A DNA stretch of 64,000 bases, from contig NZ_CP016756.1 in the NCBI RefSeq assembly GCF_001700965.1, forward strand, positions 3,958,501 through 4,022,500, in the 5' to 3' direction. Made by a program: the position numbers and the translations under genes. Of the stretch, positions 1 to 64,000 are shown piece by piece; position 1 is the stretch's first letter; each line of letters starts with the position of its first letter. The notes beneath the pieces are model-generated. The model did no database searches and was not told the DNA's origin. It saw nothing but the letters and a program-made list of their open reading frames with translations. This DNA comes from Stenotrophomonas nitritireducens. GTDB taxonomy: Bacteria; Pseudomonadota; Gammaproteobacteria; Xanthomonadales; Xanthomonadaceae.

Positions 1-37
1 GCGCAGCCGACGCAGGGCAGTGCAGCATAAGACCGGC

Positions 38-197
38 GCAGTTGTAGGGGCGGCGTGAGCCGCGAAGCTGCAGATGCAGCAGGGTCCAGCGCTGTAGCTC
101 CCTCCCTTTGCCGAAGGCAAGGGGAGGGTTGGGGAGGGGTAGGTTCTTGGGCCTTTCAAGCTTTATGAGCTTCGCGGCTTACGCCGCTCCTACAAAA
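38..197. repeat. Composite of inverted REP-like elements around a CTCCC/GGGAG element
   Basis: A REP-like palindrome (about 41-69, core GGGGCGGCGTGAGCCGCGAA) and its inverted partner (about 169-197, TTCGCGGCTTACGCCGCTCC) enclose a second repeat at about 101-146 (GCTCCCTCCCTTTGCC, then a complementary GGCAAGGGGAGGG arm). The same two families recur together at 62119-62290. The 214 bases left of the first gene contain nothing else I can support. These look like dispersed intergenic repeats that fold into hairpins downstream of genes. Confidence 0.75.
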
Positions 198-214
198 AAG
201 CCGACAAAAAGCCC

Positions 215-1105
215 CTACAAAAGCTGCTTGCGCAGCCAGTCCGCCAATGCCGCCACACGCGGATCCTGCTGATCACCCGCGGTGCACAGCGCCCAGCAGC
301 CGTCGGTTTCGACAAAACCCCACGGTGCGATCAGTCGGCCGTTGACCAGGTCATCGGCGACCAGCGGTTCCGGCGCAATCGCAATGCCCAAGCCGGCAAC
401 TGCGGCTTCCAGCATGTAATACAGGTGTTCCAGGCCGGTGCCGTAAGTCAGCGCACCGGCATCGATGCCATTGCGCGCGGCCCAGGCTGGCCACGCCTGT
501 GGGCGTGAGCGGGTATGCAGCAGTGCATGTCCAAGCATGGCATCGATCGGTTGATGGGCCAATACGTGCGCGCCATGCATCGAAGGGCTGAACACCGGGC
601 CGATCCGCTCTGCAGCCAGCGTGTGTACCTGCCAACCGGCCGGCCAAGGTGCCTGGCCCAGCATCAGTGCCGCATCCATGCCATCCAAGCGTGGGGCGAA
701 ATCGCCATCCTGTGCGGCCAGGTGCAGGGTCAGGCCGGGCAGATCGCGCTGCAGATCCTGCAGGCGCGGGATCATCCAGCGGGCCAGCAGGCTGCCCGGG
801 CAGCCCAGCACGAAGGCGTCATCGCGCTGCGGGCGGCGCAGGGAAGCGATGCAATCGCGCAGCTGCGAGAACGCGCCGGACGTGGCTTCAAGCAGGCGAT
901 GGCCGGCGGCGTTAGGGCGGATGCCGCGTCCTTCGCGTTCGAACAAGGCCAGCCCCAGCTCCTCCTCCAGTGCACGCAGCTGCCGGCTCACCGCGCCATG
1001 GGTGACGTGCAGCTCCGCCGCGGCCTGGCTGACGCTGCGCAGGCGCGCGGCAGCTTCAAACGCCCGCAAGGCGTTGAGCGAGGGCAGAGGCGGGCTGGTT
1101 TTCAT
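215..1105 (-). CDS. trpI: LysR-family regulator, TrpI-like activator of trpBA
   Basis: A 296-residue LysR-type transcriptional regulator. Residues about 9-68 form the N-terminal winged helix-turn-helix ([14 protein letters not shown], then [19 protein letters not shown]), followed by a LysR substrate-binding domain containing [22 protein letters not shown] and [17 protein letters not shown]. These blocks resemble Pseudomonas TrpI, which activates trpBA in response to indoleglycerol phosphate. The gene diverges from trpB with 95 bp between the starts, the arrangement expected for TrpI. TrpI belongs to the broader GcvA-like group, so another ligand is possible, but sequence and position agree. 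The ATG at 1103-1105 is the natural start because the HTH begins almost at once. The operator should lie in the shared intergenic region. Confidence 0.8.
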
Positions 1106-1200
1106 GTGAGTTTTTCTAACATGTTGCCGCTGAATTATCCATTTTTAAGTCGTCAGCCCTGCGTTAGAGTGTTGGCCTGTTTCTTGTGGCTGTTACCCCC
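1106..1200. promoter_or_regulatory. Divergent trpI/trpB control region
   Basis: This AT-richer gap separates the divergent regulator and trpB starts. It contains an AACATGTT palindrome near 1118-1125 and T-rich tracts (about 1109-1116 and 1140-1148). LysR regulators bind T-N11-A dyads in such gaps and activate the divergent gene. I could not fix a unique operator or -35/-10 pair by eye. Function is inferred from gene arrangement. Confidence 0.45.
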
Positions 1201-2418
1201 ATGACTGACCCGTCGATTTCCGATTTCCATGCCTATCCCGATGCACGCGGCCACTTTGGACGTTTTGGTGGCAGCTTTGTCGCTGAAACCCTGGTCGGGC
1301 CCTTGCAGGAACTGGCAGCTGCCTACGATCAGGCGCGCATCGATCCGTCCTTCATCGCCGCCTATGACAAGGACCTGAAACACTACGTCGGCCGCCCCAG
1401 CCCGATCTACCACGCCGAGCGCCTGAGCAAGGACGTGGGCGGTGCGCAGATCCTGCTCAAGCGCGAAGACCTGAACCACACCGGCGCGCACAAGGTGAAC
1501 AACACCATTGGCCAGGCCTTGCTGGCCGCGCGGATGGGCAAGACCCGCATCATCGCCGAGACCGGTGCCGGCCAGCACGGCGTGGCCTCGGCCACGGTGG
1601 CGGCGCGCTTGGGCCTGGAGTGCGTGGTGTACATGGGCGCCACCGACATCGAGCGGCAGAAAATCAACGTCTACCGGATGAAGTTGCTTGGCGCCACCGT
1701 GGTGCCGGTGACCAGCGGTTCGGCCACGCTCAAGGACGCGCTCAACGAGGCGATGCGCGACTGGGTCACCAATGTGCGCGACACCTTCTACATTATCGGC
1801 ACGGTCGCCGGCCCGGACCCGTATCCGCGCATGGTGCGTGACTTCAACGCCATCGTCGGCCGCGAGGCGCGTGCACAGATGCTGGAGGACTACGGCCGGC
1901 TGCCGGATGCGATCACCGCCTGCGTTGGCGGCGGCTCCAATGCGATCGGCTTGTTCCATGCCTTCCTCAACGACCGCCAGGTCAAGATCTATGGTGCCGA
2001 GGCTGCAGGCGAGGGCATCCATACCGGCCGCCACGCCGCCTCGATCTCGGCCGGTCGCCCGGGCGTGCTGCACGGCAACCGGACCTATGTGTTGTGCGAT
2101 GACGATGGCCAGATCACCGAAACCCATTCCATTTCCGCCGGCCTGGACTACCCCGGCGTCGGCCCGGAGCATTCCTTCTTGTCCGATAGCGGTCGCGCCC
2201 AGTACGTGGGCATCACCGATGAAGAAGCCTTGGCGGCCTTCCATCGGCTGACCCGCATCGAGGGCATCCTGCCGGCACTGGAATCCAGCCACGCAGTTGC
2301 CCATGCGATCAAGCTGGCGCGCGAGTTGCCCAAGGACGCGCTGGTGCTATGCAATCTGTCCGGTCGCGGTGACAAGGACGTGCACACCATCGCCGCGCGT
2401 GAAGGGCTGGTGCTGTAA
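1201..2418 (+). CDS. trpB: Tryptophan synthase beta subunit
   Basis: TrpB joins indole and L-serine to make L-tryptophan with pyridoxal phosphate, in the alpha2beta2 complex with TrpA. The PLP lysine is K98 in [10 protein letters not shown], and the phosphate-binding glycine loop GGGSNA is near residue 243. The C terminus has [13 protein letters not shown]. Length is 405 residues from the ATG at 1201, normal for the family. An upstream in-frame GTG at 1186 would add five residues with no conservation argument. The stop overlaps the next ATG (TAATG at 2416-2420), so the following lipoprotein gene is probably translationally coupled. Confidence 0.97.
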
Positions 2419-3068
2419 TGACCGGCAGGTTGCGTACCCCTGTTCTGCTGGGTCTGGTGGCGGCGTTGTCGGCATGTACGCCGTCTGCGCCGGCACCGGA
2501 AACGACGCCTGCCGCCGTCGCCGCCCCGCCGGCGGCACCGGCATCGACGGCTGTTGCGTCAGCCGCAACGCCTGCAGCTGCTGTCGTTACCGGCACCGAC
2601 CTGAGCCAGGTCGGCACGCTGCGCATCGGCGCGCCATTCGGCAAGGCGCCGGGCGACGAGGCCTTCGTCTCGGCCGGCATGCGCGAGGCGATGGAGGGCG
2701 ATTGCGAGTATTACGACAAGGGCAGCCTGCCCGATGGCATGGCGATGATGGTGATCGCGGATCGTATTGCCCGCTTCGAGGTGGATGCCACCGACGATCC
2801 CGGTGTTCGCGTCACTGCGCCGCCGGCCGGTGCTGCGGCATTGCCATATGGCCTGTGGGTGGGCATGACGGTCGCCGAGGCCAAGCAACGGCTGCCGGAC
2901 GGCGTGGTCACCAGCCCGCATGCCTACAACTCGCCCAATGGTGAGTACCTGACCTGGACCGACAAGGCGGCCAAACTGGCCTTGCGCCTGGAAACACTCG
3001 ACGGCCTGATCACCTCCATTTACTGGGGCCAGCCCGATGCAGTCGAACTGATTGAAGGATGTGCCTGA
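2418..3068 (+). CDS. Putative lipoprotein encoded between trpB and trpA
   Basis: A 216-residue protein I do not recognise. The N terminus has a signal peptide with a lipobox (LVAALSAC, cysteine near residue 20), then an Ala/Pro/Thr-rich linker to about residue 60, typical of an envelope lipoprotein. The folded part (about 65-216) contains RIGAPFGKAPGDEAFVSAGM, a cysteine in GDCEYY, YGLWVGMTVAEAKQRLP and a C-terminal EGCA; the two cysteines could form a disulfide. Its start overlaps the trpB stop and its TGA (3066-3068) ends one base before the trpA ATG, so it is an integral cistron of the operon. No role in tryptophan synthesis can be read from the sequence. Confidence 0.85.
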   Translation: MTGRLRTPVLLGLVAALSACTPSAPAPETTPAAVAAPPAAPASTAVASAATPAAAVVTGTDLSQVGTLRIGAPFGKAPGDEAFVSAGMREAMEGDCEYYDKGSLPDGMAMMVIADRIARFEVDATDDPGVRVTAPPAGAAALPYGLWVGMTVAEAKQRLPDGVVTSPHAYNSPNGEYLTWTDKAAKLALRLETLDGLITSIYWGQPDAVELIEGCA

Positions 3069-3069
3069 G

Positions 3070-3870
3070 ATGGCTGTTGCCCGAATTGACGAATGTTTTG
3101 CACGCCTGCGCGCCACCGGCCGCAAGGCGCTGATTCCTTTCATCACCGCTGGCGATCCATCGCTGGAGGCGACCGTGCCGGTGATGCGTGCACTGGTCCA
3201 GGCCGGCGCGGATGTGATCGAGCTTGGTGTGCCGTTCTCCGACCCGATGGCGGATGGCCCGACCATCCAGCGCAGTTCCGAGCGGGCCCTGGCACGCGGG
3301 GCGGGGCGCCAATACGTGCTCGATACCGTGGCGCGCTTCCGCCAGACCGATGCCACCACGGCGGTGGTGCTGATGGGCTATCTGAATCCGGTCGAGATCC
3401 GTGGCTATGCGCGCTTTGCCGAAGAGGCCGTGGCGGCAGGTGTGGACGGGGTGCTGTTGGTCGATCTGCCACCGGAAGAGGCCGACGAGCCGCGCGCGGC
3501 GTTTGCCGCGGCCGGGCTGGCCCTGATCCTGCTGGCCTCGCCGACCAGCAGTGATGCCCGCCTGGACAGCCTGTGCCAAGCGGCGCAGGGCTATCTGTAT
3601 TACGTCAGCTTCGCCGGTGTGACGGGTGCGTCCGAGCGCTTGGACAGCAGCGCTGCTGGCGAACGCCTGCGACTGCTGCGCAGTCGCTCCAGTGCGCCGG
3701 TGGTGGCTGGGTTCGGCATCAAGGACGCGGCCAGCGCAGCGGCAATGGCGGTGGATGCCGATGGCGTGGTGGTGGGAAGTGCGCTGGTCTCGGCGATGGC
3801 TGAGACGGCAAATCCAGCGGCTGCAGCCACGGCATTTCTCAAGCCGCTGCGCGAAGCCCTGGATCGCTGA
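3070..3870 (+). CDS. trpA: Tryptophan synthase alpha subunit
   Basis: TrpA cleaves indole-3-glycerol phosphate to indole and glyceraldehyde-3-phosphate and channels indole to TrpB. The TIM-barrel signature VIELGVPFSDPMADGP carries the catalytic acids E51 and D62. The C-terminal phosphate-binding region is present (GFGIKD, then ADGVVVGSALV). Length is 266 residues from the ATG at 3070. In-frame TTG (3052) and GTG (3061) codons lie upstream inside the lipoprotein gene, but the ATG gives the usual short N terminus. Confidence 0.97.
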   Translation: MAVARIDECFARLRATGRKALIPFITAGDPSLEATVPVMRALVQAGADVIELGVPFSDPMADGPTIQRSSERALARGAGRQYVLDTVARFRQTDATTAVVLMGYLNPVEIRGYARFAEEAVAAGVDGVLLVDLPPEEADEPRAAFAAAGLALILLASPTSSDARLDSLCQAAQGYLYYVSFAGVTGASERLDSSAAGERLRLLRSRSSAPVVAGFGIKDAASAAAMAVDADGVVVGSALVSAMAETANPAAAATAFLKPLREALDR

Positions 3871-3882
3871 ACAGGCTCCAAT

Positions 3883-4043
3883 GTAGTGCCGAGCCATGCT
3901 CGGCAAGGGGCGTCGCCGACCAAGGCCGCCCTCACCCCAACCCCTCTCCCGCAAGTGGGAGAGGGGCAAAAACGGTAGTGCCGAGCCATGCTCGGCAAGG
4001 GGCATTACCGGCAAGGCCTCTGCCGAGCATGGCTCGGCACTAC
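3883..4043. repeat. SMAG (GTAG) repeat cluster with a CTCTCCC hairpin
   Basis: Two direct copies of the GTAGTGCCGAGCCATGCTCG element (3883-3905 and 3975-3997) are followed by one inverted copy (4021-4043). Copies two and three can pair into a long hairpin. Between the first two lies another dispersed repeat (about 3929-3967) whose arms CCCCTCTCCC and GTGGGAGAGGGG form a hairpin around GCAA. This fills most of the 315 bp between trpA and accD. It may stabilise or terminate the trp transcript, but no U-run follows a stem. I see no gene here. Confidence 0.8.
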
Positions 4044-4185
4044 AGGGCCTCGGCATTGCGTCGCCAAACATACGCGGCAGTAGGGATTCCGCCAAATACA
4101 GTGCTGCGCCTTGGTTGCAGTGGTGAGCTAGACTGTGGCCCCTGTCGTGGCCGCAAGGCCGCCCTGAACGGAATTGTCATCCCGC

Positions 4186-5066
<881 letters not shown>

Positions 5067-5067
<1 letters not shown>

Positions 5068-6425
5068 TGGGTACGCGCAAGTATTTCGGTACCGACGGCA
5101 TTCGTGGCCGGGTCGGCAAGGGTGTCATTTCCGCTGATTTTGTGCTGCGTGTAGGTAATGCGCTGGGCCGCGTGCTGGTTGCGCGCAGCGGCGGCGCGCA
5201 GCCGACCGTGGTGATCGGCAAGGACACACGCATCTCCGGCTATATGTTCGAGGCGGCCCTGGAAGCGGGTCTGGTGGCTGCCGGCGCCAATGTGCAGTTG
5301 ATCGGGCCGATGCCGACCCCGGCGGTGGCCTTCCTGGCGCATACGCTGGGTGCCGATGCCGGCATCGTGATCAGTGCCTCGCACAACCCGCATTACGACA
5401 ACGGCATCAAGTTCTTCTCCGCTGAAGGCGAGAAGCTCGATGACGCCACCGAGCTGGCGCTGGAAGCCGCAATGGACGAGCCGTTCTCGACCGTGGAATC
5501 CGAGCAGCTGGGCAAGGCAGTGCGCGCGCGTGATGCGGTGGGTCGCTACATCGAGTTCTGCAAGGCCAGCGTGCCGCGTGATTTCTATCTGCGCGGGCTC
5601 AAGGTCGTGCTGGATTGCGCACACGGGGCTACTTATCACGTGGCGCCGCTGCTGTTCCGCGAGCTGGGTGCGGATGTGGTCGCAATCGGTGCCGAGCCCA
5701 ATGGCATCAATATCAACGATGGCGTCGGCTCGATGCATATCGCAAGCCTGGCGCGCAAGGTGGTCGAGGTTGGCGCCGATATCGGCATTGCCTTCGATGG
5801 CGATGGCGACCGTGTGCTGATGGTCGATGACACCGGTGCGGCCGTCGATGGCGATGGCCTGCTGTACGTGCTGGCCAAGGCATGGCAGGCCAGTGGTCGC
5901 CTGCGTGGTCCGGTGGTCGGTACGCTGATGACCAATTACGGCATGGAACAGGCGCTGGAGCGCCTGGGCATCCCATTCGTCCGCGCCAATGTCGGTGACC
6001 GCTACGTGCACCAGGCCCTGGTCGAGGGCAATGGCGTGCTCGGTGGCGAAGCCTCCGGCCACATCCTGTGCCTGGACCGCGCGACCACCGGTGATGCCAT
6101 CGTCAGTGCCTTGCAGGTGCTGGAGGTTCTGGGCGGTGCCGGCGTGAACCTGCGCCAGGCGCTGCAGGGGCTGGTGATGGTGCCGCAGAAAACCATCAAT
6201 GTGCGTCTTGAAACGGGCGCGCGCGAGGTGGTTGCCAGTGCGCCGGTACAGGCCGCGTTGGCGGCCGCACAGGCAGCGGTGGCCGGGCGGGGCAGGGCAT
6301 TCCTGCGGCCGTCGGGTACCGAGCCGGTGGTGCGGGTCACGGTCGAGGCCGATGAGGCCGGGCTGATGGCTTCCACCCTTGAAGCGCTGGCTGATGCGGT
6401 CCGTTCGGCTGCCGCACAGGTTTGA
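5067..6425 (+). CDS. glmM: Phosphoglucosamine mutase
   Basis: GlmM interconverts glucosamine-6-phosphate and glucosamine-1-phosphate on the way to UDP-GlcNAc for peptidoglycan and LPS. The N terminus [10 protein letters not shown] is typical. The phosphoserine loop ISASHNP places the active serine at S105. The metal loop DGDGD is at residues 244-248, and the C-terminal phosphate-binding RPSGTEP is present. The 452 residues match the family. It starts on the last base of the accD stop. Confidence 0.96.
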
Positions 6426-6446
6426 GCTGGATCATAGTGTTGTCGC

Positions 6447-6485
6447 CGGGATGTCGGTTCAATGGCCGGCATCCCGTTTCCTTCC
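6447..6485 (+). terminator. Probable terminator after glmM
   Basis: CGGGATGTCGG (6447-6457) pairs with CCGGCATCCCG (6466-6476), an 11 bp stem with one G-U pair and an 8-base loop, followed by TTTCCTTCC. The U-tract is interrupted, so termination may be partial. Confidence 0.55.
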
Positions 6486-6498
6486 TTGGAGTAGTTGA

Positions 6499-7437
6499 AT
6501 GAGTTCCCGTATTCCCACCCTCGACATCACCCGTTTCGATAGCGACCGCGAGGCCTTTGTGGCCGAGCTGGGCGCCGCCTATCGCGAGTGGGGTTTTGCG
6601 GGTATTCGCAACCACGGCATTCCGCAGGCCGACATCGACGCCGCGTATGACGTGTTCAAGGCGTTCTTCGCGCTGCCGGAAGATGTGAAGAAGCAGTACC
6701 ACATCGCAGGTGGCGGTGGTGCGCGCGGCTATACCCAGTTCGGTGTGGAAACGGCCAAGGGCTCCAAGCATTTCGACCTGAAGGAGTTCTGGCATATCGG
6801 TCGCGAGATCGGCGACGACTCCAAGTACCGCGACGTGATGCCGCCGAATCTGTGGCCGAGCGAAGTGCCGGGCTTCAAGGAACACGGTTACGGCCTGTAC
6901 CAGAAGCTCGACCAGCTCGGTTCGCGCGTGCTGTCGGCGCTGGCGCTGCATATCGGCCTGCCGGAAGACTATTTCGCCGACAAGACCAACAACGGCAACT
7001 CGATCCTCCGGCCGATCCATTACCCGCCGATCACCACCGATGACATCCCCAATGTGCGCGCCGGCGCCCATGGCGACATCAACTTCATCACCTTGCTGGT
7101 CGGTGCCAGTGCCGCCGGCCTGGAAGTGCAGTCGCACGAGGGTGAGTGGGTGCCGTTCACCTCCGACGCCGACACCATCGTGGTCAATATCGGCGACATG
7201 CTGCAGCGCCTGACCAACCATGTGTACCCGTCCACCATCCACCGCGTGGTCAATCCCCCGGGTGAGCTGGCGCGCAAGCCGCGTTATTCGGTGCCGTTCT
7301 TCCTGCACCCGAACCCGGATTTCCTGATCGACGTGCTGCCCTCCTGTGTCAGTGCGGAGAATCCGAGCCGCTACCCGGAGCCGATCACCGCCCATGGGTT
7401 CCTGGAAGAGCGCCTGCGCGAGATCAAGCTGAAGTAA
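6499..7437 (+). CDS. Isopenicillin N synthase-like 2-oxoglutarate/Fe(II) dioxygenase
   Basis: A 312-residue member of the isopenicillin N synthase/2OG-Fe(II) dioxygenase superfamily. The N-terminal DIOX_N-like part has FAGIRNHGIP, and the jelly-roll core has the iron triad H191-x-D193 (in AHGDIN) and H248 (IHRVVNP), with an arginine near 262 (KPRYSVPFF) placed to bind the 2-oxoglutarate carboxylate. Bacterial members of this shape are often annotated only as dioxygenases and the substrate cannot be read here. It has its own RBS-like stretch (CCTTGGAG) and strong-looking hairpins before and after, so it is probably transcribed alone. Confidence 0.85.
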   Translation: MSSRIPTLDITRFDSDREAFVAELGAAYREWGFAGIRNHGIPQADIDAAYDVFKAFFALPEDVKKQYHIAGGGGARGYTQFGVETAKGSKHFDLKEFWHIGREIGDDSKYRDVMPPNLWPSEVPGFKEHGYGLYQKLDQLGSRVLSALALHIGLPEDYFADKTNNGNSILRPIHYPPITTDDIPNVRAGAHGDINFITLLVGASAAGLEVQSHEGEWVPFTSDADTIVVNIGDMLQRLTNHVYPSTIHRVVNPPGELARKPRYSVPFFLHPNPDFLIDVLPSCVSAENPSRYPEPITAHGFLEERLREIKLK

Positions 7438-7472
7438 TCGTCCGCCCGCTTCAAGCTGTGGCTGTCGCATCG

Positions 7473-7507
7473 ACGCCGCCGTGCCTCCTGGCCCGGCGGC
7501 GTTTTTG
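7473..7507 (+). terminator. Intrinsic terminator after the dioxygenase gene
   Basis: ACGCCGCCG (7473-7481) pairs perfectly with CGGCGGCGT (7494-7502) around a 12-base loop and runs directly into TTTTT. This is a good Rho-independent terminator that isolates the dioxygenase from tpiA. Confidence 0.8.
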
Positions 7508-7599
7508 CGTCTTGTCCCGGCTTGTCTGCAGCTTGTCCTGGCGATGTCCGCATATCGGCTATCCTTTGCCGATACTTTTTACCGGGGAGTTATGCCTGA

Positions 7600-8355
7600 A
7601 TGCGCCAAAAAATCGTTGCAGGTAACTGGAAGCTGCATGGCAGCCGTCAATTCGCCACCGATCTGGTGGGGCAGGTGGCCGATGGTCTGCCGCTGCCGGG
7701 CGTGAGCGTGGTGATCATGCCGCCGCTGCCGTATCTGGGTGACCTGGTCGAGGATTTCGAGGAGACGGCGCTGGCCTTTGGCGCGCAGGACGTCAGCAGC
7801 AACGAGAAAGGTGCCTACACCGGCGAGGTGTCGGCCAGCATGCTGGTGGATGTGGGCGCCACCCACGGCCTGGTTGGGCATTCGGAGCGGCGCCAATACC
7901 ATAATGAAAGCAGTGAGCTGGTGGCGCGCAAGTTCGTCGCTGCCATCAACGCGGGCCTGATCCCGGTCTTATGTGTCGGTGAGACGCTGGAGCAGCGTCA
8001 GGCCGGGCAGACCGAGGCGGTGATTGCCTCACAGCTGGGTCCAGTGCTCGATCTGGCCGGGGTACAGGCCTTTGCCAAGGCCGTTGTGGCCTACGAGCCG
8101 GTCTGGGCAATTGGCACCGGCCTGACCGCCACGCCGGACCAGGCGCAGGCCGTACATGCGTTCATTCGTGGCGTAGTCGCCGGGCGCGATGCTAGAATCG
8201 CCGATTCGTTGTCGATCCTTTATGGCGGCAGCGTCAAGCCCGACAACGCAGCAGAGCTGTTCTCACAGCCTGACGTCGATGGCGGGCTGGTAGGTGGCGC
8301 TTCGTTGGTGGCGGCTGATTTTCTGGCCATCGCGAAAGCAGCGTCCAGTCGCTAA
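7600..8355 (+). CDS. tpiA: Triosephosphate isomerase
   Basis: TpiA interconverts dihydroxyacetone phosphate and glyceraldehyde-3-phosphate in glycolysis and gluconeogenesis. The catalytic lysine is in AGNWKLHG near the N terminus, the catalytic histidine is H94 in GHSERR, and the catalytic glutamate is E166 in AYEPVWAIGTG. The phosphate-gripping YGGSVK is near residue 208. Length is 251 residues. It lies 27 bp upstream of secG, the usual tpiA-secG order of this locus. Confidence 0.97.
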   Translation: MRQKIVAGNWKLHGSRQFATDLVGQVADGLPLPGVSVVIMPPLPYLGDLVEDFEETALAFGAQDVSSNEKGAYTGEVSASMLVDVGATHGLVGHSERRQYHNESSELVARKFVAAINAGLIPVLCVGETLEQRQAGQTEAVIASQLGPVLDLAGVQAFAKAVVAYEPVWAIGTGLTATPDQAQAVHAFIRGVVAGRDARIADSLSILYGGSVKPDNAAELFSQPDVDGGLVGGASLVAADFLAIAKAASSR

Positions 8356-8382
8356 CGGGTAATTGTCCGGGACGGATTTCAA

Positions 8383-8829
8383 ATGCTGATGTTGATCCTC
8401 AATGTGGTCTATGTGCTGGTGGCGCTCGCGATGATCGCGCTGATCCTGATGCAGCGTGGCTCAGGTGCTGCCGCTGGTTCGGGTTTTGGTGCCGGTGCGT
8501 CGGGTACGGTGTTCGGTGCGCGTGGTGCGTCCAACTTCCTGTCCAAGAGCACCAAATGGCTGGCCGTGGTGTTTTTCGGCATCAGCTTGTTCATGGCCTG
8601 GTATGCCAGCCATGGTGCGCGTCCGGCGGACCAGGGCGTGGGCCTGATGGGTGCGGTCGAAGCGGCAGCTCCGGCGGCAACTCCGGCAGCGCCGGCGGGT
8701 GAGTTGCAGGCCCTGCCGGCAGCTCCGGCGGCTGCAGCCGTGGGTGAAGTGCCGCAGGCGACGGCTCCGGCGGAAAATATTCCTGCCAAGAGCGAAGAAA
8801 AGCCCGCTCAACCCGCACAGAAAGACTGA
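8383..8829 (+). CDS. secG: Preprotein translocase subunit SecG
   Basis: SecG is the small accessory subunit of the SecYEG channel in the inner membrane. Residues about 1-25 and 52-72 form two transmembrane helices around a conserved Gly/Ser-rich loop (GSGAAAGSGFGAGASGTVFG). The C-terminal half (about residue 85 on) is an Ala/Pro-rich, low-complexity cytoplasmic tail, making the protein 148 residues, longer than E. coli SecG. The position between tpiA and a tRNA-Leu gene is the classical one. Confidence 0.93.
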   Translation: MLMLILNVVYVLVALAMIALILMQRGSGAAAGSGFGAGASGTVFGARGASNFLSKSTKWLAVVFFGISLFMAWYASHGARPADQGVGLMGAVEAAAPAATPAAPAGELQALPAAPAAAAVGEVPQATAPAENIPAKSEEKPAQPAQKD

Positions 8830-8836
8830 AGACGGT

Positions 8837-8842
8837 TACAAT
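8837..8842 (+). promoter_or_regulatory. Candidate -10 box for tRNA-Leu(GAG)
   Basis: TACAAT at 8837-8842, just after the secG stop, is a near-consensus -10 element about 36 bases before the mature tRNA. The matching -35 region (about 8814-8819) is poor, so the tRNA may also be cut from the secG transcript. Confidence 0.4.
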
Positions 8843-8877
8843 ACGCGGCGCACTGCGAAGCAGCAGCGCTGACGTAA

Positions 8878-8962
8878 GCCCAGGTGGCGGAATTGGTAGA
8901 CGCACTACCTTGAGGTGGTAGCGACGAGAGTCGTAGGGGTTCGAGTCCCCTCTTGGGCACCA
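8878..8962 (+). tRNA. tRNA-Leu (anticodon GAG)
   Basis: An 85-nt class II tRNA with a long variable arm. The acceptor stem is GCCCAGG (8878-8884) with CTTGGGC (8952-8958) followed by encoded ACCA. The anticodon stem CTACC/GGTAG encloses loop TTGAGGT, anticodon GAG, reading CUC and CUU leucine codons. The T-arm has GGTTCGAGTCC. The secG-tRNA-Leu(GAG) order matches E. coli secG-leuU. Confidence 0.96.
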
Positions 8963-9074
8963 TTGTTTCATGCGGGTACACGGGTCGCAGCAGCGGCCTG
9001 TCGTGGCAAGTCCCGTCAATCCCCCATGCCTTGGCGCCCGCAGGTGTCCAGGGCAGAGGCAAGAGAGAATCGCT

Positions 9075-9431
9075 GTGCTGGCCGAATATTTGCCGTCTCT
9101 GCTGTTTCTGATCGTCGCCACCGGCATCGGCGTGACGCTGATGTTGATCGGTCGGTTCCTCGCTCCGCGTTCGCCGGACAACGAGAAGCTCTCCGCCTAT
9201 GAGTGTGGCTTCGAGGCGTTCGAAAACGCGCGCATGAAGTTCGACGTGCGTTACTACTTGATCGCCATCCAGTTCATCGTCTTTGGCCTGGAAATCATCT
9301 TTATTGTGCCCTGGACCCAGGTGTTCATGGAGCTCGGCGCGCGTTCGCTGGTCACCATGGGCCTGTTCGTGGGCATGCTGTTCCTCGGCTTTATCTACGT
9401 GTGGAAGAAGGGAGCGCTGGAATGGGAGTGA
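9075..9431 (+). CDS. nuoA: NADH-quinone oxidoreductase subunit A
   Basis: NuoA is a small membrane subunit of complex I, at the junction between the hydrophilic arm and the membrane arm near the quinone site. Three transmembrane helices are visible (about residues 7-27, 62-82 and 89-109), with the conserved YECGFE loop between the first two. I chose the GTG at 9075, giving 118 residues and the normal N terminus; the frame stays open further upstream but that stretch is not membrane-like. It is the first of 14 nuo genes reading in one direction, and it overlaps nuoB by 10 bp. Confidence 0.95.
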
Positions 9432-9976
9432 TCCAAACTCTCGACGGCCTGATGAACAACCCCGTCCCGGAAGGGCGGGTTGATGACATTCTGCGGCCTG
9501 AAGGCGATAACCCGCTGCTCGAGAAGGGCTATGTGACCACCAGCGTCGACGCGCTGCTGAACTGGGCACGTACCGGCTCGATGTGGCCCATGACCTTTGG
9601 TCTGGCCTGCTGTGCGGTCGAAATGATGCACGCTGGTGCGGCGCGTCTGGACCTTGATCGCTACGGTGTGGTGTTCCGCCCGTCGCCGCGTCAGTCCGAC
9701 GTGATGATCGTGGCCGGTACCCTGGTCAACAAGATGGCCCCGGCGCTGCGCAAGGTCTACGACCAGATGCCGGACCCGAAGTGGGTCATCTCGATGGGCA
9801 GCTGCGCCAACGGCGGCGGTTATTACCATTACTCCTATGCAGTGGTGCGCGGTTGTGACCGTGTGGTGCCGGTGGACGTCTACGTCCCGGGTTGCCCGCC
9901 GACGGCCGAGGCGCTGGTGTACGGCATTTTGCAGCTGCAGAAGAAGATCTGGCGTACCCAGACCATCGCGCGCTGA
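9422..9976 (+). CDS. nuoB: NADH-quinone oxidoreductase subunit B
   Basis: NuoB carries iron-sulfur cluster N2, the last electron carrier before quinone. The N2 ligand cysteines are visible in [12 protein letters not shown] (adjacent pair), GSCANGGG and [14 protein letters not shown]. Length is 184 residues from the ATG at 9422, which lies inside the end of nuoA. Confidence 0.97.
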
Positions 9977-10008
9977 CCCCCTTTCAAATCAAGAGCACGC
10001 CAGCCCCC

Positions 10009-10761
10009 ATGGCCCAGCAAGCACCTTCTCTCATCGATCGACTTCGCACCCGTTTTGCCGGTGCGCAGGTCGTGGTGGTCGAACCGCGCGGCGAAGTGAC
10101 GCTGGAAGTGGCTGTTGCCGATTGGCACGCAACCGCTCTGGCGTTGCGTGACGAGCTCGGCTTCGAACACGCCACCGACCTGTGCGGTGTCGACTACCTT
10201 GGCTACGGCAGCGACGAGTGGGATACCTCGGACGTTACCTCGCACGGCTTCAGCCGCGGCGTTGAAGGCCAGGGCGCCGGTCGTTTTGCCTGGGGTGAGT
10301 TCCCCAGCCACGAAACCGCCGCCGGCGAACAGCCTGACGCATTGCCGAAGCAGCGTTTTGCTGTTGTCGTGCAGCTGCGTTCTTACCAGCACAACCAGAT
10401 GCTGCGCATCCGTTGCTACGCGCCCAGCGAATCGCTGCCGGTGGTGGCCTCGCTGGCCGACATCTATCCGGGGCTGAACTGGTTCGAGCGTGAAGCGTTC
10501 GACCTGTACGGCGTGATCTTCGAAGGTCACCCGGATCTGCGCCGCATCCTGACCGACTACGGTTTCGTGGGCCATCCGTTCCGCAAGGATTTCCCGCTGA
10601 TCGGCAACGTCGAAGTGCGTTACGACGAAGAAAAGAAGCGTGTGGTCTACGAGCCGGTGACTTCGGTCGAGCCGCGCGTAGGCGTGCCGCGTGTTATCCG
10701 CGACGATGCCCGTTTCCAGACCGCTGAAGGCGAGCGCGCGCAGACGGAGGCAAGCAAGTGA
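10009..10761 (+). CDS. nuoC: NADH-quinone oxidoreductase subunit C
   Basis: NuoC (the 30 kDa subunit) is part of the peripheral arm and packs against NuoD. The signature [20 protein letters not shown] is near residue 162, followed by [18 protein letters not shown]. In enteric bacteria NuoC and NuoD are fused; here they are separate, as in Xanthomonads. Length is 250 residues from the ATG at 10009. It overlaps nuoD by four bases (GTGA at 10758-10761). Confidence 0.95.
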
Positions 10762-12080
10762 GTGCGGACGTAAAGAAGGAATTCCACCAGGCTTCGCAGG
10801 CCTTTGCGAGCAATCCGGCCGAAGCACGGCAGGAGATCCGCAACTACACCATGAACTTCGGCCCGCAGCATCCGGCCGCGCACGGTGTGCTGCGCCTGAT
10901 CCTGGAAATGGACGGCGAAACTATCATGCGTGCCGATCCGCATATCGGTCTGCTGCACCGCGCGACCGAGAAGCTGGCCGAGTCCAAGCCGTTCAACCAG
11001 TCGATCGGCTACATGGATCGCCTGGATTACTGCTCGATGATGTGCAACGAGCACGCCTATGTCCGCGCCATCGAAACCCTGGTGGGTATCGAGGTGCCGG
11101 AGCGTGCGCAGTACATCCGTACCCTGTTTGACGAAGTCACCCGTATCCTCAACCACTTGATGTGGCTGGGCTCCAACGCGCTCGATCTGGGCGCGATGGC
11201 GGTGATGCTGTACGCCTTCCGCGAGCGCGAAGAGCTGATGGACTGCTATGAAGCAGTTTCCGGCGCCCGCATGCACGCGGCGTACTACCGTCCGGGCGGC
11301 GTGTACCGCGACCTGCCCAGCACGATGCCGAAGTACAAGGAATCGCGCTGGCACAAGGGCAACGCGCTGAAGCGCCTGAACGCCTCGCGCGAAGGTTCGC
11401 TGCTCGACTTCCTGGAGAACTTCACCAATGAGTTCCCCGGGCGTGTGGACGAATACGAAACCCTGCTGACCGACAACCGCATCTGGAAGCAGCGTACCGT
11501 TGGCATCGGCGTGATCACCCCGGAACATGCGCTGGCCTGGGGCATGACCGGCGTGATGCTGCGTGGTTCGGGCATTGCCTGGGATCTGCGCAAGAAGCAG
11601 CCGTACGCCAAGTACGATGCGGTCGATTTCGATCTGCCGCTGGGCACCAAGGGCGACTGCTACGACCGTTACCTGGTACGTATTGCCGAGATGCGCGAAT
11701 CCAACCGCATCATCAAGCAGTGCGTGCAGTGGCTCAAGGCCAACCCGGGCCCGGTGATGGTCAAGAACTTCAAGGTCGCTCCGCCGGCTCGCGCCGAGAT
11801 GAAGGACGACATGGAAGCGCTGATCCATCACTTCAAGCTATTCAGTGAAGGCTACTGCGTGCCGGCCGGTGAGACCTACGCGGCGGTTGAAGCGCCCAAG
11901 GGCGAGTTCGGCTGCTACCTGGTCTCCGACGGTGCCAACAAGCCGTTCCGTGCCCATCTGCGCGCCCCCGGTTTCGCCCACCTTTCCTCGATCGATTCGG
12001 TCGTGCGCGGCCACATGCTGGCCGACGTGGTGGCGATGATCGGTACCTACGATCTCGTGTTCGGCGAGGTTGACCGGTAA
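10758..12080 (+). CDS. nuoD: NADH-quinone oxidoreductase subunit D
   Basis: NuoD (the 49 kDa subunit) lines the quinone-binding cavity. Conserved blocks include [15 protein letters not shown], with the histidines that face the quinone head group, [15 protein letters not shown], and [11 protein letters not shown]. The C terminus [20 protein letters not shown] and DLVFGEVDR matches the family. Length is 440 residues from a GTG start coupled to the nuoC stop. The TAA overlaps the ATG of a 31-codon frame leading to nuoE. Confidence 0.97.
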
Positions 12081-12175
12081 TGCCTTCGGATCACACATCG
12101 TCCGTTGCCTGCGCGGTTCTGCCGCCGCAGGCGTCGGTTTTTCAGCATTTGGTATTCGTTGAGGTCGGCCAATGA
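12080..12175 (+). other. 31-codon open frame bridging nuoD and nuoE
   Basis: The nuoD stop TAA (12078-12080) shares its last base with an ATG. The frame opened there runs 31 codons and ends in a TGA (12173-12175) that overlaps the nuoE ATG (12172-12174). The predicted peptide starts [17 protein letters not shown] and ends FVEVGQ; I recognise no family. This geometry would pass ribosomes from nuoD to nuoE through two overlapping stop/start junctions. It could be a translational relay, a real small protein, or chance. A hairpin (12107-12132) lies inside it. Confidence 0.45.
12107..12132 (+). other. Intercistronic hairpin between nuoD and nuoE
   Basis: GCCTGCG (12107-12113) pairs with CGCAGGC (12126-12132), and the inner CGG (12114-12116) pairs with CCG (12122-12124) around TTCTG, with one bulged C. 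No U-run follows, so it is not a terminator; it could affect mRNA processing or the NuoD:NuoE ratio. Confidence 0.55.
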
Positions 12176-12699
12176 AGGCGACGGGTAATTTCGAGGCGGC
12201 GCGCAACGTCGACCCGATGGTGGTGTTGAGCGACAAGACGCGTGCTCACATCGATCACTGGCTGTCCAAGTTCCCGCCCGAGCGCAAGCGTTCGGCGGTG
12301 CTGCAGGGCCTGCATGCCGCACAGGAGCAGAACCAGGGTTGGCTGAGCGACGAGTTGATCGCCGCAGTTGCCAAGTACCTGGATCTGCCGTTCGTGTGGG
12401 CGTACGAAGTTGCCACCTTCTACTCGATGTTCGAGACCGAGAAGGTGGGCCGCAACAACGTCGCCATCTGCACCAACGTCAGCTGCTGGCTCAACGGTGC
12501 CGATGACATCGTCCGCCATTGCGAGAAGAAGCTGGGCATCAAGCATGGTGAATCCACCGCTGACGGCCGCGTCTACCTCAAGAAAGAGGAAGAGTGCCTG
12601 GCTGGCTGCGCGGGCGCACCGATGATGGTCATCAACGGTCATTACCACGAGCGCCTGACGCTGGACCAGGTCGACGCGCTGCTGGACGGGCTGGAGTAA
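12172..12699 (+). CDS. nuoE: NADH-quinone oxidoreductase subunit E
   Basis: NuoE holds the [2Fe-2S] cluster N1a in a thioredoxin-like fold next to the NADH-binding NuoF. Ligand cysteines are in CTNVSCWLNGA and CLAGCAGAP. The N-terminal helical region is present (WLSDELIAAVAKYLDLP, then YEVATFYSMFE). Length is 175 residues. It is separated from nuoF by three bases after the stop. Confidence 0.96.
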   Translation: MKATGNFEAARNVDPMVVLSDKTRAHIDHWLSKFPPERKRSAVLQGLHAAQEQNQGWLSDELIAAVAKYLDLPFVWAYEVATFYSMFETEKVGRNNVAICTNVSCWLNGADDIVRHCEKKLGIKHGESTADGRVYLKKEEECLAGCAGAPMMVINGHYHERLTLDQVDALLDGLE

Positions 12700-12702
12700 G
12701 GC

Positions 12703-14040
12703 ATGGCACATCACGAATCCAAGGGCCCGGTCGGACCGGCGCCGCTTCCGCACAACGTGGTCTACACCACGCTGCACTACGACACCCCGTGGTCGTACGA
12801 GAACTACCTGAAGACCGGTGGCTACGCCGCGCTGCGCAAGATCCTCGAAGAGAAGATCGCGCCGGCCGATGTCATCGAGATGGTCAAGCAGTCCGGCCTG
12901 CGCGGCCGTGGCGGTGCGGGCTTCCCGACCGGCCTGAAGTGGTCCTTTATGCCCAAGGGCGATGTGCAGAAGTACATCCTGTGCAATTCGGATGAATCCG
13001 AGCCGGGCACCTGCAAGGACCGCGACATCCTGCGTTACAACCCGCATTCGGTGGTGGAGGGCATGGCCATCGCCTGCTACGCCACCGGTTCGACCGCGGC
13101 TTACAACTACCTGCGCGGTGAGTTCCACCACGAGCCGTTCGAGCATTTCGAGCAGGCCTTGGCTGATGCCTACAAGCACGGCTGGCTGGGCAAGAACGTG
13201 CTGGGCAGTGGTTGCGATATCGATATCTATGGTGCGCTCGGCGCCGGTGCCTACATCTGCGGCGAAGAAACCGCATTGATGGAATCGCTGGAAGGCAAGA
13301 AGGGCCAGCCGCGCTTCAAGCCGCCGTTCCCGGCCAATTTCGGCCTGTACGGCAAGCCGACCACGATCAACAACACCGAGACCTATGCCTCGGTGCCGGC
13401 GATCATCCGCAACGGTGCGGAGTGGTTCAAGAATCTGAGCCTGACCAACAACGGTGGCCCGAAGTGTTTCTCGGTCTCCGGTTGCGTGGCCAAGGGCGGC
13501 AACTTCGAAGTGCCGCTGGGCACCACCTTTGACGATCTGCTGGAGATGGCCGGTGGCCTGCGTCCGGGCCGTACGTTGAAGGGCGCGATCCCGGGCGGCG
13601 TGTCGATGCCGGTGCTGACCGCTGCAGAACTCAAGGGCCTGCCGATGGATTACGACACCATCCGTGCACTGGGCTCGGGCCTGGGTTCCGGTGCCATCGT
13701 GGTGCTGGACGACAGCGTCTGCTGCGTCAAGTTCGCCTGCCGCATCAGCCAGTTCTTCCACAAGGAATCCTGTGGCCAGTGCACCCCGTGCCGCGAAGGT
13801 ACCGGCTGGATGCACCGTGTGCTGGAGCGCATTGTCGCCGGCCAGGCCACGATGGAAGACCTGCACCAGCTGAAGACGGTTGCCGGTCAGATTGAAGGCC
13901 ACACCATCTGTGCGTTCGGTGAGGCGGCAGCGTGGCCGATCCAAGGCTTCCTGCGCCAGTTCTGGAACGAATTCGAGTACTACATCGTCAACGGTCATTC
14001 GATGGTTGACGGCAAGAAGGTGGAGACTGCTGCCGCATGA
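12703..14040 (+). CDS. nuoF: NADH-quinone oxidoreductase subunit F
   Basis: NuoF binds NADH and FMN and carries [4Fe-4S] cluster N3, the electron entry point of complex I. The glycine-rich nucleotide site is [15 protein letters not shown] (about residue 66). [18 protein letters not shown] follows near 185. N3 ligands are in [14 protein letters not shown], with a later cysteine in [13 protein letters not shown]. Length is 445 residues, and the stop overlaps the nuoG start (ATGA). Confidence 0.97.
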
Positions 14041-16271
14041 GCGCGCAACCGGTAAATCCCAACGTACCGCCGGATCATGTGACCATCGATATCGATGGTC
14101 AGACGCTGGTCGTACCCAAGGGTTCGATGATCATCCAGGCCGCCGACAAGGCTGGCATTCCGATTCCGCGCTTCTGCTACCACGAGAAGCTGCCGATCGC
14201 CGCAAACTGCCGCATGTGCCTGGTCGACGTTGAAAAGTCACCCAAGCCGTCGCCGGCCTGCGCAACCCCGGTCATGGATGGCATGAAGATCCAGACCCGC
14301 AACGAGAAGGCGCTCAAGTACCAGCGTTCGGTGATGGAGTTCCTGCTCATCAACCATCCGCTGGACTGCCCGATCTGCGACCAGGGTGGCGAGTGCGAGC
14401 TGCAGGACGTATCGCTGGGCTACGGCCGTTCGGTCAGCCGCTTCAACGAGCGCAAGCGCGTTGTGGTTGACGAGGACATGGGGCCGCTGGTCGCCACCGA
14501 GATGACCCGCTGCATCCAGTGCACCCGTTGCGTGCGCTTCACCGCAGAAGTGGCTGGCACCTATGAACTGGGTGGCATGTCGCGCGGTGAAAACCTGCAG
14601 ATCGGCACCTACGACGGCAAGCCGCTGACCACCGAGCTGTCGGGCAACGTCATCGACGTGTGCCCGGTCGGCGCGCTGACGAACAAGGTGTTCCAGTTCA
14701 AGGCACGCCCGTGGGAACTGACCGCACGCGAGTCGCTGGGTTACCACGACGCGATGGGCTCGAACCTGTTCCTGCACGTGCGCCGCGGCGAAGTGCTGCG
14801 CGCCGTGCCGCGTGACAACGAGCTGGTCAACGAGTGCTGGCTGTCCGACCGCGATCGTTATTCGCACCAAGGCCTGTATTCGGCCGACCGCGCGGTCAAG
14901 CCGCTGCAGAAGGTCAATGGTGAGTGGAAGGAAGTGAGCTGGGCCGAAGGTCTGGCCGCTGCCCGCGAAATCTTCGAAGCCAACCGTGGCGACGAGCTTG
15001 GCGTGCTGGTGCACCCGGCAACGTCGAACGAGGAGGGCGCCTTGCTGGCCCGCCTGGCCGTTGGCCTGGGTTCGAACAACATCGACCACCGCATCAACAA
15101 CCGTGACTTCTCCGATGCGCCGGTTGCCGAAGTCTTCGGCATGTCGCTGGCCGAGATTGAACACGCTGATCAGATCGTCGTGCTGGGTAGCAATATCCGC
15201 CACGAACTGCCGCTGCTGCACGCTCGCCTGCGCAAGGCGCAGACCACCAACGGTGCCAAGATCCATTCGATCAACCCGGTGGACTTCGACTTCGCGTTCA
15301 AGCTGGCCGGCAAGCAGATCGTTGCACCGTCGCGCTTCGTTGAAGCTTTGGGCAACGCGCAGCTGGTCGACGCGGTGAAGGCCGGCAACAACACCGTGAT
15401 CATCGTCGGTGCGATTGCTGAAAATCATCCGCAGGCTGCTGCGATCCGTTCGGCCGCCAGCGCATTCGCTGCGGCTACCGGCGCCAAACTGTGCCGTATC
15501 CCGCAGGGTGCCAACGCACTGGGCCTGGCCCGCGCCGGCGTACTGCCGGCCGGCAAGGACGTCAATGCGATGCTGGCGCAGCCGCGCAAGGCCTATGCCC
15601 TGTACGGCATCGAGCCGGGCCTGGACTTCGCCGATACCGCCGCCGCTCGCAAGGCGCTGGCCGCTGCCAAGGTTGTCGCGTTCAGCCAGTTCGCCTGCAC
15701 CTCGACCCGTGATGTGGCCGATGTGATCCTGCCGATTGGCGCGCTGCCGGAAATCGACGGCACGCTGACCAATCTGGACGGTCGCGACCAGGTCGCCCGC
15801 GCCGGTGGCAAGCTGCAGGGCGAGGCCCGTGAGGGCTGGCGCGTGCTGCGTGCGCTGGGTGGTGACATGCAGTTGGCAGGTTTCGGCTTCACCGATCTGG
15901 CAGGCCTGCGTGCCGGCCTGCAGCCGGTGTCGGTCAAGGTTGCCGCTTCGGCACAGCCGCAGGTCTCAGGCGAGGGCTTTGAAGTGGCCTCGACCCCGGC
16001 GATCTACCGCACCGACGCCGTCGTGCGTCGTGCGCAGGCGCTGCAGTCGCATCCGCTCAACAATGAGCCGCGCATCGTGCTCAATGCCGATGACGCCGCG
16101 CGTCTGCAGCTGACCGAAGGCCAGATGGCCAAGGTCGGCACCGACGCCGGTCGTGCAACCCTGTCGGTGGTGGTCGACGCACGCGTCGCAGCCGGCACGG
16201 TGTGGATTGAATCGGGCCACGGCGCAACCGCGCCGCTGGGTGCCGCTCGGGTAACGGTGGTGGCTGCATGA
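14037..16271 (+). CDS. nuoG: NADH-quinone oxidoreductase subunit G
   Basis: NuoG is the large iron-sulfur subunit of the electron input arm. The N-terminal ferredoxin domain has [15 protein letters not shown] for the [2Fe-2S] cluster, then [18 protein letters not shown] for the His/Cys-ligated cluster N5, then CIQCTRC and CPVGAL for N4. The rest is a molybdopterin-oxidoreductase-like domain that has lost its cofactor role. Length is 744 residues. It overlaps nuoH by four bases. Confidence 0.96.
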
Positions 16272-17362
16272 ACGAGTTGCTGTTGAACGCGATCGACCCG
16301 CTGTACCAGTGGTTCATGGCCCTGGGTGACATCGGCATCGTGCTGTGGACGGTGATCAAGATCCTGTTGATCGCCATGCCGGTGATCATTTCGGTTGCCT
16401 TCTACGTGTTGTGGGAGCGCAAGCTGATCGGTTGGATGCACGTGCGCCACGGGCCGATGTATGTCGGTCTGGGCGGCCTGCTGCAGGCCTTCGCCGACGT
16501 CACCAAGCTGCTGTTCAAGGAAATCATCGCTCCGGCCAGCGCACACAAGGCGATGTACATCATCGCGCCGTTGATCGTGCTGGCGCCGTCGTTCGCGGCG
16601 TGGGCGGTGGTTCCGTTCGACTACAAGCTGGTGCTGTCCAACGCCAACGTTGGTCTGCTGTACCTGCTGGCGATGACCTCGCTGGGTGTGTACGGCGTGA
16701 TCCTGGCCGGTTGGGCGTCCAACTCCAAGTACGCCTTCCTCGGTGCGATGCGTTCGGCCGCGCAGGTGGTCAGCTACGAAATCGCGATGGGCTTCGCGCT
16801 GGTCGGCGTGATGATCGCCGCCGGCAGCCTGAACCTGACCGACATCGTGCTGGCGCAGAAGGGCAACTCGGGTCTGTTCGACTGGTTCCTGCTGCCGCTG
16901 TTCCCGCTGTTCGTCGTGTACTGGGTGTCCGGCGTTGCCGAAACCAACCGCGCGCCGTTCGACGTGGTTGAAGGCGAGTCGGAAATCGTTGCCGGCCACA
17001 TGGTGGAGTACTCCGGCGGTGCGTTCGCACTGTTCTTCCTGGCCGAGTACGCCAACATGATCCTGGTCAGCTTCCTGATCTCGATCTTCTTCCTCGGTGG
17101 CTGGCTGAGCCCGCTCCAGGGCTGGATCACGGCCGATATCTCGCCGTGGATCAACTGGATCTGGACCGGCGGTTGGCCGTGGCTGCTGCTCAAGGTGCTG
17201 TTCTTCGCCAGTGCGTACATCTGGTTCCGTGCCAGCTTCCCGCGCTTCCGTTATGACCAGATCATGCGTCTGGGCTGGAAGGTGTTCATCCCGCTGACCA
17301 TTTTCTGGATCGCGGTGACGGCACTGATGGTGTTCTACGGCGTGATCCAGAAGGGCGTTTGA
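16268..17362 (+). CDS. nuoH: NADH-quinone oxidoreductase subunit H
   Basis: NuoH (ND1) is the membrane subunit that forms the entrance to the quinone chamber. About eight hydrophobic helices are visible. Characteristic loops are [18 protein letters not shown] near residue 51 and [20 protein letters not shown] near residue 228. Length is 364 residues. NuoI starts three bases after the stop. Confidence 0.97.
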
Positions 17363-17365
17363 TTC

Positions 17366-17854
17366 ATGAATAAGATCACCCATTATTTCAAAAGCCTGCT
17401 GCTCCTCGAGTTGCTCGGCGGCCTGTGGCTGACGTTGAAATATACGTTCAAGCCCAAGTACACCGTGATGTACCCGATGGAGAAGTTCCCGCAGTCGCCG
17501 CGCTTCCGTGGCCTGCATGCCCTGCGCCGTTACCCCAACGGTGAAGAGCGCTGCATCGCCTGCAAGCTGTGCGAAGCAGTGTGCCCGGCACTGGCCATCA
17601 CCATCGACTCGGCCAAGCGCGAAGACGGCACCCGCCGTACCACGCGTTACGAAATCGATCTGTTCAAGTGCATCTTCTGCGGCTTCTGCGAAGAAAGCTG
17701 CCCGGTGGACTCGATCGTCGAGACCCACATTCTCGAGTACCACTTCGAGAAGCGTGGCGAGAACATCATCACCAAGCCGCAGCTGCTGGCACTTGGCGAC
17801 CGGCTTGAAGCCGAAATCGCCGAGCGCCGCGCCGCCGACGCCGCCTTCCGCTGA
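17366..17854 (+). CDS. nuoI: NADH-quinone oxidoreductase subunit I
   Basis: NuoI carries two [4Fe-4S] clusters (N6a, N6b) between the G and B subunits. Two ferredoxin motifs are visible: [12 protein letters not shown] (about residue 60) and [12 protein letters not shown] (about residue 100). Length is 162 residues, and an amphipathic N-terminal segment attaches it to the membrane arm. Confidence 0.97.
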
Positions 17855-17863
17855 GGTCTTGAG

Positions 17864-18517
17864 ATGGATTGGGTAAATATTGCTTTCTGGTTCTTCTCCA
17901 TCATTGCCGGCATTTCCGCGGCAGCGGTGATCAGCGTGCGCAACCCGGTGTATGCCGTGTTGTGCTTGATCCTTACGTTCTTCTCCATCGCCTGCGTATG
18001 GCTGCTGGTGGGGGCGGAGTTCCTCGGCGTCACCCTGGTGCTGGTCTACGTCGGCGCGGTGATGGTGCTGTTCCTGTTCGTGGTGATGATGCTGGACATC
18101 GACACCACCAATCTGCGCGAAGGCTGGGTGCGTTACCTGCCGGTCGGCCTGGTGGTCGCGGTGGTGATGCTGGTGCAGATGCTGACCCTGATCGGCATCA
18201 AGGCGCGCACCGCACCGTTCCCGGTGGACAACGCCGCTGCGGTTGCAGCAGATACGTCCAACATCACCTGGCTGGCACGCAGCCTGTTCACCGAATACCT
18301 GCTCCCGTTCGAGTTCGCCGCCGTGATCCTGACCGTGGCCGTGGTCGCAGCAGTGATGCTGACCCTGCGCCGTCGTGAAGGCCTGAAGACGCAGAACCCG
18401 ACCGAGCAGACCATGACCAAGGCAAAAGACCGCCTGCGCATGGTCAAGATGGCCGCCGAAAAGCCGGTGGTGCAGGTCGATACGCAACATGACGGTGGCG
18501 AGGAGGCCAAGCCATGA
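17864..18517 (+). CDS. nuoJ: NADH-quinone oxidoreductase subunit J
   Basis: NuoJ (ND6) has five hydrophobic helices here, including the conserved third-helix region [17 protein letters not shown] that takes part in coupling. The 217 residues end in a polar cytoplasmic tail (from about 180). It overlaps nuoK by four bases. Confidence 0.95.
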
Positions 18518-18819
18518 TTTCTCTGGGCCATATGCTCGCGTTGGGCGCGGTGATGTTCTGCATCTCCGTTGCCGGCATCTTCCTCAACCGGAAGAACATC
18601 ATCGTGCTGTTGATGTCGATCGAACTGATGCTGCTGTCGGTGAACATCAACTTCATTGCCTTCTCGCGTGAGCTGGGCGACACCGCCGGTCAGCTGTTCG
18701 TGTTCTTCATCCTGACCGTGGCCGCAGCCGAAGCTGCAATCGGCCTCGCGATCCTGGTGACCTTGTTCCGTACTCGCCACACCATCAACGTGGGCGAAGT
18801 CGATTCGCTGAAGGGCTGA
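18514..18819 (+). CDS. nuoK: NADH-quinone oxidoreductase subunit K
   Basis: NuoK (ND4L) is a 101-residue protein of three helices. The proton-path glutamates lie in [13 protein letters not shown] and [13 protein letters not shown], as expected for this family. The start is coupled to the nuoJ stop. Confidence 0.96.
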
Positions 18820-18826
18820 TCCGAAG

Positions 18827-20941
18827 ATGGAAATCACTCTCTCCAAGAGTCTGTTGATTGCAGTGGTGCTGGCACCGCTGTTCGGCAGCATCATCGCCGG
18901 CCTGTTCGGTCGTCAGGTGGGGCGCAAGGGCGCCCAATACATCACCATTCTGGGCGTGGCGGTCAGCTTCGGCCTGTCGGCTTACATCTTCTCCCAGCTG
19001 TTGTGGGGTGGGGCGCAGCCGTTCAACCAGAACATCTACACCTTCTTTGAAGTGGGCCAGTACGCGGCGCATGTCGGCTTCATGGTCGATCGCCTGACCG
19101 CGATGATGATGGTGGTGGTGACCTTCGTGTCGCTGCTGGTCCACATCTACTCGATCGGCTACATGTCCGAAGACGACGGCTACCAGCGTTTCTTCAGCTA
19201 CATCTCGCTGTTCACCTTCTCGATGCTCACCCTGGTGATGAGCAACAACTTCCTGCAGCTGTTCTTCGGCTGGGAAGCGGTGGGCCTGGTGTCGTACCTG
19301 CTGATCGGCTTCTACTTCAAGCGCCCGACCGCGATCTTCGCCAACATGAAGGCGTTCCTGGTCAACCGCGTCGGTGACTTCGGCTTTCTGCTCGGCATCG
19401 CAGGCATCCTGTGGGCCTTCGGCTCGCTGGACTACGCCACCGTGTTCGCCAATGCGGGCACCGTGCTGGGCACCGATATCACCGGCCACGCAATGGTGCA
19501 GCTGATCGGCGACCACCAGTGGAGCGTTGCCACCATCATCTGCATCTGTCTGTTCATCGGTGCGATGGGCAAGTCGGCGCAGGTCCCGCTGCACGTGTGG
19601 CTGCCGGACTCGATGGAAGGCCCGACCCCGATCTCGGCACTGATCCACGCCGCGACCATGGTCACCGCCGGTATCTTCATGGTCACCCGCATGTCGCCGC
19701 TGTTCGAGCTGTCGCAGACCGCGCTGGACTTCATCCTGTTCATCGGTGCCACCACGGCCTTCTTCACCGGCCTGATCGGTATCGTGCAGACTGACATCAA
19801 GCGCGTGGTTGCCTATTCCACCTTGTCGCAGCTGGGCTACATGACGGTTGCACTCGGTGTGTCGGCCTACTCCGGCGCCGTGTTCCACCTGATGACCCAC
19901 GCCTTCTTCAAGGCGCTGCTGTTCCTCGGTGCCGGTTCGGTGATCATGGGCATGCACCATGAGCAGAACATGATGAAGATGGGCGGCCTGCGCAAATACA
20001 TGCCGATTACCCACATCACCATGTGGATCGGTACGCTGGCCCTGGTGGGTACGCCGTTCTTCTCGGGTTTCTACTCCAAGGACACCATCATCGAAGCGGC
20101 CGCGATGCACGCGCACGCTGCCGAGGCTGGCTGGGTTGCCCTGTATGGTTACTGGGCGGTGCTCGGTGGCGTGATCGTCACCAGCTTCTACAGCTTCCGC
20201 CTGCTGTTCCTGACTTTCTTCGGCAAGGAGCGCTTCCGCGACGCGCATGATGACCACCACGGTGATCATGCCCATGGCCACGATGACCACCATGGTCATG
20301 GTGCGCACGAGCCGCACGAATCGCCGCTGGTGGTGACGGTGCCGCTGGTGCTGCTGGCAATCCCGTCCATCCTGATCGGCTTCTTCACCATCGGGCCGAT
20401 GCTGTTCGGTACCGGCTGGGACGGTCACCATGCCGCTGCCGGCATTCCGGGCCAGACCATGTCGTTCTTCACCGGCATCGTCGATTTCTACAACCCGGCG
20501 CGCGATACCATTGCCGAAGTTGGCAAGGAGTTCTGGCACGGTTCGGTGGCCTATGCGGTACACGGCATGCAGATGCCGGCGTTCTGGCTGACGGTTGCAG
20601 GTTTCGCGCTGGCCTGGGTGTTCTACATCTGGAAGCCGGAACTGGCAGGACAAGCTCGCAAGACCCTGGCACCGGTGGTTTCGGTGCTGGAAAACAAGTA
20701 CGGCTTCGACAAGCTCTGGATCGACGGCTTTGCCGGCGGTGGTGTGCAGCTCGGCAAGGCCGCCCGTGCCGTTGATAGCACGGTCGTTGATGGGGTGATG
20801 GTCAATGGTTCGGCGCGTCTGGTCGACTTGGCTGCCAACCTGTTGCGCCGCACCCAATCCGGTTTCCTCTACCACTACGCGTTCGCGATGATCATCGGCC
20901 TGATTGCCCTGTTGGGCGTGCTGATGCATTTCTGGCGTTGA
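18827..20941 (+). CDS. nuoL: NADH-quinone oxidoreductase subunit L
   Basis: NuoL (ND5) is the distal antiporter-like proton-pumping subunit with the long lateral helix. Family blocks include FFGWEAVGLVSYLLIGF, KSAQVPLHVWLPDSMEGPTP and HAATMVTAGIF. Length is 704 residues, at the large end of the family. A loop at about residues 468-498 is extremely histidine-rich (about 13 His and many Asp, beginning FRDAHDDHHGDHAHGHDD) between the antiporter core and the C-terminal lateral helix region. Other NuoL proteins also vary in this loop, but a metal-binding composition is unusual. Confidence 0.96.
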   Translation: MEITLSKSLLIAVVLAPLFGSIIAGLFGRQVGRKGAQYITILGVAVSFGLSAYIFSQLLWGGAQPFNQNIYTFFEVGQYAAHVGFMVDRLTAMMMVVVTFVSLLVHIYSIGYMSEDDGYQRFFSYISLFTFSMLTLVMSNNFLQLFFGWEAVGLVSYLLIGFYFKRPTAIFANMKAFLVNRVGDFGFLLGIAGILWAFGSLDYATVFANAGTVLGTDITGHAMVQLIGDHQWSVATIICICLFIGAMGKSAQVPLHVWLPDSMEGPTPISALIHAATMVTAGIFMVTRMSPLFELSQTALDFILFIGATTAFFTGLIGIVQTDIKRVVAYSTLSQLGYMTVALGVSAYSGAVFHLMTHAFFKALLFLGAGSVIMGMHHEQNMMKMGGLRKYMPITHITMWIGTLALVGTPFFSGFYSKDTIIEAAAMHAHAAEAGWVALYGYWAVLGGVIVTSFYSFRLLFLTFFGKERFRDAHDDHHGDHAHGHDDHHGHGAHEPHESPLVVTVPLVLLAIPSILIGFFTIGPMLFGTGWDGHHAAAGIPGQTMSFFTGIVDFYNPARDTIAEVGKEFWHGSVAYAVHGMQMPAFWLTVAGFALAWVFYIWKPELAGQARKTLAPVVSVLENKYGFDKLWIDGFAGGGVQLGKAARAVDSTVVDGVMVNGSARLVDLAANLLRRTQSGFLYHYAFAMIIGLIALLGVLMHFWR

Positions 20942-20960
20942 CCTGTACGGAATAGAAGAC

Positions 20961-22472
20961 GTGTCGAACTGGCCTCTACTTAGTATTCTCATCTGGCTGC
21001 CGATCATCGGCGGTGCGTTGATCCTCGCTGTGCGCAACGCCCAGGCTGCCCGTTGGGCATCCCTGGCGGTGGCACTGCTCACCTTCCTGCTCAGCCTCGG
21101 CTTGCTCAGCGGTTACGACCGCGGCGCCGCCGAGGTAATGCAGTTCGTCGAACAGCATCCTTGGATCCCGGCGTTCAACATCGGCTACAACCTGGCCGTT
21201 GACGGTATCGCCATCGCCCTGATCCTGCTGACCACGCTGATCGGGGTGCTGGCACTGATCGGCGCTTGGGGCGTGGTCGACAAGCGCGTCAATCAGTACG
21301 TGGCCGCCTTCCTGGTACTGGAAGGCGTGACGGTCGGCATTTTTGCCGCGACCGACGCGATGCTGTTCTACGTGTTCTTCGAGGCCATGCTGATCCCGAT
21401 GTTCCTGATCATCGGTGTCTGGGGCGGTCCGCGTCGTATCTACGCGGCGATGAAGTTCTTCCTTTACACCTTCCTCGGCTCGGTGCTGATGCTGGTGGCG
21501 CTGATCTACCTGTACCTGAAGGGCGGCAGCTTCCAGCTGGTTGACCTGTATCAGCTGCAGCTGTCGGCCAAGGAGCAGACCTGGATATTCTTCGCGTTCC
21601 TGGTCGCCTTCGCGGTCAAGGTGCCGATGTTTCCGGTACATACCTGGCTGCCGGATGCGCACGTTGAAGCGCCGACCGCCGGTTCGGTGATCCTGGCGGC
21701 GATCGCACTGAAGATTGGTGGCTACGGCTTCCTGCGCTTCAACCTGCCGATCGTGCCCGATGCCAGCCACGAGTGGGCATGGCTGGTGATCGCGCTGTCG
21801 CTGGTGGCGGTGATCTACGTCGGCCTGGTGGCCTTGGTGCAGGACGACATGAAGAAGCTCATCGCTTATTCGTCGATCGCACACATGGGCTTCGTGACCC
21901 TGGGTACCTTCACCGCGCTGTGGCTGGTACGTGATGCCGGCAACCCCGATGCGGCCCGCCTGGGCCTGCAGGGTGCGATGGTGCAGATGGTCTCGCACGG
22001 TTTCGTGTCCGGCGCGATGTTCTCCTGCGTGGGCGTGCTGTATGACCGCATGCACAGCCGCCGCATCGCCGATTACGGCGGCGTGGTCAATGTGATGCCG
22101 TGGTTCTCCGCGTTTGCACTGCTGTTCTTCATGGCCAACTCCGGCCTGCCGGGCACCAGTGGCTTCGTCGGCGAGTTCATGGTCGTGTTGGCTGCGTTCC
22201 AGTGGAACCCGCTGGTTGCGCTGGGTGCTGCCTCCACCTTGATCATCGGCGCGGCGTATTCGTTGTGGCTGTACAAGCGTGTGTTCTTCGGTGAGGTGGG
22301 CAATGCCCACGTCGCCGAGCTGAAGGATATGAACGGTCGCGAATGGCTGGTAATGGGCGTGTTTGCTGTCGGCACCTTGGTGCTGGGCTTCTACCCGCTG
22401 CCGCTGACCGAGCTGATGGAGCCGTCCATCGCCAAGCTGGCGATGCAGATCGCATCGAGCAAGCTGCTGTAA
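20961..22472 (+). CDS. nuoM: NADH-quinone oxidoreductase subunit M
   Basis: NuoM (ND4) is an antiporter-like proton-pumping subunit. Blocks seen are FYVFFEAMLIPMFLIIGVWG, FAVKVPMFPVHTWLPDAHVE and APTAGSVILAAIALKIGGYG, including the key glutamate and lysine. Length is 503 residues from a GTG at 20961; AATAGAAGA just upstream may serve as a weak RBS. Confidence 0.96.
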   Translation: MSNWPLLSILIWLPIIGGALILAVRNAQAARWASLAVALLTFLLSLGLLSGYDRGAAEVMQFVEQHPWIPAFNIGYNLAVDGIAIALILLTTLIGVLALIGAWGVVDKRVNQYVAAFLVLEGVTVGIFAATDAMLFYVFFEAMLIPMFLIIGVWGGPRRIYAAMKFFLYTFLGSVLMLVALIYLYLKGGSFQLVDLYQLQLSAKEQTWIFFAFLVAFAVKVPMFPVHTWLPDAHVEAPTAGSVILAAIALKIGGYGFLRFNLPIVPDASHEWAWLVIALSLVAVIYVGLVALVQDDMKKLIAYSSIAHMGFVTLGTFTALWLVRDAGNPDAARLGLQGAMVQMVSHGFVSGAMFSCVGVLYDRMHSRRIADYGGVVNVMPWFSAFALLFFMANSGLPGTSGFVGEFMVVLAAFQWNPLVALGAASTLIIGAAYSLWLYKRVFFGEVGNAHVAELKDMNGREWLVMGVFAVGTLVLGFYPLPLTELMEPSIAKLAMQIASSKLL

Positions 22473-22505
22473 GCGGCCCGTCGAGAGTATTGATTCCAGG
22501 ATTTG

Positions 22506-23969
22506 ATGATGACCACGCCGACGCCTCTGCCGTTGACCATGACCGACCTTCTGCCGTTGCTGCCCGAACTGGTGGTGATTGGCGGTGCCTTTGCCCTGTT
22601 GATGATTGATCTGTTCATCAGCACCAAGCACAAGGTCTGGACCCACTTTCTGTCGGTAGCGATCCTCGCTGTCGCCTTCGTGCTGCTGTTGAGCGGCGTG
22701 GGCGGGCAGGGTGAGGTGTTCCACGGCATGTTTGTCCGTGACAATGCCGCCGATGTCATGAAGACGGTGATCGTGCTGGTCAGTGGCTTGAGCCTGATCT
22801 ACGGCTGGAGCTACCTGCGCGAGCGCAACCTGTACCAGGGCGAGATCCCGGTGCTGATCCTGTTCGCCACCGCCGGCATGATGATCCTGGTCTCGGCCGG
22901 CAGCCTGCTGATGGTCTACCTGGGCCTGGAACTGCTGGCGCTGTGTTCCTACGCGCTGGTTGCCAGCAACCGTGAGAACAAGCTCGCCGCCGAAGCCGGC
23001 ATGAAGTACATCGTGCTCGGTTCGCTGGCCTCGGGTCTGCTGCTGTACGGCATGTCGCTGATCTATGGCGCCACCGGCTCGCTGCACCTGGACGTGATCC
23101 ATGCGTCCATCGCCCATTCGGACGAGCGTCTGCTGCTGTTGACCGGTGCGGTGTTCATGGTCGCCGGTGTTGCCTTCAAGCTGGGCGCTGCACCGTTCCA
23201 CATGTGGCTGCCGGACGTGTACCAGGGTGCCCCGGCGCCGATCGCGCTGTTCATCAGCTCGGCACCGAAGCTGGCTGCCTTCGGTATGGCTTACCGCCTG
23301 CTGGAAATGGGCGTTGGCCCGCTGTCGACCGAGCTGCAGTACGTGTTGGCCGGCTTGGCCGCACTGTCGCTGGTCGTCGGTAACCTGATGGCGATCGCCC
23401 AGAGCAATCTGAAGCGCATGCTGGCCTATTCGACCGTCTCGCACATCGGCTTCCTGCTGATGGCGGTGGCCGGTGGTGGCAAGGAAGGCTATTCGGCGGC
23501 GATGTTCTACGCCATTGCCTACGCCATCATGTCGACCGCCTCGTTCGGCGCGATCATCGCGCTGTCGCGTGCCGGCTTCGAAGCCGAGAACATCGAGGAC
23601 TTCAAGGGCCTGAATGCCCGTAGCCCGTGGATGGCAGGCCTGGTCCTGTGCATCATGGCGTCGCTGGCCGGTATTCCGCCGTTCCTTGGCTTCTGGAGCA
23701 AGCTGGCGGTGCTGAGCGCCGCAGTCAATGGCGGTCTGCTGTGGCTGGCGATGGTCGGTGTGCTGTGCGCGGTGATCGGTTGCTTCTATTACCTGCGTGT
23801 CATCAAGGTCATGTACTTCGATGAGCCGGTGGGTGAGGCGCTGCCGCGCAACAACGACCGCATCCTGGGTATCGTGTTGGGCGTGAATTCCGTGCTGTTG
23901 CTGGTCCTGCCGTTGGGCCTGGGCCCGATTCTGGAATGGATGCGCAATTCTTTTGCACATTTGTCATAA
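22506..23969 (+). CDS. nuoN: NADH-quinone oxidoreductase subunit N
   Basis: NuoN (ND2) is the third antiporter-like subunit. The sequence shows FKLGAAPFHMWLPDVYQGAP and LKRMLAYSTVSHIGFLLMA, typical of the family, with about fourteen hydrophobic helices. Two adjacent ATG codons (22506 and 22509) follow a TTG at 22503; I chose the first, giving 487 residues, but cannot separate them. It is the last gene of the nuo operon, and no clear terminator follows. Confidence 0.95.
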   Translation: MMTTPTPLPLTMTDLLPLLPELVVIGGAFALLMIDLFISTKHKVWTHFLSVAILAVAFVLLLSGVGGQGEVFHGMFVRDNAADVMKTVIVLVSGLSLIYGWSYLRERNLYQGEIPVLILFATAGMMILVSAGSLLMVYLGLELLALCSYALVASNRENKLAAEAGMKYIVLGSLASGLLLYGMSLIYGATGSLHLDVIHASIAHSDERLLLLTGAVFMVAGVAFKLGAAPFHMWLPDVYQGAPAPIALFISSAPKLAAFGMAYRLLEMGVGPLSTELQYVLAGLAALSLVVGNLMAIAQSNLKRMLAYSTVSHIGFLLMAVAGGGKEGYSAAMFYAIAYAIMSTASFGAIIALSRAGFEAENIEDFKGLNARSPWMAGLVLCIMASLAGIPPFLGFWSKLAVLSAAVNGGLLWLAMVGVLCAVIGCFYYLRVIKVMYFDEPVGEALPRNNDRILGIVLGVNSVLLLVLPLGLGPILEWMRNSFAHLS

Positions 23970-24003
23970 AAAACGATACAAATCTGCGCGAAGTGTGTAT
24001 TAT
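23953..24003 (+). promoter_or_regulatory. Candidate promoters at the nuoN end for the RNA/tRNA-fMet region
   Basis: Two overlapping possibilities are visible. One is TTGCAC (23953-23958), 18 bases, TACAAA (23977-23982). The other is GATACA (23975-23980), 17 bases, TATTAT (23998-24003). The stretch is markedly AT-rich against its surroundings. The second would start transcription just before the hairpin array at 24021. This is pattern reading only. Confidence 0.4.
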
Positions 24004-24020
24004 TCATCTCCTGAGTTGAC

Positions 24021-24152
24021 GACCTCACCGCCTAGCGGAAAGGTCGGAACCACCTGATAAGTGGTTCAACCGGAAGGGTTTTTCCGGGTTTCTCTAGCGG
24101 TTAGAGAGAAACGCGAAGTAAATAAGTCTTGCATTATCGACTTGGTTACTTC
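24021..24152 (+). ncRNA. Five-hairpin structured RNA candidate upstream of tRNA-fMet
   Basis: Five consecutive stems fill this gap. (1) GACCT/AGGTC (24021-24025, 24041-24045) enclosing CCGC/GCGG. (2) AACCAC/GTGGTT (24048-24053, 24061-24066). (3) CCGGAA/TTCCGG (24070-24075, 24082-24087). (4) TCTCTA/TAGAGA (24091-24096, 24102-24107). (5) GAAGTAA/TTACTTC (24115-24121, 24146-24152) enclosing AAGTC/GACTT. Base composition differs sharply from the GC-rich genes on both sides, and no open frame is convincing. It could be a small RNA or the 5' leader of the tRNA-fMet/rimP transcript. The function is unknown to me. Confidence 0.55.
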
Positions 24153-24168
24153 ATAATTCCGCTTCTGA

Positions 24169-24245
24169 TGCGGGGTGGAGCAGTCTGGCAGCTCGTCGGG
24201 CTCATAACCCGAAGGTCGCAGGTTCAAATCCTGCCCCCGCTACCA
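24169..24245 (+). tRNA. metY: Initiator tRNA-fMet (anticodon CAT)
   Basis: A 77-nt tRNA with the initiator hallmarks: three G-C pairs at the base of the anticodon stem (GGG/CCC around CTCATAA, anticodon CAT) and no Watson-Crick pair at 1-72. Acceptor stem TGCGGGG (24169-24175) faces CCCCGCT, so position 1-72 is U-U, not the usual C-A. CCA is encoded. The position upstream of rimP-nusA-infB matches metY in E. coli. Confidence 0.95.
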
Positions 24246-24296
24246 GCTTCGGTCTTTGGCAACACGCAGTGTTGATAGAGGCAAAAGTTGGGCTCG

Positions 24297-24376
24297 CAAG
24301 AACGGCTGCTTCCGTTCTTGCAACCGGGATCCGGCCAACGGATCCAAACGGACAAAGGGCCCACGTGGGCCCTTTG
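24297..24376 (+). terminator. Three hairpins between tRNA-fMet and rimP
   Basis: Stem 1: CAAGAACGG/CCGTTCTTG (24297-24305, 24312-24320). Stem 2: GGATCC/GGATCC (24327-24332, 24340-24345). Stem 3: a perfect 24-base palindrome at 24353-24376 built on CAAAGGGCCC and GGGCCCTTTG around ACGT. Only CTGTTTCTGC follows the last stem, so it would be a weak or partial terminator; it could also set a processing point or reduce readthrough into rimP. Confidence 0.55.
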
Positions 24377-24444
24377 CTGTTTCTGCAATACGCAAAACCT
24401 GGTTGGGTTACAACCGTTCTCTAACTTACGAATCAAGGCTGGCT

Positions 24445-25032
24445 GTGAGCGACAAGGCTACTGAAATCGCGAATCTGCTGAGCCCCACCGTGCAGGCGTT
24501 GGGGCTCGAGCTGCTTGGCGTCGAATATCTGCCGGCCCCGGGCGGCGCAACGTTGCGCCTGTATATCGATGTGCCGCTGGTTGAACAGCCTGCGCGCATG
24601 GTCAACGTCGAAGACTGCGAGCGGGTGAGCCGCGAGGTTTCCGCGCAGCTGGACGTGGAAGATCCGATCAGCGGCAATTACACGCTGGAAGTATCTTCGC
24701 CGGGTGTCGATCGCCCGTTGTTCACGCTGGCACAGTTCGAGCTCGCCATTGGCGAGTCCGCCAAGGTCGGCCTGAAGCTGCCGCAGGAAAACCGCCGTCG
24801 CCTGCAGGGCGAGATTGCCGCGGTGGATGTGGCGCAGGGCACGGTCACGTTCATCGTCGACAACAAGCCGTTCGTGGCGTCGTTCGACAATATCGACAAG
24901 GCACGCATCATTCCGGACTGGGCCGCATTGGGCCTGGCACCGACCAAACCGACGGGTCCTGCCCCCAAGCAGGGCAAGCCCAAGAATAATTCCAATAACG
25001 AAACGGCGGCCAAAAAGCCGCGCGCGGAGTGA
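24445..25032 (+). CDS. rimP: Ribosome maturation factor RimP
   Basis: RimP is needed for maturation of the 30S subunit. The N-terminal domain carries [15 protein letters not shown], then the typical [23 protein letters not shown] and [15 protein letters not shown]. The C-terminal SH3-like domain ends in a basic low-complexity tail. I chose the GTG at 24445 because AAGG (24434-24437) sits at RBS distance and it gives 195 residues; the frame stays open upstream through the hairpin region, which does not look coding. Confidence 0.95.
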
Positions 25033-25036
25033 GCCG

Positions 25037-26548
25037 ATGAGCAAGGAACTTTTGCTGGTAGTTGACGCAGTCGCCAACGAGAAGGGCGTGCCGCGCGAAG
25101 TTATTTTTGACGCGATCGAGGCCGCATTGGCCTCGGCAGCGAAGAAGCGTTACCCCGACCAGGAAGTCCTGGCGCGCGTGTCGATCAACCACAAGGACGG
25201 TACCTACGAAACCTTCCGTCGTTGGGAAGTGGTCGCCGATGATGTGGTGATGGAATCGCCGGACCGCCAGATCCGCATGATGGACGCGGTGGATGAAGCC
25301 GACGACGTCGAGATCGGCGATTACATCGAAGAACAGATTGAAAACCCGGATTTCGGCCGTATCGCAGCGCAGGCTGCCAAGCAGGTCATCGTCCAGCGTG
25401 TGCGCGAAGCCGAGCGCCAGCAGGTGGTGGATGCATGGAAGGACCGCGTTGGCGAGCTGGTCACTGGTGTGGTCAAGCGTGCAGAACGCGGCAATATCTA
25501 TGTCGATCTGGGCGGCAATGCCGAAGCCTTCATCCCGAAGGACAAGGGCATTCCGCGCGACGTGCTGCGTGCCGGTGACCGCGTGCGCGGCTACCTGGCC
25601 GAAGTGCGCTCGGAGCCGCGTGGCCCGCAGCTGTTCATCAGCCGCGCCGCCCCGGAATTCATGATCGAGCTGTTCAAGCTGGAAGTGCCGGAAGTCGGCC
25701 AGGGCCTGGTTGAGATCAAGGCCTGTGCACGCGACCCGGGCGACCGCGCCAAGATCGCCGTGCTGGCCCATGACAGCCGCACCGATCCTATCGGTGCCTG
25801 CATCGGCATGCGCGGTTCGCGCGTCCAGGCCGTGTCCAACGAGCTCAATGGCGAGCGCGTGGATATCGTGTTGTGGAACGACAACCCGGCCAATTTCGTC
25901 ATCAACGCGATGGCCCCGGCTGAAGTGCAGTCGATCATCGTTGACGAAGAAAAGCATTCGATGGACCTGGCTGTGGCAGAAGACCGCCTGGCCCAGGCAA
26001 TCGGCAAGGGCGGCCAGAACGTGCGTCTGGCCAGCCGCCTGACCGGTTGGCAGCTGAATGTGATGACCCAGGACCAGGTGACCGCCAAGTCGGAAGCCGA
26101 GCAGGGCGTCGCCCGTCAGCTGTTCATGGACAAGCTGGAAGTGGACGAAGAAATCGCCGGCATCCTGGTGTCCGAAGGGTTTGGTACGGTGGAAGAAATC
26201 GCCTACGTACCGGTTGGTGAGTTGCTGGCAGTGGAAGGCTTCGACGAAGATATCGTTGAAGAACTCCGTGCCCGCGCCCGCGATGCGCTGCTCAACGAAG
26301 CGCTGGCGGTGGAAGAGGGGGCTGACGGCGGTGTGCCGGCAGCCGATCTGCTGGCACTGAAGGGCATGGATGAGGCTACCGCGTACGCGCTGGCTGGCCA
26401 CGGCGTGCGCACAAGTGAGGATCTGTCGGACCTGGCTGCCGACGAGGTTCTGGAGTTCGGCATCGAGGGCATGGATCTGGAGCGCGCCGCGGCGCTGGTC
26501 CTGGCAGCCCGCGCCGAGGAGATCGCCCGCTTGGAGCGCGGCGAATGA
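25037..26548 (+). CDS. nusA: Transcription termination/antitermination factor NusA
   Basis: NusA binds RNA polymerase and nascent RNA and modulates pausing, termination and antitermination. Order: N-terminal RNAP-binding domain (MSKELLLVVDAVANEKGVPR), S1 domain (VTGVVKRAERGNIYVDLGG, about 135-200), two KH domains (CIGMRGSRVQAVSNELNGER, IGKGGQNVRLASRLTGW), and two C-terminal acidic helix-hairpin-helix repeats (about 360-500). Length is 503 residues from the ATG at 25037, four bases after the rimP stop. Confidence 0.97.
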   Translation: MSKELLLVVDAVANEKGVPREVIFDAIEAALASAAKKRYPDQEVLARVSINHKDGTYETFRRWEVVADDVVMESPDRQIRMMDAVDEADDVEIGDYIEEQIENPDFGRIAAQAAKQVIVQRVREAERQQVVDAWKDRVGELVTGVVKRAERGNIYVDLGGNAEAFIPKDKGIPRDVLRAGDRVRGYLAEVRSEPRGPQLFISRAAPEFMIELFKLEVPEVGQGLVEIKACARDPGDRAKIAVLAHDSRTDPIGACIGMRGSRVQAVSNELNGERVDIVLWNDNPANFVINAMAPAEVQSIIVDEEKHSMDLAVAEDRLAQAIGKGGQNVRLASRLTGWQLNVMTQDQVTAKSEAEQGVARQLFMDKLEVDEEIAGILVSEGFGTVEEIAYVPVGELLAVEGFDEDIVEELRARARDALLNEALAVEEGADGGVPAADLLALKGMDEATAYALAGHGVRTSEDLSDLAADEVLEFGIEGMDLERAAALVLAARAEEIARLERGE

Positions 26549-26564
26549 GCCAGCGATGAACAGT

Positions 26565-26583
26565 GCCCTGAGCCGCTCAGGGC
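26565..26583 (+). other. Intercistronic hairpin between nusA and infB
   Basis: GCCCTGAG (26565-26572) pairs perfectly with CTCAGGGC (26576-26583) around CCG. No U-run follows, so it may mark a processing or attenuation point inside the operon. Confidence 0.5.
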
Positions 26584-26643
26584 GTAGACTCCGCGCTGCC
26601 TTCGTTCGTGACGAGGGGGCGCAAACAAGATCATAGGATCCGA

Positions 26644-29283
26644 ATGTCGCAGCAAACCACCATCCGCAAGCTCGCCGAACTGGTCAACACGCCGGTCGAG
26701 AAACTGCTTGAACAGCTGTCCCAGGCCGGGATGAAGTTCAGCGGTCCCGACCAGGTCGTGACCAGTACCGAGAAAGTGAAGCTGCTTGGCTTCCTCCGCC
26801 GTTCGCACGGCAAGGAAGAGCAGCCGGTCGAAGAGGCTGATGCCGCATCGAAGAAGATCACCCTGAACCGCCGCAAGCATCAGGAAGTGACCGTCAGTGC
26901 TGGCCGTAGCAAGACCACCGTCAATGTGGAAGTGCGCCAGAAGCGCACCTACACCAAGCCGGAAGGTGGCAAGCCTGCGATGACGCCGGACGAAGAGCGC
27001 GCCGATATCCTGCGCAAGCTCGAGGAATCGCGTCAGCGCAATCTCGACGAGCAGCGCATGCTGGCCGAGAAGGACCGCGCCCGCGACGAGAACATCGCAG
27101 CTAAGAAGGCCGCTGAAGAGGCCGAGCGCGCCCGCGTCGAAGCCGAGAAGCTGGCCGCTGAAGAGGCCGCCAAGGCTGCTGCTGCAAAGCCGGCACCGGC
27201 CGCTGTGGAAGCCGAAGCTCCGGCCCGTACCGCGCGTCACGCCCCGGCAGCTGCTGCCCCGGCACGCGCACCGGTGCGCGAGGATCGCGGCAACAACAAC
27301 ACCAATGCCAACGCCAAGCCCGGCAAGCGCAACGAAGGTGGTGATGGCAACCGTTTCGGTGGCCAGCTGCACCTGTCGGCGTCTGATCGTGCCCGTCGTG
27401 GCAACAGCAACAACAATAATTCGCGCGGTCGTCCGGGTGCACGTGCACCGCAGGGCCGTCGTGGCAATGACGCATCGCGCAGCGGTGGCGGCAGCCATGC
27501 CTTCGAACGTCCGACCGCACCGGTGGTGCGTGAAGTCGCCGTCGGTGACACCATCACCGTGGCCGATCTGGCCCAGAAGCTTGCCCTGAAGGGCGGCGAG
27601 GTGGTCAAGGCGCTGTTCAAGATGGGCGTGATGGCCACCATCACCCAGTCCATCGATCACGACACCGCCGCACTGGTTGTCGAAGAGCTCGGCCACAAGG
27701 TTGTGCGCGCCAATGCCAACGATGCCGAAGACGCACTGCTGGCCATCAGCGATGGTGACGAGCGCGTGGCCGTGCCGCGTGCGCCGGTGGTGACCATCAT
27801 GGGTCACGTCGACCACGGCAAGACCTCGCTGCTGGATTACATCCGCCGCACCAAGGTTGCCAATGGCGAAGCCGGCGGCATCACCCAGCACATCGGTGCT
27901 TACCACGTGACCACGCCGAAGGGCGTGATCAGCTTCCTCGACACCCCGGGCCACGCCGCGTTCACCTCGATGCGTGCCCGCGGTGCGCAGCTGACAGATA
28001 TCGTAGTGGTGGTGGTTGCCGCCGACGATGGCGTGATGCCGCAGACCAAGGAAGCCATCCAGCACGCCCGTGCTGCCAATGCGCCGATCGTGGTCGCCAT
28101 CAACAAGATCGACAAGGCCTCGGCCGACCCGATGCGCGTCAAGAACGAACTGCTCGCCGAGCAGGTTGTTGCCGAAGACTTCGGTGGTGACGTGCAGATG
28201 GTGGAGATCTCGGCCAAGACCGGCCTGGGCATCGACGACCTGCTGGATGCGATTTCTCTGCAGGCCGAAGTGCTCGAGCTCAAGGCCGTGGCCGAAGGCC
28301 GCGCCAGCGGCGTGGTCATCGAATCCTCGCTGGACAAGGGCCGTGGCCCGGTCGCGACGGTGCTGGTGCAGCAGGGCGTCCTGAAGAAGGGCGACTACCT
28401 GGTGTGCGGCATCCAGTACGGTCGCGTGCGTGCGCTGTTCGACGAAACCGGCAGCCAGGTGGCTGAAGCGGGTCCGTCGATTCCGGTGCAGGTACTGGGT
28501 CTGTCCGGCGTGCCGGAAGCCGGCGACGACTTCGTCGTGGTGGAAGACGAGCGCCTGGCCAAGGACGTCGCGCAGACGCGTGAAACCAAGCGTCGTGAGT
28601 CGCGTCTGGTCGCCACTGCGGGCAGCCGCATGGAAGACATCATGGCGCAGCTGGGCAAGGGCGAAGGCCAGCAGGTGCTGAACCTGCTGATCAAGGCCGA
28701 TGTGCAGGGTTCGGTGCAGGCACTGAGCCAGGCGCTGGTCGCGCTGTCCAACGACGACATCCGCATCAACGTGATCCACTCCGGCGTGGGCGGCATCACC
28801 GAGTCCGACGCCAACTCGGCCGTGGCCTCCAAGGCCACCGTCATCGGCTTCAACGTGCGTGCGGATGCTTCGGCCCGCCGCATCATTGAATCCAACGGCG
28901 TTGACCTGCGTTACTTCTCGATCATCTATGACGTGATCGACCAGGTGAAGCAGGTGGCTTCCGGTCTGCTCGGCGTGGAAATCCGCGAAGAGATCATCGG
29001 TATCGCCCAGGTCCGCGACGTGTTCCGCAGCTCGAAGTTCGGTGCGGTTGCAGGCTGCATGGTCATCGAAGGCGTGGTGAAGCGGAACAAGCCGATCCGC
29101 GTGCTGCGCGACAGCGTGGTGGTGTTCGAAGGCGAGCTGGAATCGCTGCGTCGCTTCAAGGAGAACGTCGAGGAAGTTCGCAACGGTACCGAGTGCGGTA
29201 TCGGCGTGAAGGCTTACAACGACATCAAGCCGGGCGACCAGATCGAGTGCTTCGAGCGTATCGAAGTGCCGCGCACGCTGTAA
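26644..29283 (+). CDS. infB: Translation initiation factor IF-2
   Basis: IF-2 is the GTPase that places initiator fMet-tRNA on the 30S subunit and promotes 50S joining. An IF2_N domain starts the protein ([20 protein letters not shown]). A charged coiled region and an Ala/Asn/Arg-rich linker (about 120-290, with runs such as NNNTNANA and SNNNNSRG) follow, then a second IF2_N domain near 300. The G domain has GHVDHGKTS (G387), DTPGHAAF and NKID, followed by domains II-IV. Length is 879 residues from the ATG at 26644. Confidence 0.97.
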
Positions 29284-29355
29284 CTGCTGGCAGCGGGTGT
29301 TGGTCAGGGTGCGCTGAAGCGCGTCCCGGCGGACGCCCCTCCGCTGGCGGGGTTG

Positions 29356-29402
29356 GGGAACCGGGAGTTGTGGCCGTGCATTCGGCCCTGCGAACGGTTC
29401 CC
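29356..29402 (+). other. Long hairpin between infB and rbfA
   Basis: GGGAACCG (29356-29363) pairs with CGGTTCCC (29395-29402), and an inner GGCC/GGCC pair (about 29372-29386) extends the structure. No U-run follows. The 164 bp infB-rbfA gap holds no convincing gene. Confidence 0.45.
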
Positions 29403-29447
29403 TTCCGGTTTCATTGATATTCACTCCTTAATGTTGATACTTGCCTG

Positions 29448-29837
29448 ATGCCTAAGACTTTCCATCGTACCGACCGTGTTTCCGCACAGATCCGCCGTGA
29501 TCTGGGCACGCTGGTGCATGCCGCCGTGCGTGAATTCGGGCTGCCCTCGGTCAGCGTGTCGGACGTGGAAGTCACCCGCGACATGGCCCACGCCAAGATC
29601 TACGTGACCGCGTTGATGCCGGAACGTTCGGCCGAGGCCATGAAGGGGCTGCGTGAATTGGCCGTTGAGCTGCGCATGTCGCTGGCCAAGGCAATGAAGC
29701 TGCGGCACGTGCCGGAACTGCATTTCCACTACGACGATTCGGTCGACCGTGGTGAGCGTATCGACAATCTGCTGCGCGACCTGGTGCCGCCGCCGGAACC
29801 CGAGTCCGACGCCGACAAGGACGCCGACAAAGCCTGA
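29448..29837 (+). CDS. rbfA: 30S ribosome-binding factor RbfA
   Basis: RbfA is a cold-shock ribosome biogenesis factor acting on the 5' end of 16S rRNA in late 30S assembly. The KH-like fold is seen in RTDRVSAQIRRDLGTLVHAA, VSDVEVTRDMAHAKIYVTAL and the C-terminal RHVPELHFHYDDSVDRGERI. Length is 129 residues with an acidic tail. The infB-rbfA-truB order is standard. Confidence 0.96.
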   Translation: MPKTFHRTDRVSAQIRRDLGTLVHAAVREFGLPSVSVSDVEVTRDMAHAKIYVTALMPERSAEAMKGLRELAVELRMSLAKAMKLRHVPELHFHYDDSVDRGERIDNLLRDLVPPPEPESDADKDADKA

Positions 29838-29840
29838 TCG

Positions 29841-29862
29841 CAACAGCCCGAAAGGGCTGTTG
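29841..29862 (+). terminator. Terminator-like hairpin between rbfA and truB
   Basis: CAACAGCCC (29841-29849) pairs with GGGCTGTTG (29854-29862) around a GAAA tetraloop. The following TCATG has no U-tract, so strong termination is doubtful. It could attenuate or protect the transcript ahead of truB. Confidence 0.5.
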
Positions 29863-29951
29863 TCATGTCTGGCCTGCGCACGATGGCGCAGGTGCTTTCC
29901 CTGTTTTCCCGCCGCCGCGCCGAAGGTGCGCCGGCTCGCCCATGGTGTTGC

Positions 29952-30863
29952 ATGCGTCCTCGAATCCAATTCCGCCGTCTGGACGGCATCGTTCTGCTCG
30001 ACAAGCCGGCTGGCATGAGCTCCAACACGGCCTTGCAGGTTGCGCGTCGTCTGTTCCGCGCCGAAAAGGGTGGGCATACCGGCAGCCTGGACCCGCTGGC
30101 CACAGGCCTGCTGCCGCTGTGCTTCGGTGAAGCCACCAAGATCGCCGGCCTGTTGCTGGGCTCGGCCAAGGCCTACGACGCCGAAATCCGGCTGGGCAGC
30201 ACCACCGATACCGACGATGCCGACGGCGTTGTGCTGCGCGAGCGGCCGGTGCCGGCGTTCAGTGATGAACAGCTGCAGGCGGCCTTGGCCAGCCTGACTG
30301 GCACTATCCGGCAACGTGCGCCGATCTATTCGGCCCTGAAGCAGGGCGGTGAGCCGCTGTACGCCAAGGCGCGCCGCGGCGAGGCCATCGAGGCGCCCGA
30401 GCGCGAGGTGCTGGTGCAGTCGATCGAGGTGCTGGTGCGTGAAGACGCGCGTCTGTCGCTGCGCGTAACCTGCGGTTCGGGCACCTACATCCGCAGCATC
30501 GCCCGTGACCTGGGCGAGCTGCTGGGCTGTGGCGCGCATGTCACCGCGCTGCGCCGGCTGTGGGTTGAACCGTTCATGGCGCCGAAGATGATTGGCCTGG
30601 ATGCGCTGCGCGCGGTGGCCGAATCCGGTGACGAGGCGACGCTGATGGGCTGGTTGCTGCCGATCGAGCAGGGCTTGACCCAGTTTGCCCGGGTCGACCT
30701 GGATGCTGCGCAGGCGGCGCGGTTCTGCCTTGGCCAGCGGTTGCGTGACCCGGCCTGGCCGGTCGGCCTGGTGGTGGTTCATGGTGAACATGGCCAGCCG
30801 CTGGGCCTGGGCCAGGTTGAAGAAGGCGGGCGATTGGGCCCGCAACGCATCTTCAATCTCTGA
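29952..30863 (+). CDS. truB: tRNA pseudouridine(55) synthase TruB
   Basis: TruB makes the pseudouridine at position 55 in the T-loop of almost all tRNAs. The N terminus has [14 protein letters not shown], and the catalytic aspartate is D47 in [15 protein letters not shown]. Later blocks are [17 protein letters not shown] and [18 protein letters not shown], followed by a small C-terminal domain. Length is 303 residues from the ATG at 29952; an upstream in-frame ATG near 29865 would add a basic extension overlapping a hairpin and looks less likely. Confidence 0.95.
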
Positions 30864-30903
30864 ACGGGCAGGGGCGGACCGTACCTTCGCGGTCACGTTC
30901 ACC

Positions 30904-30932
30904 TTGTCCCGGATGGTTGTGACCGTTACAAT
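30904..30932 (+). promoter_or_regulatory. Sigma70-type promoter for rpsO-pnp
   Basis: TTGTCC (30904-30909), a 17-base spacer and TACAAT (30927-30932) form a good sigma70 promoter 114 bases before rpsO. This matches the separate rpsO promoter known at this locus in E. coli and leaves a leader of about 105 bases. Confidence 0.7.
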
Positions 30933-31045
30933 TTTGCGGCCCTATAAAGGGCAACTGCCCGCCTCCGGTGGGCAGCCTATTAATCGGCGAGCTGAGTGGT
31001 GCGTCCAGAGACGTTCCTGCCGGCCCCGCATCTGAAGAGAAAATC

Positions 31046-31306
31046 ATGTCGATCGACACCCAGAAAGTCATTGAAGAAAACAAGCGCGGCGCTGCCGACA
31101 CCGGTTCCCCGGAAGTGCAGGTCGCCCTGCTGACCGCTCGCATTGAACTGCTGACCGGCCACTTCAAGGAACACAAGAAGGATCACCACAGCCGCCGTGG
31201 TCTGCTGCAGATGGTCAACCGCCGCCGTAGCCTGCTCGACTACCTGAAGAACAAGGATGTCGCACGTTACAAAGCATTGATCGAAAAGCTCGGCCTGCGC
31301 CGCTAA
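31046..31306 (+). CDS. rpsO: 30S ribosomal protein S15
   Basis: S15 binds 16S rRNA in the central domain and organises the 30S platform. It has 86 residues with the diagnostic [20 protein letters not shown] and [20 protein letters not shown]. The ATG at 31046 gives the standard length; the upstream open frame lies in the leader. In several bacteria S15 represses its own mRNA through the leader; that is possible here but not readable by eye. Confidence 0.98.
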
Positions 31307-31315
31307 TCGATATCC

Positions 31316-31349
31316 GCCGCGGCGCAGCGATGCGCCGCGGCTTTGTTTT
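31316..31349 (+). terminator. Terminator between rpsO and pnp
   Basis: GCCGCGGCGCA (31316-31326) pairs perfectly with TGCGCCGCGGC (31331-31341) around a GCGA tetraloop and runs into TTTGTTTT. This is a strong Rho-independent terminator. As in E. coli, some readthrough to pnp is expected. Confidence 0.85.
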
Positions 31350-31452
31350 AAGCGCTTCAAAATCGTAGTAGACCGGCCGGAACCGCCCGGCCAGCCGCTG
31401 CCGACATGGGTTGGCACCGGACCAATCGAAGAAAGCATTTCAAGGATCCCCC

Positions 31453-33561
31453 GTGGCAAAAATCACCAAAACCTTCCAGTACGGCAAACACACCGTCACG
31501 CTTGAAACCGGCGAAGTCGCCCGCCAGGCCGGCGGCGCTGTCATCGTCAAGATGGATGACACCGTGTTGCTGGTCACTGCCGTCGCCGCCAAGAGCGCGC
31601 GCGAAGGGCAGGACTTCTTCCCGCTGACTGTTGATTACCAGGAAAAGTTCTACGCCGGTGGCCGTATCCCGGGTGGCTTCTTCAAGCGTGAAGGCCGTGC
31701 GACCGAGAAGGAGACGCTGATTTCGCGTCTGATCGATCGCCCGATCCGCCCGCTGTTCCCGGAAGACTACAAGAACGAAGTGCAGATCATCGCCACGGTG
31801 ATGTCGCTGAACCCGGAAGTGGACGGCGACATCGCTGCCCTGATCGGTGCCTCGGCTGCACTGTCGCTGGCCGGCACCCCGTTCAAGGGCCCGATCGGCG
31901 CTGCCAAGGTCGGTTACAAGGACGGCCAGTACATCCTCAACCCGACCGTGTCGGAGCTGAAGGAATCGCAGCTGGAGCTGGTGGTCGCGGGTACCGCCAA
32001 TGCCGTGCTGATGGTGGAATCCGAAGCCGCGCTGCTGTCCGAAGACGTGATGCTGGGCGCCGTGACCTTCGGTCACCGCGAAATGCAGAAGGTCATCAAC
32101 GCGATCAACGAACTGACCGTTGAAGCCGGCACCAAGCCGAGCGACTGGGTTGCCCCGGCCAAGAACAACGTGCTGATCAGCGCCCTGCAGGAAGCCGTCG
32201 GCAGCAAGCTCGGCGAAGCCTTCCAGGTGCGTGACAAGCTGCAGCGTCGCGACGCCATCTCGGCGATCAAGAAGGACGTGGTGGAAGCCCTGGCTGGCCG
32301 CGTTGCCGCTGAAGGCTGGAACCCGGCTGAAGTATCGAAGGAATTCGGCGAGCTGGAATACAGCACCATGCGCAACTCGGTGCTGGACACCAAGGTCCGC
32401 ATCGACGGCCGCGCCCTGGACACCGTCCGCCCGATCGCGGTCAAGACCAGCGTGCTGCCGCGTACCCACGGCTCGGCCCTGTTCACCCGCGGCGAGACCC
32501 AGGCCATCGTGACGATCACGCTGGGCACCGCACGCGACGGCCAGATCATTGACGCCGTTGCCGGTGAGTACAAGGAAAACTTCCTGTTCCATTACAACTT
32601 CCCGCCCTACTCGGTCGGTGAGTGCGGTCGTTTCGGTGCGCCGAAGCGTCGTGAAATCGGCCACGGCCGTCTGGCCAAGCGCGGTGTGCTGGCTGTGATG
32701 CCGTCGCTGGAAGCCTTCCCGTACACGATTCGCGTTGTGTCGGAAATCACTGAATCCAACGGCTCCTCGTCGATGGCTTCGGTCTGCGGTTCCTCGCTGG
32801 CCCTGATGGACGCCGGCGTGCCGGTCAAGTCGCCGGTGGCAGGTATCGCCATGGGTCTGGTCAAGGAAGGCGAGCGCTTCGTCGTCCTGTCCGACATCCT
32901 GGGTGACGAAGATCACCTGGGCGACATGGACTTCAAGGTCGCTGGTACCGCCGAGGGCATCTCCGCCCTGCAGATGGATATCAAGATCGAAGGCATCACC
33001 GAAGAGATCATGAAGCAGGCACTGCAGCAGGCCAAGGCTGGCCGTCTGCACATCCTGGGCGAAATGGCCCATGGCCTGACCTCGCCGCGCGCCGAACTGT
33101 CGGATTACGCGCCGCGTCTGCTGACGATCAAGATCCACCCGGACAAGATCCGCGAAGTGATCGGCAAGGGTGGCTCGACCATCCAGGCCATCACCAAGGA
33201 AACCGGCACCCAGATCGACATCCAGGACGATGGCACCATCACCATCGCTTCGGTGAACAACGCCGCTGCCCAGGCCGCCAAAGCCCGCATCGAGCAGATC
33301 ACCTCGGACGTCGAGCCGGGCCGCATCTACGAAGGGAAGGTCGCCAAGATCATGGACTTCGGTGCGTTCGTCACCATCCTGCCGGGCAAGGACGGTCTGG
33401 TCCACGTATCGCAGATCTCCAGCGACCGCGTCGAGAAGGTCGGCGACGTGCTGAAGGAAGGCGATGTGGTCAAGGTCAAGGTGCTGGAAGTCGACAAGCA
33501 GGGCCGTATCCGCCTGTCGATGAAGGCCGTGGAAGAAGGCGAGGGCACCCCGGCCGAATAA
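31453..33561 (+). CDS. pnp: Polyribonucleotide nucleotidyltransferase (PNPase)
   Basis: PNPase is the 3'-to-5' phosphorolytic exoribonuclease of mRNA decay. Two RNase PH domains are visible (first with [20 protein letters not shown], second with [15 protein letters not shown] and [16 protein letters not shown]), joined by an all-helical linker, then a KH domain ([20 protein letters not shown]) and an S1 domain ([19 protein letters not shown]). The GTG at 31453 has AGGA (31443-31446) upstream and gives 702 residues; an upstream in-frame ATG would add an unconserved leader. Confidence 0.97.
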
Positions 33562-33587
33562 GGCTGCGGTGTTGTATCGCTGAGAAG

Positions 33588-33617
33588 AAAAGCGGGCCTG
33601 GTGCCCGCTTTTCTTTT
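33588..33617 (+). terminator. Terminator after pnp
   Basis: AAAAGCGGGC (33588-33597) pairs with GCCCGCTTTT (33603-33612) around CTGGT and is followed by CTTTTG. This is a clear Rho-independent terminator closing the rpsO-pnp unit. Confidence 0.9.
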
Positions 33618-33679
33618 GCCTGAAAAACGGCGGAGCCTGCCAACCAATGCGTAGCGCACAAGCGAGGCAGCGTGCACAT

Positions 33680-34200
33680 GTAGTACCGAGCCATGCTCGG
33701 CACAGGCCATCCAAGCAAACCCGCAGCCGCGTTTGTAGGAGCGGCGTAAGCCGCGAAGCCAGTGGAATCGAAACGCCCCAAATCCCTGCAATCTGATCGG
33801 CCACCAGCTTCGCGGCTGACGCCGCTCCCACAAGAGCATTCCCCGCAAACCCCAACACCGCGGTAGTGCCGAGCCATGCTCGGCAGGAGCCATCCAAGCA
33901 AACCTTCGACCGTTTGTGGGAGCGGCGTAAGCCGCGAAGCCAGTGGAATCGAAGCGCCCGAAATCCCTGCAATCTGATCGGCCACCAGCTTCGCGGCTGA
34001 CGCCGCTCCCACAAGCATGTTCCCGGCAAGCCCCAGCGCATGCAGTGCCGAGCCATGCTCGGCAGAGGCGGTCCAAGCAAACCCGCAGCGCTTTGTAGGA
34101 GCGGCGTCAGCCGCGAAACCAGCAGCGCAGAAGTACCTGCCACTTCTGCAATCTGATCGACCACCAGCCTCGCGGCTGACGCCGCTCCCACAAACAGATT
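33680..34200. repeat. Three tandem copies of a ~180 bp SMAG + inverted-REP unit
   Basis: Three units start at 33680, 33863 and 34042 (spacing 183 and 179 bp). Each has, in order, a SMAG hairpin (core CCGAGCCATGCTCGGCA), the phrase CCAAGCAAAC(C), a REP-like palindrome (GGAGCGGCGT[A/C]AGCCGCGAA), a spacer with AATCTGATCG[G/A]CCACCAG, and an inverted REP (CGCGGCTGACGCCGCTCCCAC). The REP pair can fold into a long stem. Copies one and two are nearly identical; the third diverges more. It fills most of the 795 bp between pnp and comEC, and I see no gene in it. Confidence 0.85.
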
Positions 34201-34356
34201 CCTGCAAACAGATTCCCGCAAGCGGGTTTTCGGCAAAAACCGCCGCAACTCGACGACGTCCAGCAACCGACAACCCTGATCTTCCACCGCCGGTTTCTGC
34301 CGATGGAATTCCAGGCCATGCCTGCCAGCATTTCCACGGGGTAAACGGAGGTGCAT

Positions 34357-36761
34357 ATGGCTCGGTCAGGCGGGGGCGTGGGGCCGGGTCATGCACCGGT
34401 GGCCTTCGCAGGAAAGGCCGTCGCCATCTGTTTTCTGGCCGGGATCTGCATGGCAATCCTCGCGCCTGGTCTGCCGCCGGCCGGCCTGCGCTGGATGGTG
34501 TTGGTGGTGGGCATGTTTCTGTGGCTGGCCAGCCCGCGTTGGCGCTGGCTGGGTGCGTTGCTGGCCGGAATGGGGCGTGCCTGCACGCGGGCTGGAGCCT
34601 GGATCAACAGCTTCCGCTTGGCTGGGAGGGGCAGGAAGCTTCCGTGATTGGCGTCGTGACCAGCCTTCCGCAGCATGAAACCCGACGCACCCGTTTCCAG
34701 TTGCGGTTAGACAATGATCCAGCCCAATCGGCAGAACTGCGAGGGCGCACCGTGCAGGTGTCCTGGTACGACGACTTCGGCGCAACCGAACCTGGTCCAC
34801 GCATCCACGTACGGGCTGGCGAGCGTTGGCGGCTCGGTCTGCGCCTGCGCGCACCGCGCGGGCTGGTCAATCCCGGCGGCTTTGACGCCGAGCGCCATGC
34901 CTTGGCGCAGGGCGTGTCCGCCAGTGCCATCGTGCGGCAGTCGCCAATGCCGCAGCGCTTGTCGTCAGCTACGGGCCTTGGTGCCTGGCGCGAGCAGATG
35001 GCAGCGCGGATCAAGGCGCAGGTGCCTGCCGGATCTTCCCGCTACGTGCAGGCGTTGGCGCTGGGTGACACGCGTGCGCTGGGGGAGACTGACTGGCAGG
35101 TGCTGCGCGCTACGGGGCTGACCCATCTGATTGCCATCTCCGGTTTCCACGTCGGCATGGTCGCGCTGTTTGCCGCATGGCTGGTGGCCGGCGTCTGGCG
35201 GCTGTTGCCGTGGTGTGGGCGCTACTGCCCGCGGCCACAGGCGGTGGCCATCGGTGCGCTGGCCGGTGCCACGCTGTACGCCGCGGTGGCCGGTTTTGGC
35301 CTGCCCACGGTGCGAACGGTCTTGATGGTGGCGGTGGTGGTGATGGCGCGGCTCGGTCGCCGGCCGGTGGACGTGGCTGCGGCGCTCGCGCTGGCCGCGC
35401 TGGCGGTGCTGTGTATGGCACCGTTGTCGGTGTTGACGGCCGGGTTCTGGCTCAGTTTCGCCGGCGTGGCGTGGCTGTTGTGGTGCCTGCCCGAACGCGG
35501 GCATTGGCTGCGTAGTTTTCTTTCGGCGCAGCGGGTGGCGACCCTGGGTCTGCTGCCGCTGACGGTGCTGCTGTTCGGCCAGGCCTCGGCGATTGGTCCG
35601 CTGGCCAATCTGCTGGCGATCCCGTGGTGGAGCCTGGTGGTTGTGCCGTTGGCGTTGATCGGGACAGCGCTGGAGGCCGCTTGCAGTGGCGCGGGCGGTT
35701 TTGCCTGGCGTGCATCGGCGTGGTGCTTCGATCTGAGCTGGCCGCTGTTCCAGGTGTTGGGTGATGGCCGCTACTCGCTGTGGTGGTTGCCCGAACCGGC
35801 CTGGTTCGCGCTGCCCTTGGCCTTGGCGGCAGCGATCTGGTTGCTGCTGCCTGCGGGCCTGCCGGGCAAATACCTGGCGATGCTGCTATGGCTGCCGCTG
35901 TGTATGCCATGGCGTGACAGGGCGAATGCCGGTGAGTTTGAGCTGATCGCCTTGGATGTGGGCCAGGGCTTGGCGGTGGTGGTGCGCACCGGTCATCACG
36001 CCTTGTTGTTCGATGCAGGGCCTGCGGTGGCCGACGGCTTCGATGCCGGGGAGCGGGTGGTGGTGCCGGCGTTGCGGGCCTTGGGCGTGTGGCAGCTGGA
36101 CAAGGTGGTGGTCAGCCATGGTGATCACGACCACGCTGGTGGCGTGGCCGCAGTGCAGGCGGTGGTGCCGTCGCACAGTATCTCGGCACCGCCCGGCTTG
36201 GTATTGCCACAGCCGACGGGGGCTGCCTGTGAGGCGGGGCAGGTATGGCACTGGGACGGAGTGCGCTTCGAGTTTCTGCATCCCACGCCCGGCTTCCCCT
36301 ATCTGGGCAACGAGTCCAGTTGCGTGCTACGGGTTCAGGGAGCCTACGGCACGGCCCTGTTGACCGGAGATATCGGTGAGGTGATCGAGCAACGCCTGCT
36401 CAAGCAAGCACCGGCAATGCTGCGCGCCGAAGTCGTGCTGGTGGCGCACCATGGCAGCGGCGGTTCTTCCAGCCCCGCTTTTGTGGCAGCAACCGCCGCG
36501 CGCCTAGCCTTGATCTCCAGCGGGCATGGCAACCGTTTCGGTCATCCGCGACATGACGTGGTTCGTCGATGGCAGCGCAATGGTGCCGAGGTGCTGACCA
36601 CGGCCGGCAGTGGTGCGCTGCAGGTCTGGTTCGGTGAGGCGGGGCTACAGGTACGGGAGCGCAGAATCTGGCGTTCAAGACTGTGGGATGCCGCTGAGCG
36701 GGCGCGGGCGGCTGCTATCCTATCTGACATCGAAAACGCGGCCACGGCGCCGGAGGGTTGA
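34357..36761 (+). pseudogene. comEC: comEC DNA-uptake channel protein, frameshifted as given
   Basis: ComEC forms the inner-membrane channel for single-stranded DNA in natural transformation. The N terminus (34357 to about 34575) reads in one frame: MARSGGG, then hydrophobic segments and GALLAGMG. The rest reads in another frame to 36761: ACLHAGWSLDQQLPL, the competence helices (THLIAISGFHVGMVALFAAW, FGLPTVRTVLMVAVVVMA), and a metallo-beta-lactamase-like domain (VVSHGDHDHAGG). One extra G in the run at 34572-34575 would join them as GMGACLHAGW and give about 801 residues, normal for ComEC. RBS GGAGG (34346-34350) precedes the ATG. It could be a true mutation, a sequencing error in the G-run, or slippage. 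Confidence 0.85.
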
Positions 36762-36764
36762 AAC

Positions 36765-37427
36765 GTGTGGGAATTGGTCAAAGCCGGCGGATGGCCGATG
36801 GTGCCGTTGCTGCTGTTGGGCGTGCTGGCATTGGCCATCGTTCTGGAGCGTTTCTGGAGCCTGCGGCGTAACGAGGTGCTGCCGCCGGGTCTGGGGCAGG
36901 AAGTCCGCAACTGGGCCGCACGCGGCAAGCTGGACGCCACCCACATCGATTCCCTGCGTGCCAACTCGCCGCTGGGCGCGTTGCTGGCCGCCGCACTCGA
37001 GGCACGCAACCGTCCGCGCGACCAGATCCGCGAACGCATTGAAGATACCGGGCGCCATCTGGTGCACCGGATGGGCCGCTTCCTCAACGCGCTGGGCACC
37101 ATCGCCTCGGCTGGCCCGTTGCTGGGCCTGCTGGGTACGGTGGTCGGCATGATCCAGATGTTCCTGGGCATTCTTGACCACGGCGTCGGCGATGTGGGCC
37201 AGTTGGCCGGCGGCATCGGCAAGGCGCTGGTGTGTACCGCGACCGGCATGATGGTCGCGATTCCGGCCTTGATGTTCCATCGCTATTTCCGTGGCCTGAT
37301 TGATGGCTACGTGATCGAGATGGAACAGGAAGCAGCCGCGCTGCTGGATGCACTTGATGGCCGGCCCGCGGTGATGGCCGCCAGCAAGGCTGCGGCGCCG
37401 CGCCCGGCGGCGACTGAAAAGGCCTGA
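36765..37427 (+). CDS. exbB: MotA/TolQ/ExbB-type proton channel protein
   Basis: A 220-residue TolQ/ExbB-family inner-membrane protein that with ExbD uses the proton gradient to energise an envelope process. Three hydrophobic helices are visible: about residues 10-28, 112-135 (ASAGPLLGLLGTVVGMIQMF) and 155-178 (GGIGKALVCTATGMMVAIPA). It starts three bases after comEC and is followed closely by exbD and msbA. The pairing with msbA-lpxK is common in this lineage, so the motor may serve envelope lipid transport rather than TonB, but that is inference. Confidence 0.92.
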   Translation: MWELVKAGGWPMVPLLLLGVLALAIVLERFWSLRRNEVLPPGLGQEVRNWAARGKLDATHIDSLRANSPLGALLAAALEARNRPRDQIRERIEDTGRHLVHRMGRFLNALGTIASAGPLLGLLGTVVGMIQMFLGILDHGVGDVGQLAGGIGKALVCTATGMMVAIPALMFHRYFRGLIDGYVIEMEQEAAALLDALDGRPAVMAASKAAAPRPAATEKA

Positions 37428-37431
37428 GCCC

Positions 37432-37854
37432 ATGCGTATTGCCAGCAATCGCACGCAGGATGAGCCGCATATCGATCTGGTGCCGTTGATCGACGTGATC
37501 CTGGTGCTGATCATTTTCTTCGTGGTCACCACCACCTTCGATGCGCGCTCGACGCTGCAGGTGCAACTGCCCACCGCCAGCGACCAGAAAACCTCCGCGC
37601 CGCAGAGTTCGTTGAGCGTGCTCGTCAATGCCGATGGCCGTTACTTCGTCAATGATCAGGAAGTGTTGCGCACCGACATCGAATCGCTGAAGCAGATTGT
37701 CGCGCAGCTGGCCGGTGCTGATCGCGAACAGACGGTGCTGCTGCGCGCCGATGCGCGTACGCCATACCAGGCCGTGGTGACCGCGCAGGATGCACTGGGC
37801 CAGCTCGGCTTTCGTCGTATTGCCATTGCTACCGCACCGGAAGCAAAGCAATGA
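37432..37854 (+). CDS. exbD: ExbD/TolR-family biopolymer transport protein
   Basis: A 140-residue partner of the preceding ExbB-like protein. It has a short cytoplasmic N terminus, one transmembrane helix (HIDLVPLIDVILVLIIFFVV, about 14-33) with the proton-path aspartate, and a periplasmic domain (VLVNADGRYFVNDQEV, FRRIAIATAP). It overlaps msbA by four bases (ATGA), indicating tight coupling to lipid A export. Confidence 0.93.
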   Translation: MRIASNRTQDEPHIDLVPLIDVILVLIIFFVVTTTFDARSTLQVQLPTASDQKTSAPQSSLSVLVNADGRYFVNDQEVLRTDIESLKQIVAQLAGADREQTVLLRADARTPYQAVVTAQDALGQLGFRRIAIATAPEAKQ

Positions 37855-39596
37855 ACGACAACGCGTCGGCCTGGAAGGTCTACAAACGCTTGCTGGGCTT
37901 TGCCAAGCCCTATAGGCCGCTGTTGTTGATCGCCGGTGTGGGTATGCTGGTCGAAGCGGGCGCAGGCATGGGCTTTTTGGCGTTGATGAGCCCGATCACC
38001 AACAACCTGGTGAATCCGGAGGACATCAATCCCTGGATGCCGCTGGCCGTCATTGGATTGTTTCTGGTCCGTGGCGCTGCGGGCTACCTGACTGACATGG
38101 GCATGGGTAAGGCTGCACGCAGCATCGCCCGTGATTTCCGCGTACGCGTGCTTGGCAAATATCTGCGCCTGCCCGGTCAGCGCTTCGATGGCGAGCCGGT
38201 GCCGTCGATGTTGGTTCGGCTTGGCTCTGACAGCGATCAGGTGGCGCAGGCTGCGATTGATGCAATGAAGGTGGTATTGCAGCAATCGCTGCAGGCGCTT
38301 GGCTCGCTGATAATGATGTTCTATTACAGCTGGCAGGTGACACTGGCCATCTTCGTGCTGGCACCACCGTTGGCGTGGGTGATGAACAAGGTGGCAAAGC
38401 GCTACCGTCGCATCAGCCATCGTATCCAGGAGAGCGGGGCAGAGCTCCTGCAGGCAGCAGATCAGGCGCTGTCCAGCCATCAGGAAGTAAAAATTTACGG
38501 TGCACAGCCCAGTGAAATGGGCCGCTATTCGGCGCTGGCCAACAACAATCTTCGCTTGGCGATGAAGGTGGAAGGCACTCGCAGTATTTCCTCCGGCATG
38601 GTGCAGTTGATCGGTGCCATCGGGCTGGCCGCGTTGCTGTTCATTGCGGGCCATGAGGCTGCAGCCGGTCGCTTGACCGTGGGTGACTTCGTCTCGCTAC
38701 TGATGGCGATGCTGACCATCATTCCCGCGCTCAAGCAGCTCACCAACGTGCAGAACATGACCCAGCGCGGCATCGCCTCGGCGCAGCGCCTGTTCCATGT
38801 TCTTGATGCCGAAGATGAGGCTGACGTGGGCAGTCTGCCGTTGCAGCGCGCCACTGGCCTGCTTGAGTTCCGCCACGTCACCGCCCGCTACGCGGGGCAG
38901 GACAAGCCGGCGCTGCAGGACATCAGTTTCGTTGCCCGCCCTGGAACAGTGACCGCGATTGTGGGCCGTTCGGGCAGCGGCAAATCCACCCTGATCAAGC
39001 TGATTCCGCGCTTCTATGAGATCGAGGCCGGGGAAATCCTGCTCGATGGTCACCCCCTGCAGGCCTACCGGCTGGCCGACCTTCGTCGGCAGATCGCCCT
39101 GGTTGGCCAGCAGGTCACCTTGTTTAACGGCAGCATCGCCGAGAACGTGGCCTATGGCGAGTTGCAGGAGCGCAGCGAGGCGGAGTTGCAGCACGCCATC
39201 GAGGGCGCAAACGCCAGCGAGTTCGTCGAGCAGCTGCCGCAGGGCGTGGATGCACCAGTGGGAGCGAAGGGCAGCCGTCTGTCCGGCGGCCAGCGGCAAC
39301 GTCTGGCCATTGCGCGCGCAATGCTGAAAGATGCGCCCATCCTGATCCTGGACGAAGCCACCGCCGCTCTGGACAACGAATCCGAGCGGCTGGTACAGGA
39401 CGCGCTGCAGAAGCTGATGCCCGACCGCACCACCCTTGTCATCGCCCATCGTCTGTCCACCATCGAGCATGCGGACCAGGTGCTGGTGATGGACCAGGGC
39501 CGTATCGTTGAACGTGGCACCCACGCCGAGTTGCTGGCAATGGGCGGCTTGTACGAACACCTGCATAGCATGCAGTTCCGCGACAGGCAGGACTGA
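37851..39596 (+). CDS. msbA: Lipid A export ABC transporter MsbA
   Basis: MsbA flips lipid A-core across the inner membrane. The N-terminal half (about 1-320) has six transmembrane helices. The ATPase domain has Walker [10 protein letters not shown] (372-380), signature [10 protein letters not shown], Walker B ILILDEAT, and the H-loop VIAHRLST. Length is 581 residues, and the fused permease-ATPase matches MsbA. The stop shares one base with the lpxK ATG, the conserved msbA-lpxK pair. Confidence 0.96.
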
Positions 39597-40618
39597 TGGC
39601 CAAGCAAGGACCGCAAACGCCGGCCTACTGGTATGGCGACGCGCCGGTGCCGTTGTTCGCACGGCTGCTGGCACCGCTGTATGGCGCGCTTTCCGGCCTG
39701 CGCCGCAACCTCTACCGGCGCGGCTGGCTGCGTGCCCGGCAGGTGCCGCTGCCGGTCATCGTGGTGGGCAACATCACCGCCGGTGGCACCGGCAAGACGC
39801 CGTTGACCATCGCGCTGGTCAACCGCCTGCGCGAAGCTGGCTGGAAGCCGGGTGTGGCCAGCCGTGGCTATGGCCGTGATGAGGCCGATACCGCGCGTTG
39901 GGTCACCGCCGATATGGATGTGCGTCTGGGCGGCGACGAGCCGGTGCTTATCGCCTGGAAAACCGGGGTGCCGGTACGGGTGGACAAGGACCGGGTCGCG
40001 GCGGCCAAGGCGCTGCTGGAGGCTGGTTGCGACGTGGTGGTCTGTGACGACGGCCTGCAGCATTACCGGCTGGCGCGTGATATCGAAATCGAAGTGATCG
40101 ATGCGGTGCGTCGCTATGGCAACGGGCGGCTGTTGCCGGCCGGGCCGCTGCGTGAGCCGGTGGCGCGGGCTGCACATTGCGACTTCCGTGTGGTCAACCT
40201 GGGCCAGGCCAGCGATGCGCCGGATCAGGTGGCGGAATGCGGCTTTGGCGAGTGGGCCATGCGCTTGTCGATCGAGGCGGCGCGGCCCTTGAAGGGCGGT
40301 CGCGACAAACCGTTGAAGGCGTTCGCGGGGCTGCGGGTACATGCAGTGGCCGGTATCGCCAACCCGCAGCGGTTTTTCCAGATGCTGCGCAGCCGCGATA
40401 TCGGTGTGGTGCCGCATGCCTTTGCCGACCATCACCGCTATACGCCGCAGGACCTGTCGTTCGGCAGCGAACTGCCGGTGTTGATGACCGAAAAGGACGC
40501 CGTCAAATGCCAGGCCTTTGCCACGGCGTGGCATTACGCGGTGCCGTTGCAGGCCGAGTTGCCGGCGGCATTCTGCATCGCCTTGCTGGATCGTCTGGGT
40601 AAGCTGGCCCGCGCCTGA
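39596..40618 (+). CDS. lpxK: Tetraacyldisaccharide 4'-kinase
   Basis: LpxK phosphorylates the 4' position of the lipid A disaccharide to make lipid IVA. The N terminus has a hydrophobic segment, then a P-loop in [15 protein letters not shown] (near residue 60) and [22 protein letters not shown] [19 protein letters not shown] near 146 is the usual metal/substrate region. Length is 340 residues. Confidence 0.96.
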
Positions 40619-40650
40619 TACGGGTGGGCCGCGCGTTGGAAGGAGTTGAG

Positions 40651-41424
40651 ATGAGCGTTGTTGCTGAATTTGTGGTGGCCATTCCGGCCCGCTATGCCTC
40701 CACCCGCCTGCCCGGCAAGCCCCTGGCGCTGATCGCCGGCGAGCCGATGGTGCTGCACGTGGCGCGCCGCGCCCTGGCTGCCGGCGCCCGCGAGGTCTGG
40801 GTGGCGACCGACGATGCGCGCATCGCGCAGGCGGTGGCGGGCTTGCCCGGCATTCATGTGGCGATGACCGACCCGGCGCACGCCTCCGGTACTGATCGGC
40901 TGGCCGAATGCGCCCGCCAGGCAGGCTGGGCGGACGATGTCATCGTGGTGAACCTGCAAGGGGATGAGCCGTTCGCGCCGGCAGCCGGCATCCGTGCGGT
41001 GGCGGACATCCTCGCTGACAGCGGCGCGCCCATGTCCACCCTGGCCACGCTGGTCGAGGATGCGCCCACCTTGTTCGATCCGAATGTGGTCAAGCTGGTG
41101 CGCAGCACGCAGGGGGATGCGTTGTATTTCAGCCGCGCACCAATTCCCTGGCACCGCGATGGCTTTGCCCGCAGCCGTGACAGCCTGCCGCCGGCGCAGT
41201 GGCTGCGGCATATCGGCATCTATGGCTACCGCGCCGGCTTCCTGCAGACGTTCGCAGCCATGCCGCCCGGCAATCTTGAACAGATCGAGTCGCTGGAGCA
41301 GCTGCGGGTACTGGAGGCGGGCTACCGGATTGCCGTGGGAATGTCGCCCGCGCCATTTCCGCCGGGTATCGATACCCCGGAAGACCTGCTGCGCGCCGAC
41401 GTGCAGATGCGGGCAGCGCCTTGA
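40651..41424 (+). CDS. kdsB: 3-deoxy-manno-octulosonate cytidylyltransferase
   Basis: KdsB activates Kdo to CMP-Kdo for the LPS inner core. The nucleotidyltransferase N terminus is [41 protein letters not shown] and YFSRAPIPW follow. Length is 257 residues from the ATG at 40651, with AAGGAG (40640-40645) as RBS. The position after lpxK groups lipid A and Kdo steps. Confidence 0.96.
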
Positions 41425-41912
41425 AATTGCTGGTGGTCTGCCTGGGCAACATCTGCCGCTCGCCGATGGGAGAGGGTGCCTTGCGGGCACGGATCGCCGA
41501 GGCAGGGCTGGATGGCTGGGTGCAGGTCGACTCGGCTGGCACCTCCGGTCATTGGCACGCCGGGCGCGGCCCCGACCCTCGAGCTGTTGCCTGCGCGCAC
41601 GGCCATGGCGCGGATATTTCCGGCCAGCGCGCGCGCCAGCTGCTGGCCGAGGATTTCGAGGAATACGATCTGATTCTGTGTGCGGACGGCGCGAACCTGC
41701 GTGACGCCCAGGCATTGGCGCCTGCGGGCTTGGCCACGCGGGCGGTGCTGTGGCTGCCGTGGGCTGGCATCACCGGCAGTGACGTGATTCCGGACCCCTA
41801 TTACGGTGATGTGAAAGATTTCGAGCACAGCTGGGCACTGATCGATGCTGCGGCCCAGGTCACGGTGCGGCGCCTGTCGCGACGCGAGGACTCCGGCATA
41901 ATCCCAGCATGA
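41421..41912 (+). CDS. Low-molecular-weight protein tyrosine phosphatase
   Basis: A 163-residue LMW-PTP-fold phosphatase. The catalytic P-loop CLGNICRS gives C7-x5-R13, and the general acid loop is DPYYGD near residue 125. These enzymes dephosphorylate tyrosine kinases of polysaccharide export or arsenate/other substrates; the neighbours here (kdsB, an NHL protein) do not settle the target. A TTG at 41421 overlaps the kdsB stop (TTGA), and it is the only start that keeps the P-loop. Confidence 0.88.
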
Positions 41913-43324
41913 ACGAAACCCGCGTATTGGAACTGCCCACTTCCGCCATCTGGCTCAACGCAGCGCCGGTGAGCCTGCAGGATTTGCGTGGGCGTCCGCT
42001 GGTACTGGCCTTCGTCAACGGTGCATCGGTGTGGTGCATGCAGCGCCTGGCCGATGTCAGGCGCTGGCAGGCACGCAACCCGGGCCGGGTACAGTTGCTG
42101 GTGGTGCAGGTGCCGCGATTCGAGTTCGAGCGCGAGCCGCAGCATGCCTTGAAGCTGTTGCGTCGGCAGGGCGTAAGTGCGCCCATCGTGCTGGATGCGC
42201 AGTGGGATGCATGGCGGCGGTTTGACGTGCAGTCCTGGCCGACCTTGGTGATGCTGGATGGTTACGGCCAGGAGCGCGAGCGGCTGGTAGGCGCGTCCGG
42301 TGACCTGGAGCGCGCCTTGAACAGCCTTAGCGAAGGCGTGTCGCGGCCGCTGGATGACGACGGCGACGGTATCCGCGAAATCAATGCCGAACCGCGCCTG
42401 CCGTTGCTGTTTCCGGCCGGGCTGGTAGCCACCGCCGACCGCTTGTACGTGGCCGACACCGGCCATCATCGAATTCTGGAATGCACCCATGCCGGCCGCG
42501 TGCTGCGCCAGTTCGGTCTGGGCAGTGCCGACCTGATCAATGGCGGGCTTGGCGAGGCCGCCTTCAATCGCCCGCAGGGCCTGACCTTGGTGCGCGAGAT
42601 CCTGTATGTGGCCGATACCGGCAACCATGCCCTGCGCAGCATCAACCTGATCAGCGGGCAGGTGGATACCTTGTGCGGTAACGGCCGCGCGGGCGACCCG
42701 CGCGCCGGGGTGCTGGCGCAGCCGTGGGACAGCCCACTCAATCATCCGGCCGCGGTGGCGGTGGCTGACAATCAGATCCATATCGCCATGGCCGGCGACA
42801 ACCATATTTGGAGCTACGACCTGGGCAGCCGCGAGCTGCGTTGGCGGGCGGGCGCCGGCGCGGTGGAAGTGCGTGATGGCAGTGGCCATCTGGCGGCATT
42901 CGCGCAGCCCAGCAGCCTGGTTGCCGTCCAGCAGACCCTGTATGTCTGCGATTCGCTTGGCTCTGCAATCCGCTCGGTGCAGTTGCGCGGTGATCTCGTG
43001 CAGACGCTGGTCGGGCAGGGCCCGTGGGAATCGGGCAATGTCGACGGGCCGCGCCTGCGTGCGCGCCTGCAATATCCCCTGGCATTGGCGATGGGGCCGG
43101 ATTCGCCGCTGCTGTGGATCGCAGATGCGGGTAACGGCTCGCTGCGTACCTTGCGCCTGGGCGGCGGCGATCTGTCTACCGTCAATCTGCCGCGTCGCCT
43201 GCATGGCCCGGCCGCATTGGCAGTGGCGGCGGGTGCCATCTGGATCGCCGAGGCCGACGCGCATGCCGTGCTGCGGTTTGATCCGCTCAGTGGCGAATTG
43301 AGTGAAGTGCCGATAGAAGGATGA
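41909..43324 (+). CDS. Thioredoxin-like/NHL beta-propeller fusion protein
   Basis: A 471-residue protein with two parts. Residues about 1-140 look like a degraded thioredoxin fold (LRGRPLVLAFVNGASVWC; VQSWPTLVMLDGYG), but the active site is WCMQ, not a CxxC pair. Residues about 165-470 carry NHL-type repeats with blocks such as GLVATADRLYVADTGHHRIL, GLTLVREILYVADTGNHALR and LWIADAGNGSLR. The pairing recalls NHLRC2-type proteins. No signal peptide is evident. It overlaps both neighbours by four bases, so it is in an operon with the phosphatase and uvrC. The function is unknown. Confidence 0.85.
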   Translation: MNETRVLELPTSAIWLNAAPVSLQDLRGRPLVLAFVNGASVWCMQRLADVRRWQARNPGRVQLLVVQVPRFEFEREPQHALKLLRRQGVSAPIVLDAQWDAWRRFDVQSWPTLVMLDGYGQERERLVGASGDLERALNSLSEGVSRPLDDDGDGIREINAEPRLPLLFPAGLVATADRLYVADTGHHRILECTHAGRVLRQFGLGSADLINGGLGEAAFNRPQGLTLVREILYVADTGNHALRSINLISGQVDTLCGNGRAGDPRAGVLAQPWDSPLNHPAAVAVADNQIHIAMAGDNHIWSYDLGSRELRWRAGAGAVEVRDGSGHLAAFAQPSSLVAVQQTLYVCDSLGSAIRSVQLRGDLVQTLVGQGPWESGNVDGPRLRARLQYPLALAMGPDSPLLWIADAGNGSLRTLRLGGGDLSTVNLPRRLHGPAALAVAAGAIWIAEADAHAVLRFDPLSGELSEVPIEG

Positions 43325-45168
43325 CCGACGTAGTCGCCAATGAGTTCGATGGCAAGGCGTTTGCCGCGGCGTTGAGTACTGCGCCCGGTGTGTACCGGAT
43401 GTACGCCGCTGACGATACCTTGCTGTATGTGGGCAAGGCCGGTGCGCTGCGCAAGCGCGTCGGCAGTTATTTCAACGGCTCGCCGAAGAGCCGGCGCATC
43501 ATGATGATGCTGTCGCAGGTGGCGCGGATGGACGCCACGGTTACCCGTACCGAGGCCGAAGCGCTGCTGCTGGAAAACCAGCTGATCAAGTCGCTGAACC
43601 CGCGCTACAACGTGTCGCTGCGCGACGACAAAACCTATCCGCAGGTGTTGCTGACCCGTGAGCAATGGCCGCGCATCGCCCTGCATCGGGGGCCGCGTGC
43701 AGTGCCTGGGCGGTACTACGGGCCGTATCCCGGTGTCGGCGCGGTACGCGAAACGCTGAACCTGATGCACAAGCTGTTCAAGCTGCGCAGCTGCGAAGAC
43801 AGCGTGTTTCGCAACCGCTCGCGGCCCTGTCTGCAATATCAGATCGGCCGTTGCAGCGGCCCCTGCGTGGAGCTGGTGCCGCAGGCCGAGTACGACGAGT
43901 CGGTGCGGCGTGCGGCGATGTTCCTGGAAGGCAAGAGTGACCAGCTTGCCGCTGAACTGATGCAGGCCATGCAGCAGGCCAGCGACACACTGGACTTCGA
44001 GCGTGCCGCGCGGCTGCGCGATCTGGTGGCCTCGCTGCGCAGCATGCAGAACCGCCAGTATGTGGACGGGCGCGCCGCCGATCTGGACGTGCTGGCCTGC
44101 GCGTCCCAGGGCGCCAGCGCCTGCGTGATGTTGCTGGCGTTCCGTGACGGCCGCAATCTGGGTACGCGCGCGTTCTTCCCGCGTACCAATGGCGAAGACA
44201 GCGCCGAGGAAGTTCTGGCCGCGTTTGTCTCGCAGTACTACGTCGAGCATGAGCCGCCGGCTGAAGTGCTGCTGGATCGGCAGATTCCGGATGCGGAGAT
44301 GATCGAGGCCGCACTCAGTGCCTCGGCCGAGCGCAAGGTGGCGTTGAAATGGAACGTGCGCGGCGAACGCGCGGGTTATGTGGAACTGGCCAGCCGCAAC
44401 GCGCAGATCACCCTCGTGGCCGAGATGGACAGCGTTGGCGCGCAGCACGCGCGCAGCGAAGCGGTGCGCGAGCTGCTGGGCCTGGCCGAGCCGGTCAAGC
44501 GCGTGGAGTGCTTCGATATCAGCCACACCATGGGCGAAGCCACGGTGGCCTCGTGCGTGGTGTTTGATGCGGCCGGCCCGGTACGCGCGCAGTACCGGCG
44601 CTACAACATCAGTGGCATTGAGCCGGGCGACGATTACGCCGCCATGCGCCAGGCCATCGACCGGCGCTTCCGCCGTGCGGTGGAGGAGGGCGGGGTGCTG
44701 CCGGACGTGCTGCTGATCGACGGCGGTGCCGGGCAGCTTGCACAGGCCCAGGCGGCGCTGGCGGACCTGGGCGTGGAAGGCGTGACCCTGGTCGGCGTTG
44801 CCAAGGGGGTGGAGCGTCGCGCCGGTCACGAGGCGCTGGTGCTGCCCGATGGCCGCGAACTGCGTCCCGGCGCGGCCTCGCCGGCGTTGCAGTTCATTCA
44901 GCAGGTGCGGGACGAGGCCCACCGCTTTGCCATCACCGGCCACCGTGGGCGCCGTCAGAAGGCGCGCATGACCAGCAAACTGGAAGATATTCCCGGTATC
45001 GGGCCCCGCCGGCGCGCGAGCCTGCTCAAGCATTTCGGCGGAATTGCCGGCCTCAAGGCGGCAGGTGAGGCGGAAATCGCCCGCGTGGAAGGCATCAATG
45101 CCGCCCTCGCCGCACGTATCTACGCTAACCTTCATGGTCTGTCGGTGCCTGATCCGGCGGCGGAGTAA
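43321..45168 (+). CDS. uvrC: Excinuclease ABC subunit C
   Basis: UvrC makes both incisions in nucleotide excision repair. The N-terminal GIY-YIG domain shows PGVYRMYAADDTLLYVGKAG; a UvrB-binding UVR motif lies near 210-245 (LMQAMQQASDTLDFERAARL). The RNase H-like domain has CFDISHTMGEATVASCVVF and LLIDGGAGQLAQA, and tandem HhH motifs end the protein (LEDIPGIGPRRRASLLKHFG). Length is 615 residues, as usual. The uvrC-pgsA order is conserved in gammaproteobacteria. Confidence 0.97.
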   Translation: MTDVVANEFDGKAFAAALSTAPGVYRMYAADDTLLYVGKAGALRKRVGSYFNGSPKSRRIMMMLSQVARMDATVTRTEAEALLLENQLIKSLNPRYNVSLRDDKTYPQVLLTREQWPRIALHRGPRAVPGRYYGPYPGVGAVRETLNLMHKLFKLRSCEDSVFRNRSRPCLQYQIGRCSGPCVELVPQAEYDESVRRAAMFLEGKSDQLAAELMQAMQQASDTLDFERAARLRDLVASLRSMQNRQYVDGRAADLDVLACASQGASACVMLLAFRDGRNLGTRAFFPRTNGEDSAEEVLAAFVSQYYVEHEPPAEVLLDRQIPDAEMIEAALSASAERKVALKWNVRGERAGYVELASRNAQITLVAEMDSVGAQHARSEAVRELLGLAEPVKRVECFDISHTMGEATVASCVVFDAAGPVRAQYRRYNISGIEPGDDYAAMRQAIDRRFRRAVEEGGVLPDVLLIDGGAGQLAQAQAALADLGVEGVTLVGVAKGVERRAGHEALVLPDGRELRPGAASPALQFIQQVRDEAHRFAITGHRGRRQKARMTSKLEDIPGIGPRRRASLLKHFGGIAGLKAAGEAEIARVEGINAALAARIYANLHGLSVPDPAAE

Positions 45169-45175
45169 TGTTGTA

Positions 45176-45790
45176 ATGAAATTGACCATCCCCACCTGGC
45201 TGACGCTGCTGCGGATCATGATGATCCCGGTGCTGGTGCTGGTGTTCTACCTGCCCTACGCCTGGACGAACTTCGCCTCGGCGGCCATTTTTGGCCTGGC
45301 GGCAATCACCGACTGGCTGGATGGCTGGGTGGCGCGGCGGTACGAGCTGCATTCGGCGTTCGGTGCGTTCCTGGATCCGGTGGCGGACAAGCTGATGGTG
45401 GCGGTGGCCTTGTTTCTGATCGTGCAGGGGCATCCAACACCCTGGATGGCGTTCTGGGCAGCGGTGATTGTTGGCCGCGAAATCGCGGTGTCGGCGCTGC
45501 GCGAATGGATGGCCGAAATCGGCCAGCGTGCCAAGGTGCGGGTGGCGATGATCGGCAAGGTCAAGACCACCGCGCAGATGGTGGCGCTGCTGTGCCTGTT
45601 GTACTCGGTGTCACCCAACACCTCGTTCAAAACCATCTGGATGGGTGAGCCTGTTTTCCATATAGGTGACTGGATGCTGGCCATCGCCGCCTTGCTGACG
45701 CTGGTGTCTGCGCTGCAGTATCTGCGCGCGGCCTGGCCGAGCTTGCGCGAGGACGAAAAAGCCGCCCGGAACGGTGCAGTCAAAAAGTGA
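45176..45790 (+). CDS. pgsA: Phosphatidylglycerophosphate synthase
   Basis: PgsA makes phosphatidylglycerophosphate from CDP-diacylglycerol and glycerol-3-phosphate, the committed step to phosphatidylglycerol and cardiolipin. The CDP-alcohol phosphotransferase motif DG-x2-AR-x8-G-x3-D-x3-D is intact (DGWVARRYELHSAFGAFLDP, near residues 44-67). About four to five membrane helices follow. Length is 204 residues from the ATG at 45176, seven bases after uvrC. Confidence 0.96.
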   Translation: MKLTIPTWLTLLRIMMIPVLVLVFYLPYAWTNFASAAIFGLAAITDWLDGWVARRYELHSAFGAFLDPVADKLMVAVALFLIVQGHPTPWMAFWAAVIVGREIAVSALREWMAEIGQRAKVRVAMIGKVKTTAQMVALLCLLYSVSPNTSFKTIWMGEPVFHIGDWMLAIAALLTLVSALQYLRAAWPSLREDEKAARNGAVKK

Positions 45791-45798
45791 ACAGGCTG

Positions 45799-45826
45799 TT
45801 GACACTGCTGCCAATGCATGTAGAAT
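45799..45826 (+). promoter_or_regulatory. Promoter of the tRNA-Gly cluster
   Basis: A perfect -35 TTGACA (45799-45804), a 16-base spacer and TAGAAT (45821-45826) lie just upstream of the first tRNA-Gly. This is a strong sigma70 promoter right after pgsA. Confidence 0.8.
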
Positions 45827-45838
45827 TTCGCCTCCCAA

Positions 45839-45914
<76 letters not shown>

Positions 45915-45973
45915 GTTTCAAGCGTCAGTCCATGTTTTTTGTGGGTTGGTGAGTAAATAGATGTAGCAAGCCT

Positions 45974-46049
<76 letters not shown>

Positions 46050-46107
46050 GTCTTGCAACACATCTTCGAATGCTGGTTGTCCGCTTGGCGGCTGTCACAT
46101 TCAATCC

Positions 46108-46183
<76 letters not shown>

Positions 46184-46224
46184 GATAATGACCTGCAGAT
46201 TCCATGTGATATCTGCAGGTAGAC

Positions 46225-46251
46225 AAAGGCCCCTTACGGGGCCTTTTTGTT
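46225..46251 (+). terminator. Terminator of the triple tRNA-Gly transcript
   Basis: AAAGGCCCC (46225-46233) pairs with GGGGCCTTT (46238-46246) around TTAC and runs into TTTTTGTT. Its A-rich 5' arm could also serve the leftward pnuC transcript. An additional 10 bp perfect inverted repeat at 46191-46220 precedes it. Confidence 0.88.
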
Positions 46252-46317
46252 GCCCGTGGTTTTTGTCTTCAGCCAGCTGCTGCCGATGCCGGCAGCAGTG
46301 GCAGTGCGTAGCGCCGC

Positions 46318-46914
46318 TCAGCGCGCGCCGTGCGCCGCGGGCTCCGCTGCGGAGCTGTTGGCCGCTGCACTCCATGCGCGCAGCCCGACCACGGCCAGGC
46401 CGAGGAAGAACACATACAGCGCGGCCGTCACATGCAGTGACTTGAACATGTACGCACCCACGTACACCACGTCGACCACGATCCACAGCCACCAGGTGGC
46501 GGTGTGGCGGCGTGCCTGCCACCACTGCGCGACCAGACTCAGGCCGGTCAGCATCGCGTCCAGCCATGGCAGTGAGGCATCGGTGAAACGGTGCATGCCG
46601 GCGCCCAGGGCGACACCAACGAGCAGGCCGATACCGAGGTCACGCAGCATCTTGCTGCGCGACAGGGGCACGATGCGCACGCTGCCTTCATCGGCGGCGT
46701 GCCGGCGCCAGTTGATCCAGCCATACACCAGGAAGCCGGCGAAGGCGGCCTGCAGCAAGCTGTCCGAGTAGAGCTTGGCCTCGATGAACACCAGCGCGTA
46801 CAGCACCACCGACACCAGGCCGACTGGCCACGCAATCATGCGCCGCTGTGCCATCAGCCACACGCCGAGAATGCTGCACAGCGCGGCCGACCATTCGAGC
46901 ATGGCGCTGCTCAC
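46318..46914 (-). CDS. pnuT: PnuC-family transporter, probably thiamin (PnuT)
   Basis: A 198-residue PnuC-family membrane protein that moves a vitamin precursor by facilitated diffusion. Several hydrophobic helices are visible, with family blocks AWPVGLVSVVLYALVFIEAK, YSDSLLQAAFAGFLVYGWIN and TWWLWIVVDVVYVGAYMFKS. PnuC proteins take nicotinamide riboside, riboflavin or thiamin. Location behind a TonB-dependent receptor under a TPP riboswitch argues for thiamin (PnuT). The GTG start overlaps the receptor stop (GTGA at 46914-46911); an ATG four codons in is the alternative. Confidence 0.85.
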   Translation of the reverse strand: MSSAMLEWSAALCSILGVWLMAQRRMIAWPVGLVSVVLYALVFIEAKLYSDSLLQAAFAGFLVYGWINWRRHAADEGSVRIVPLSRSKMLRDLGIGLLVGVALGAGMHRFTDASLPWLDAMLTGLSLVAQWWQARRHTATWWLWIVVDVVYVGAYMFKSLHVTAALYVFFLGLAVVGLRAWSAAANSSAAEPAAHGAR

Positions 46915-49085
46915 AGCGCGAAGCTCACCGATACGCGGGCCTGCCGTGGTGCGCCGGGGAACAGGTAGTAGTCGCCCAGGCTGCTGCCGGTGTCACGCCA
47001 GTAGAAACGGTTGAAGACGTTGTCCACCGACAGGTTCCAGTTCACTGCGTGGCCCTGCAGCTGGTGCTGGAAGCGCAGGCCGGCATCGAACACGCTGTAG
47101 CTGGGCGCACGCACGGCGCCATCAGCACGCGCGGTATTGGCTGAGGCGTAACGCCAGCCGCCGGTCAGGTCCAGACCTTCGATGAAGGGCAGGGCATAGC
47201 TCAGGTGCACGCTGCCGCGCAGCTTGGGTACGTTGACCAGCTGGTGGCCCTGGTAGCTGGGCGTGCCGGTATCGCGTGCGCGCGCCTGCAGCACGCTGGC
47301 ACTGGCAATGATCTGCAATGCATCGGTGAGCTGGCCGTTGGCAGTCAGTTCCAGGCCGATGTGGGCCTGCTTGCCCTCTTCAACGAAGGTGTAGCCGACA
47401 TCGCTGCTGTCCGGCTTTGCGTACTGATAGGGCTGGGTGGTGCGGAACAATGCCGCGCCCAGGCTCAGCTGTTCGCTGCTGGCGTACTTGACGCCGACTT
47501 CGAGCTGGCGCGATTGCACTGCAGGCAGGAAGGTGTCGGCATTCGACGTCCAGAACGGCGCCTCCTGGCCCAGGGAGATGCCTTCGACATAGCTGGCGTA
47601 GGCATTGAGACTGTCGCTGGCTTTCCACAGCACGGCGGTCTGCGGCAGGAAGCGCGACAGGCGGCTGCGGCGCTGCGGGTTGCCGCGCTTGTCGTAGGCG
47701 CGTTCGTCCAGGCGCACGTAACGGCCGCCGGCCAGCCACTGCCAGTCTTCATTGAGCTGGATGCGGTCCAGTGCGAAAACCGCAGTCTGGCGGCTGTCCA
47801 GGCGGCGTGCCGATGCACCGGGCTGCAGTGGCGAGGGCTCGAATACCGGCAATTGTTGGTCGTGGATATTGACCGTGCCGACGTATTCGTTGACGTTGCG
47901 GCGCTTGTCCACGGTGCGGCGGAACTGGTCTGCACCCACGGTCAGCTGATGGCCGAGGCTGCCGGTGTCAAAGCTGCCGCGCAGTTCGGCGAGCAGTTCC
48001 TGGTTGCGGCGGGTATCGTCCGGGCTGCGGTAGTCGTAGATGTCGTAGTCGCCATTGGGTGCGAAGTAGTTGCCTGGCACGCTGCCATCGGCGCATTGCG
48101 CAGCGTAGTAGCAGCCGTAGGCGAAGGCGACGTTGTCGTCGATTACCGTGCGGCTGTGGCTGAGCGCAACGCGTGATTGCCAGTTGGCATTGAAATCGTA
48201 GGTGTGCAACGCGGTGATGTTGGTGCTGGCGATGCCTACCGGCTGCTGCCACGGCTGGTAGCCGAGCATGTGCTCGCGGTCCACGCCGGTCGGCAACGTA
48301 CTGCCCCCTAGCAGTTGGTAGCCGGATGCCGAGCGCTGCGCGCTGGTCTGATAGTTGGCGTCCACTTCAAGTTTGGCGCGTTCGCTGATCAGCCAATCAG
48401 TCGCCAGTGCATAGAAGTTGCGGCGGCCATCGGCATGTTCGATGTAGGACGTGCTGTCATCCCAGGCCGCGTTGAAGCGCAGGCCGAAGCGCGGCGTCAG
48501 CCAGTGGCCGACGTCGATGGCCGCGTAGCGCGAACCTTCGGCATCGCTGCCGAGGGTGAGGGTGCGCACTTCCGCCGGTCGCTTGCCGACGTAGTTGATG
48601 ATGCCACCCGGCGCCATCACGCCGGCGGCGAGGCCGGCCTCACCCTTGAGGATTTCCACCGACTGCAGGTTTTCCAATGCCAGGCGCTGTTCGCCGGCAA
48701 TGGACATGCCGTTGAAGCGGTAGCCGGTGGCGGTATCCAGCGCGAAGCCGCGGATGGCGATGTTCTGGTAGTAACCCACCGGCGCGTAGGCATCGCCGAG
48801 CGAGGCATCGTTGCTGGCCAGCTCGGACAATGAGCGGATCTGCTGGTGGTCGAGCAGGTCGCGGTCCAGCACGTTCATCGAGGCTGGCGTGCTTTTCCAG
48901 TCGCCGCTGCCGAAGCTGTTGACGCGGGAGGTGTCCGCTTCCGGCTGGCGAGCCTGCACGCGTACGGCGGCCAGTTCGGTCGGGGAGTGTTCGACGGGCG
49001 CATCAAGGCCGGTGTCGCTGGCATACAGCGGCAGGGCGGTGCTCAGGGCGAGGGACAACAGCGTGGGGCGCAGGCAGCGGTTCAT
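46911..49085 (-). CDS. TonB-dependent receptor, probably for thiamin
   Basis: A 724-residue outer-membrane gated beta-barrel. The signal peptide is at residues 1-22 (LSLALSTALPLYA). The plug domain (about 45-190) has NIAIRGFALDTATGYRFNGM, VEILKGEAGLAAGVMAPGG and IINYVGKRP. The barrel fills the rest, with long loops and the C-terminal strand ARVSVSFAL. Siderophore receptors share this architecture, so the ligand is inferred: a TPP riboswitch lies upstream and a PnuC transporter overlaps the stop. No TonB protein is in this cassette. Confidence 0.9.
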   Translation of the reverse strand: MNRCLRPTLLSLALSTALPLYASDTGLDAPVEHSPTELAAVRVQARQPEADTSRVNSFGSGDWKSTPASMNVLDRDLLDHQQIRSLSELASNDASLGDAYAPVGYYQNIAIRGFALDTATGYRFNGMSIAGEQRLALENLQSVEILKGEAGLAAGVMAPGGIINYVGKRPAEVRTLTLGSDAEGSRYAAIDVGHWLTPRFGLRFNAAWDDSTSYIEHADGRRNFYALATDWLISERAKLEVDANYQTSAQRSASGYQLLGGSTLPTGVDREHMLGYQPWQQPVGIASTNITALHTYDFNANWQSRVALSHSRTVIDDNVAFAYGCYYAAQCADGSVPGNYFAPNGDYDIYDYRSPDDTRRNQELLAELRGSFDTGSLGHQLTVGADQFRRTVDKRRNVNEYVGTVNIHDQQLPVFEPSPLQPGASARRLDSRQTAVFALDRIQLNEDWQWLAGGRYVRLDERAYDKRGNPQRRSRLSRFLPQTAVLWKASDSLNAYASYVEGISLGQEAPFWTSNADTFLPAVQSRQLEVGVKYASSEQLSLGAALFRTTQPYQYAKPDSSDVGYTFVEEGKQAHIGLELTANGQLTDALQIIASASVLQARARDTGTPSYQGHQLVNVPKLRGSVHLSYALPFIEGLDLTGGWRYASANTARADGAVRAPSYSVFDAGLRFQHQLQGHAVNWNLSVDNVFNRFYWRDTGSSLGDYYLFPGAPRQARVSVSFAL

Positions 49086-49089
49086 TCGA

Positions 49090-49117
49090 TTCGTCTTCAG
49101 ACACCAAGGGAGACGAA
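49090..49117 (-). promoter_or_regulatory. Hairpin next to the receptor start codon
   Basis: On the minus strand TTCGTCT and AGACGAA (plus positions 49111-49117 and 49090-49096) form a 7 bp stem around 14 bases, ending four bases before the receptor ATG. It would cover the ribosome-binding region. Upstream of it another stem (AGCGCC/GGCGCT) sits just after the riboswitch. Either could be the expression platform; neither has a terminator U-run. Confidence 0.5.
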
Positions 49118-49168
49118 GCGAAGGCGCGCATGCGCAGCGCCAATGACGGCGCTACGACTGCTGCTCAA

Positions 49169-49250
49169 AGCTCCCTACGCCGGTGCAAACCGGATCAGGT
49201 TCCAAGGGACTCTCTCAGCCTGGCATTCCAGGCACCCCCGCTTCAGGAGG
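49169..49250 (-). promoter_or_regulatory. TPP riboswitch (THI element)
   Basis: Reading the minus strand, the conserved landmarks appear in order: GGGGTGCC (plus 49231-49238), CTGAGAG (49212-49218), ACCTGAT (49194-49200) and CGTAGGGA (49172-49179). This matches the thiamin pyrophosphate aptamer. It lies about 85 bases upstream of the TonB-dependent receptor and should turn the receptor and transporter off when TPP is plentiful. The APH-like gene upstream ends only about 43 bases before it. Confidence 0.93.
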
Positions 49251-49292
49251 GCATTTCACTACAAATGCGAATGATTTGCGAGCCGGCTTGCT

Positions 49293-50438
49293 TCAGGCTG
49301 CGTCGTGCAGGGCATGCAGCAGGGCCTGGCCGGGGGTACTGCCGAACCATTGCGGGTGGCCGAGCATGAACGGTTGCCAGGCGACATCGGCGTTGGCGGT
49401 CGAGCCGGTGATGCCTTCGAAATACTCCACTTCGGACAGTGCGAAGTCGAAATGCACCATAGGGAGCAGGTCGGCCAGCAGGTGCACGCGCTCGGCTGAT
49501 AACGGCAATACCTCGCGGTAACCTTCAAGCAGGGCCAGTGCGATATCGATGCGCACCGCGTCGTTGCCACGCTCCAGTTCCAGCCAGGCAACTGCGTTGC
49601 GTTCGATGGCAGTGGCTAGGTCGAACAGGGCGCTGGTGGGCGAGGCCAGGCCGAAATCCAGTACCGTGCTGACGCCGCTGACGCCGCTGACGGCGTGGTC
49701 GGAGCTCCACAGCAGGTTGGAGACATGCCAGTCGTTATGGGCCCACAGCCGCGGCTCGGTGCGCAAACGCTCGGCCAAACCTGTATGCCACGGCATGACG
49801 CTGCGCTGCAATTGCTGTTCCCACGGGATGCGGGCGAGATAACGCGCCAGCCCGGGGCGGGTGTGCAGGTCGGCCTTGAGGGCGGCGATCGGATCTTCGG
49901 CACGGATCAGATCGTCACGGGCGACCAATAGATGAGTACTGCGTTGCGGTGCGTGGTAACCGGCCGAGGCGCGGTGCAGGGTGGCCAGCATGCGGCCGGC
50001 CGCGCGCGCGCGTTCGATATCGGTCAACAAGGTCCACGACGGGGCATCGCGGTAAAGGTCCAATCCCTCGCCGATGGCGTGCAGCTCGTACGTCCAGTCG
50101 CCGTGCTCGATGGCGCTGCGGCCATCCTGCGCGTGCAGCAGGGCGACAACCGGCACGCCGTGGGCGGCCAGGTGCTGGATGAAGCGGTGTTCCTCCTGCA
50201 GGGAGGCGGCGCTGCGCACCCGCCGATGGTGGCGTTTGATGAACAGCTTGTTGCCGGCGCTCTGCACGATGGCCGCCGCCGACATCGGCCGCGGGCTGTG
50301 CCAGAGCAGCTGGGTGCCCGCGTGTAGCTGCGGGTAGTGACCCTGCAGCCAGGCGAGCTCGGCCAAGCCGATGGCGGGCCAGTCAGCGGCCACTTCATCG
50401 TTGTTCAGGCCTTGCACGCGATGCGGTTGCTGGGTCAT
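49293..50438 (-). CDS. APH-fold phosphotransferase, possibly thiamin-related kinase
   Basis: A 381-residue aminoglycoside-phosphotransferase/choline-kinase-like protein. The catalytic motif is HNDWHVSNLLW (near residue 230) with VLDFGLAS shortly after; an N-terminal lysine-bearing strand is KLFIKRHHRR. E. coli thiamine kinase ThiK has this fold, and the gene is co-oriented just upstream of the TPP-controlled receptor and transporter, so a role in trapping imported thiamin by phosphorylation is plausible. It lies before the riboswitch, however, so it is not under that aptamer. Other substrates (homoserine, choline, sugars) are possible. Confidence 0.72.
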   Translation of the reverse strand: MTQQPHRVQGLNNDEVAADWPAIGLAELAWLQGHYPQLHAGTQLLWHSPRPMSAAAIVQSAGNKLFIKRHHRRVRSAASLQEEHRFIQHLAAHGVPVVALLHAQDGRSAIEHGDWTYELHAIGEGLDLYRDAPSWTLLTDIERARAAGRMLATLHRASAGYHAPQRSTHLLVARDDLIRAEDPIAALKADLHTRPGLARYLARIPWEQQLQRSVMPWHTGLAERLRTEPRLWAHNDWHVSNLLWSSDHAVSGVSGVSTVLDFGLASPTSALFDLATAIERNAVAWLELERGNDAVRIDIALALLEGYREVLPLSAERVHLLADLLPMVHFDFALSEVEYFEGITGSTANADVAWQPFMLGHPQWFGSTPGQALLHALHDAA

Positions 50439-50548
50439 CAGGACAGGCTGGGGCAGGGGATGCGAGGGAGGCGCGATGGTACGTCAGTTGCAGCGGCCAG
50501 CAAAAAGCCAGTCCCCTCACCGCAACGCAAAAGAGAGTCAGCACCAAT

Positions 50549-50571
50549 GTAGTGCCGAGCCATGCTCGGCA
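50549..50571 (+). repeat. SMAG repeat
   Basis: A single GTAGTGCCGAGCCATGCTCG element upstream of the APH-like gene. It is palindromic around GAGCCATGCTC and of the same family as those at 3883 and 33680. Confidence 0.8.
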
Positions 50572-50698
50572 AGGGCCTTACCCGTACAGCGCCCAATCCA
50601 CCCAGCCCCTTCAGCCCAGCAGCCTCCGCATCCAGCACTCTTCACCCACAATGTGAAAGAAATTGTTAAAAGCGCTGGCGCATACCCGCTGAAGTCTG

Positions 50699-50704
50699 TA
50701 ATAT
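50699..50704 (+). promoter_or_regulatory. Candidate -10 box for tRNA-Gly copy 4/tRNA-Cys
   Basis: TAATAT at 50699-50704, 15 bases before the tRNA, in an AT-richer stretch. No good -35 is 17 bases upstream, but the tRNA-Gly/tRNA-Cys pair needs a promoter here because the upstream gene is transcribed the other way. Confidence 0.4.
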
Positions 50705-50718
50705 GCGCGGCACACCAC

Positions 50719-50794
<76 letters not shown>

Positions 50795-50867
50795 AATCTG
50801 AAAGGGCCCCCGCAGCGGGGTCTTTTCATGTCGAGGTGGTGTATCGCTTCGACGATGCAAGTTGTTT

Positions 50868-50941
50868 GGCCTGGTAGCAGAGTGGTTATGCAGCGGATTG
50901 CAAATCCGCGTACGCCGGTTCGATTCCGACCCAGGCCTCCA
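50868..50941 (+). tRNA. tRNA-Cys (anticodon GCA)
   Basis: A 74-nt tRNA. Acceptor stem GGCCTGG pairs with CCAGGCC, followed by encoded TCCA. The anticodon loop TTGCAAA gives GCA. The T-arm shows GGTTCGATTCC. It is 73 bp after tRNA-Gly copy 4. Confidence 0.96.
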
Positions 50942-50954
50942 TGAGGTACGCACT

Positions 50955-50983
50955 AAAGCCCTGAGAAATCAGGGCTTTTTTGT
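50955..50983 (+). terminator. Terminator after tRNA-Cys
   Basis: AAAGCCCTGA (50955-50964) pairs with TCAGGGCTTT (50969-50978) around a GAAA loop and continues into TTTTTTG. This is a clear Rho-independent terminator. The next 140 bp before the LRR-kinase stop hold nothing I can identify. Confidence 0.9.
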
Positions 50984-51126
50984 TTCCTGCGATTTCTCAC
51001 AGGTCGAAGGGAACCCGCGGTTTAAGGCTGGAATATTCCTTCTGCCACGCGTTTGCGGGTGGCAGGGCCTGATGCGGGGTGCGTGGTGCAGGATGCTGGG
51101 CGGCTGTGAGCAGGCAAAGCCTGCTG

Positions 51127-52326
51127 TCAGTTGCCGGTGCGCGCGCTGATCTCATCTTCAAGGTGCGCGAATGCGCGCCACTCGATTGCCTGCAGCTGCG
51201 CGCGCTGTGCGGGCGGCAATCCGCTGCTCAACATCGCTGCGCCGAAGTCGCTCAATATGGCCTCGCCGTTGGCCGGGTTCCAAAGGACGTTGTGGGCGTA
51301 CAGGTCGCCATGCAGGACGCCGTGTGCATGCAGGTGGGTGAGTGCCTCGCGGATGCAGCCCAGCAGGCGTTCGGCGATGGTGCGCGTGAAACGGGTATCC
51401 GTTGCGTAGACATCGCGCGTGCAGCTGGCAAGGCTGGGTGGTCCGGCCAGGTTGACGTAGGTTGCTGGCAGCAGCGGCATCGCCACTGCCAGACGACCTT
51501 GCGGGTGCCCTTCAACCACGGCCAGTGGCGTCAAGAGGTTCGGGTGCCCGGCGGCCGCGAGGCCGGCGGCCAGTTCTGATTGCGGCGTGCCATCACTGGT
51601 GAATGCCGCCTTGAAGACCTTGACGGCAATCAGCTCACCGCTGCGTTTGCGTGTGGCGCGATGGATGTGGCCGCTTGCGCCTTCGCCGAGCAGCGCACCG
51701 ATCTCCAGGTCGTCATAGTTGATGGCGTGGTGATGCGCATCCGCCAGCGCAATTTGCTCAGCATCGGCGGTGAGTGGATTGCCGGCCAACGCCGGCCATG
51801 CCAGCTTCGGCAGCGCAAGCAGCGGTGCTGGAATTGCACTGAACTGGTTGCTGGCAATGCGCAGCAGCTCCAGTGCCTTGCAACCGTTCAGATCGGGCAG
51901 GCCAGTGAGTTGGTTGCAGGAAAGCATCAGCTTCTGCAGGCGCGGGCGCTGGCCAAGAGCAGTTGGGAGCTCGCTGAGCTGGTTGTCGGTGAGGATCAGC
52001 CAGCGCAGCTGCGGCGGGAGGCTGTGCTCGGGGACATGGCTAATCGCGCAGGCCTTGAAGCCGATCATTTCCAGCTGCGCGCACTTGCCAAGCGCGGCAG
52101 GCAATTGCGTAAACGGATTGTTGGAGCAGAACAGGATGCGCAGCTTGTGCAACCGCTGCAGGTCATCGGGCAAATGGGTGAGCTGGTTGCCGGAGAGGTC
52201 CAGCACTTCCAACGTCTCGGCCAGGGCAAACAGTGACTGCGGGAACTCGGTCAGGCCCTGGTTGACCAGGCGGATGGTTTGGGCGCCGGCCAGCGAGCCG
52301 TCTTTCAGATCTTCAAGGGTATGCAT
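51127..52326 (-). CDS. Leucine-rich repeat protein kinase
   Basis: A 399-residue fusion. Residues about 15-185 are seven to eight leucine-rich repeats of the LxxLxLSxNQLxxLP type (LEVLDLSGNQLTHLP, LRWLILTDNQLSELP, LQKLMLSCNQLTGLP). Residues about 205-399 are a compact protein kinase domain: glycine loop LLGEGASGHIHRA (213-224), lysine K236 in IAVKVFK, catalytic HGDLYAHN with D341 (non-RD), and DFG at 360-362. The domain ends soon after DFG, so the C-lobe is short. No signal peptide or membrane segment is seen, so it is cytosolic or exported by other means. I chose the ATG at 52326; the longer frame upstream crosses a REP element. Confidence 0.85.
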   Translation of the reverse strand: MHTLEDLKDGSLAGAQTIRLVNQGLTEFPQSLFALAETLEVLDLSGNQLTHLPDDLQRLHKLRILFCSNNPFTQLPAALGKCAQLEMIGFKACAISHVPEHSLPPQLRWLILTDNQLSELPTALGQRPRLQKLMLSCNQLTGLPDLNGCKALELLRIASNQFSAIPAPLLALPKLAWPALAGNPLTADAEQIALADAHHHAINYDDLEIGALLGEGASGHIHRATRKRSGELIAVKVFKAAFTSDGTPQSELAAGLAAAGHPNLLTPLAVVEGHPQGRLAVAMPLLPATYVNLAGPPSLASCTRDVYATDTRFTRTIAERLLGCIREALTHLHAHGVLHGDLYAHNVLWNPANGEAILSDFGAAMLSSGLPPAQRAQLQAIEWRAFAHLEDEISARTGN

Positions 52327-52404
52327 GCATCGCCAGTGTAATGGCTCCTGCACAGGACTTTTGCAAGAGCGGGGAAGCAAGCAGTCCGTCAGCGCAGGGC
52401 TTTT

Positions 52405-52500
52405 GTGGGAGCGGCGTAAGCCGCGAAGCGGGCTCATGAGCAGATTGCATGGACGCCAAGGGTTCCAGCAATGCCAGCCTCGCCGCTTATGCCGCTCCTG
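52405..52500. repeat. Inverted REP-like pair between ccoG and the LRR kinase
   Basis: A REP copy at 52405-52429 (core GGGAGCGGCGTAAGCCGCGA) and a diverged inverted copy at about 52478-52500 (CGCCGCTTATGCCGCTCC) face each other. The inverted copy overlaps the last codons of ccoG and supplies its TAA stop. Confidence 0.75.
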
Positions 52501-53578
52501 CAAGGCTGGCAGCGGTGAATGCCGCCAGCGCGATGCACAGCAGCGCGATGCCGGCGAACGCCAGTGGCTTGATGTGTATTCCGGATCTGGCGACATCGCC
52601 ATCGTTTGCCGGGCGGGCGCGGCGGATCAGGTCCAGTGGGTAATGGTTGGCGGCCATCGCGTCGTCGCAGGCATCCATGCAGTTGCCGCATTCGATGCAG
52701 CTGCTGGAGCGGCCATTGCGGATATCCAGACCGATCGGGCACGCCGCAACACAGGCGCCGCAATCGACGCAGTCGCCCAGATGCGCCGCGCTGAACTTGG
52801 GCATGGCGCCGGCAATGGCCGGGTGGGCGGCGCGGAAGACGTAGTCCGCCGCGGTGGTGGCGTCCAGCAGGCCGCGCGAGCGGTGCAATACGCTGGCATT
52901 GTCAGCGGGGCGTGGCCCGCGGGGTTCACCGCGCGGGGCGTTGTACTGGATTGCGGGAGTGCGTGTGTCGCTGATCAAGCCCTGTACGCGGCTGTAAGGG
53001 CACAGGTAGCTGCAGACCTGCTCGTGCAGATAGACCACGTTTGCCCAGGTTGCCAGGCCGTAGAAGCTGATCCAGAACCACTCCCAGCCACTGAGCGAGA
53101 GCGTGAGCATCCCGTTGACCAAGTCCGCGATGGGGGTGAAATAGCCAACGAAGCTGATCCCGGTCCATAACGCGATGCCCGCCCACAACGCATGCCTGAG
53201 CGGCGGCCCCAGCGGTGTCAGCCGGCCGTTGAACGTGGTCAGGGCGGTCAATTTGCGGAACAGCCGGGTCAGCACCGTTTGTGGGCAGGCGTAGGTGCAC
53301 CACAGGCGGCCGTACAGGCTGGTTACCAAGGCCAGCAGGGCCAGTGCCGCCAACGCCAGCCACAACAGTGGCAGCGATCGTTCCGGCTGCATCGACACGC
53401 CGGCAAACTGGAACTGGCGGGCGTCGATATCGAACAGCAGCCAGGGTTTGCCGTTCCAATGCAGCCAGGGCAGCCCGTAGAACGCGCCCAGCATGGCGGT
53501 GGTGGTGAGCTGGCGGATGCTGTCGCGGCTGCGGACCGGGCTGGCGCTGGCCTCGCCGATGCTGCGCACCGGCCTCAT
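52487..53578 (-). CDS. ccoG: Cytochrome c oxidase accessory protein CcoG (FixG/RdxA)
   Basis: CcoG is a membrane-bound iron-sulfur protein needed for CuB-site copper handling during cbb3 oxidase assembly. The N-terminal half has several membrane helices with cysteine loops LWCTYACPQTVLTR and VCSYLCPYSRVQG. The middle has two [4Fe-4S] motifs, CVDCGACVAACPIG and CIECGNCMDACDD. One helix is at the very C terminus. Length is 363 residues; family members are often longer, with a periplasmic C-terminal domain, which seems missing here. The ATG at 53578 overlaps the upstream gene's stop (ATGA). No cbb3 subunit genes are in the window. Confidence 0.92.
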   Translation of the reverse strand: MRPVRSIGEASASPVRSRDSIRQLTTTAMLGAFYGLPWLHWNGKPWLLFDIDARQFQFAGVSMQPERSLPLLWLALAALALLALVTSLYGRLWCTYACPQTVLTRLFRKLTALTTFNGRLTPLGPPLRHALWAGIALWTGISFVGYFTPIADLVNGMLTLSLSGWEWFWISFYGLATWANVVYLHEQVCSYLCPYSRVQGLISDTRTPAIQYNAPRGEPRGPRPADNASVLHRSRGLLDATTAADYVFRAAHPAIAGAMPKFSAAHLGDCVDCGACVAACPIGLDIRNGRSSSCIECGNCMDACDDAMAANHYPLDLIRRARPANDGDVARSGIHIKPLAFAGIALLCIALAAFTAASLAGAA

Positions 53579-53862
53579 TCGAAGCATTCCTCCGGCTCGC
53601 GCGCCGGGCGCAGCAGAAGCGCCGTCACCCCGCAGGCGCACAGGGTGCCTGCCCAGAACATGAAAAAGCCCAGCGAATAACCCAGTTCTCGGCTGATGGC
53701 ATGCGCCGGAAAGCTGATCTGCTGCAGCTGGAGCGGGTCGATGAAGGCGAAGAACACCGCCGACATCACCGCTGCGGTGAAGAAGCTGGGCCACGCCACG
53801 GCGCCCAGCAGTTGGATCATTGGTAGTACGCGGCGGCTGTCTTGTATCGCGGGGTCGGTCAT
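53575..53862 (-). CDS. Small two-helix membrane protein upstream of ccoG
   Basis: A 95-residue protein I do not recognise. Two hydrophobic helices are seen, about residues 19-38 (LLGAVAWPSFFTAAVMSAVF) and 59-82 (ELGYSLGFFMFWAGTLCACG), with a polar C terminus. It overlaps ccoG by four bases and so is co-translated with it. Context suggests a role in oxidase assembly or the same low-oxygen regulon. The ATG at 53862 is the only sensible start. Confidence 0.8.
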   Translation of the reverse strand: MTDPAIQDSRRVLPMIQLLGAVAWPSFFTAAVMSAVFFAFIDPLQLQQISFPAHAISRELGYSLGFFMFWAGTLCACGVTALLLRPAREPEECFE

Positions 53863-53978
53863 CGTGGATTCCCGGAGGCCTCATGGCGGAGGAATAGAAT
53901 TGGGCCGGCAGCGGTGCGCTTGTTCGGCACAGCTGGCAACCCGGTGTGCAAGGCTAGGGGTTGCACGGAGCGGCGTCG

Positions 53979-53992
53979 TTGATCCTGATCAA
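53979..53992. promoter_or_regulatory. FNR/Anr-type binding site
   Basis: TTGAT-CCTG-ATCAA is a perfect match to the FNR/Anr consensus TTGAT-N4-ATCAA. It lies in the 190 bp between the divergent ccoG unit (start 53862) and the truncated haemoglobin gene (start 54053). The location suggests oxygen-sensitive control of one or both directions. A weaker half-match, TTGAT-CCAA-CGCAA (54486-54499), precedes hemN. Sites for Clp/CRP-type proteins have a different half-site (TGTGA). Confidence 0.78.
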
Positions 53993-54052
53993 GCAGGGCA
54001 GGGCGGCGTGATTGGTTCGAGATTGGTTTACGGAAGGCGGCGGAGGTGTGTG

Positions 54053-54436
54053 GTGCGGGCAGGACCGGATGTATGCAGCGAGCAGGAAGTGGAGCTTCTC
54101 GTGCGGCGTTTCTATGCGCGGGTGCGCGAGGATGCGCTGCTCGGGCCGATCTTCGAGGTGCGTGTGCACGATTGGGAGGAGCACCTGCGCCAGCTGGTGG
54201 ATTTCTGGTCCGCGCTGCTGCGCGGCACCTCTCGTTTCAAGGGCGCGCCGATGCCCAAGCACCTGGCCATTCCGGGGCTGGAATGGCCGCTGTTCGAGCG
54301 TTGGCTGGCGCTGTTCAGCCAGGCCACGGCGGAGTTGGGCAACCCGCCGATGCAGGCCCTGGCCGATGAGGCGGCTGCACGGGTGGCCGGCGCTATCTGG
54401 CGGCGCTATCACACGCCGTCGTTCCCGATTCTGTAA
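54053..54436 (+). CDS. Group III-type truncated haemoglobin
   Basis: A 127-residue truncated globin. The helical blocks EQEVELLVRRFYARVREDAL, HDWEEHLRQLVDFWSALLRG and PKHLAIPGLEWPLFERWLAL fit the group III (P) pattern, with the proximal histidine most likely in PKHLAI. Such proteins may handle oxygen or NO near terminal oxidases. I chose GTG 54053 because GGAGG (54042-54046) sits six bases upstream; the GTG at 54050 is the alternative. It is placed between ccoG and hemN with an FNR site upstream. Confidence 0.85.
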   Translation: MRAGPDVCSEQEVELLVRRFYARVREDALLGPIFEVRVHDWEEHLRQLVDFWSALLRGTSRFKGAPMPKHLAIPGLEWPLFERWLALFSQATAELGNPPMQALADEAAARVAGAIWRRYHTPSFPIL

Positions 54437-54533
54437 CCGCTCGGGCACCGGCAGCGCTCCCGGTCCGGCGCACGAATCGTCTGAATTGATCCAACGCAAG
54501 GCGGCTGCGGGGCGCTGCGGGCAAGCTGGTGCC

Positions 54534-55949
54534 ATGAACATGCCGCTGCCGACGACCTCCAACGCCCTGGGCTGGACCTTCGATGCCGACCTGCTGCGCC
54601 GGCATGATCGGCCGGGGCCGCGCTATACCTCCTATCCCACGGCGCCGCACTTCCACGATGGCTATGGGCAGGCGCAGTTCTGCGCGGCGGTGGCGCGCAG
54701 CAACGCGGTTGGCCGGCCGTTGTCGCTGTACGTGCATGTGCCCTATTGCAGCAGCCCGTGCTTCTATTGCGGCTGCAACCGGGTGATCAGCCGTGATCGC
54801 AGCAAGGGCGAACGCTATGTTGATCAATTGCTGGTCGAAGCCGACTGGCTGGCACCGCTGTTCGCCCGCGAGCGCGAGGTGGTGCAGCTGCACCTGGGTG
54901 GTGGCACCCCGAATTTCCTGTCTCCCGAGCAACTGCGCCGGCTGATGGATGGCCTGCAGCGGCTGTTCAATTTCAGCCAGGGCAGCGCGCGTGATTTTTC
55001 CATCGAACTCGATCCGCGCTCGGTCAGCGTTGACGATATCGCGGTGCTGGCCGAGCTGGGCTTCAATCGTGCCAGCCTGGGTGTGCAGGATTTCGACCCG
55101 GCCGTGCAGCAGGCGATCAATCGCGTGCAGGCGGTGGACGAGACGATGGCCATCATCCAGGCCTGCCGCGACAACGGCATGCGTTCGGTCAACGTGGATC
55201 TGATCTACGGCTTGCCGTTGCAGACGCTGAGCGGCTTCGGCCGCACGCTGGATACGGTAATCGACGCGCGCCCTGACCGTCTGGCCATCTATGGCTATGC
55301 GCACCTGCCGCACATGTTCAAGGCACAACGGCAGATCCAGGACCGTGATCTGCCTGATCCGGAGCAGAAACTGGCATTGCTGGGGCTGGCGGTGGAGCGG
55401 CTGTCGGCTGCCGGCTATCAGTACATCGGCATGGATCACTTCGCGCTGCCGGAAGAGGATTTGTCGCAGGCGCAACGCGCCGGCAGCCTGCATCGTAATT
55501 TCATGGGCTATACCACCCACGCAGACAGCGATCTGCTGGGGCTGGGGGTCAGTGCCATCAGTCATATCGACAGCAGCTACAGCCAGAATCCGCGCGATCT
55601 CAAAGAATGGGAGGCCAGGATCGCCGAAGGCGGCGTGCCGGTCTGGCGTGGCTTGGAACTGGACTGCGATGACATGTTGCGCGCCGAGCTCATCCAGCAG
55701 CTGATGTGCCACGGCAGGGTGGATGGTCATGCCCTGGCGCGCCGCCATGGGGTGGATTTCGACCTCTATTTCGCCGAGGAGCTGGTCGCGCTGCGGCACC
55801 TGCAGGACGATGGCCTGGCCAGTTACAACGAAGGCGTGGTCGCCGCGACCGAGCAGGGGCGGCCCTTGCTGCGGCTTATAGCGATGTGTTTTGACCGTTA
55901 TCTGAAGGCCGCGCAGCAGCCTGCACGCTACTCGCGGGCGATTGGCTGA
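54534..55949 (+). CDS. hemN: Oxygen-independent coproporphyrinogen III oxidase
   Basis: HemN is the radical-SAM enzyme that converts coproporphyrinogen III to protoporphyrinogen IX without oxygen in haem synthesis. Cluster cysteines are in YCSSPCFYCGCN (C72, C76, C79, plus the conserved C81). Further blocks are VVQLHLGGGTPNFL, FSIELDPRSV and GLGVSAISHI, and the C-terminal HemN domain is present. Length is 471 residues from the ATG at 54534. It belongs functionally with the neighbouring low-oxygen genes. Confidence 0.96.
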   Translation: MNMPLPTTSNALGWTFDADLLRRHDRPGPRYTSYPTAPHFHDGYGQAQFCAAVARSNAVGRPLSLYVHVPYCSSPCFYCGCNRVISRDRSKGERYVDQLLVEADWLAPLFAREREVVQLHLGGGTPNFLSPEQLRRLMDGLQRLFNFSQGSARDFSIELDPRSVSVDDIAVLAELGFNRASLGVQDFDPAVQQAINRVQAVDETMAIIQACRDNGMRSVNVDLIYGLPLQTLSGFGRTLDTVIDARPDRLAIYGYAHLPHMFKAQRQIQDRDLPDPEQKLALLGLAVERLSAAGYQYIGMDHFALPEEDLSQAQRAGSLHRNFMGYTTHADSDLLGLGVSAISHIDSSYSQNPRDLKEWEARIAEGGVPVWRGLELDCDDMLRAELIQQLMCHGRVDGHALARRHGVDFDLYFAEELVALRHLQDDGLASYNEGVVAATEQGRPLLRLIAMCFDRYLKAAQQPARYSRAIG

Positions 55950-56030
55950 GATCGGAATGGCGGCTGGCTCGGAGCCGTCGCCCATCTTCGCGGTTCACAA
56001 TTGGGCCGCAATCAGGCACGCTATCGCGAT

Positions 56031-56117
56031 GCCCGGATGGCGAAACTGGTAGACGCATCGGACTTAAAATCCGCCGGCCGCAAGGCCTTGCCGGTTCGAT
56101 TCCGGCTCCGGGCACCA
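56031..56117 (+). tRNA. tRNA-Leu (anticodon TAA)
   Basis: An 87-nt class II tRNA. Acceptor stem GCCCGGA/TCCGGGC is followed by encoded ACCA. The anticodon stem CGGA/TCCG encloses a loop with TAA, reading UUA/UUG. The long variable arm is CGCCGGCCGCAAGGCCTTGC-like. A 44 bp remnant of its 3' part lies at 56885-56928. Confidence 0.96.
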
Positions 56118-56148
56118 TCGCAGCACAAGGGTTTCAGCCAGAAGGCAG

Positions 56149-56583
56149 TCACTGCCGAAGACTTGCTGCTTCCCAGAATTTGACGAGATCTTGGAGGATT
56201 TCTGGTGCCCCCGTATGCGGGCCCTGCAGAAGGAAGTTGGCTTCTCTATGCCACTGCCCAGTGCTGTACTTCTGCAGGATGCTCCCTTCGATCTTGGTGC
56301 AACCCATGTGCCACTGGGTAAAGAACGTCATCTCTATGTTTTCATCGAACAGTTCTTCCAACTGCACATGCATGCGCGACGCTTGGATACGGGCGTAGAT
56401 GCGTGCCACGCCTTGATCAGGCCCCTCGAAGTATTGGAAGAACCTACTGCCATCGTAGAGGAGTACCCCGGTTACGCCCGCCAGCTGGTTGTGAGCGCGA
56501 GCGTCAACAAGAAGTCTGTCGATGTCCTCGGTGTGGAGGCCTCCGGCAGCGGTGCTTACATAGGCGATAGCGCGGTACGGCAT
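56149..56583 (-). CDS. BLUF-domain blue-light photoreceptor
   Basis: A 144-residue stand-alone BLUF protein that binds FAD and senses blue light. The key residues fall at the spacing of AppA: Y8, N32, Q50, W91 and M93 (in RAIAYVS, AHNQLAGVTG, FFQYFEG and TQWHMG). About 45 residues follow the core and may form the capping helices. There is no output domain, so it must act through a partner. GC content is visibly lower than in all neighbours, and it lies between tRNA-Leu(UAA) and a remnant of the same tRNA, both signs of horizontal arrival. It is transcribed towards the tRNA. Confidence 0.93.
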   Translation of the reverse strand: MPYRAIAYVSTAAGGLHTEDIDRLLVDARAHNQLAGVTGVLLYDGSRFFQYFEGPDQGVARIYARIQASRMHVQLEELFDENIEMTFFTQWHMGCTKIEGSILQKYSTGQWHREANFLLQGPHTGAPEILQDLVKFWEAASLRQ

Positions 56584-56884
56584 GGAGGGCTGATTGTGCT
56601 GAAGGCGTCATCCAGATTCTCATGGCCGGCGCGGGCTGTATACGATTCGTTTGCAGCGGTGGCTGCTTGACGAACTGCGCGCCATCTCGTCGACTATCGA
56701 CGCCTCGCAGACGGTCCGGGGAGATGATGATGCTCCAGGCCGTTGTTCGCGGATTCCGGTCGGCCGCAGAGACACCGGTGCCGCGCTCGCTAGCTGTGCA
56801 GCTTTTGTGCAGTCGATGTGGGAAAATGGCCCGGTTTAGTCGACTTGCGTCCCAATTGGATCAATCAGTTAGGGTTGCCTGTGT
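56584..56884. other. Unassigned DNA between the BLUF gene and the tRNA remnant
   Basis: About 300 bp with mixed, partly lower GC. Two short plus-strand open frames (from about 56622 and 56651) show no recognisable domain and no good RBS. It should hold the leftward BLUF promoter. It may contain debris of the element that brought the BLUF gene, but I see no integrase, transposase or terminal inverted repeats. Confidence 0.4.
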
Positions 56885-56928
56885 GACTTGAAATCCGCCG
56901 GCCGCTTCGATTCCGGCGCCAGGCACCA
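56885..56928 (+). repeat. tRNA-Leu(UAA) remnant, probable attachment-site copy
   Basis: GACTTGAAATCCGCCGGCCG (56885-56904) and CTTCGATTCCGG-CGCCAGGCACCA (56905-56928) repeat the anticodon-to-3'-end part of the tRNA-Leu at 56031-56117, with about 15 bases of the variable/T-arm missing and a few substitutions. An intact tRNA at one end and a tRNA 3' fragment at the other is the usual footprint of integration at a tRNA gene. Confidence 0.8.
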
Positions 56929-56950
56929 GTTTGCAACCTCAAGGGATGGC

Positions 56951-58240
56951 ATGAGCGCCGAGATCACCGCAGCGGCTGCGCCGCAGATCGCCATTATCGG
57001 CCTGGGCTATGTTGGCCTGCCCTTGGCTGTCGAGTTCGGCAAGACGCTCGATACCCTGGGTTATGACATTGATACCGCCCGCGTTGCCGAACTCCAGGCC
57101 GGGCACGACCATACGCTGGAACTGGACGATGCCGAACTGCGCGCGGCGGTGCATGTGCGCTATACCTCGGCTGCGGCTGAACTGGCCGCGCGCAATGTTT
57201 TCATCGTCACCGTGCCGACCCCGATCGATGCTTATGAGCAGCCGGATCTGGCACCGCTGCGCAGCGCGACGGCGTTGATTGCCAGCGTGCTCAAGCGCGG
57301 TGACCTGGTGATCTACGAATCCACCGTGTATCCGGGCACGACCGAAGAGGTCTGCGTGCCGTTGCTGGAACAGGGCTCGGGGCTGCGCTTCAACCATGAT
57401 TTCTACTGCGGCTACAGCCCGGAGCGGATCAATCCGGGCGACCGCCAGCGGCGCCTTCCGGATATCAAGAAGATCACCTCCGGCTCCACCCCCGAGGCGG
57501 CGGCGCTGGTGGATGGCCTGTATCGGCGCATCATTACCGCCGGTACCTGGCCGGCGTCATCGCTGCGTGTGGCCGAGGCTGCCAAGGTGGTGGAGAACAT
57601 CCAGCGCGACGTGAACATCGCCTTGGTCAACGAGCTGGCGCTGATCTTCGACAAACTCGGCATCGATACCCTGGATGTGCTGGAAGCGGCGGGTACCAAG
57701 TGGAATTTTCTGCCGTTCCGGCCCGGGATGGTGGGCGGCCATTGCATTGGCGTTGACCCGTATTACCTGCTGCACAAATCCGAAAGCGTGGGTTACCACC
57801 CGGATCTGATCCATACCGCGCGGCAAGTGAACAACCGGGTGGTGGCGCATGTTGTCACCCGCGTGCGCGGCCTGCTTGAGGATAAAAACAAATCACTGCA
57901 GAACGCGCGTGTTCTGGTGCTGGGCGTGACGTTCAAGGAGGATTGCCCGGACCTGCGCAACAGCCGTGGCCTGGACCTTGTACAGATGCTGGCCGCGGCC
58001 GGTGCCAAGGTCGACGCCTATGACCCCTGGGCCGATCCGCGCAATGCGCACGACTTGGGCGGCGTGTCGCTGGTCGACGCGCCGCAGCAGGGTAGTTACG
58101 ACGCAGTGGTGCTGGCCGTGGCGCACCAGCAGTTCCGGGCTCTCAATGCCGCGCAGATCCGTGCCCTGGGTGTGCCGGACATGGTGGTCTATGACGTGAA
58201 ATCGGCCTGGCCGAGGCAAGTGGTGGACGACCGGTTGTAG
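56951..58240 (+). CDS. Nucleotide-sugar (UDP-HexNAc-type) 6-dehydrogenase
   Basis: A 429-residue UDP-glucose/GDP-mannose dehydrogenase family protein, closest in pattern to WbpO/TviB (UDP-GalNAc or UDP-GlcNAc 6-dehydrogenase). The N-terminal Rossmann motif is IGLGYVGLPLAVEFG; VPTPID, ESTVYPGTTEEVC and GYSPERINPGD follow, the catalytic cysteine is in GGHCIGVDPYYL, and the C-terminal domain has LGVTFKEDCPDLRNS. It provides uronic acid sugar nucleotides for O-antigen or capsule. The ATG at 56951 follows AAGGGA; the longer frame runs into the tRNA remnant. No other polysaccharide genes are nearby. Confidence 0.9.
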   Translation: MSAEITAAAAPQIAIIGLGYVGLPLAVEFGKTLDTLGYDIDTARVAELQAGHDHTLELDDAELRAAVHVRYTSAAAELAARNVFIVTVPTPIDAYEQPDLAPLRSATALIASVLKRGDLVIYESTVYPGTTEEVCVPLLEQGSGLRFNHDFYCGYSPERINPGDRQRRLPDIKKITSGSTPEAAALVDGLYRRIITAGTWPASSLRVAEAAKVVENIQRDVNIALVNELALIFDKLGIDTLDVLEAAGTKWNFLPFRPGMVGGHCIGVDPYYLLHKSESVGYHPDLIHTARQVNNRVVAHVVTRVRGLLEDKNKSLQNARVLVLGVTFKEDCPDLRNSRGLDLVQMLAAAGAKVDAYDPWADPRNAHDLGGVSLVDAPQQGSYDAVVLAVAHQQFRALNAAQIRALGVPDMVVYDVKSAWPRQVVDDRL

Positions 58241-58271
58241 AATCCGGCATCCGTGTAGGTCGAGGACGGTA

Positions 58272-59894
58272 ATGCATCGTTATCTGGTTTATGTGCTGGC
58301 ACTGATCCTGCTGCCAGTATCGCTGGCACTGGCTACCCATTGGCCTGCGTGGTACTGGGGCGTGGGCCTGTTCGGACTGATGGCCTTGCTCGGCACCTGG
58401 GACGTGCTGCAGCGGCGCAGTGTATTGCGACGCAACTATCCGGTGCTGGCGCATTTCCGCTACGGCTTCGAATCGATCGGCCCGGAGATCCGCCAGTACT
58501 TCGTGCAGAGCGATCTTGAAGACGTGCCGTTCTCGCGCCAGCAGCGGCAGCTGATCTATCAGCGTTCGCGCAACGAAATGGACGTGGTGCCGTTCGGCAC
58601 GCTGCGCAGTGCCTATGCGGTGGACTACGAATGGATCAATCATTCGCTGGCACCCACCACCATTGCGCACCACGATTTCCGTGTGGTGATTGGTGCCGAA
58701 TGCGCAAAGCCCTATTCGGCCAGCGTGTTCAACATCTCGGCGATGAGCTTTGGTTCCCTGTCGGCCAATGCGATCCGCGCGCTGAACAAGGGCGCGAAGC
58801 TGGGCGGCTTCTGCCACGACACCGGCGAAGGCTCGATCTCGCCGTATCACCGCGAAAATGGCGGTGATCTGGTCTGGGAAATCGGCTCGGGCTATTTCGG
58901 CTGCCGCGATGACAACGGCCGTTTCAGTGAAGAGCGCTTCGTCGCGAACGCCAGTTCCGATCAGGTCAAGATGATCGAGATCAAGCTCTCGCAGGGTGCC
59001 AAGCCCGGCCACGGCGGCGTATTGCCGGCGGCCAAGGTCAGCGCCGAAATCTCCGCAACCCGTGGCGTGCCGATGGGCGTGGATTGCGTCTCGCCGTCCA
59101 AGCATTCGGCCTTCTCCACGCCGATTGAACTGCTGCAGTTCGTTGTGCGCCTGCGTGAGCTGTCCGGTGGCAAGCCGGTCGGCTTCAAGCTGGCCATCGG
59201 CCATCCGTGGGAATGGTTCGGTATCGCCAAGGCGATGCTGGAAACCGGGATGATGCCGGACTACATCGTGGTCGACGGTGCCGAAGGTGGCACCGGCGCT
59301 GCGCCCGCCGAGTTCATCGATCACGTAGGCGTGCCGATGAATGAAGCGTTGATCCTGGTGCACAACACGCTGGTTGGACTTGGGCTGCGTGACCGCATCC
59401 GCCTGGGTGCGGCCGGCAAGGTGACCACGGCGTTTGATATCGCCCGCACCATCGCCCTGGGCGCTGACTGGTGCAATGCCGGGCGTGGCTACATGTTCGC
59501 GCTGGGCTGCATCCAGTCGCTCAGCTGCCACAACGACAAATGCCCGACCGGTATCGCCACCCAGGACCCGAGCCGCTGGCGCCATCTGGAACCGGTGGAC
59601 AAGGGCCAGCGCGTGTTCAATTACCACCAGAACACCATGCGCGCGCTGCGCGATCTGCTCGGCGCAGCCGGCCTGCACGATACGTCCGAGCTGGGCCCAG
59701 AGCACATCCTGCGGCGTGTATCGCCGGTGGAGATCCGTTCGCTGGCCAGCCTGTATCGCTATCTGGCACCGGGCGAGCTGTTGAAGAAGGTGCCCGAGCA
59801 CACCGTGTTCCGCGAATACTGGGCCGAAGCACGCAGTGATTCGTTCACGCCGCCGGCGCGTATCGCGGCGCTGCGCACCAGCAAGATGTGCTGA
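58272..59894 (+). CDS. Membrane-anchored glutamate-synthase-like FMN protein
   Basis: A 540-residue protein with an N-terminal hydrophobic hairpin (about residues 3-40: YLVYVLALILLPVSLALA, then WGVGLFGLMALLG) followed by a GltS-type FMN barrel. Core motifs are ISAMSFGSLSANAIRALNKG, CHDTGEGSISPYH, SQGAKPGHGGVLPAAKVSAE and VVDGAEGGTGAAPAEF. Cysteines in CIQSLSCHNDKCPTGIATQ resemble the [3Fe-4S] site of glutamate synthase. The amidotransferase domain of GltB is absent, so it does not make glutamate on its own. Such proteins are widespread and of unknown substrate. Confidence 0.88.
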   Translation: MHRYLVYVLALILLPVSLALATHWPAWYWGVGLFGLMALLGTWDVLQRRSVLRRNYPVLAHFRYGFESIGPEIRQYFVQSDLEDVPFSRQQRQLIYQRSRNEMDVVPFGTLRSAYAVDYEWINHSLAPTTIAHHDFRVVIGAECAKPYSASVFNISAMSFGSLSANAIRALNKGAKLGGFCHDTGEGSISPYHRENGGDLVWEIGSGYFGCRDDNGRFSEERFVANASSDQVKMIEIKLSQGAKPGHGGVLPAAKVSAEISATRGVPMGVDCVSPSKHSAFSTPIELLQFVVRLRELSGGKPVGFKLAIGHPWEWFGIAKAMLETGMMPDYIVVDGAEGGTGAAPAEFIDHVGVPMNEALILVHNTLVGLGLRDRIRLGAAGKVTTAFDIARTIALGADWCNAGRGYMFALGCIQSLSCHNDKCPTGIATQDPSRWRHLEPVDKGQRVFNYHQNTMRALRDLLGAAGLHDTSELGPEHILRRVSPVEIRSLASLYRYLAPGELLKKVPEHTVFREYWAEARSDSFTPPARIAALRTSKMC

Positions 59895-59902
59895 TCACAG
59901 CC

Positions 59903-59990
59903 GTTGTGGGAGCGGCGTAAGCCGCGAAGCCGGGAATAATGAGGGACCGGCTTTTCCGCAATCTGATTGATTGCCAGTGTCGCGGCGTAC
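59903..59990. repeat. REP-like element and degenerate partner
   Basis: A REP core (GTGGGAGCGGCGTAAGCCGC, about 59906-59925) is followed by CAATCTGATTGATTGCCAG and a degraded inverted arm (TGTCGCGGCG). The spacer resembles that of the tandem units at 33680, so this is probably a decayed single copy of the same composite. It separates two convergent genes. Confidence 0.6.
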
Positions 59991-60005
59991 GACCATGGGT
60001 CGGCA

Positions 60006-61238
60006 CTACCGGAGCCAGCGCTCCACGCCTTCGGCGGCGCGCTGGCCGCTGGCATAGCAGGCGGTCAGCAGGTAGCCGCCGGTAGGGGCTTCCCAGTCCA
60101 GCATTTCGCCGGCGCAGAACACGCCCGGTTGCGCCTTGAGCATCAGGCCATCGTCCAGCGCTTCCAGGCGAACACCGCCAGCGGTGCTGATGGTTTCGGC
60201 CATGGGGCGCGGGCGCAACAGCGACAGCGGAAGGCGCTTGAGTGTACGTGCCACCGCGGCAAGGTCGCTGCCGGCATCCTTGCCCAGCACTTCAAACAGC
60301 AAGCCGGCCTTGGCTGCGTCCAGGCCGGCGGCCCGGCGCAGATGCTCGCCGAAGCTGCGGCCCTTGCGGTCGCGCCCAAGGTCGGCGAGCAGGCGCGCTT
60401 CATCGCGGCCCGGTACCAGATCCAGTCCTAGGGTCACCGCACCATCGCGATTCAGGGTCTCGCGCAGGTCGGCGGCCAGCGCATAGATCAGGCTGCCTTC
60501 AATGCCGTACTGGCTCACCACACATTCGCCCTGCAGCGCTTGTGCCTGCCCCTGCAGGTCGGTCCAGTGCGCGATGACCGGTTTGAGTGGTGCACCGGCA
60601 TGGCGGCTGCTGAAGTGCGGTGTCCAATCGATATCGAAGCCGCAGTTGGCGGGCTGTAACGGCGCGGTATCAACGCCGCGTTGTTGCAGCACGGGCATCC
60701 AGCTGCCATCGGAGCCCAGTTCCGGCCAGCTGCCGCCGCCCACGGCCAGCACCGTGGCATCGGCGTGCACGCTGATCTCGCCTTCGGCGGTGGCCATGCG
60801 CAGGCCGCCGTCTTCGCTCCAGCCCAGCCAACGGTGCTGCACGTGGAAGCGCACACCCTGTTCCTTCAAACGGCGTACCCATCCGCGCAGCAGCGGTGCG
60901 GCCTTGCGGTCCACCGGGAATACCCGGCCGGAACTGCCGACATAGGTTTCCACGCCCAGCTCCGCTGCCCAGCGGCGCAGGGCGTCGGCATCAAAGCCAT
61001 CCAGCCATGTGGCGACCTCGGCCTGGCGTTCCCGGTAACGGCTGTCGAACAGCGGCCGCGGATCGGAATGGGTGAGGTTGAGCCCACCTTTGCCCGCGAT
61101 CAGGAACTTGCGCCCGGGCGAGCCCTTGGCCTCGTACAGGTTGACCTTCAGCCCGCTCGCGCGCAGGCGTTCGGCGGCGAACAGGCCGGCCGGGCCGCCG
61201 CCGATGACGGCAACGGTTTTATCAGCGAGCTTTGACAT
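60006..61238 (-). CDS. HI0933/BaiN-type flavoprotein
   Basis: A 410-residue FAD-binding oxidoreductase of the HI0933 (BaiN/RdsA-like) family. The N terminus has the FAD dinucleotide motif VAVIGGGPAGLFAAERL and KGGLNLTHSD; SSGRVFPVDRKAAPLL and TVLAVGGGSWPELGSDG follow, and the C terminus has PGVFCAGEMLDWEAPTGGYL. The reaction of this group is not established. The start overlaps the end of the FKBP gene by 17 bp, so they form a two-gene operon. Confidence 0.88.
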   Translation of the reverse strand: MSKLADKTVAVIGGGPAGLFAAERLRASGLKVNLYEAKGSPGRKFLIAGKGGLNLTHSDPRPLFDSRYRERQAEVATWLDGFDADALRRWAAELGVETYVGSSGRVFPVDRKAAPLLRGWVRRLKEQGVRFHVQHRWLGWSEDGGLRMATAEGEISVHADATVLAVGGGSWPELGSDGSWMPVLQQRGVDTAPLQPANCGFDIDWTPHFSSRHAGAPLKPVIAHWTDLQGQAQALQGECVVSQYGIEGSLIYALAADLRETLNRDGAVTLGLDLVPGRDEARLLADLGRDRKGRSFGEHLRRAAGLDAAKAGLLFEVLGKDAGSDLAAVARTLKRLPLSLLRPRPMAETISTAGGVRLEALDDGLMLKAQPGVFCAGEMLDWEAPTGGYLLTACYASGQRAAEGVERWLR

Positions 61239-61653
61239 CGAGCAGTTCTACATCGAAGACCAGCGAGGAGCCGGCCGGGATCGGGCCGACGCCGCGATTG
61301 CCATAGCCGTATTCGGCGGGAATCATCAGCGTGCGCTTGCCGCCAACCTTCATGCCAGCCACACCTTCGTCCCAGCCGCGGATGACCTGCTTGTCACCAA
61401 GGTTGAAGCTGAACGGTTCGCCGCGATCCACCGAGCTGTCGAACTTCTCGCCGTGCTTGTCGGCGCTGCGCTCGTCGTAGATCCAGCCGGTGTAATGCAC
61501 CGTCACCTTGCTGCCGGGCACGGCTTCGGCGCCAGTGCCGGGCTGGGTATCGATGTGTTCGAACTTGGCAATCGTGCCGCCCGGCGGCGGGCCAGGCGGG
61601 GTGCAGCCGGCGGCCAGCAGGGACAGCAGCAGCGGGATGAACAGACGACGCAT
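61222..61653 (-). CDS. FKBP-type peptidyl-prolyl isomerase lipoprotein
   Basis: A 143-residue protein. The signal peptide has a lipobox (LSLLAAGC, cysteine near residue 16), then a Pro/Gly linker, then one FKBP domain (GSKVTVHYTGWIYDERSADK, FNLGDKQVIRGWDEGVAGMK, LMIPAEYGYGNRGVGPIPAG, VFDVELLDV). It should be a membrane-anchored periplasmic proline isomerase/chaperone. The ATG at 61653 is chosen because it starts the signal peptide; the open frame continues upstream without conservation. Confidence 0.92.
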   Translation of the reverse strand: MRRLFIPLLLSLLAAGCTPPGPPPGGTIAKFEHIDTQPGTGAEAVPGSKVTVHYTGWIYDERSADKHGEKFDSSVDRGEPFSFNLGDKQVIRGWDEGVAGMKVGGKRTLMIPAEYGYGNRGVGPIPAGSSLVFDVELLDVKAR

Positions 61654-61713
61654 GGCGCGCTCCGTTGAAATGGGCGTGCAGGGTAGCGCATCGTCGCCGG
61701 GTATCATGGCGGC

Positions 61714-62079
61714 ATGGCCAAACTGCTGCTCAATCTACGTAATGTCGGCGACGACGAAAGCTTCGAGGTCGGGCAGCTGCTCGACCGCAATGGCATCGCC
61801 TGGTACCGCACCGAAGCCAGCCCCTGGGGTATTTCCAGTGGCGGCATCTGGCTGCGCGACAACGACGACCAACCCCGCGCGAAGGCCTTGATGGCGACCT
61901 ATCAGGCTGAACGTGGGCAGCGTGTGCGCGATGAGCGGCAGGCAGCATTGCGCGATGGCACGGCTGAAACCTTTGGCTCGATGCTGCGGCAGCGCCCGGG
62001 CTTCGTGATCGCGGTATTGCTGGGCATGCTGGTGGCTGCGGCGCTGGTATTGCTGCCGTTTTTCCTGCTGCGAGGCTGA
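61714..62079 (+). CDS. Small protein with C-terminal membrane helix (DUF6164-like)
   Basis: A 121-residue protein. The N-terminal 75 residues are soluble and resemble a DUF2007-like sensor fold (LLLNLRNVGDDESFEVGQLL, IAWYRTEASPWGISSGGIWL). Residues about 96-119 form one membrane helix (FVIAVLLGMLVAAALVLLPF). It resembles the family I know as DUF6164, with no known function. It diverges from the FKBP gene by 60 bp. Confidence 0.75.
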   Translation: MAKLLLNLRNVGDDESFEVGQLLDRNGIAWYRTEASPWGISSGGIWLRDNDDQPRAKALMATYQAERGQRVRDERQAALRDGTAETFGSMLRQRPGFVIAVLLGMLVAAALVLLPFFLLRG

Positions 62080-62118
62080 CAGGGCGGCAGCGAAGCTGCT
62101 TTGCGCCCAGCCTTTGCC

Positions 62119-62290
62119 GAAGACGTTGCTCCCTCCCTTGCGCCGCAGGCGGAGGGGAGGGCTGGGGAGGGGTAAGCGGTTGCTCCCTCCCTTTGCCGAA
62201 GGCAAGGGGAGGGTTGGGGAGGGGTAAGTTTTTGTCGCCTTTCACGCGCTACCAGCTTCGCGGCTTACGCCGCTCCCACAGCTCCTACAG
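62119..62290. repeat. Two CTCCC/GGGAG repeats plus an inverted REP
   Basis: Two adjacent copies of the CTCCCTCCC...GGGGAGGG element (about 62128-62175 and 62184-62229), the second nearly identical to that at about 101-146, are followed by an inverted REP (about 62251-62280, AGCTTCGCGGCTTACGCCGC). The 259 bp between genes contains no open frame of note. Confidence 0.75.
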
Positions 62291-62338
62291 TCGCTAGTCC
62301 CTTTGCAGCACAACGCTGCGCGGGCCGTCGTTTAAACT

Positions 62339-63100
62339 ATGCGCATGATCGTCAATACCGCTGCCTATCTTTTCGTTCCGCTCGCCGATGCCGAAGCGTT
62401 GACTGCCACCCTGCATGAGCGCGCCAAGGCGCTGGAGTTGCGGGGCACCATCCTGATCGCCGAAGAAGGCATCAACCTGTTCCTGGCCGGCAGTGCCGAG
62501 GGCATCGAGGATTTCTACCGCCAGCTCAAGGCCGATGCGCGTTTCGCAGACATGCGCATTAAGTACAGCCACAGCCAGATGCAGCCGTTCGCGCGGCTCA
62601 AGGCCAAGTTCAAGTCCGAGATCATCAGCTTCCGCCGTGATGACGGCCAGCCGCTGGATTACCCGCGCGCGCCCAGCGTGGCCCCGGCCACCGTGCAGCG
62701 CTGGTTGCGGCAGGGCCATGATGACGAGGGCAAGCGGGTGGTGATGCTGGACACCCGCAACTGGCAGGAATTCGCGCACGGTACGTTCGCAGGTGCCTTG
62801 ACCCTGCCAATCGCCAAGTTCACCGACCTGCCGGCCGCGCTGGAGCCGCACCGCGAGGCGCTGGCCGATGCGACCGTGGTCAGCTTCTGCACCGGCGGCA
62901 TCCGCTGTGAAAAGGCCGCGCTGTGGATGCAGAACGATGGCATGCACAACGTGCTGCAGCTGGAAGGCGGCATCCTCGGCTACTTCGAGGAAGTGGGCGG
63001 CGAGGGCTATGACGGCCGCTGCTTCGTGTTCGATGAACGGGTGGCGCTGGACGCGCAGCTGCAGCCGCTGGTGGACCGCCAGGACGAGCTGCCGGGCTGA
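62339..63100 (+). CDS. trhO: tRNA uridine(34) hydroxylase TrhO (rhodanese family)
   Basis: TrhO makes 5-hydroxyuridine at position 34 of certain tRNAs without prephenate. The N-terminal acylphosphatase-like domain has [17 protein letters not shown] and the [20 protein letters not shown] block. The rhodanese domain has [10 protein letters not shown], the active cysteine C184 in [14 protein letters not shown], and [16 protein letters not shown]. At 253 residues it lacks the C-terminal cysteine-rich extension of the E. coli protein, as seen in other short members. Confidence 0.9.
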
Positions 63101-63213
63101 ATCCGGGAGGCCGCAGGGTCTGGAAAACAGTGTCCCGGCAGAAACCGCGCTGACTGGATGGAGAATGCGGGGACAAGCCCCATGTCATTTGCATCGTCCA
63201 TGGAGACCGCAGA

Positions 63214-64000
<787 letters not shown>

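What the first reader, a model, noticed from the sequence alone, without database searches (positions are those of the whole stretch)
34357..34660. comEC is broken by a one-base difference in a G-run
The first about 73 codons of ComEC read in one frame and the remaining about 728 in another. Adding one G to the GGGG at 34572-34575 fuses them into a normal-length ComEC with a smooth GMGACLHAGW junction. Natural transformation depends on this protein, so the strain may be non-competent, or the run may be a switch or a sequencing error. The broken gene sits directly after a triplicated repeat array.
Basis: partly seen in the sequence, partly recalled or inferred. Interest (0 to 1): 0.72.

Follow-up and report, generated by a model that had tools for sequence, protein, structure and literature searches.

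The report
Recently broken DNA-uptake gene comEC
In this Stenotrophomonas chromosome the gene for the DNA-uptake channel ComEC has very probably lost four bases quite recently, which splits it into two reading frames; it looks like an ordinary loss-of-function mutation rather than a switch or a one-letter sequencing slip.

Summary
The two-frame comEC is real: ATG 34357 reads to TGA 34645-34647, and 728 further codons follow in another frame to 36761. All 19 relatives aligned are four nucleotides longer at the junction, and a complete 803-residue ComEC, 99% identical over the body, has there a tryptophan that the window lacks. The lesion is a net four-nucleotide deletion in the third predicted membrane helix, not a missing G. 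The assembly looks clean: over 464 kb a frame model leaves comEC as the only in-gene frame change not explained among those far from a stop, while the same model flags 5 to 13 breaks in each of three other Stenotrophomonas assemblies. Downstream codons still show constraint, so the break is young. Matches to comEA, dprA, pilQ, pilB and comM are over cut-off without stops. Best reading: a strain-level comEC null, a known kind of event. Reinitiation at a GTG overlapping the stop could give a shortened protein, but without the three leading helices. Reads and transformation could not be tested, nor whether the species is competent at all.

The parts
34347..34351 (+). GGAGG ribosome-binding site of comEC
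   Evidence: sequence, five bases before ATG 34357
34357..34647 (+). 5' piece of comEC, 96 codons and TGA; codons 1-73 are ComEC sequence, the rest is out of frame
   Evidence: translation; codons 2-73 are 68/72 identical to P0002
34571..34576 (+). place of the net four-nucleotide deletion (exact placement ambiguous, G repeats on both sides)
   Evidence: alignment with 19 relatives, P0002, frame model
34575..36761 (+). body of comEC in the other frame, 728 codons: rest of DUF4131, Competence, Lactamase_B
   Evidence: 719/728 identical to P0002; no internal stop and no gap against S. terrae
34644..34647 (+). GTGA: GTG in the body's frame overlapping the TGA of the 5' piece, AGGA seven bases upstream; possible reinitiation site
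   Evidence: sequence; null count
33680..34193 (.). array of 2.8 copies of a 179-bp unit with GTAG-tagged palindromes, in the pnp-comEC spacer
   Evidence: two copies in S. terrae
31411..33561 (+). pnp (polynucleotide phosphorylase), upstream neighbour; start uncertain
   Evidence: Pfam and TIGR03591
36765..40618 (+). downstream neighbours: MotA/TolQ/ExbB family, ExbD family, ABC exporter (msbA by recall), lpxK
   Evidence: Pfam

Best explanation
A genuine, recent deletion of net four nucleotides in the third membrane helix of comEC. Ribosomes starting at 34357 leave the ComEC frame after codon 73 and stop at codon 97, so no complete ComEC channel is made and transforming DNA should not cross the inner membrane. 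Shown: the frame break, its size against relatives, a complete near-identical protein elsewhere, other competence genes without stops, constraint on the downstream codons. Inferred: that the deletion is in the living strain and not only in the assembly, and that transformation is lost as a result.
For: 19 of 19 relatives aligned are four nucleotides longer. P0002, complete, 719/728 and 68/72 identical, has Trp75 at the junction; Trp75 in 31 of 33 proteins. Outside the window's own genome, all 39 loci with a match to the 5' piece have it in the frame of the adjoining body piece. Clean frame model over 464 kb, with noisy assemblies as contrast. Body: 13 nonsynonymous and 82 synonymous changes on the window branch against 18 and 74 on the S. 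terrae branch. comEA, dprA, pilQ, comM, pilB over cut-off, no stops. comEC is reported as needed for transformation in other bacteria (PMC7693049 and PMC11472951, passages; PMC12955456, section 15).
Against: No reads seen; one assembly only. The other members of P0002's cluster were not seen. Whether this species is naturally competent is unknown: Competence-domain proteins are near universal in bacteria (PMC6299819, passages), so the gene may have another use or none. A GTGA with a Shine-Dalgarno-like site could allow a shortened protein. comF scored below its cut-off, which most controls also do.
Confidence: 0.82

Rival explanations
1. Assembly or consensus error: the living strain has an unbroken comEC and four bases were lost in the deposited sequence.
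For: Body under constraint with no second lesion and a complete near-identical protein exists; both are expected under this reading too. No reads were available. Other assemblies of the genus do contain many false-looking breaks.
Against: Four bases is not the usual homopolymer error (general knowledge); frame model finds no other unexplained case far from a stop in 464 kb of this assembly; completeness 100, contamination 0.89.
Confidence: 0.12
2. The gene still works in part: translation is coupled, ribosomes stop at 34645 and restart at GTG 34644, or slip backwards by one base on the G run, giving a shortened or a near-full-length ComEC.
For: GTG overlaps TGA and AGGA lies seven bases upstream; only 7 of 256 out-of-frame stops in 27 window genes have both features. 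A one-base backward slip with GGG re-pairing on GGGG is possible on paper. Body under constraint.
Against: An overlapping start alone is common, 143 of 256, and the purine stretch is also present in the S. terrae gene, so it need not be selected. GTG 34644 is residue 99, after the three helices 21-36, 43-59 and 61-85 and inside the first strand 96-103. No slippery heptamer of the X XXY YYZ form at the break (by eye). Constraint is equally explained by a young break.
Confidence: 0.04
3. Phase-variable switch by slippage in a repeat tract.
Against: The alleles differ by four nucleotides, not by one G; 206 runs of four or five in the window; no tandem array at the break; none of the 19 relatives aligned has the short form.
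Confidence: 0.02

Closest known systems
ComEC/Rec2 DNA-uptake channel (TIGR00361; DUF4131-Competence-Lactamase_B)
   Same: Body carries all three domains, 336.5 bits against TIGR00361; near-identical complete protein exists
   Different: Not one open frame here; the leading helices are cut off by the frame break
comEC disrupted in Piscirickettsia salmonis with other competence genes kept (PMC12955456; abstract and section 15)
   Same: comEC broken, other transformation genes intact
   Different: There by transposable elements in all genomes and old; here by a four-base deletion in one assembly and young
Strain-level mutations that stop transformation, e.g. in Vibrio cholerae (PMC7693049; passages)
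   Same: Small mutation in single strains of an otherwise transformable group
   Different: There hapR frameshift and comM interruption; here comEC, and competence of the species not shown
GTAG/SMAG REP clusters of Stenotrophomonas (PMC3733652; passages)
   Same: GTAG-tagged palindromes in tandem in an intergenic spacer
   Different: The 179-bp unit also holds a second inverted repeat; its family was assigned by no call

Membership tests
ComEC/Rec2 | DUF4131, Competence and Lactamase_B domains | tested here: met
   body piece, three Pfam families over cut-off
ComEC/Rec2 | one continuous open frame including the leading membrane helices | tested here: not met
   frame change at 34572/34573
ComEC/Rec2 | needed for natural transformation in this organism | not testable with these tools
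   needs an assay
Phase-variable (contingency) gene | simple repeat tract at the site of the frame change | tested here: not met
   no tandem repeat at the break; four-G runs are common
Phase-variable (contingency) gene | alleles differ by whole repeat units | tested here: not met
   difference is four nucleotides to all 19 relatives
Programmed -1 frameshift | slippery heptamer X XXY YYZ | tested here: not met
   codons at the break read by eye
Programmed -1 frameshift | frame break conserved in relatives | tested here: not met
   none of 19 relatives has it; 39 loci keep one frame across the site
Old pseudogene | further lesions or lost codon constraint | tested here: not met
   no other stop or gap; 13 N / 82 S against 18 / 74
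Sequencing or assembly error | reads carry the longer form | not testable with these tools
   no reads; indirect evidence only

The most novel reading that the evidence does not exclude
The deletion turned comEC into a translationally coupled pair: a small peptide with the first helices, and a separately initiated 706-residue ComEC from GTG 34644 that still works to some extent, i.e. a two-piece DNA channel that does not need its three leading helices in the same chain.
Probability: 0.03. Interest if true: 0.45.

Novelty: new member of a known kind. Interest (0 to 1): 0.15.

Why it matters
It says that this strain is probably not transformable and that its comEC is disrupted by a small deletion rather than by a homopolymer error. 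With the lineage behind P0002 it offers a near-identical pair, with and without a complete comEC. It also shows that a repair read off a single sequence can be wrong even when the joined peptide looks smooth.

Tried and rejected
One-G homopolymer difference: rejected by relatives and by P0002. Repeat-tract switch: rejected. Second frame alone as a complete ComEC: its open frame runs back to 34017 into the repeat array, but homologues have the helices in the first frame.

Recurrent comEC loss across the genus: mostly not supported. In one search, 91 of 91 genomes match the body; besides the window's own, 11 are not a single unbroken match. Six (G012, G028, G030, G067, G077, G079) I took from their coordinates as cut at or near contig ends; three (G002, G037, G081) lie in assemblies full of frame breaks; G038 has one in-frame TAG in a 20-kb stretch without other suspicious breaks, and G054 a frame change in a fragment near a contig end. 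G016 and G021 have only a TGA matching residue 784 of 803, which I took as a different C-terminal end and did not count. Caveat: the query begins after the break, so it cannot see breaks further upstream in genomes whose loci were not fetched.

Faster protein change after the break: 13 residue differences from P0002; judged by P0003 and P0004, 5 fall on the window side, 3 on the P0002 side, 5 are unresolved: no clear excess. The PDB fold search matched the metallo-beta-lactamase part first and no full-length ComEC among the 50 rows shown; solved full-length ComEC chains exist by sequence. Paper searches for competence or comEC in Stenotrophomonas, for comEC frameshifts, for ComEC structure papers and for comEC pseudogenes in Xanthomonadaceae (0 papers): I saw no report of this lesion in the listings, and most listed papers were not opened. 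One review says S. maltophilia is naturally competent (PMC4379930, passages). comF: best match 100.6 bits, cut-off 233.55, reached by 2 of 14 controls: not informative. That TIGR00426 is ComEA-like and TIGR00368 ComM-like is recalled; that source 'lgn' means Logan is recalled too.

Limits of the frame model: the filter hides comEC itself, because the GTG overlapping its stop looks like a gene start; comEC stands in the list. Breaks whose out-of-frame stop comes within 25 nt are not caught by the rule. Three rows of this genome remain: L096, two different families that overlap, and L091 and L099, changes 3-4 nt from a stop with no start found near, not followed up.

Full report
What is there. 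The window lies in a single-contig chromosome of 4,541,729 bases, at 3,958,501-4,022,500. The nearest named relatives of its ComEC body are Stenotrophomonas terrae DSM 18941 (87% identity) and Stenotrophomonas sp. PS02298 (83%). comEC lies between pnp and a cluster of ExbB-family, ExbD-family, ABC exporter and lpxK genes. It starts at ATG 34357 behind GGAGG and reads in frame 1 to TGA 34645-34647, 96 codons. From 34575 a 728-codon stretch in another frame holds the DUF4131, Competence and Lactamase_B domains. A codon-usage frame model places the change at 34572/34573. The observation of two frames stands.

What broke it. At the junction 19 of 19 relatives that I aligned (16 Stenotrophomonas loci and three Pseudoxanthomonas, chosen from the loci in hand; the more distant loci were left out of that alignment) are four nucleotides longer, and 18 of 19 have a tryptophan codon there. 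The closest protein in the large collection, P0002 (803 residues, 11 member sequences), is 719/728 identical to the body and 68/72 to the 5' piece; it is complete, with tryptophan 75 at the junction. I take it to be of the same species or nearly so; no call names its organism. The window lacks that residue and one further base: a net deletion of four nucleotides, whose exact placement is ambiguous because G repeats flank it. Outside the window's own genome all 39 loci with a match to the 5' piece carry it in the frame of the adjoining body piece.

Is it an artefact? No reads were available. As a substitute I ran a frame model over the window and 20 stretches of 20 kb of the same genome, 464 kb or 10.2%. 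It found 121 same-strand frame changes, 12 of them more than 25 nt before the stop of the first gene. Of the 11 besides comEC, ten have a start codon of the next gene within -17 to +34 nt of that stop and the eleventh is an overlap of two unrelated families. comEC also has a start codon at its stop (the GTGA), but homology shows that its two pieces are one gene. The same model with a stricter filter, on assemblies whose comEC looked shattered, flags 13 breaks in 60 kb of G002, 9 in 60 kb of G081 and 5 in 20 kb of G037, against 3 rows in 464 kb here, none of them comEC because of the GTGA. So the test can see a bad assembly, and this one does not look like one. A four-base loss is also not the usual homopolymer error (general knowledge). 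I still keep 12% for an error.

How old? The body has no other stop and no gap against S. terrae. Codons that changed on the window branch, judged against S. terrae and PS02298, hold 13 nonsynonymous and 82 synonymous changes, against 18 and 74 on the S. terrae branch. Differences from P0002 show no clear excess on the window side. The break is therefore young, probably at strain level (inference).

What it does. The model of P0002 (mean pLDDT 79.2) begins with helices 21-36, 43-59 and 61-85, the last holding residue 75, then a first strand at 96-103 of the DUF4131 region, which is described as holding an OB fold (PMC6299819, passages). The 5' piece would make two helices and part of the third. 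In the body's frame a TTG at 34539 has no Shine-Dalgarno-like site by eye; GTG 34644 overlaps the stop as GTGA, with AGGA seven bases upstream, and corresponds to residue 99. Of 256 out-of-frame stops in 27 window genes, 143 overlap a start and 7 also have such a site: mildly unusual, but the purine stretch is also in the S. terrae gene. A protein from there would lack the helices that should carry the next domain across the membrane (inference). So I expect no working channel. comEA, dprA, pilQ, pilB and comM are present over their cut-offs without stops. In other bacteria comEC inactivation abolishes or strongly lowers transformation (PMC11472951 and PMC7693049, passages; PMC12955456, section 15). 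Against reading too much into it: Competence-domain proteins occur in most bacterial genomes whether or not they are known to be competent (PMC6299819, passages), and competence of this species is not shown.

The repeat array. The pnp-comEC spacer holds 2.8 copies of a 179-bp unit made of a GTAG-tagged palindrome and a second inverted repeat. S. terrae has two copies and G055 an array of GTAG palindromes, both with comEC unbroken at the junction. GTAG palindromes of S. maltophilia are known as SMAGs (PMC3733652, passages). I see no link between array and break.

Novelty. Loss of single competence genes by small mutations or insertions is known; P. salmonis gives a close parallel, with comEC broken and other genes kept (PMC12955456). 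I saw no report of this lesion in the listings. It is a new instance of a known kind and of low general interest. The boldest reading left open is a coupled two-piece ComEC (3%).

Noticed in passing
window 37851-39596 (ABC exporter, msbA by recall): 29 nonsynonymous and 84 synonymous changes on the window branch against 2 and 61 on the S. terrae branch; most residue differences lie in the membrane half. It may be a replaced or fast-changing allele.
   Followed up: partly
window 24368-46757: DNA identity to S. terrae is 95.7% over 24368-34015 and 88.6% over 33862-46757; pnp dS 0.08 against 0.64 in the comEC body. The step lies at the repeat array; expression-linked codon constraint or a recombination border could explain it.
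   Followed up: partly
window 45839-46183 and 50719-50941: Three tandem tRNA-Gly(GCC) genes, a fourth 4.5 kb further on beside tRNA-Cys.
   Followed up: no
L068 (G038:C13:38800-41800): Another Stenotrophomonas comEC with an in-frame TAG matching residue 95 of P0002, in a 20-kb stretch without other suspicious frame breaks: perhaps a second, independent comEC loss.
   Followed up: partly
L105, L106, L108, L110-L113 (G002, G081, G037): Three Stenotrophomonas assemblies with many in-gene frame breaks (13 in 60 kb, 9 in 60 kb, 5 in 20 kb); gene-loss claims from them need care.
   Followed up: yes
L091:12135-12214 and L099:16420-16488: Two same-strand frame changes in the window's own genome close to a stop with no start codon found near.
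   Followed up: no
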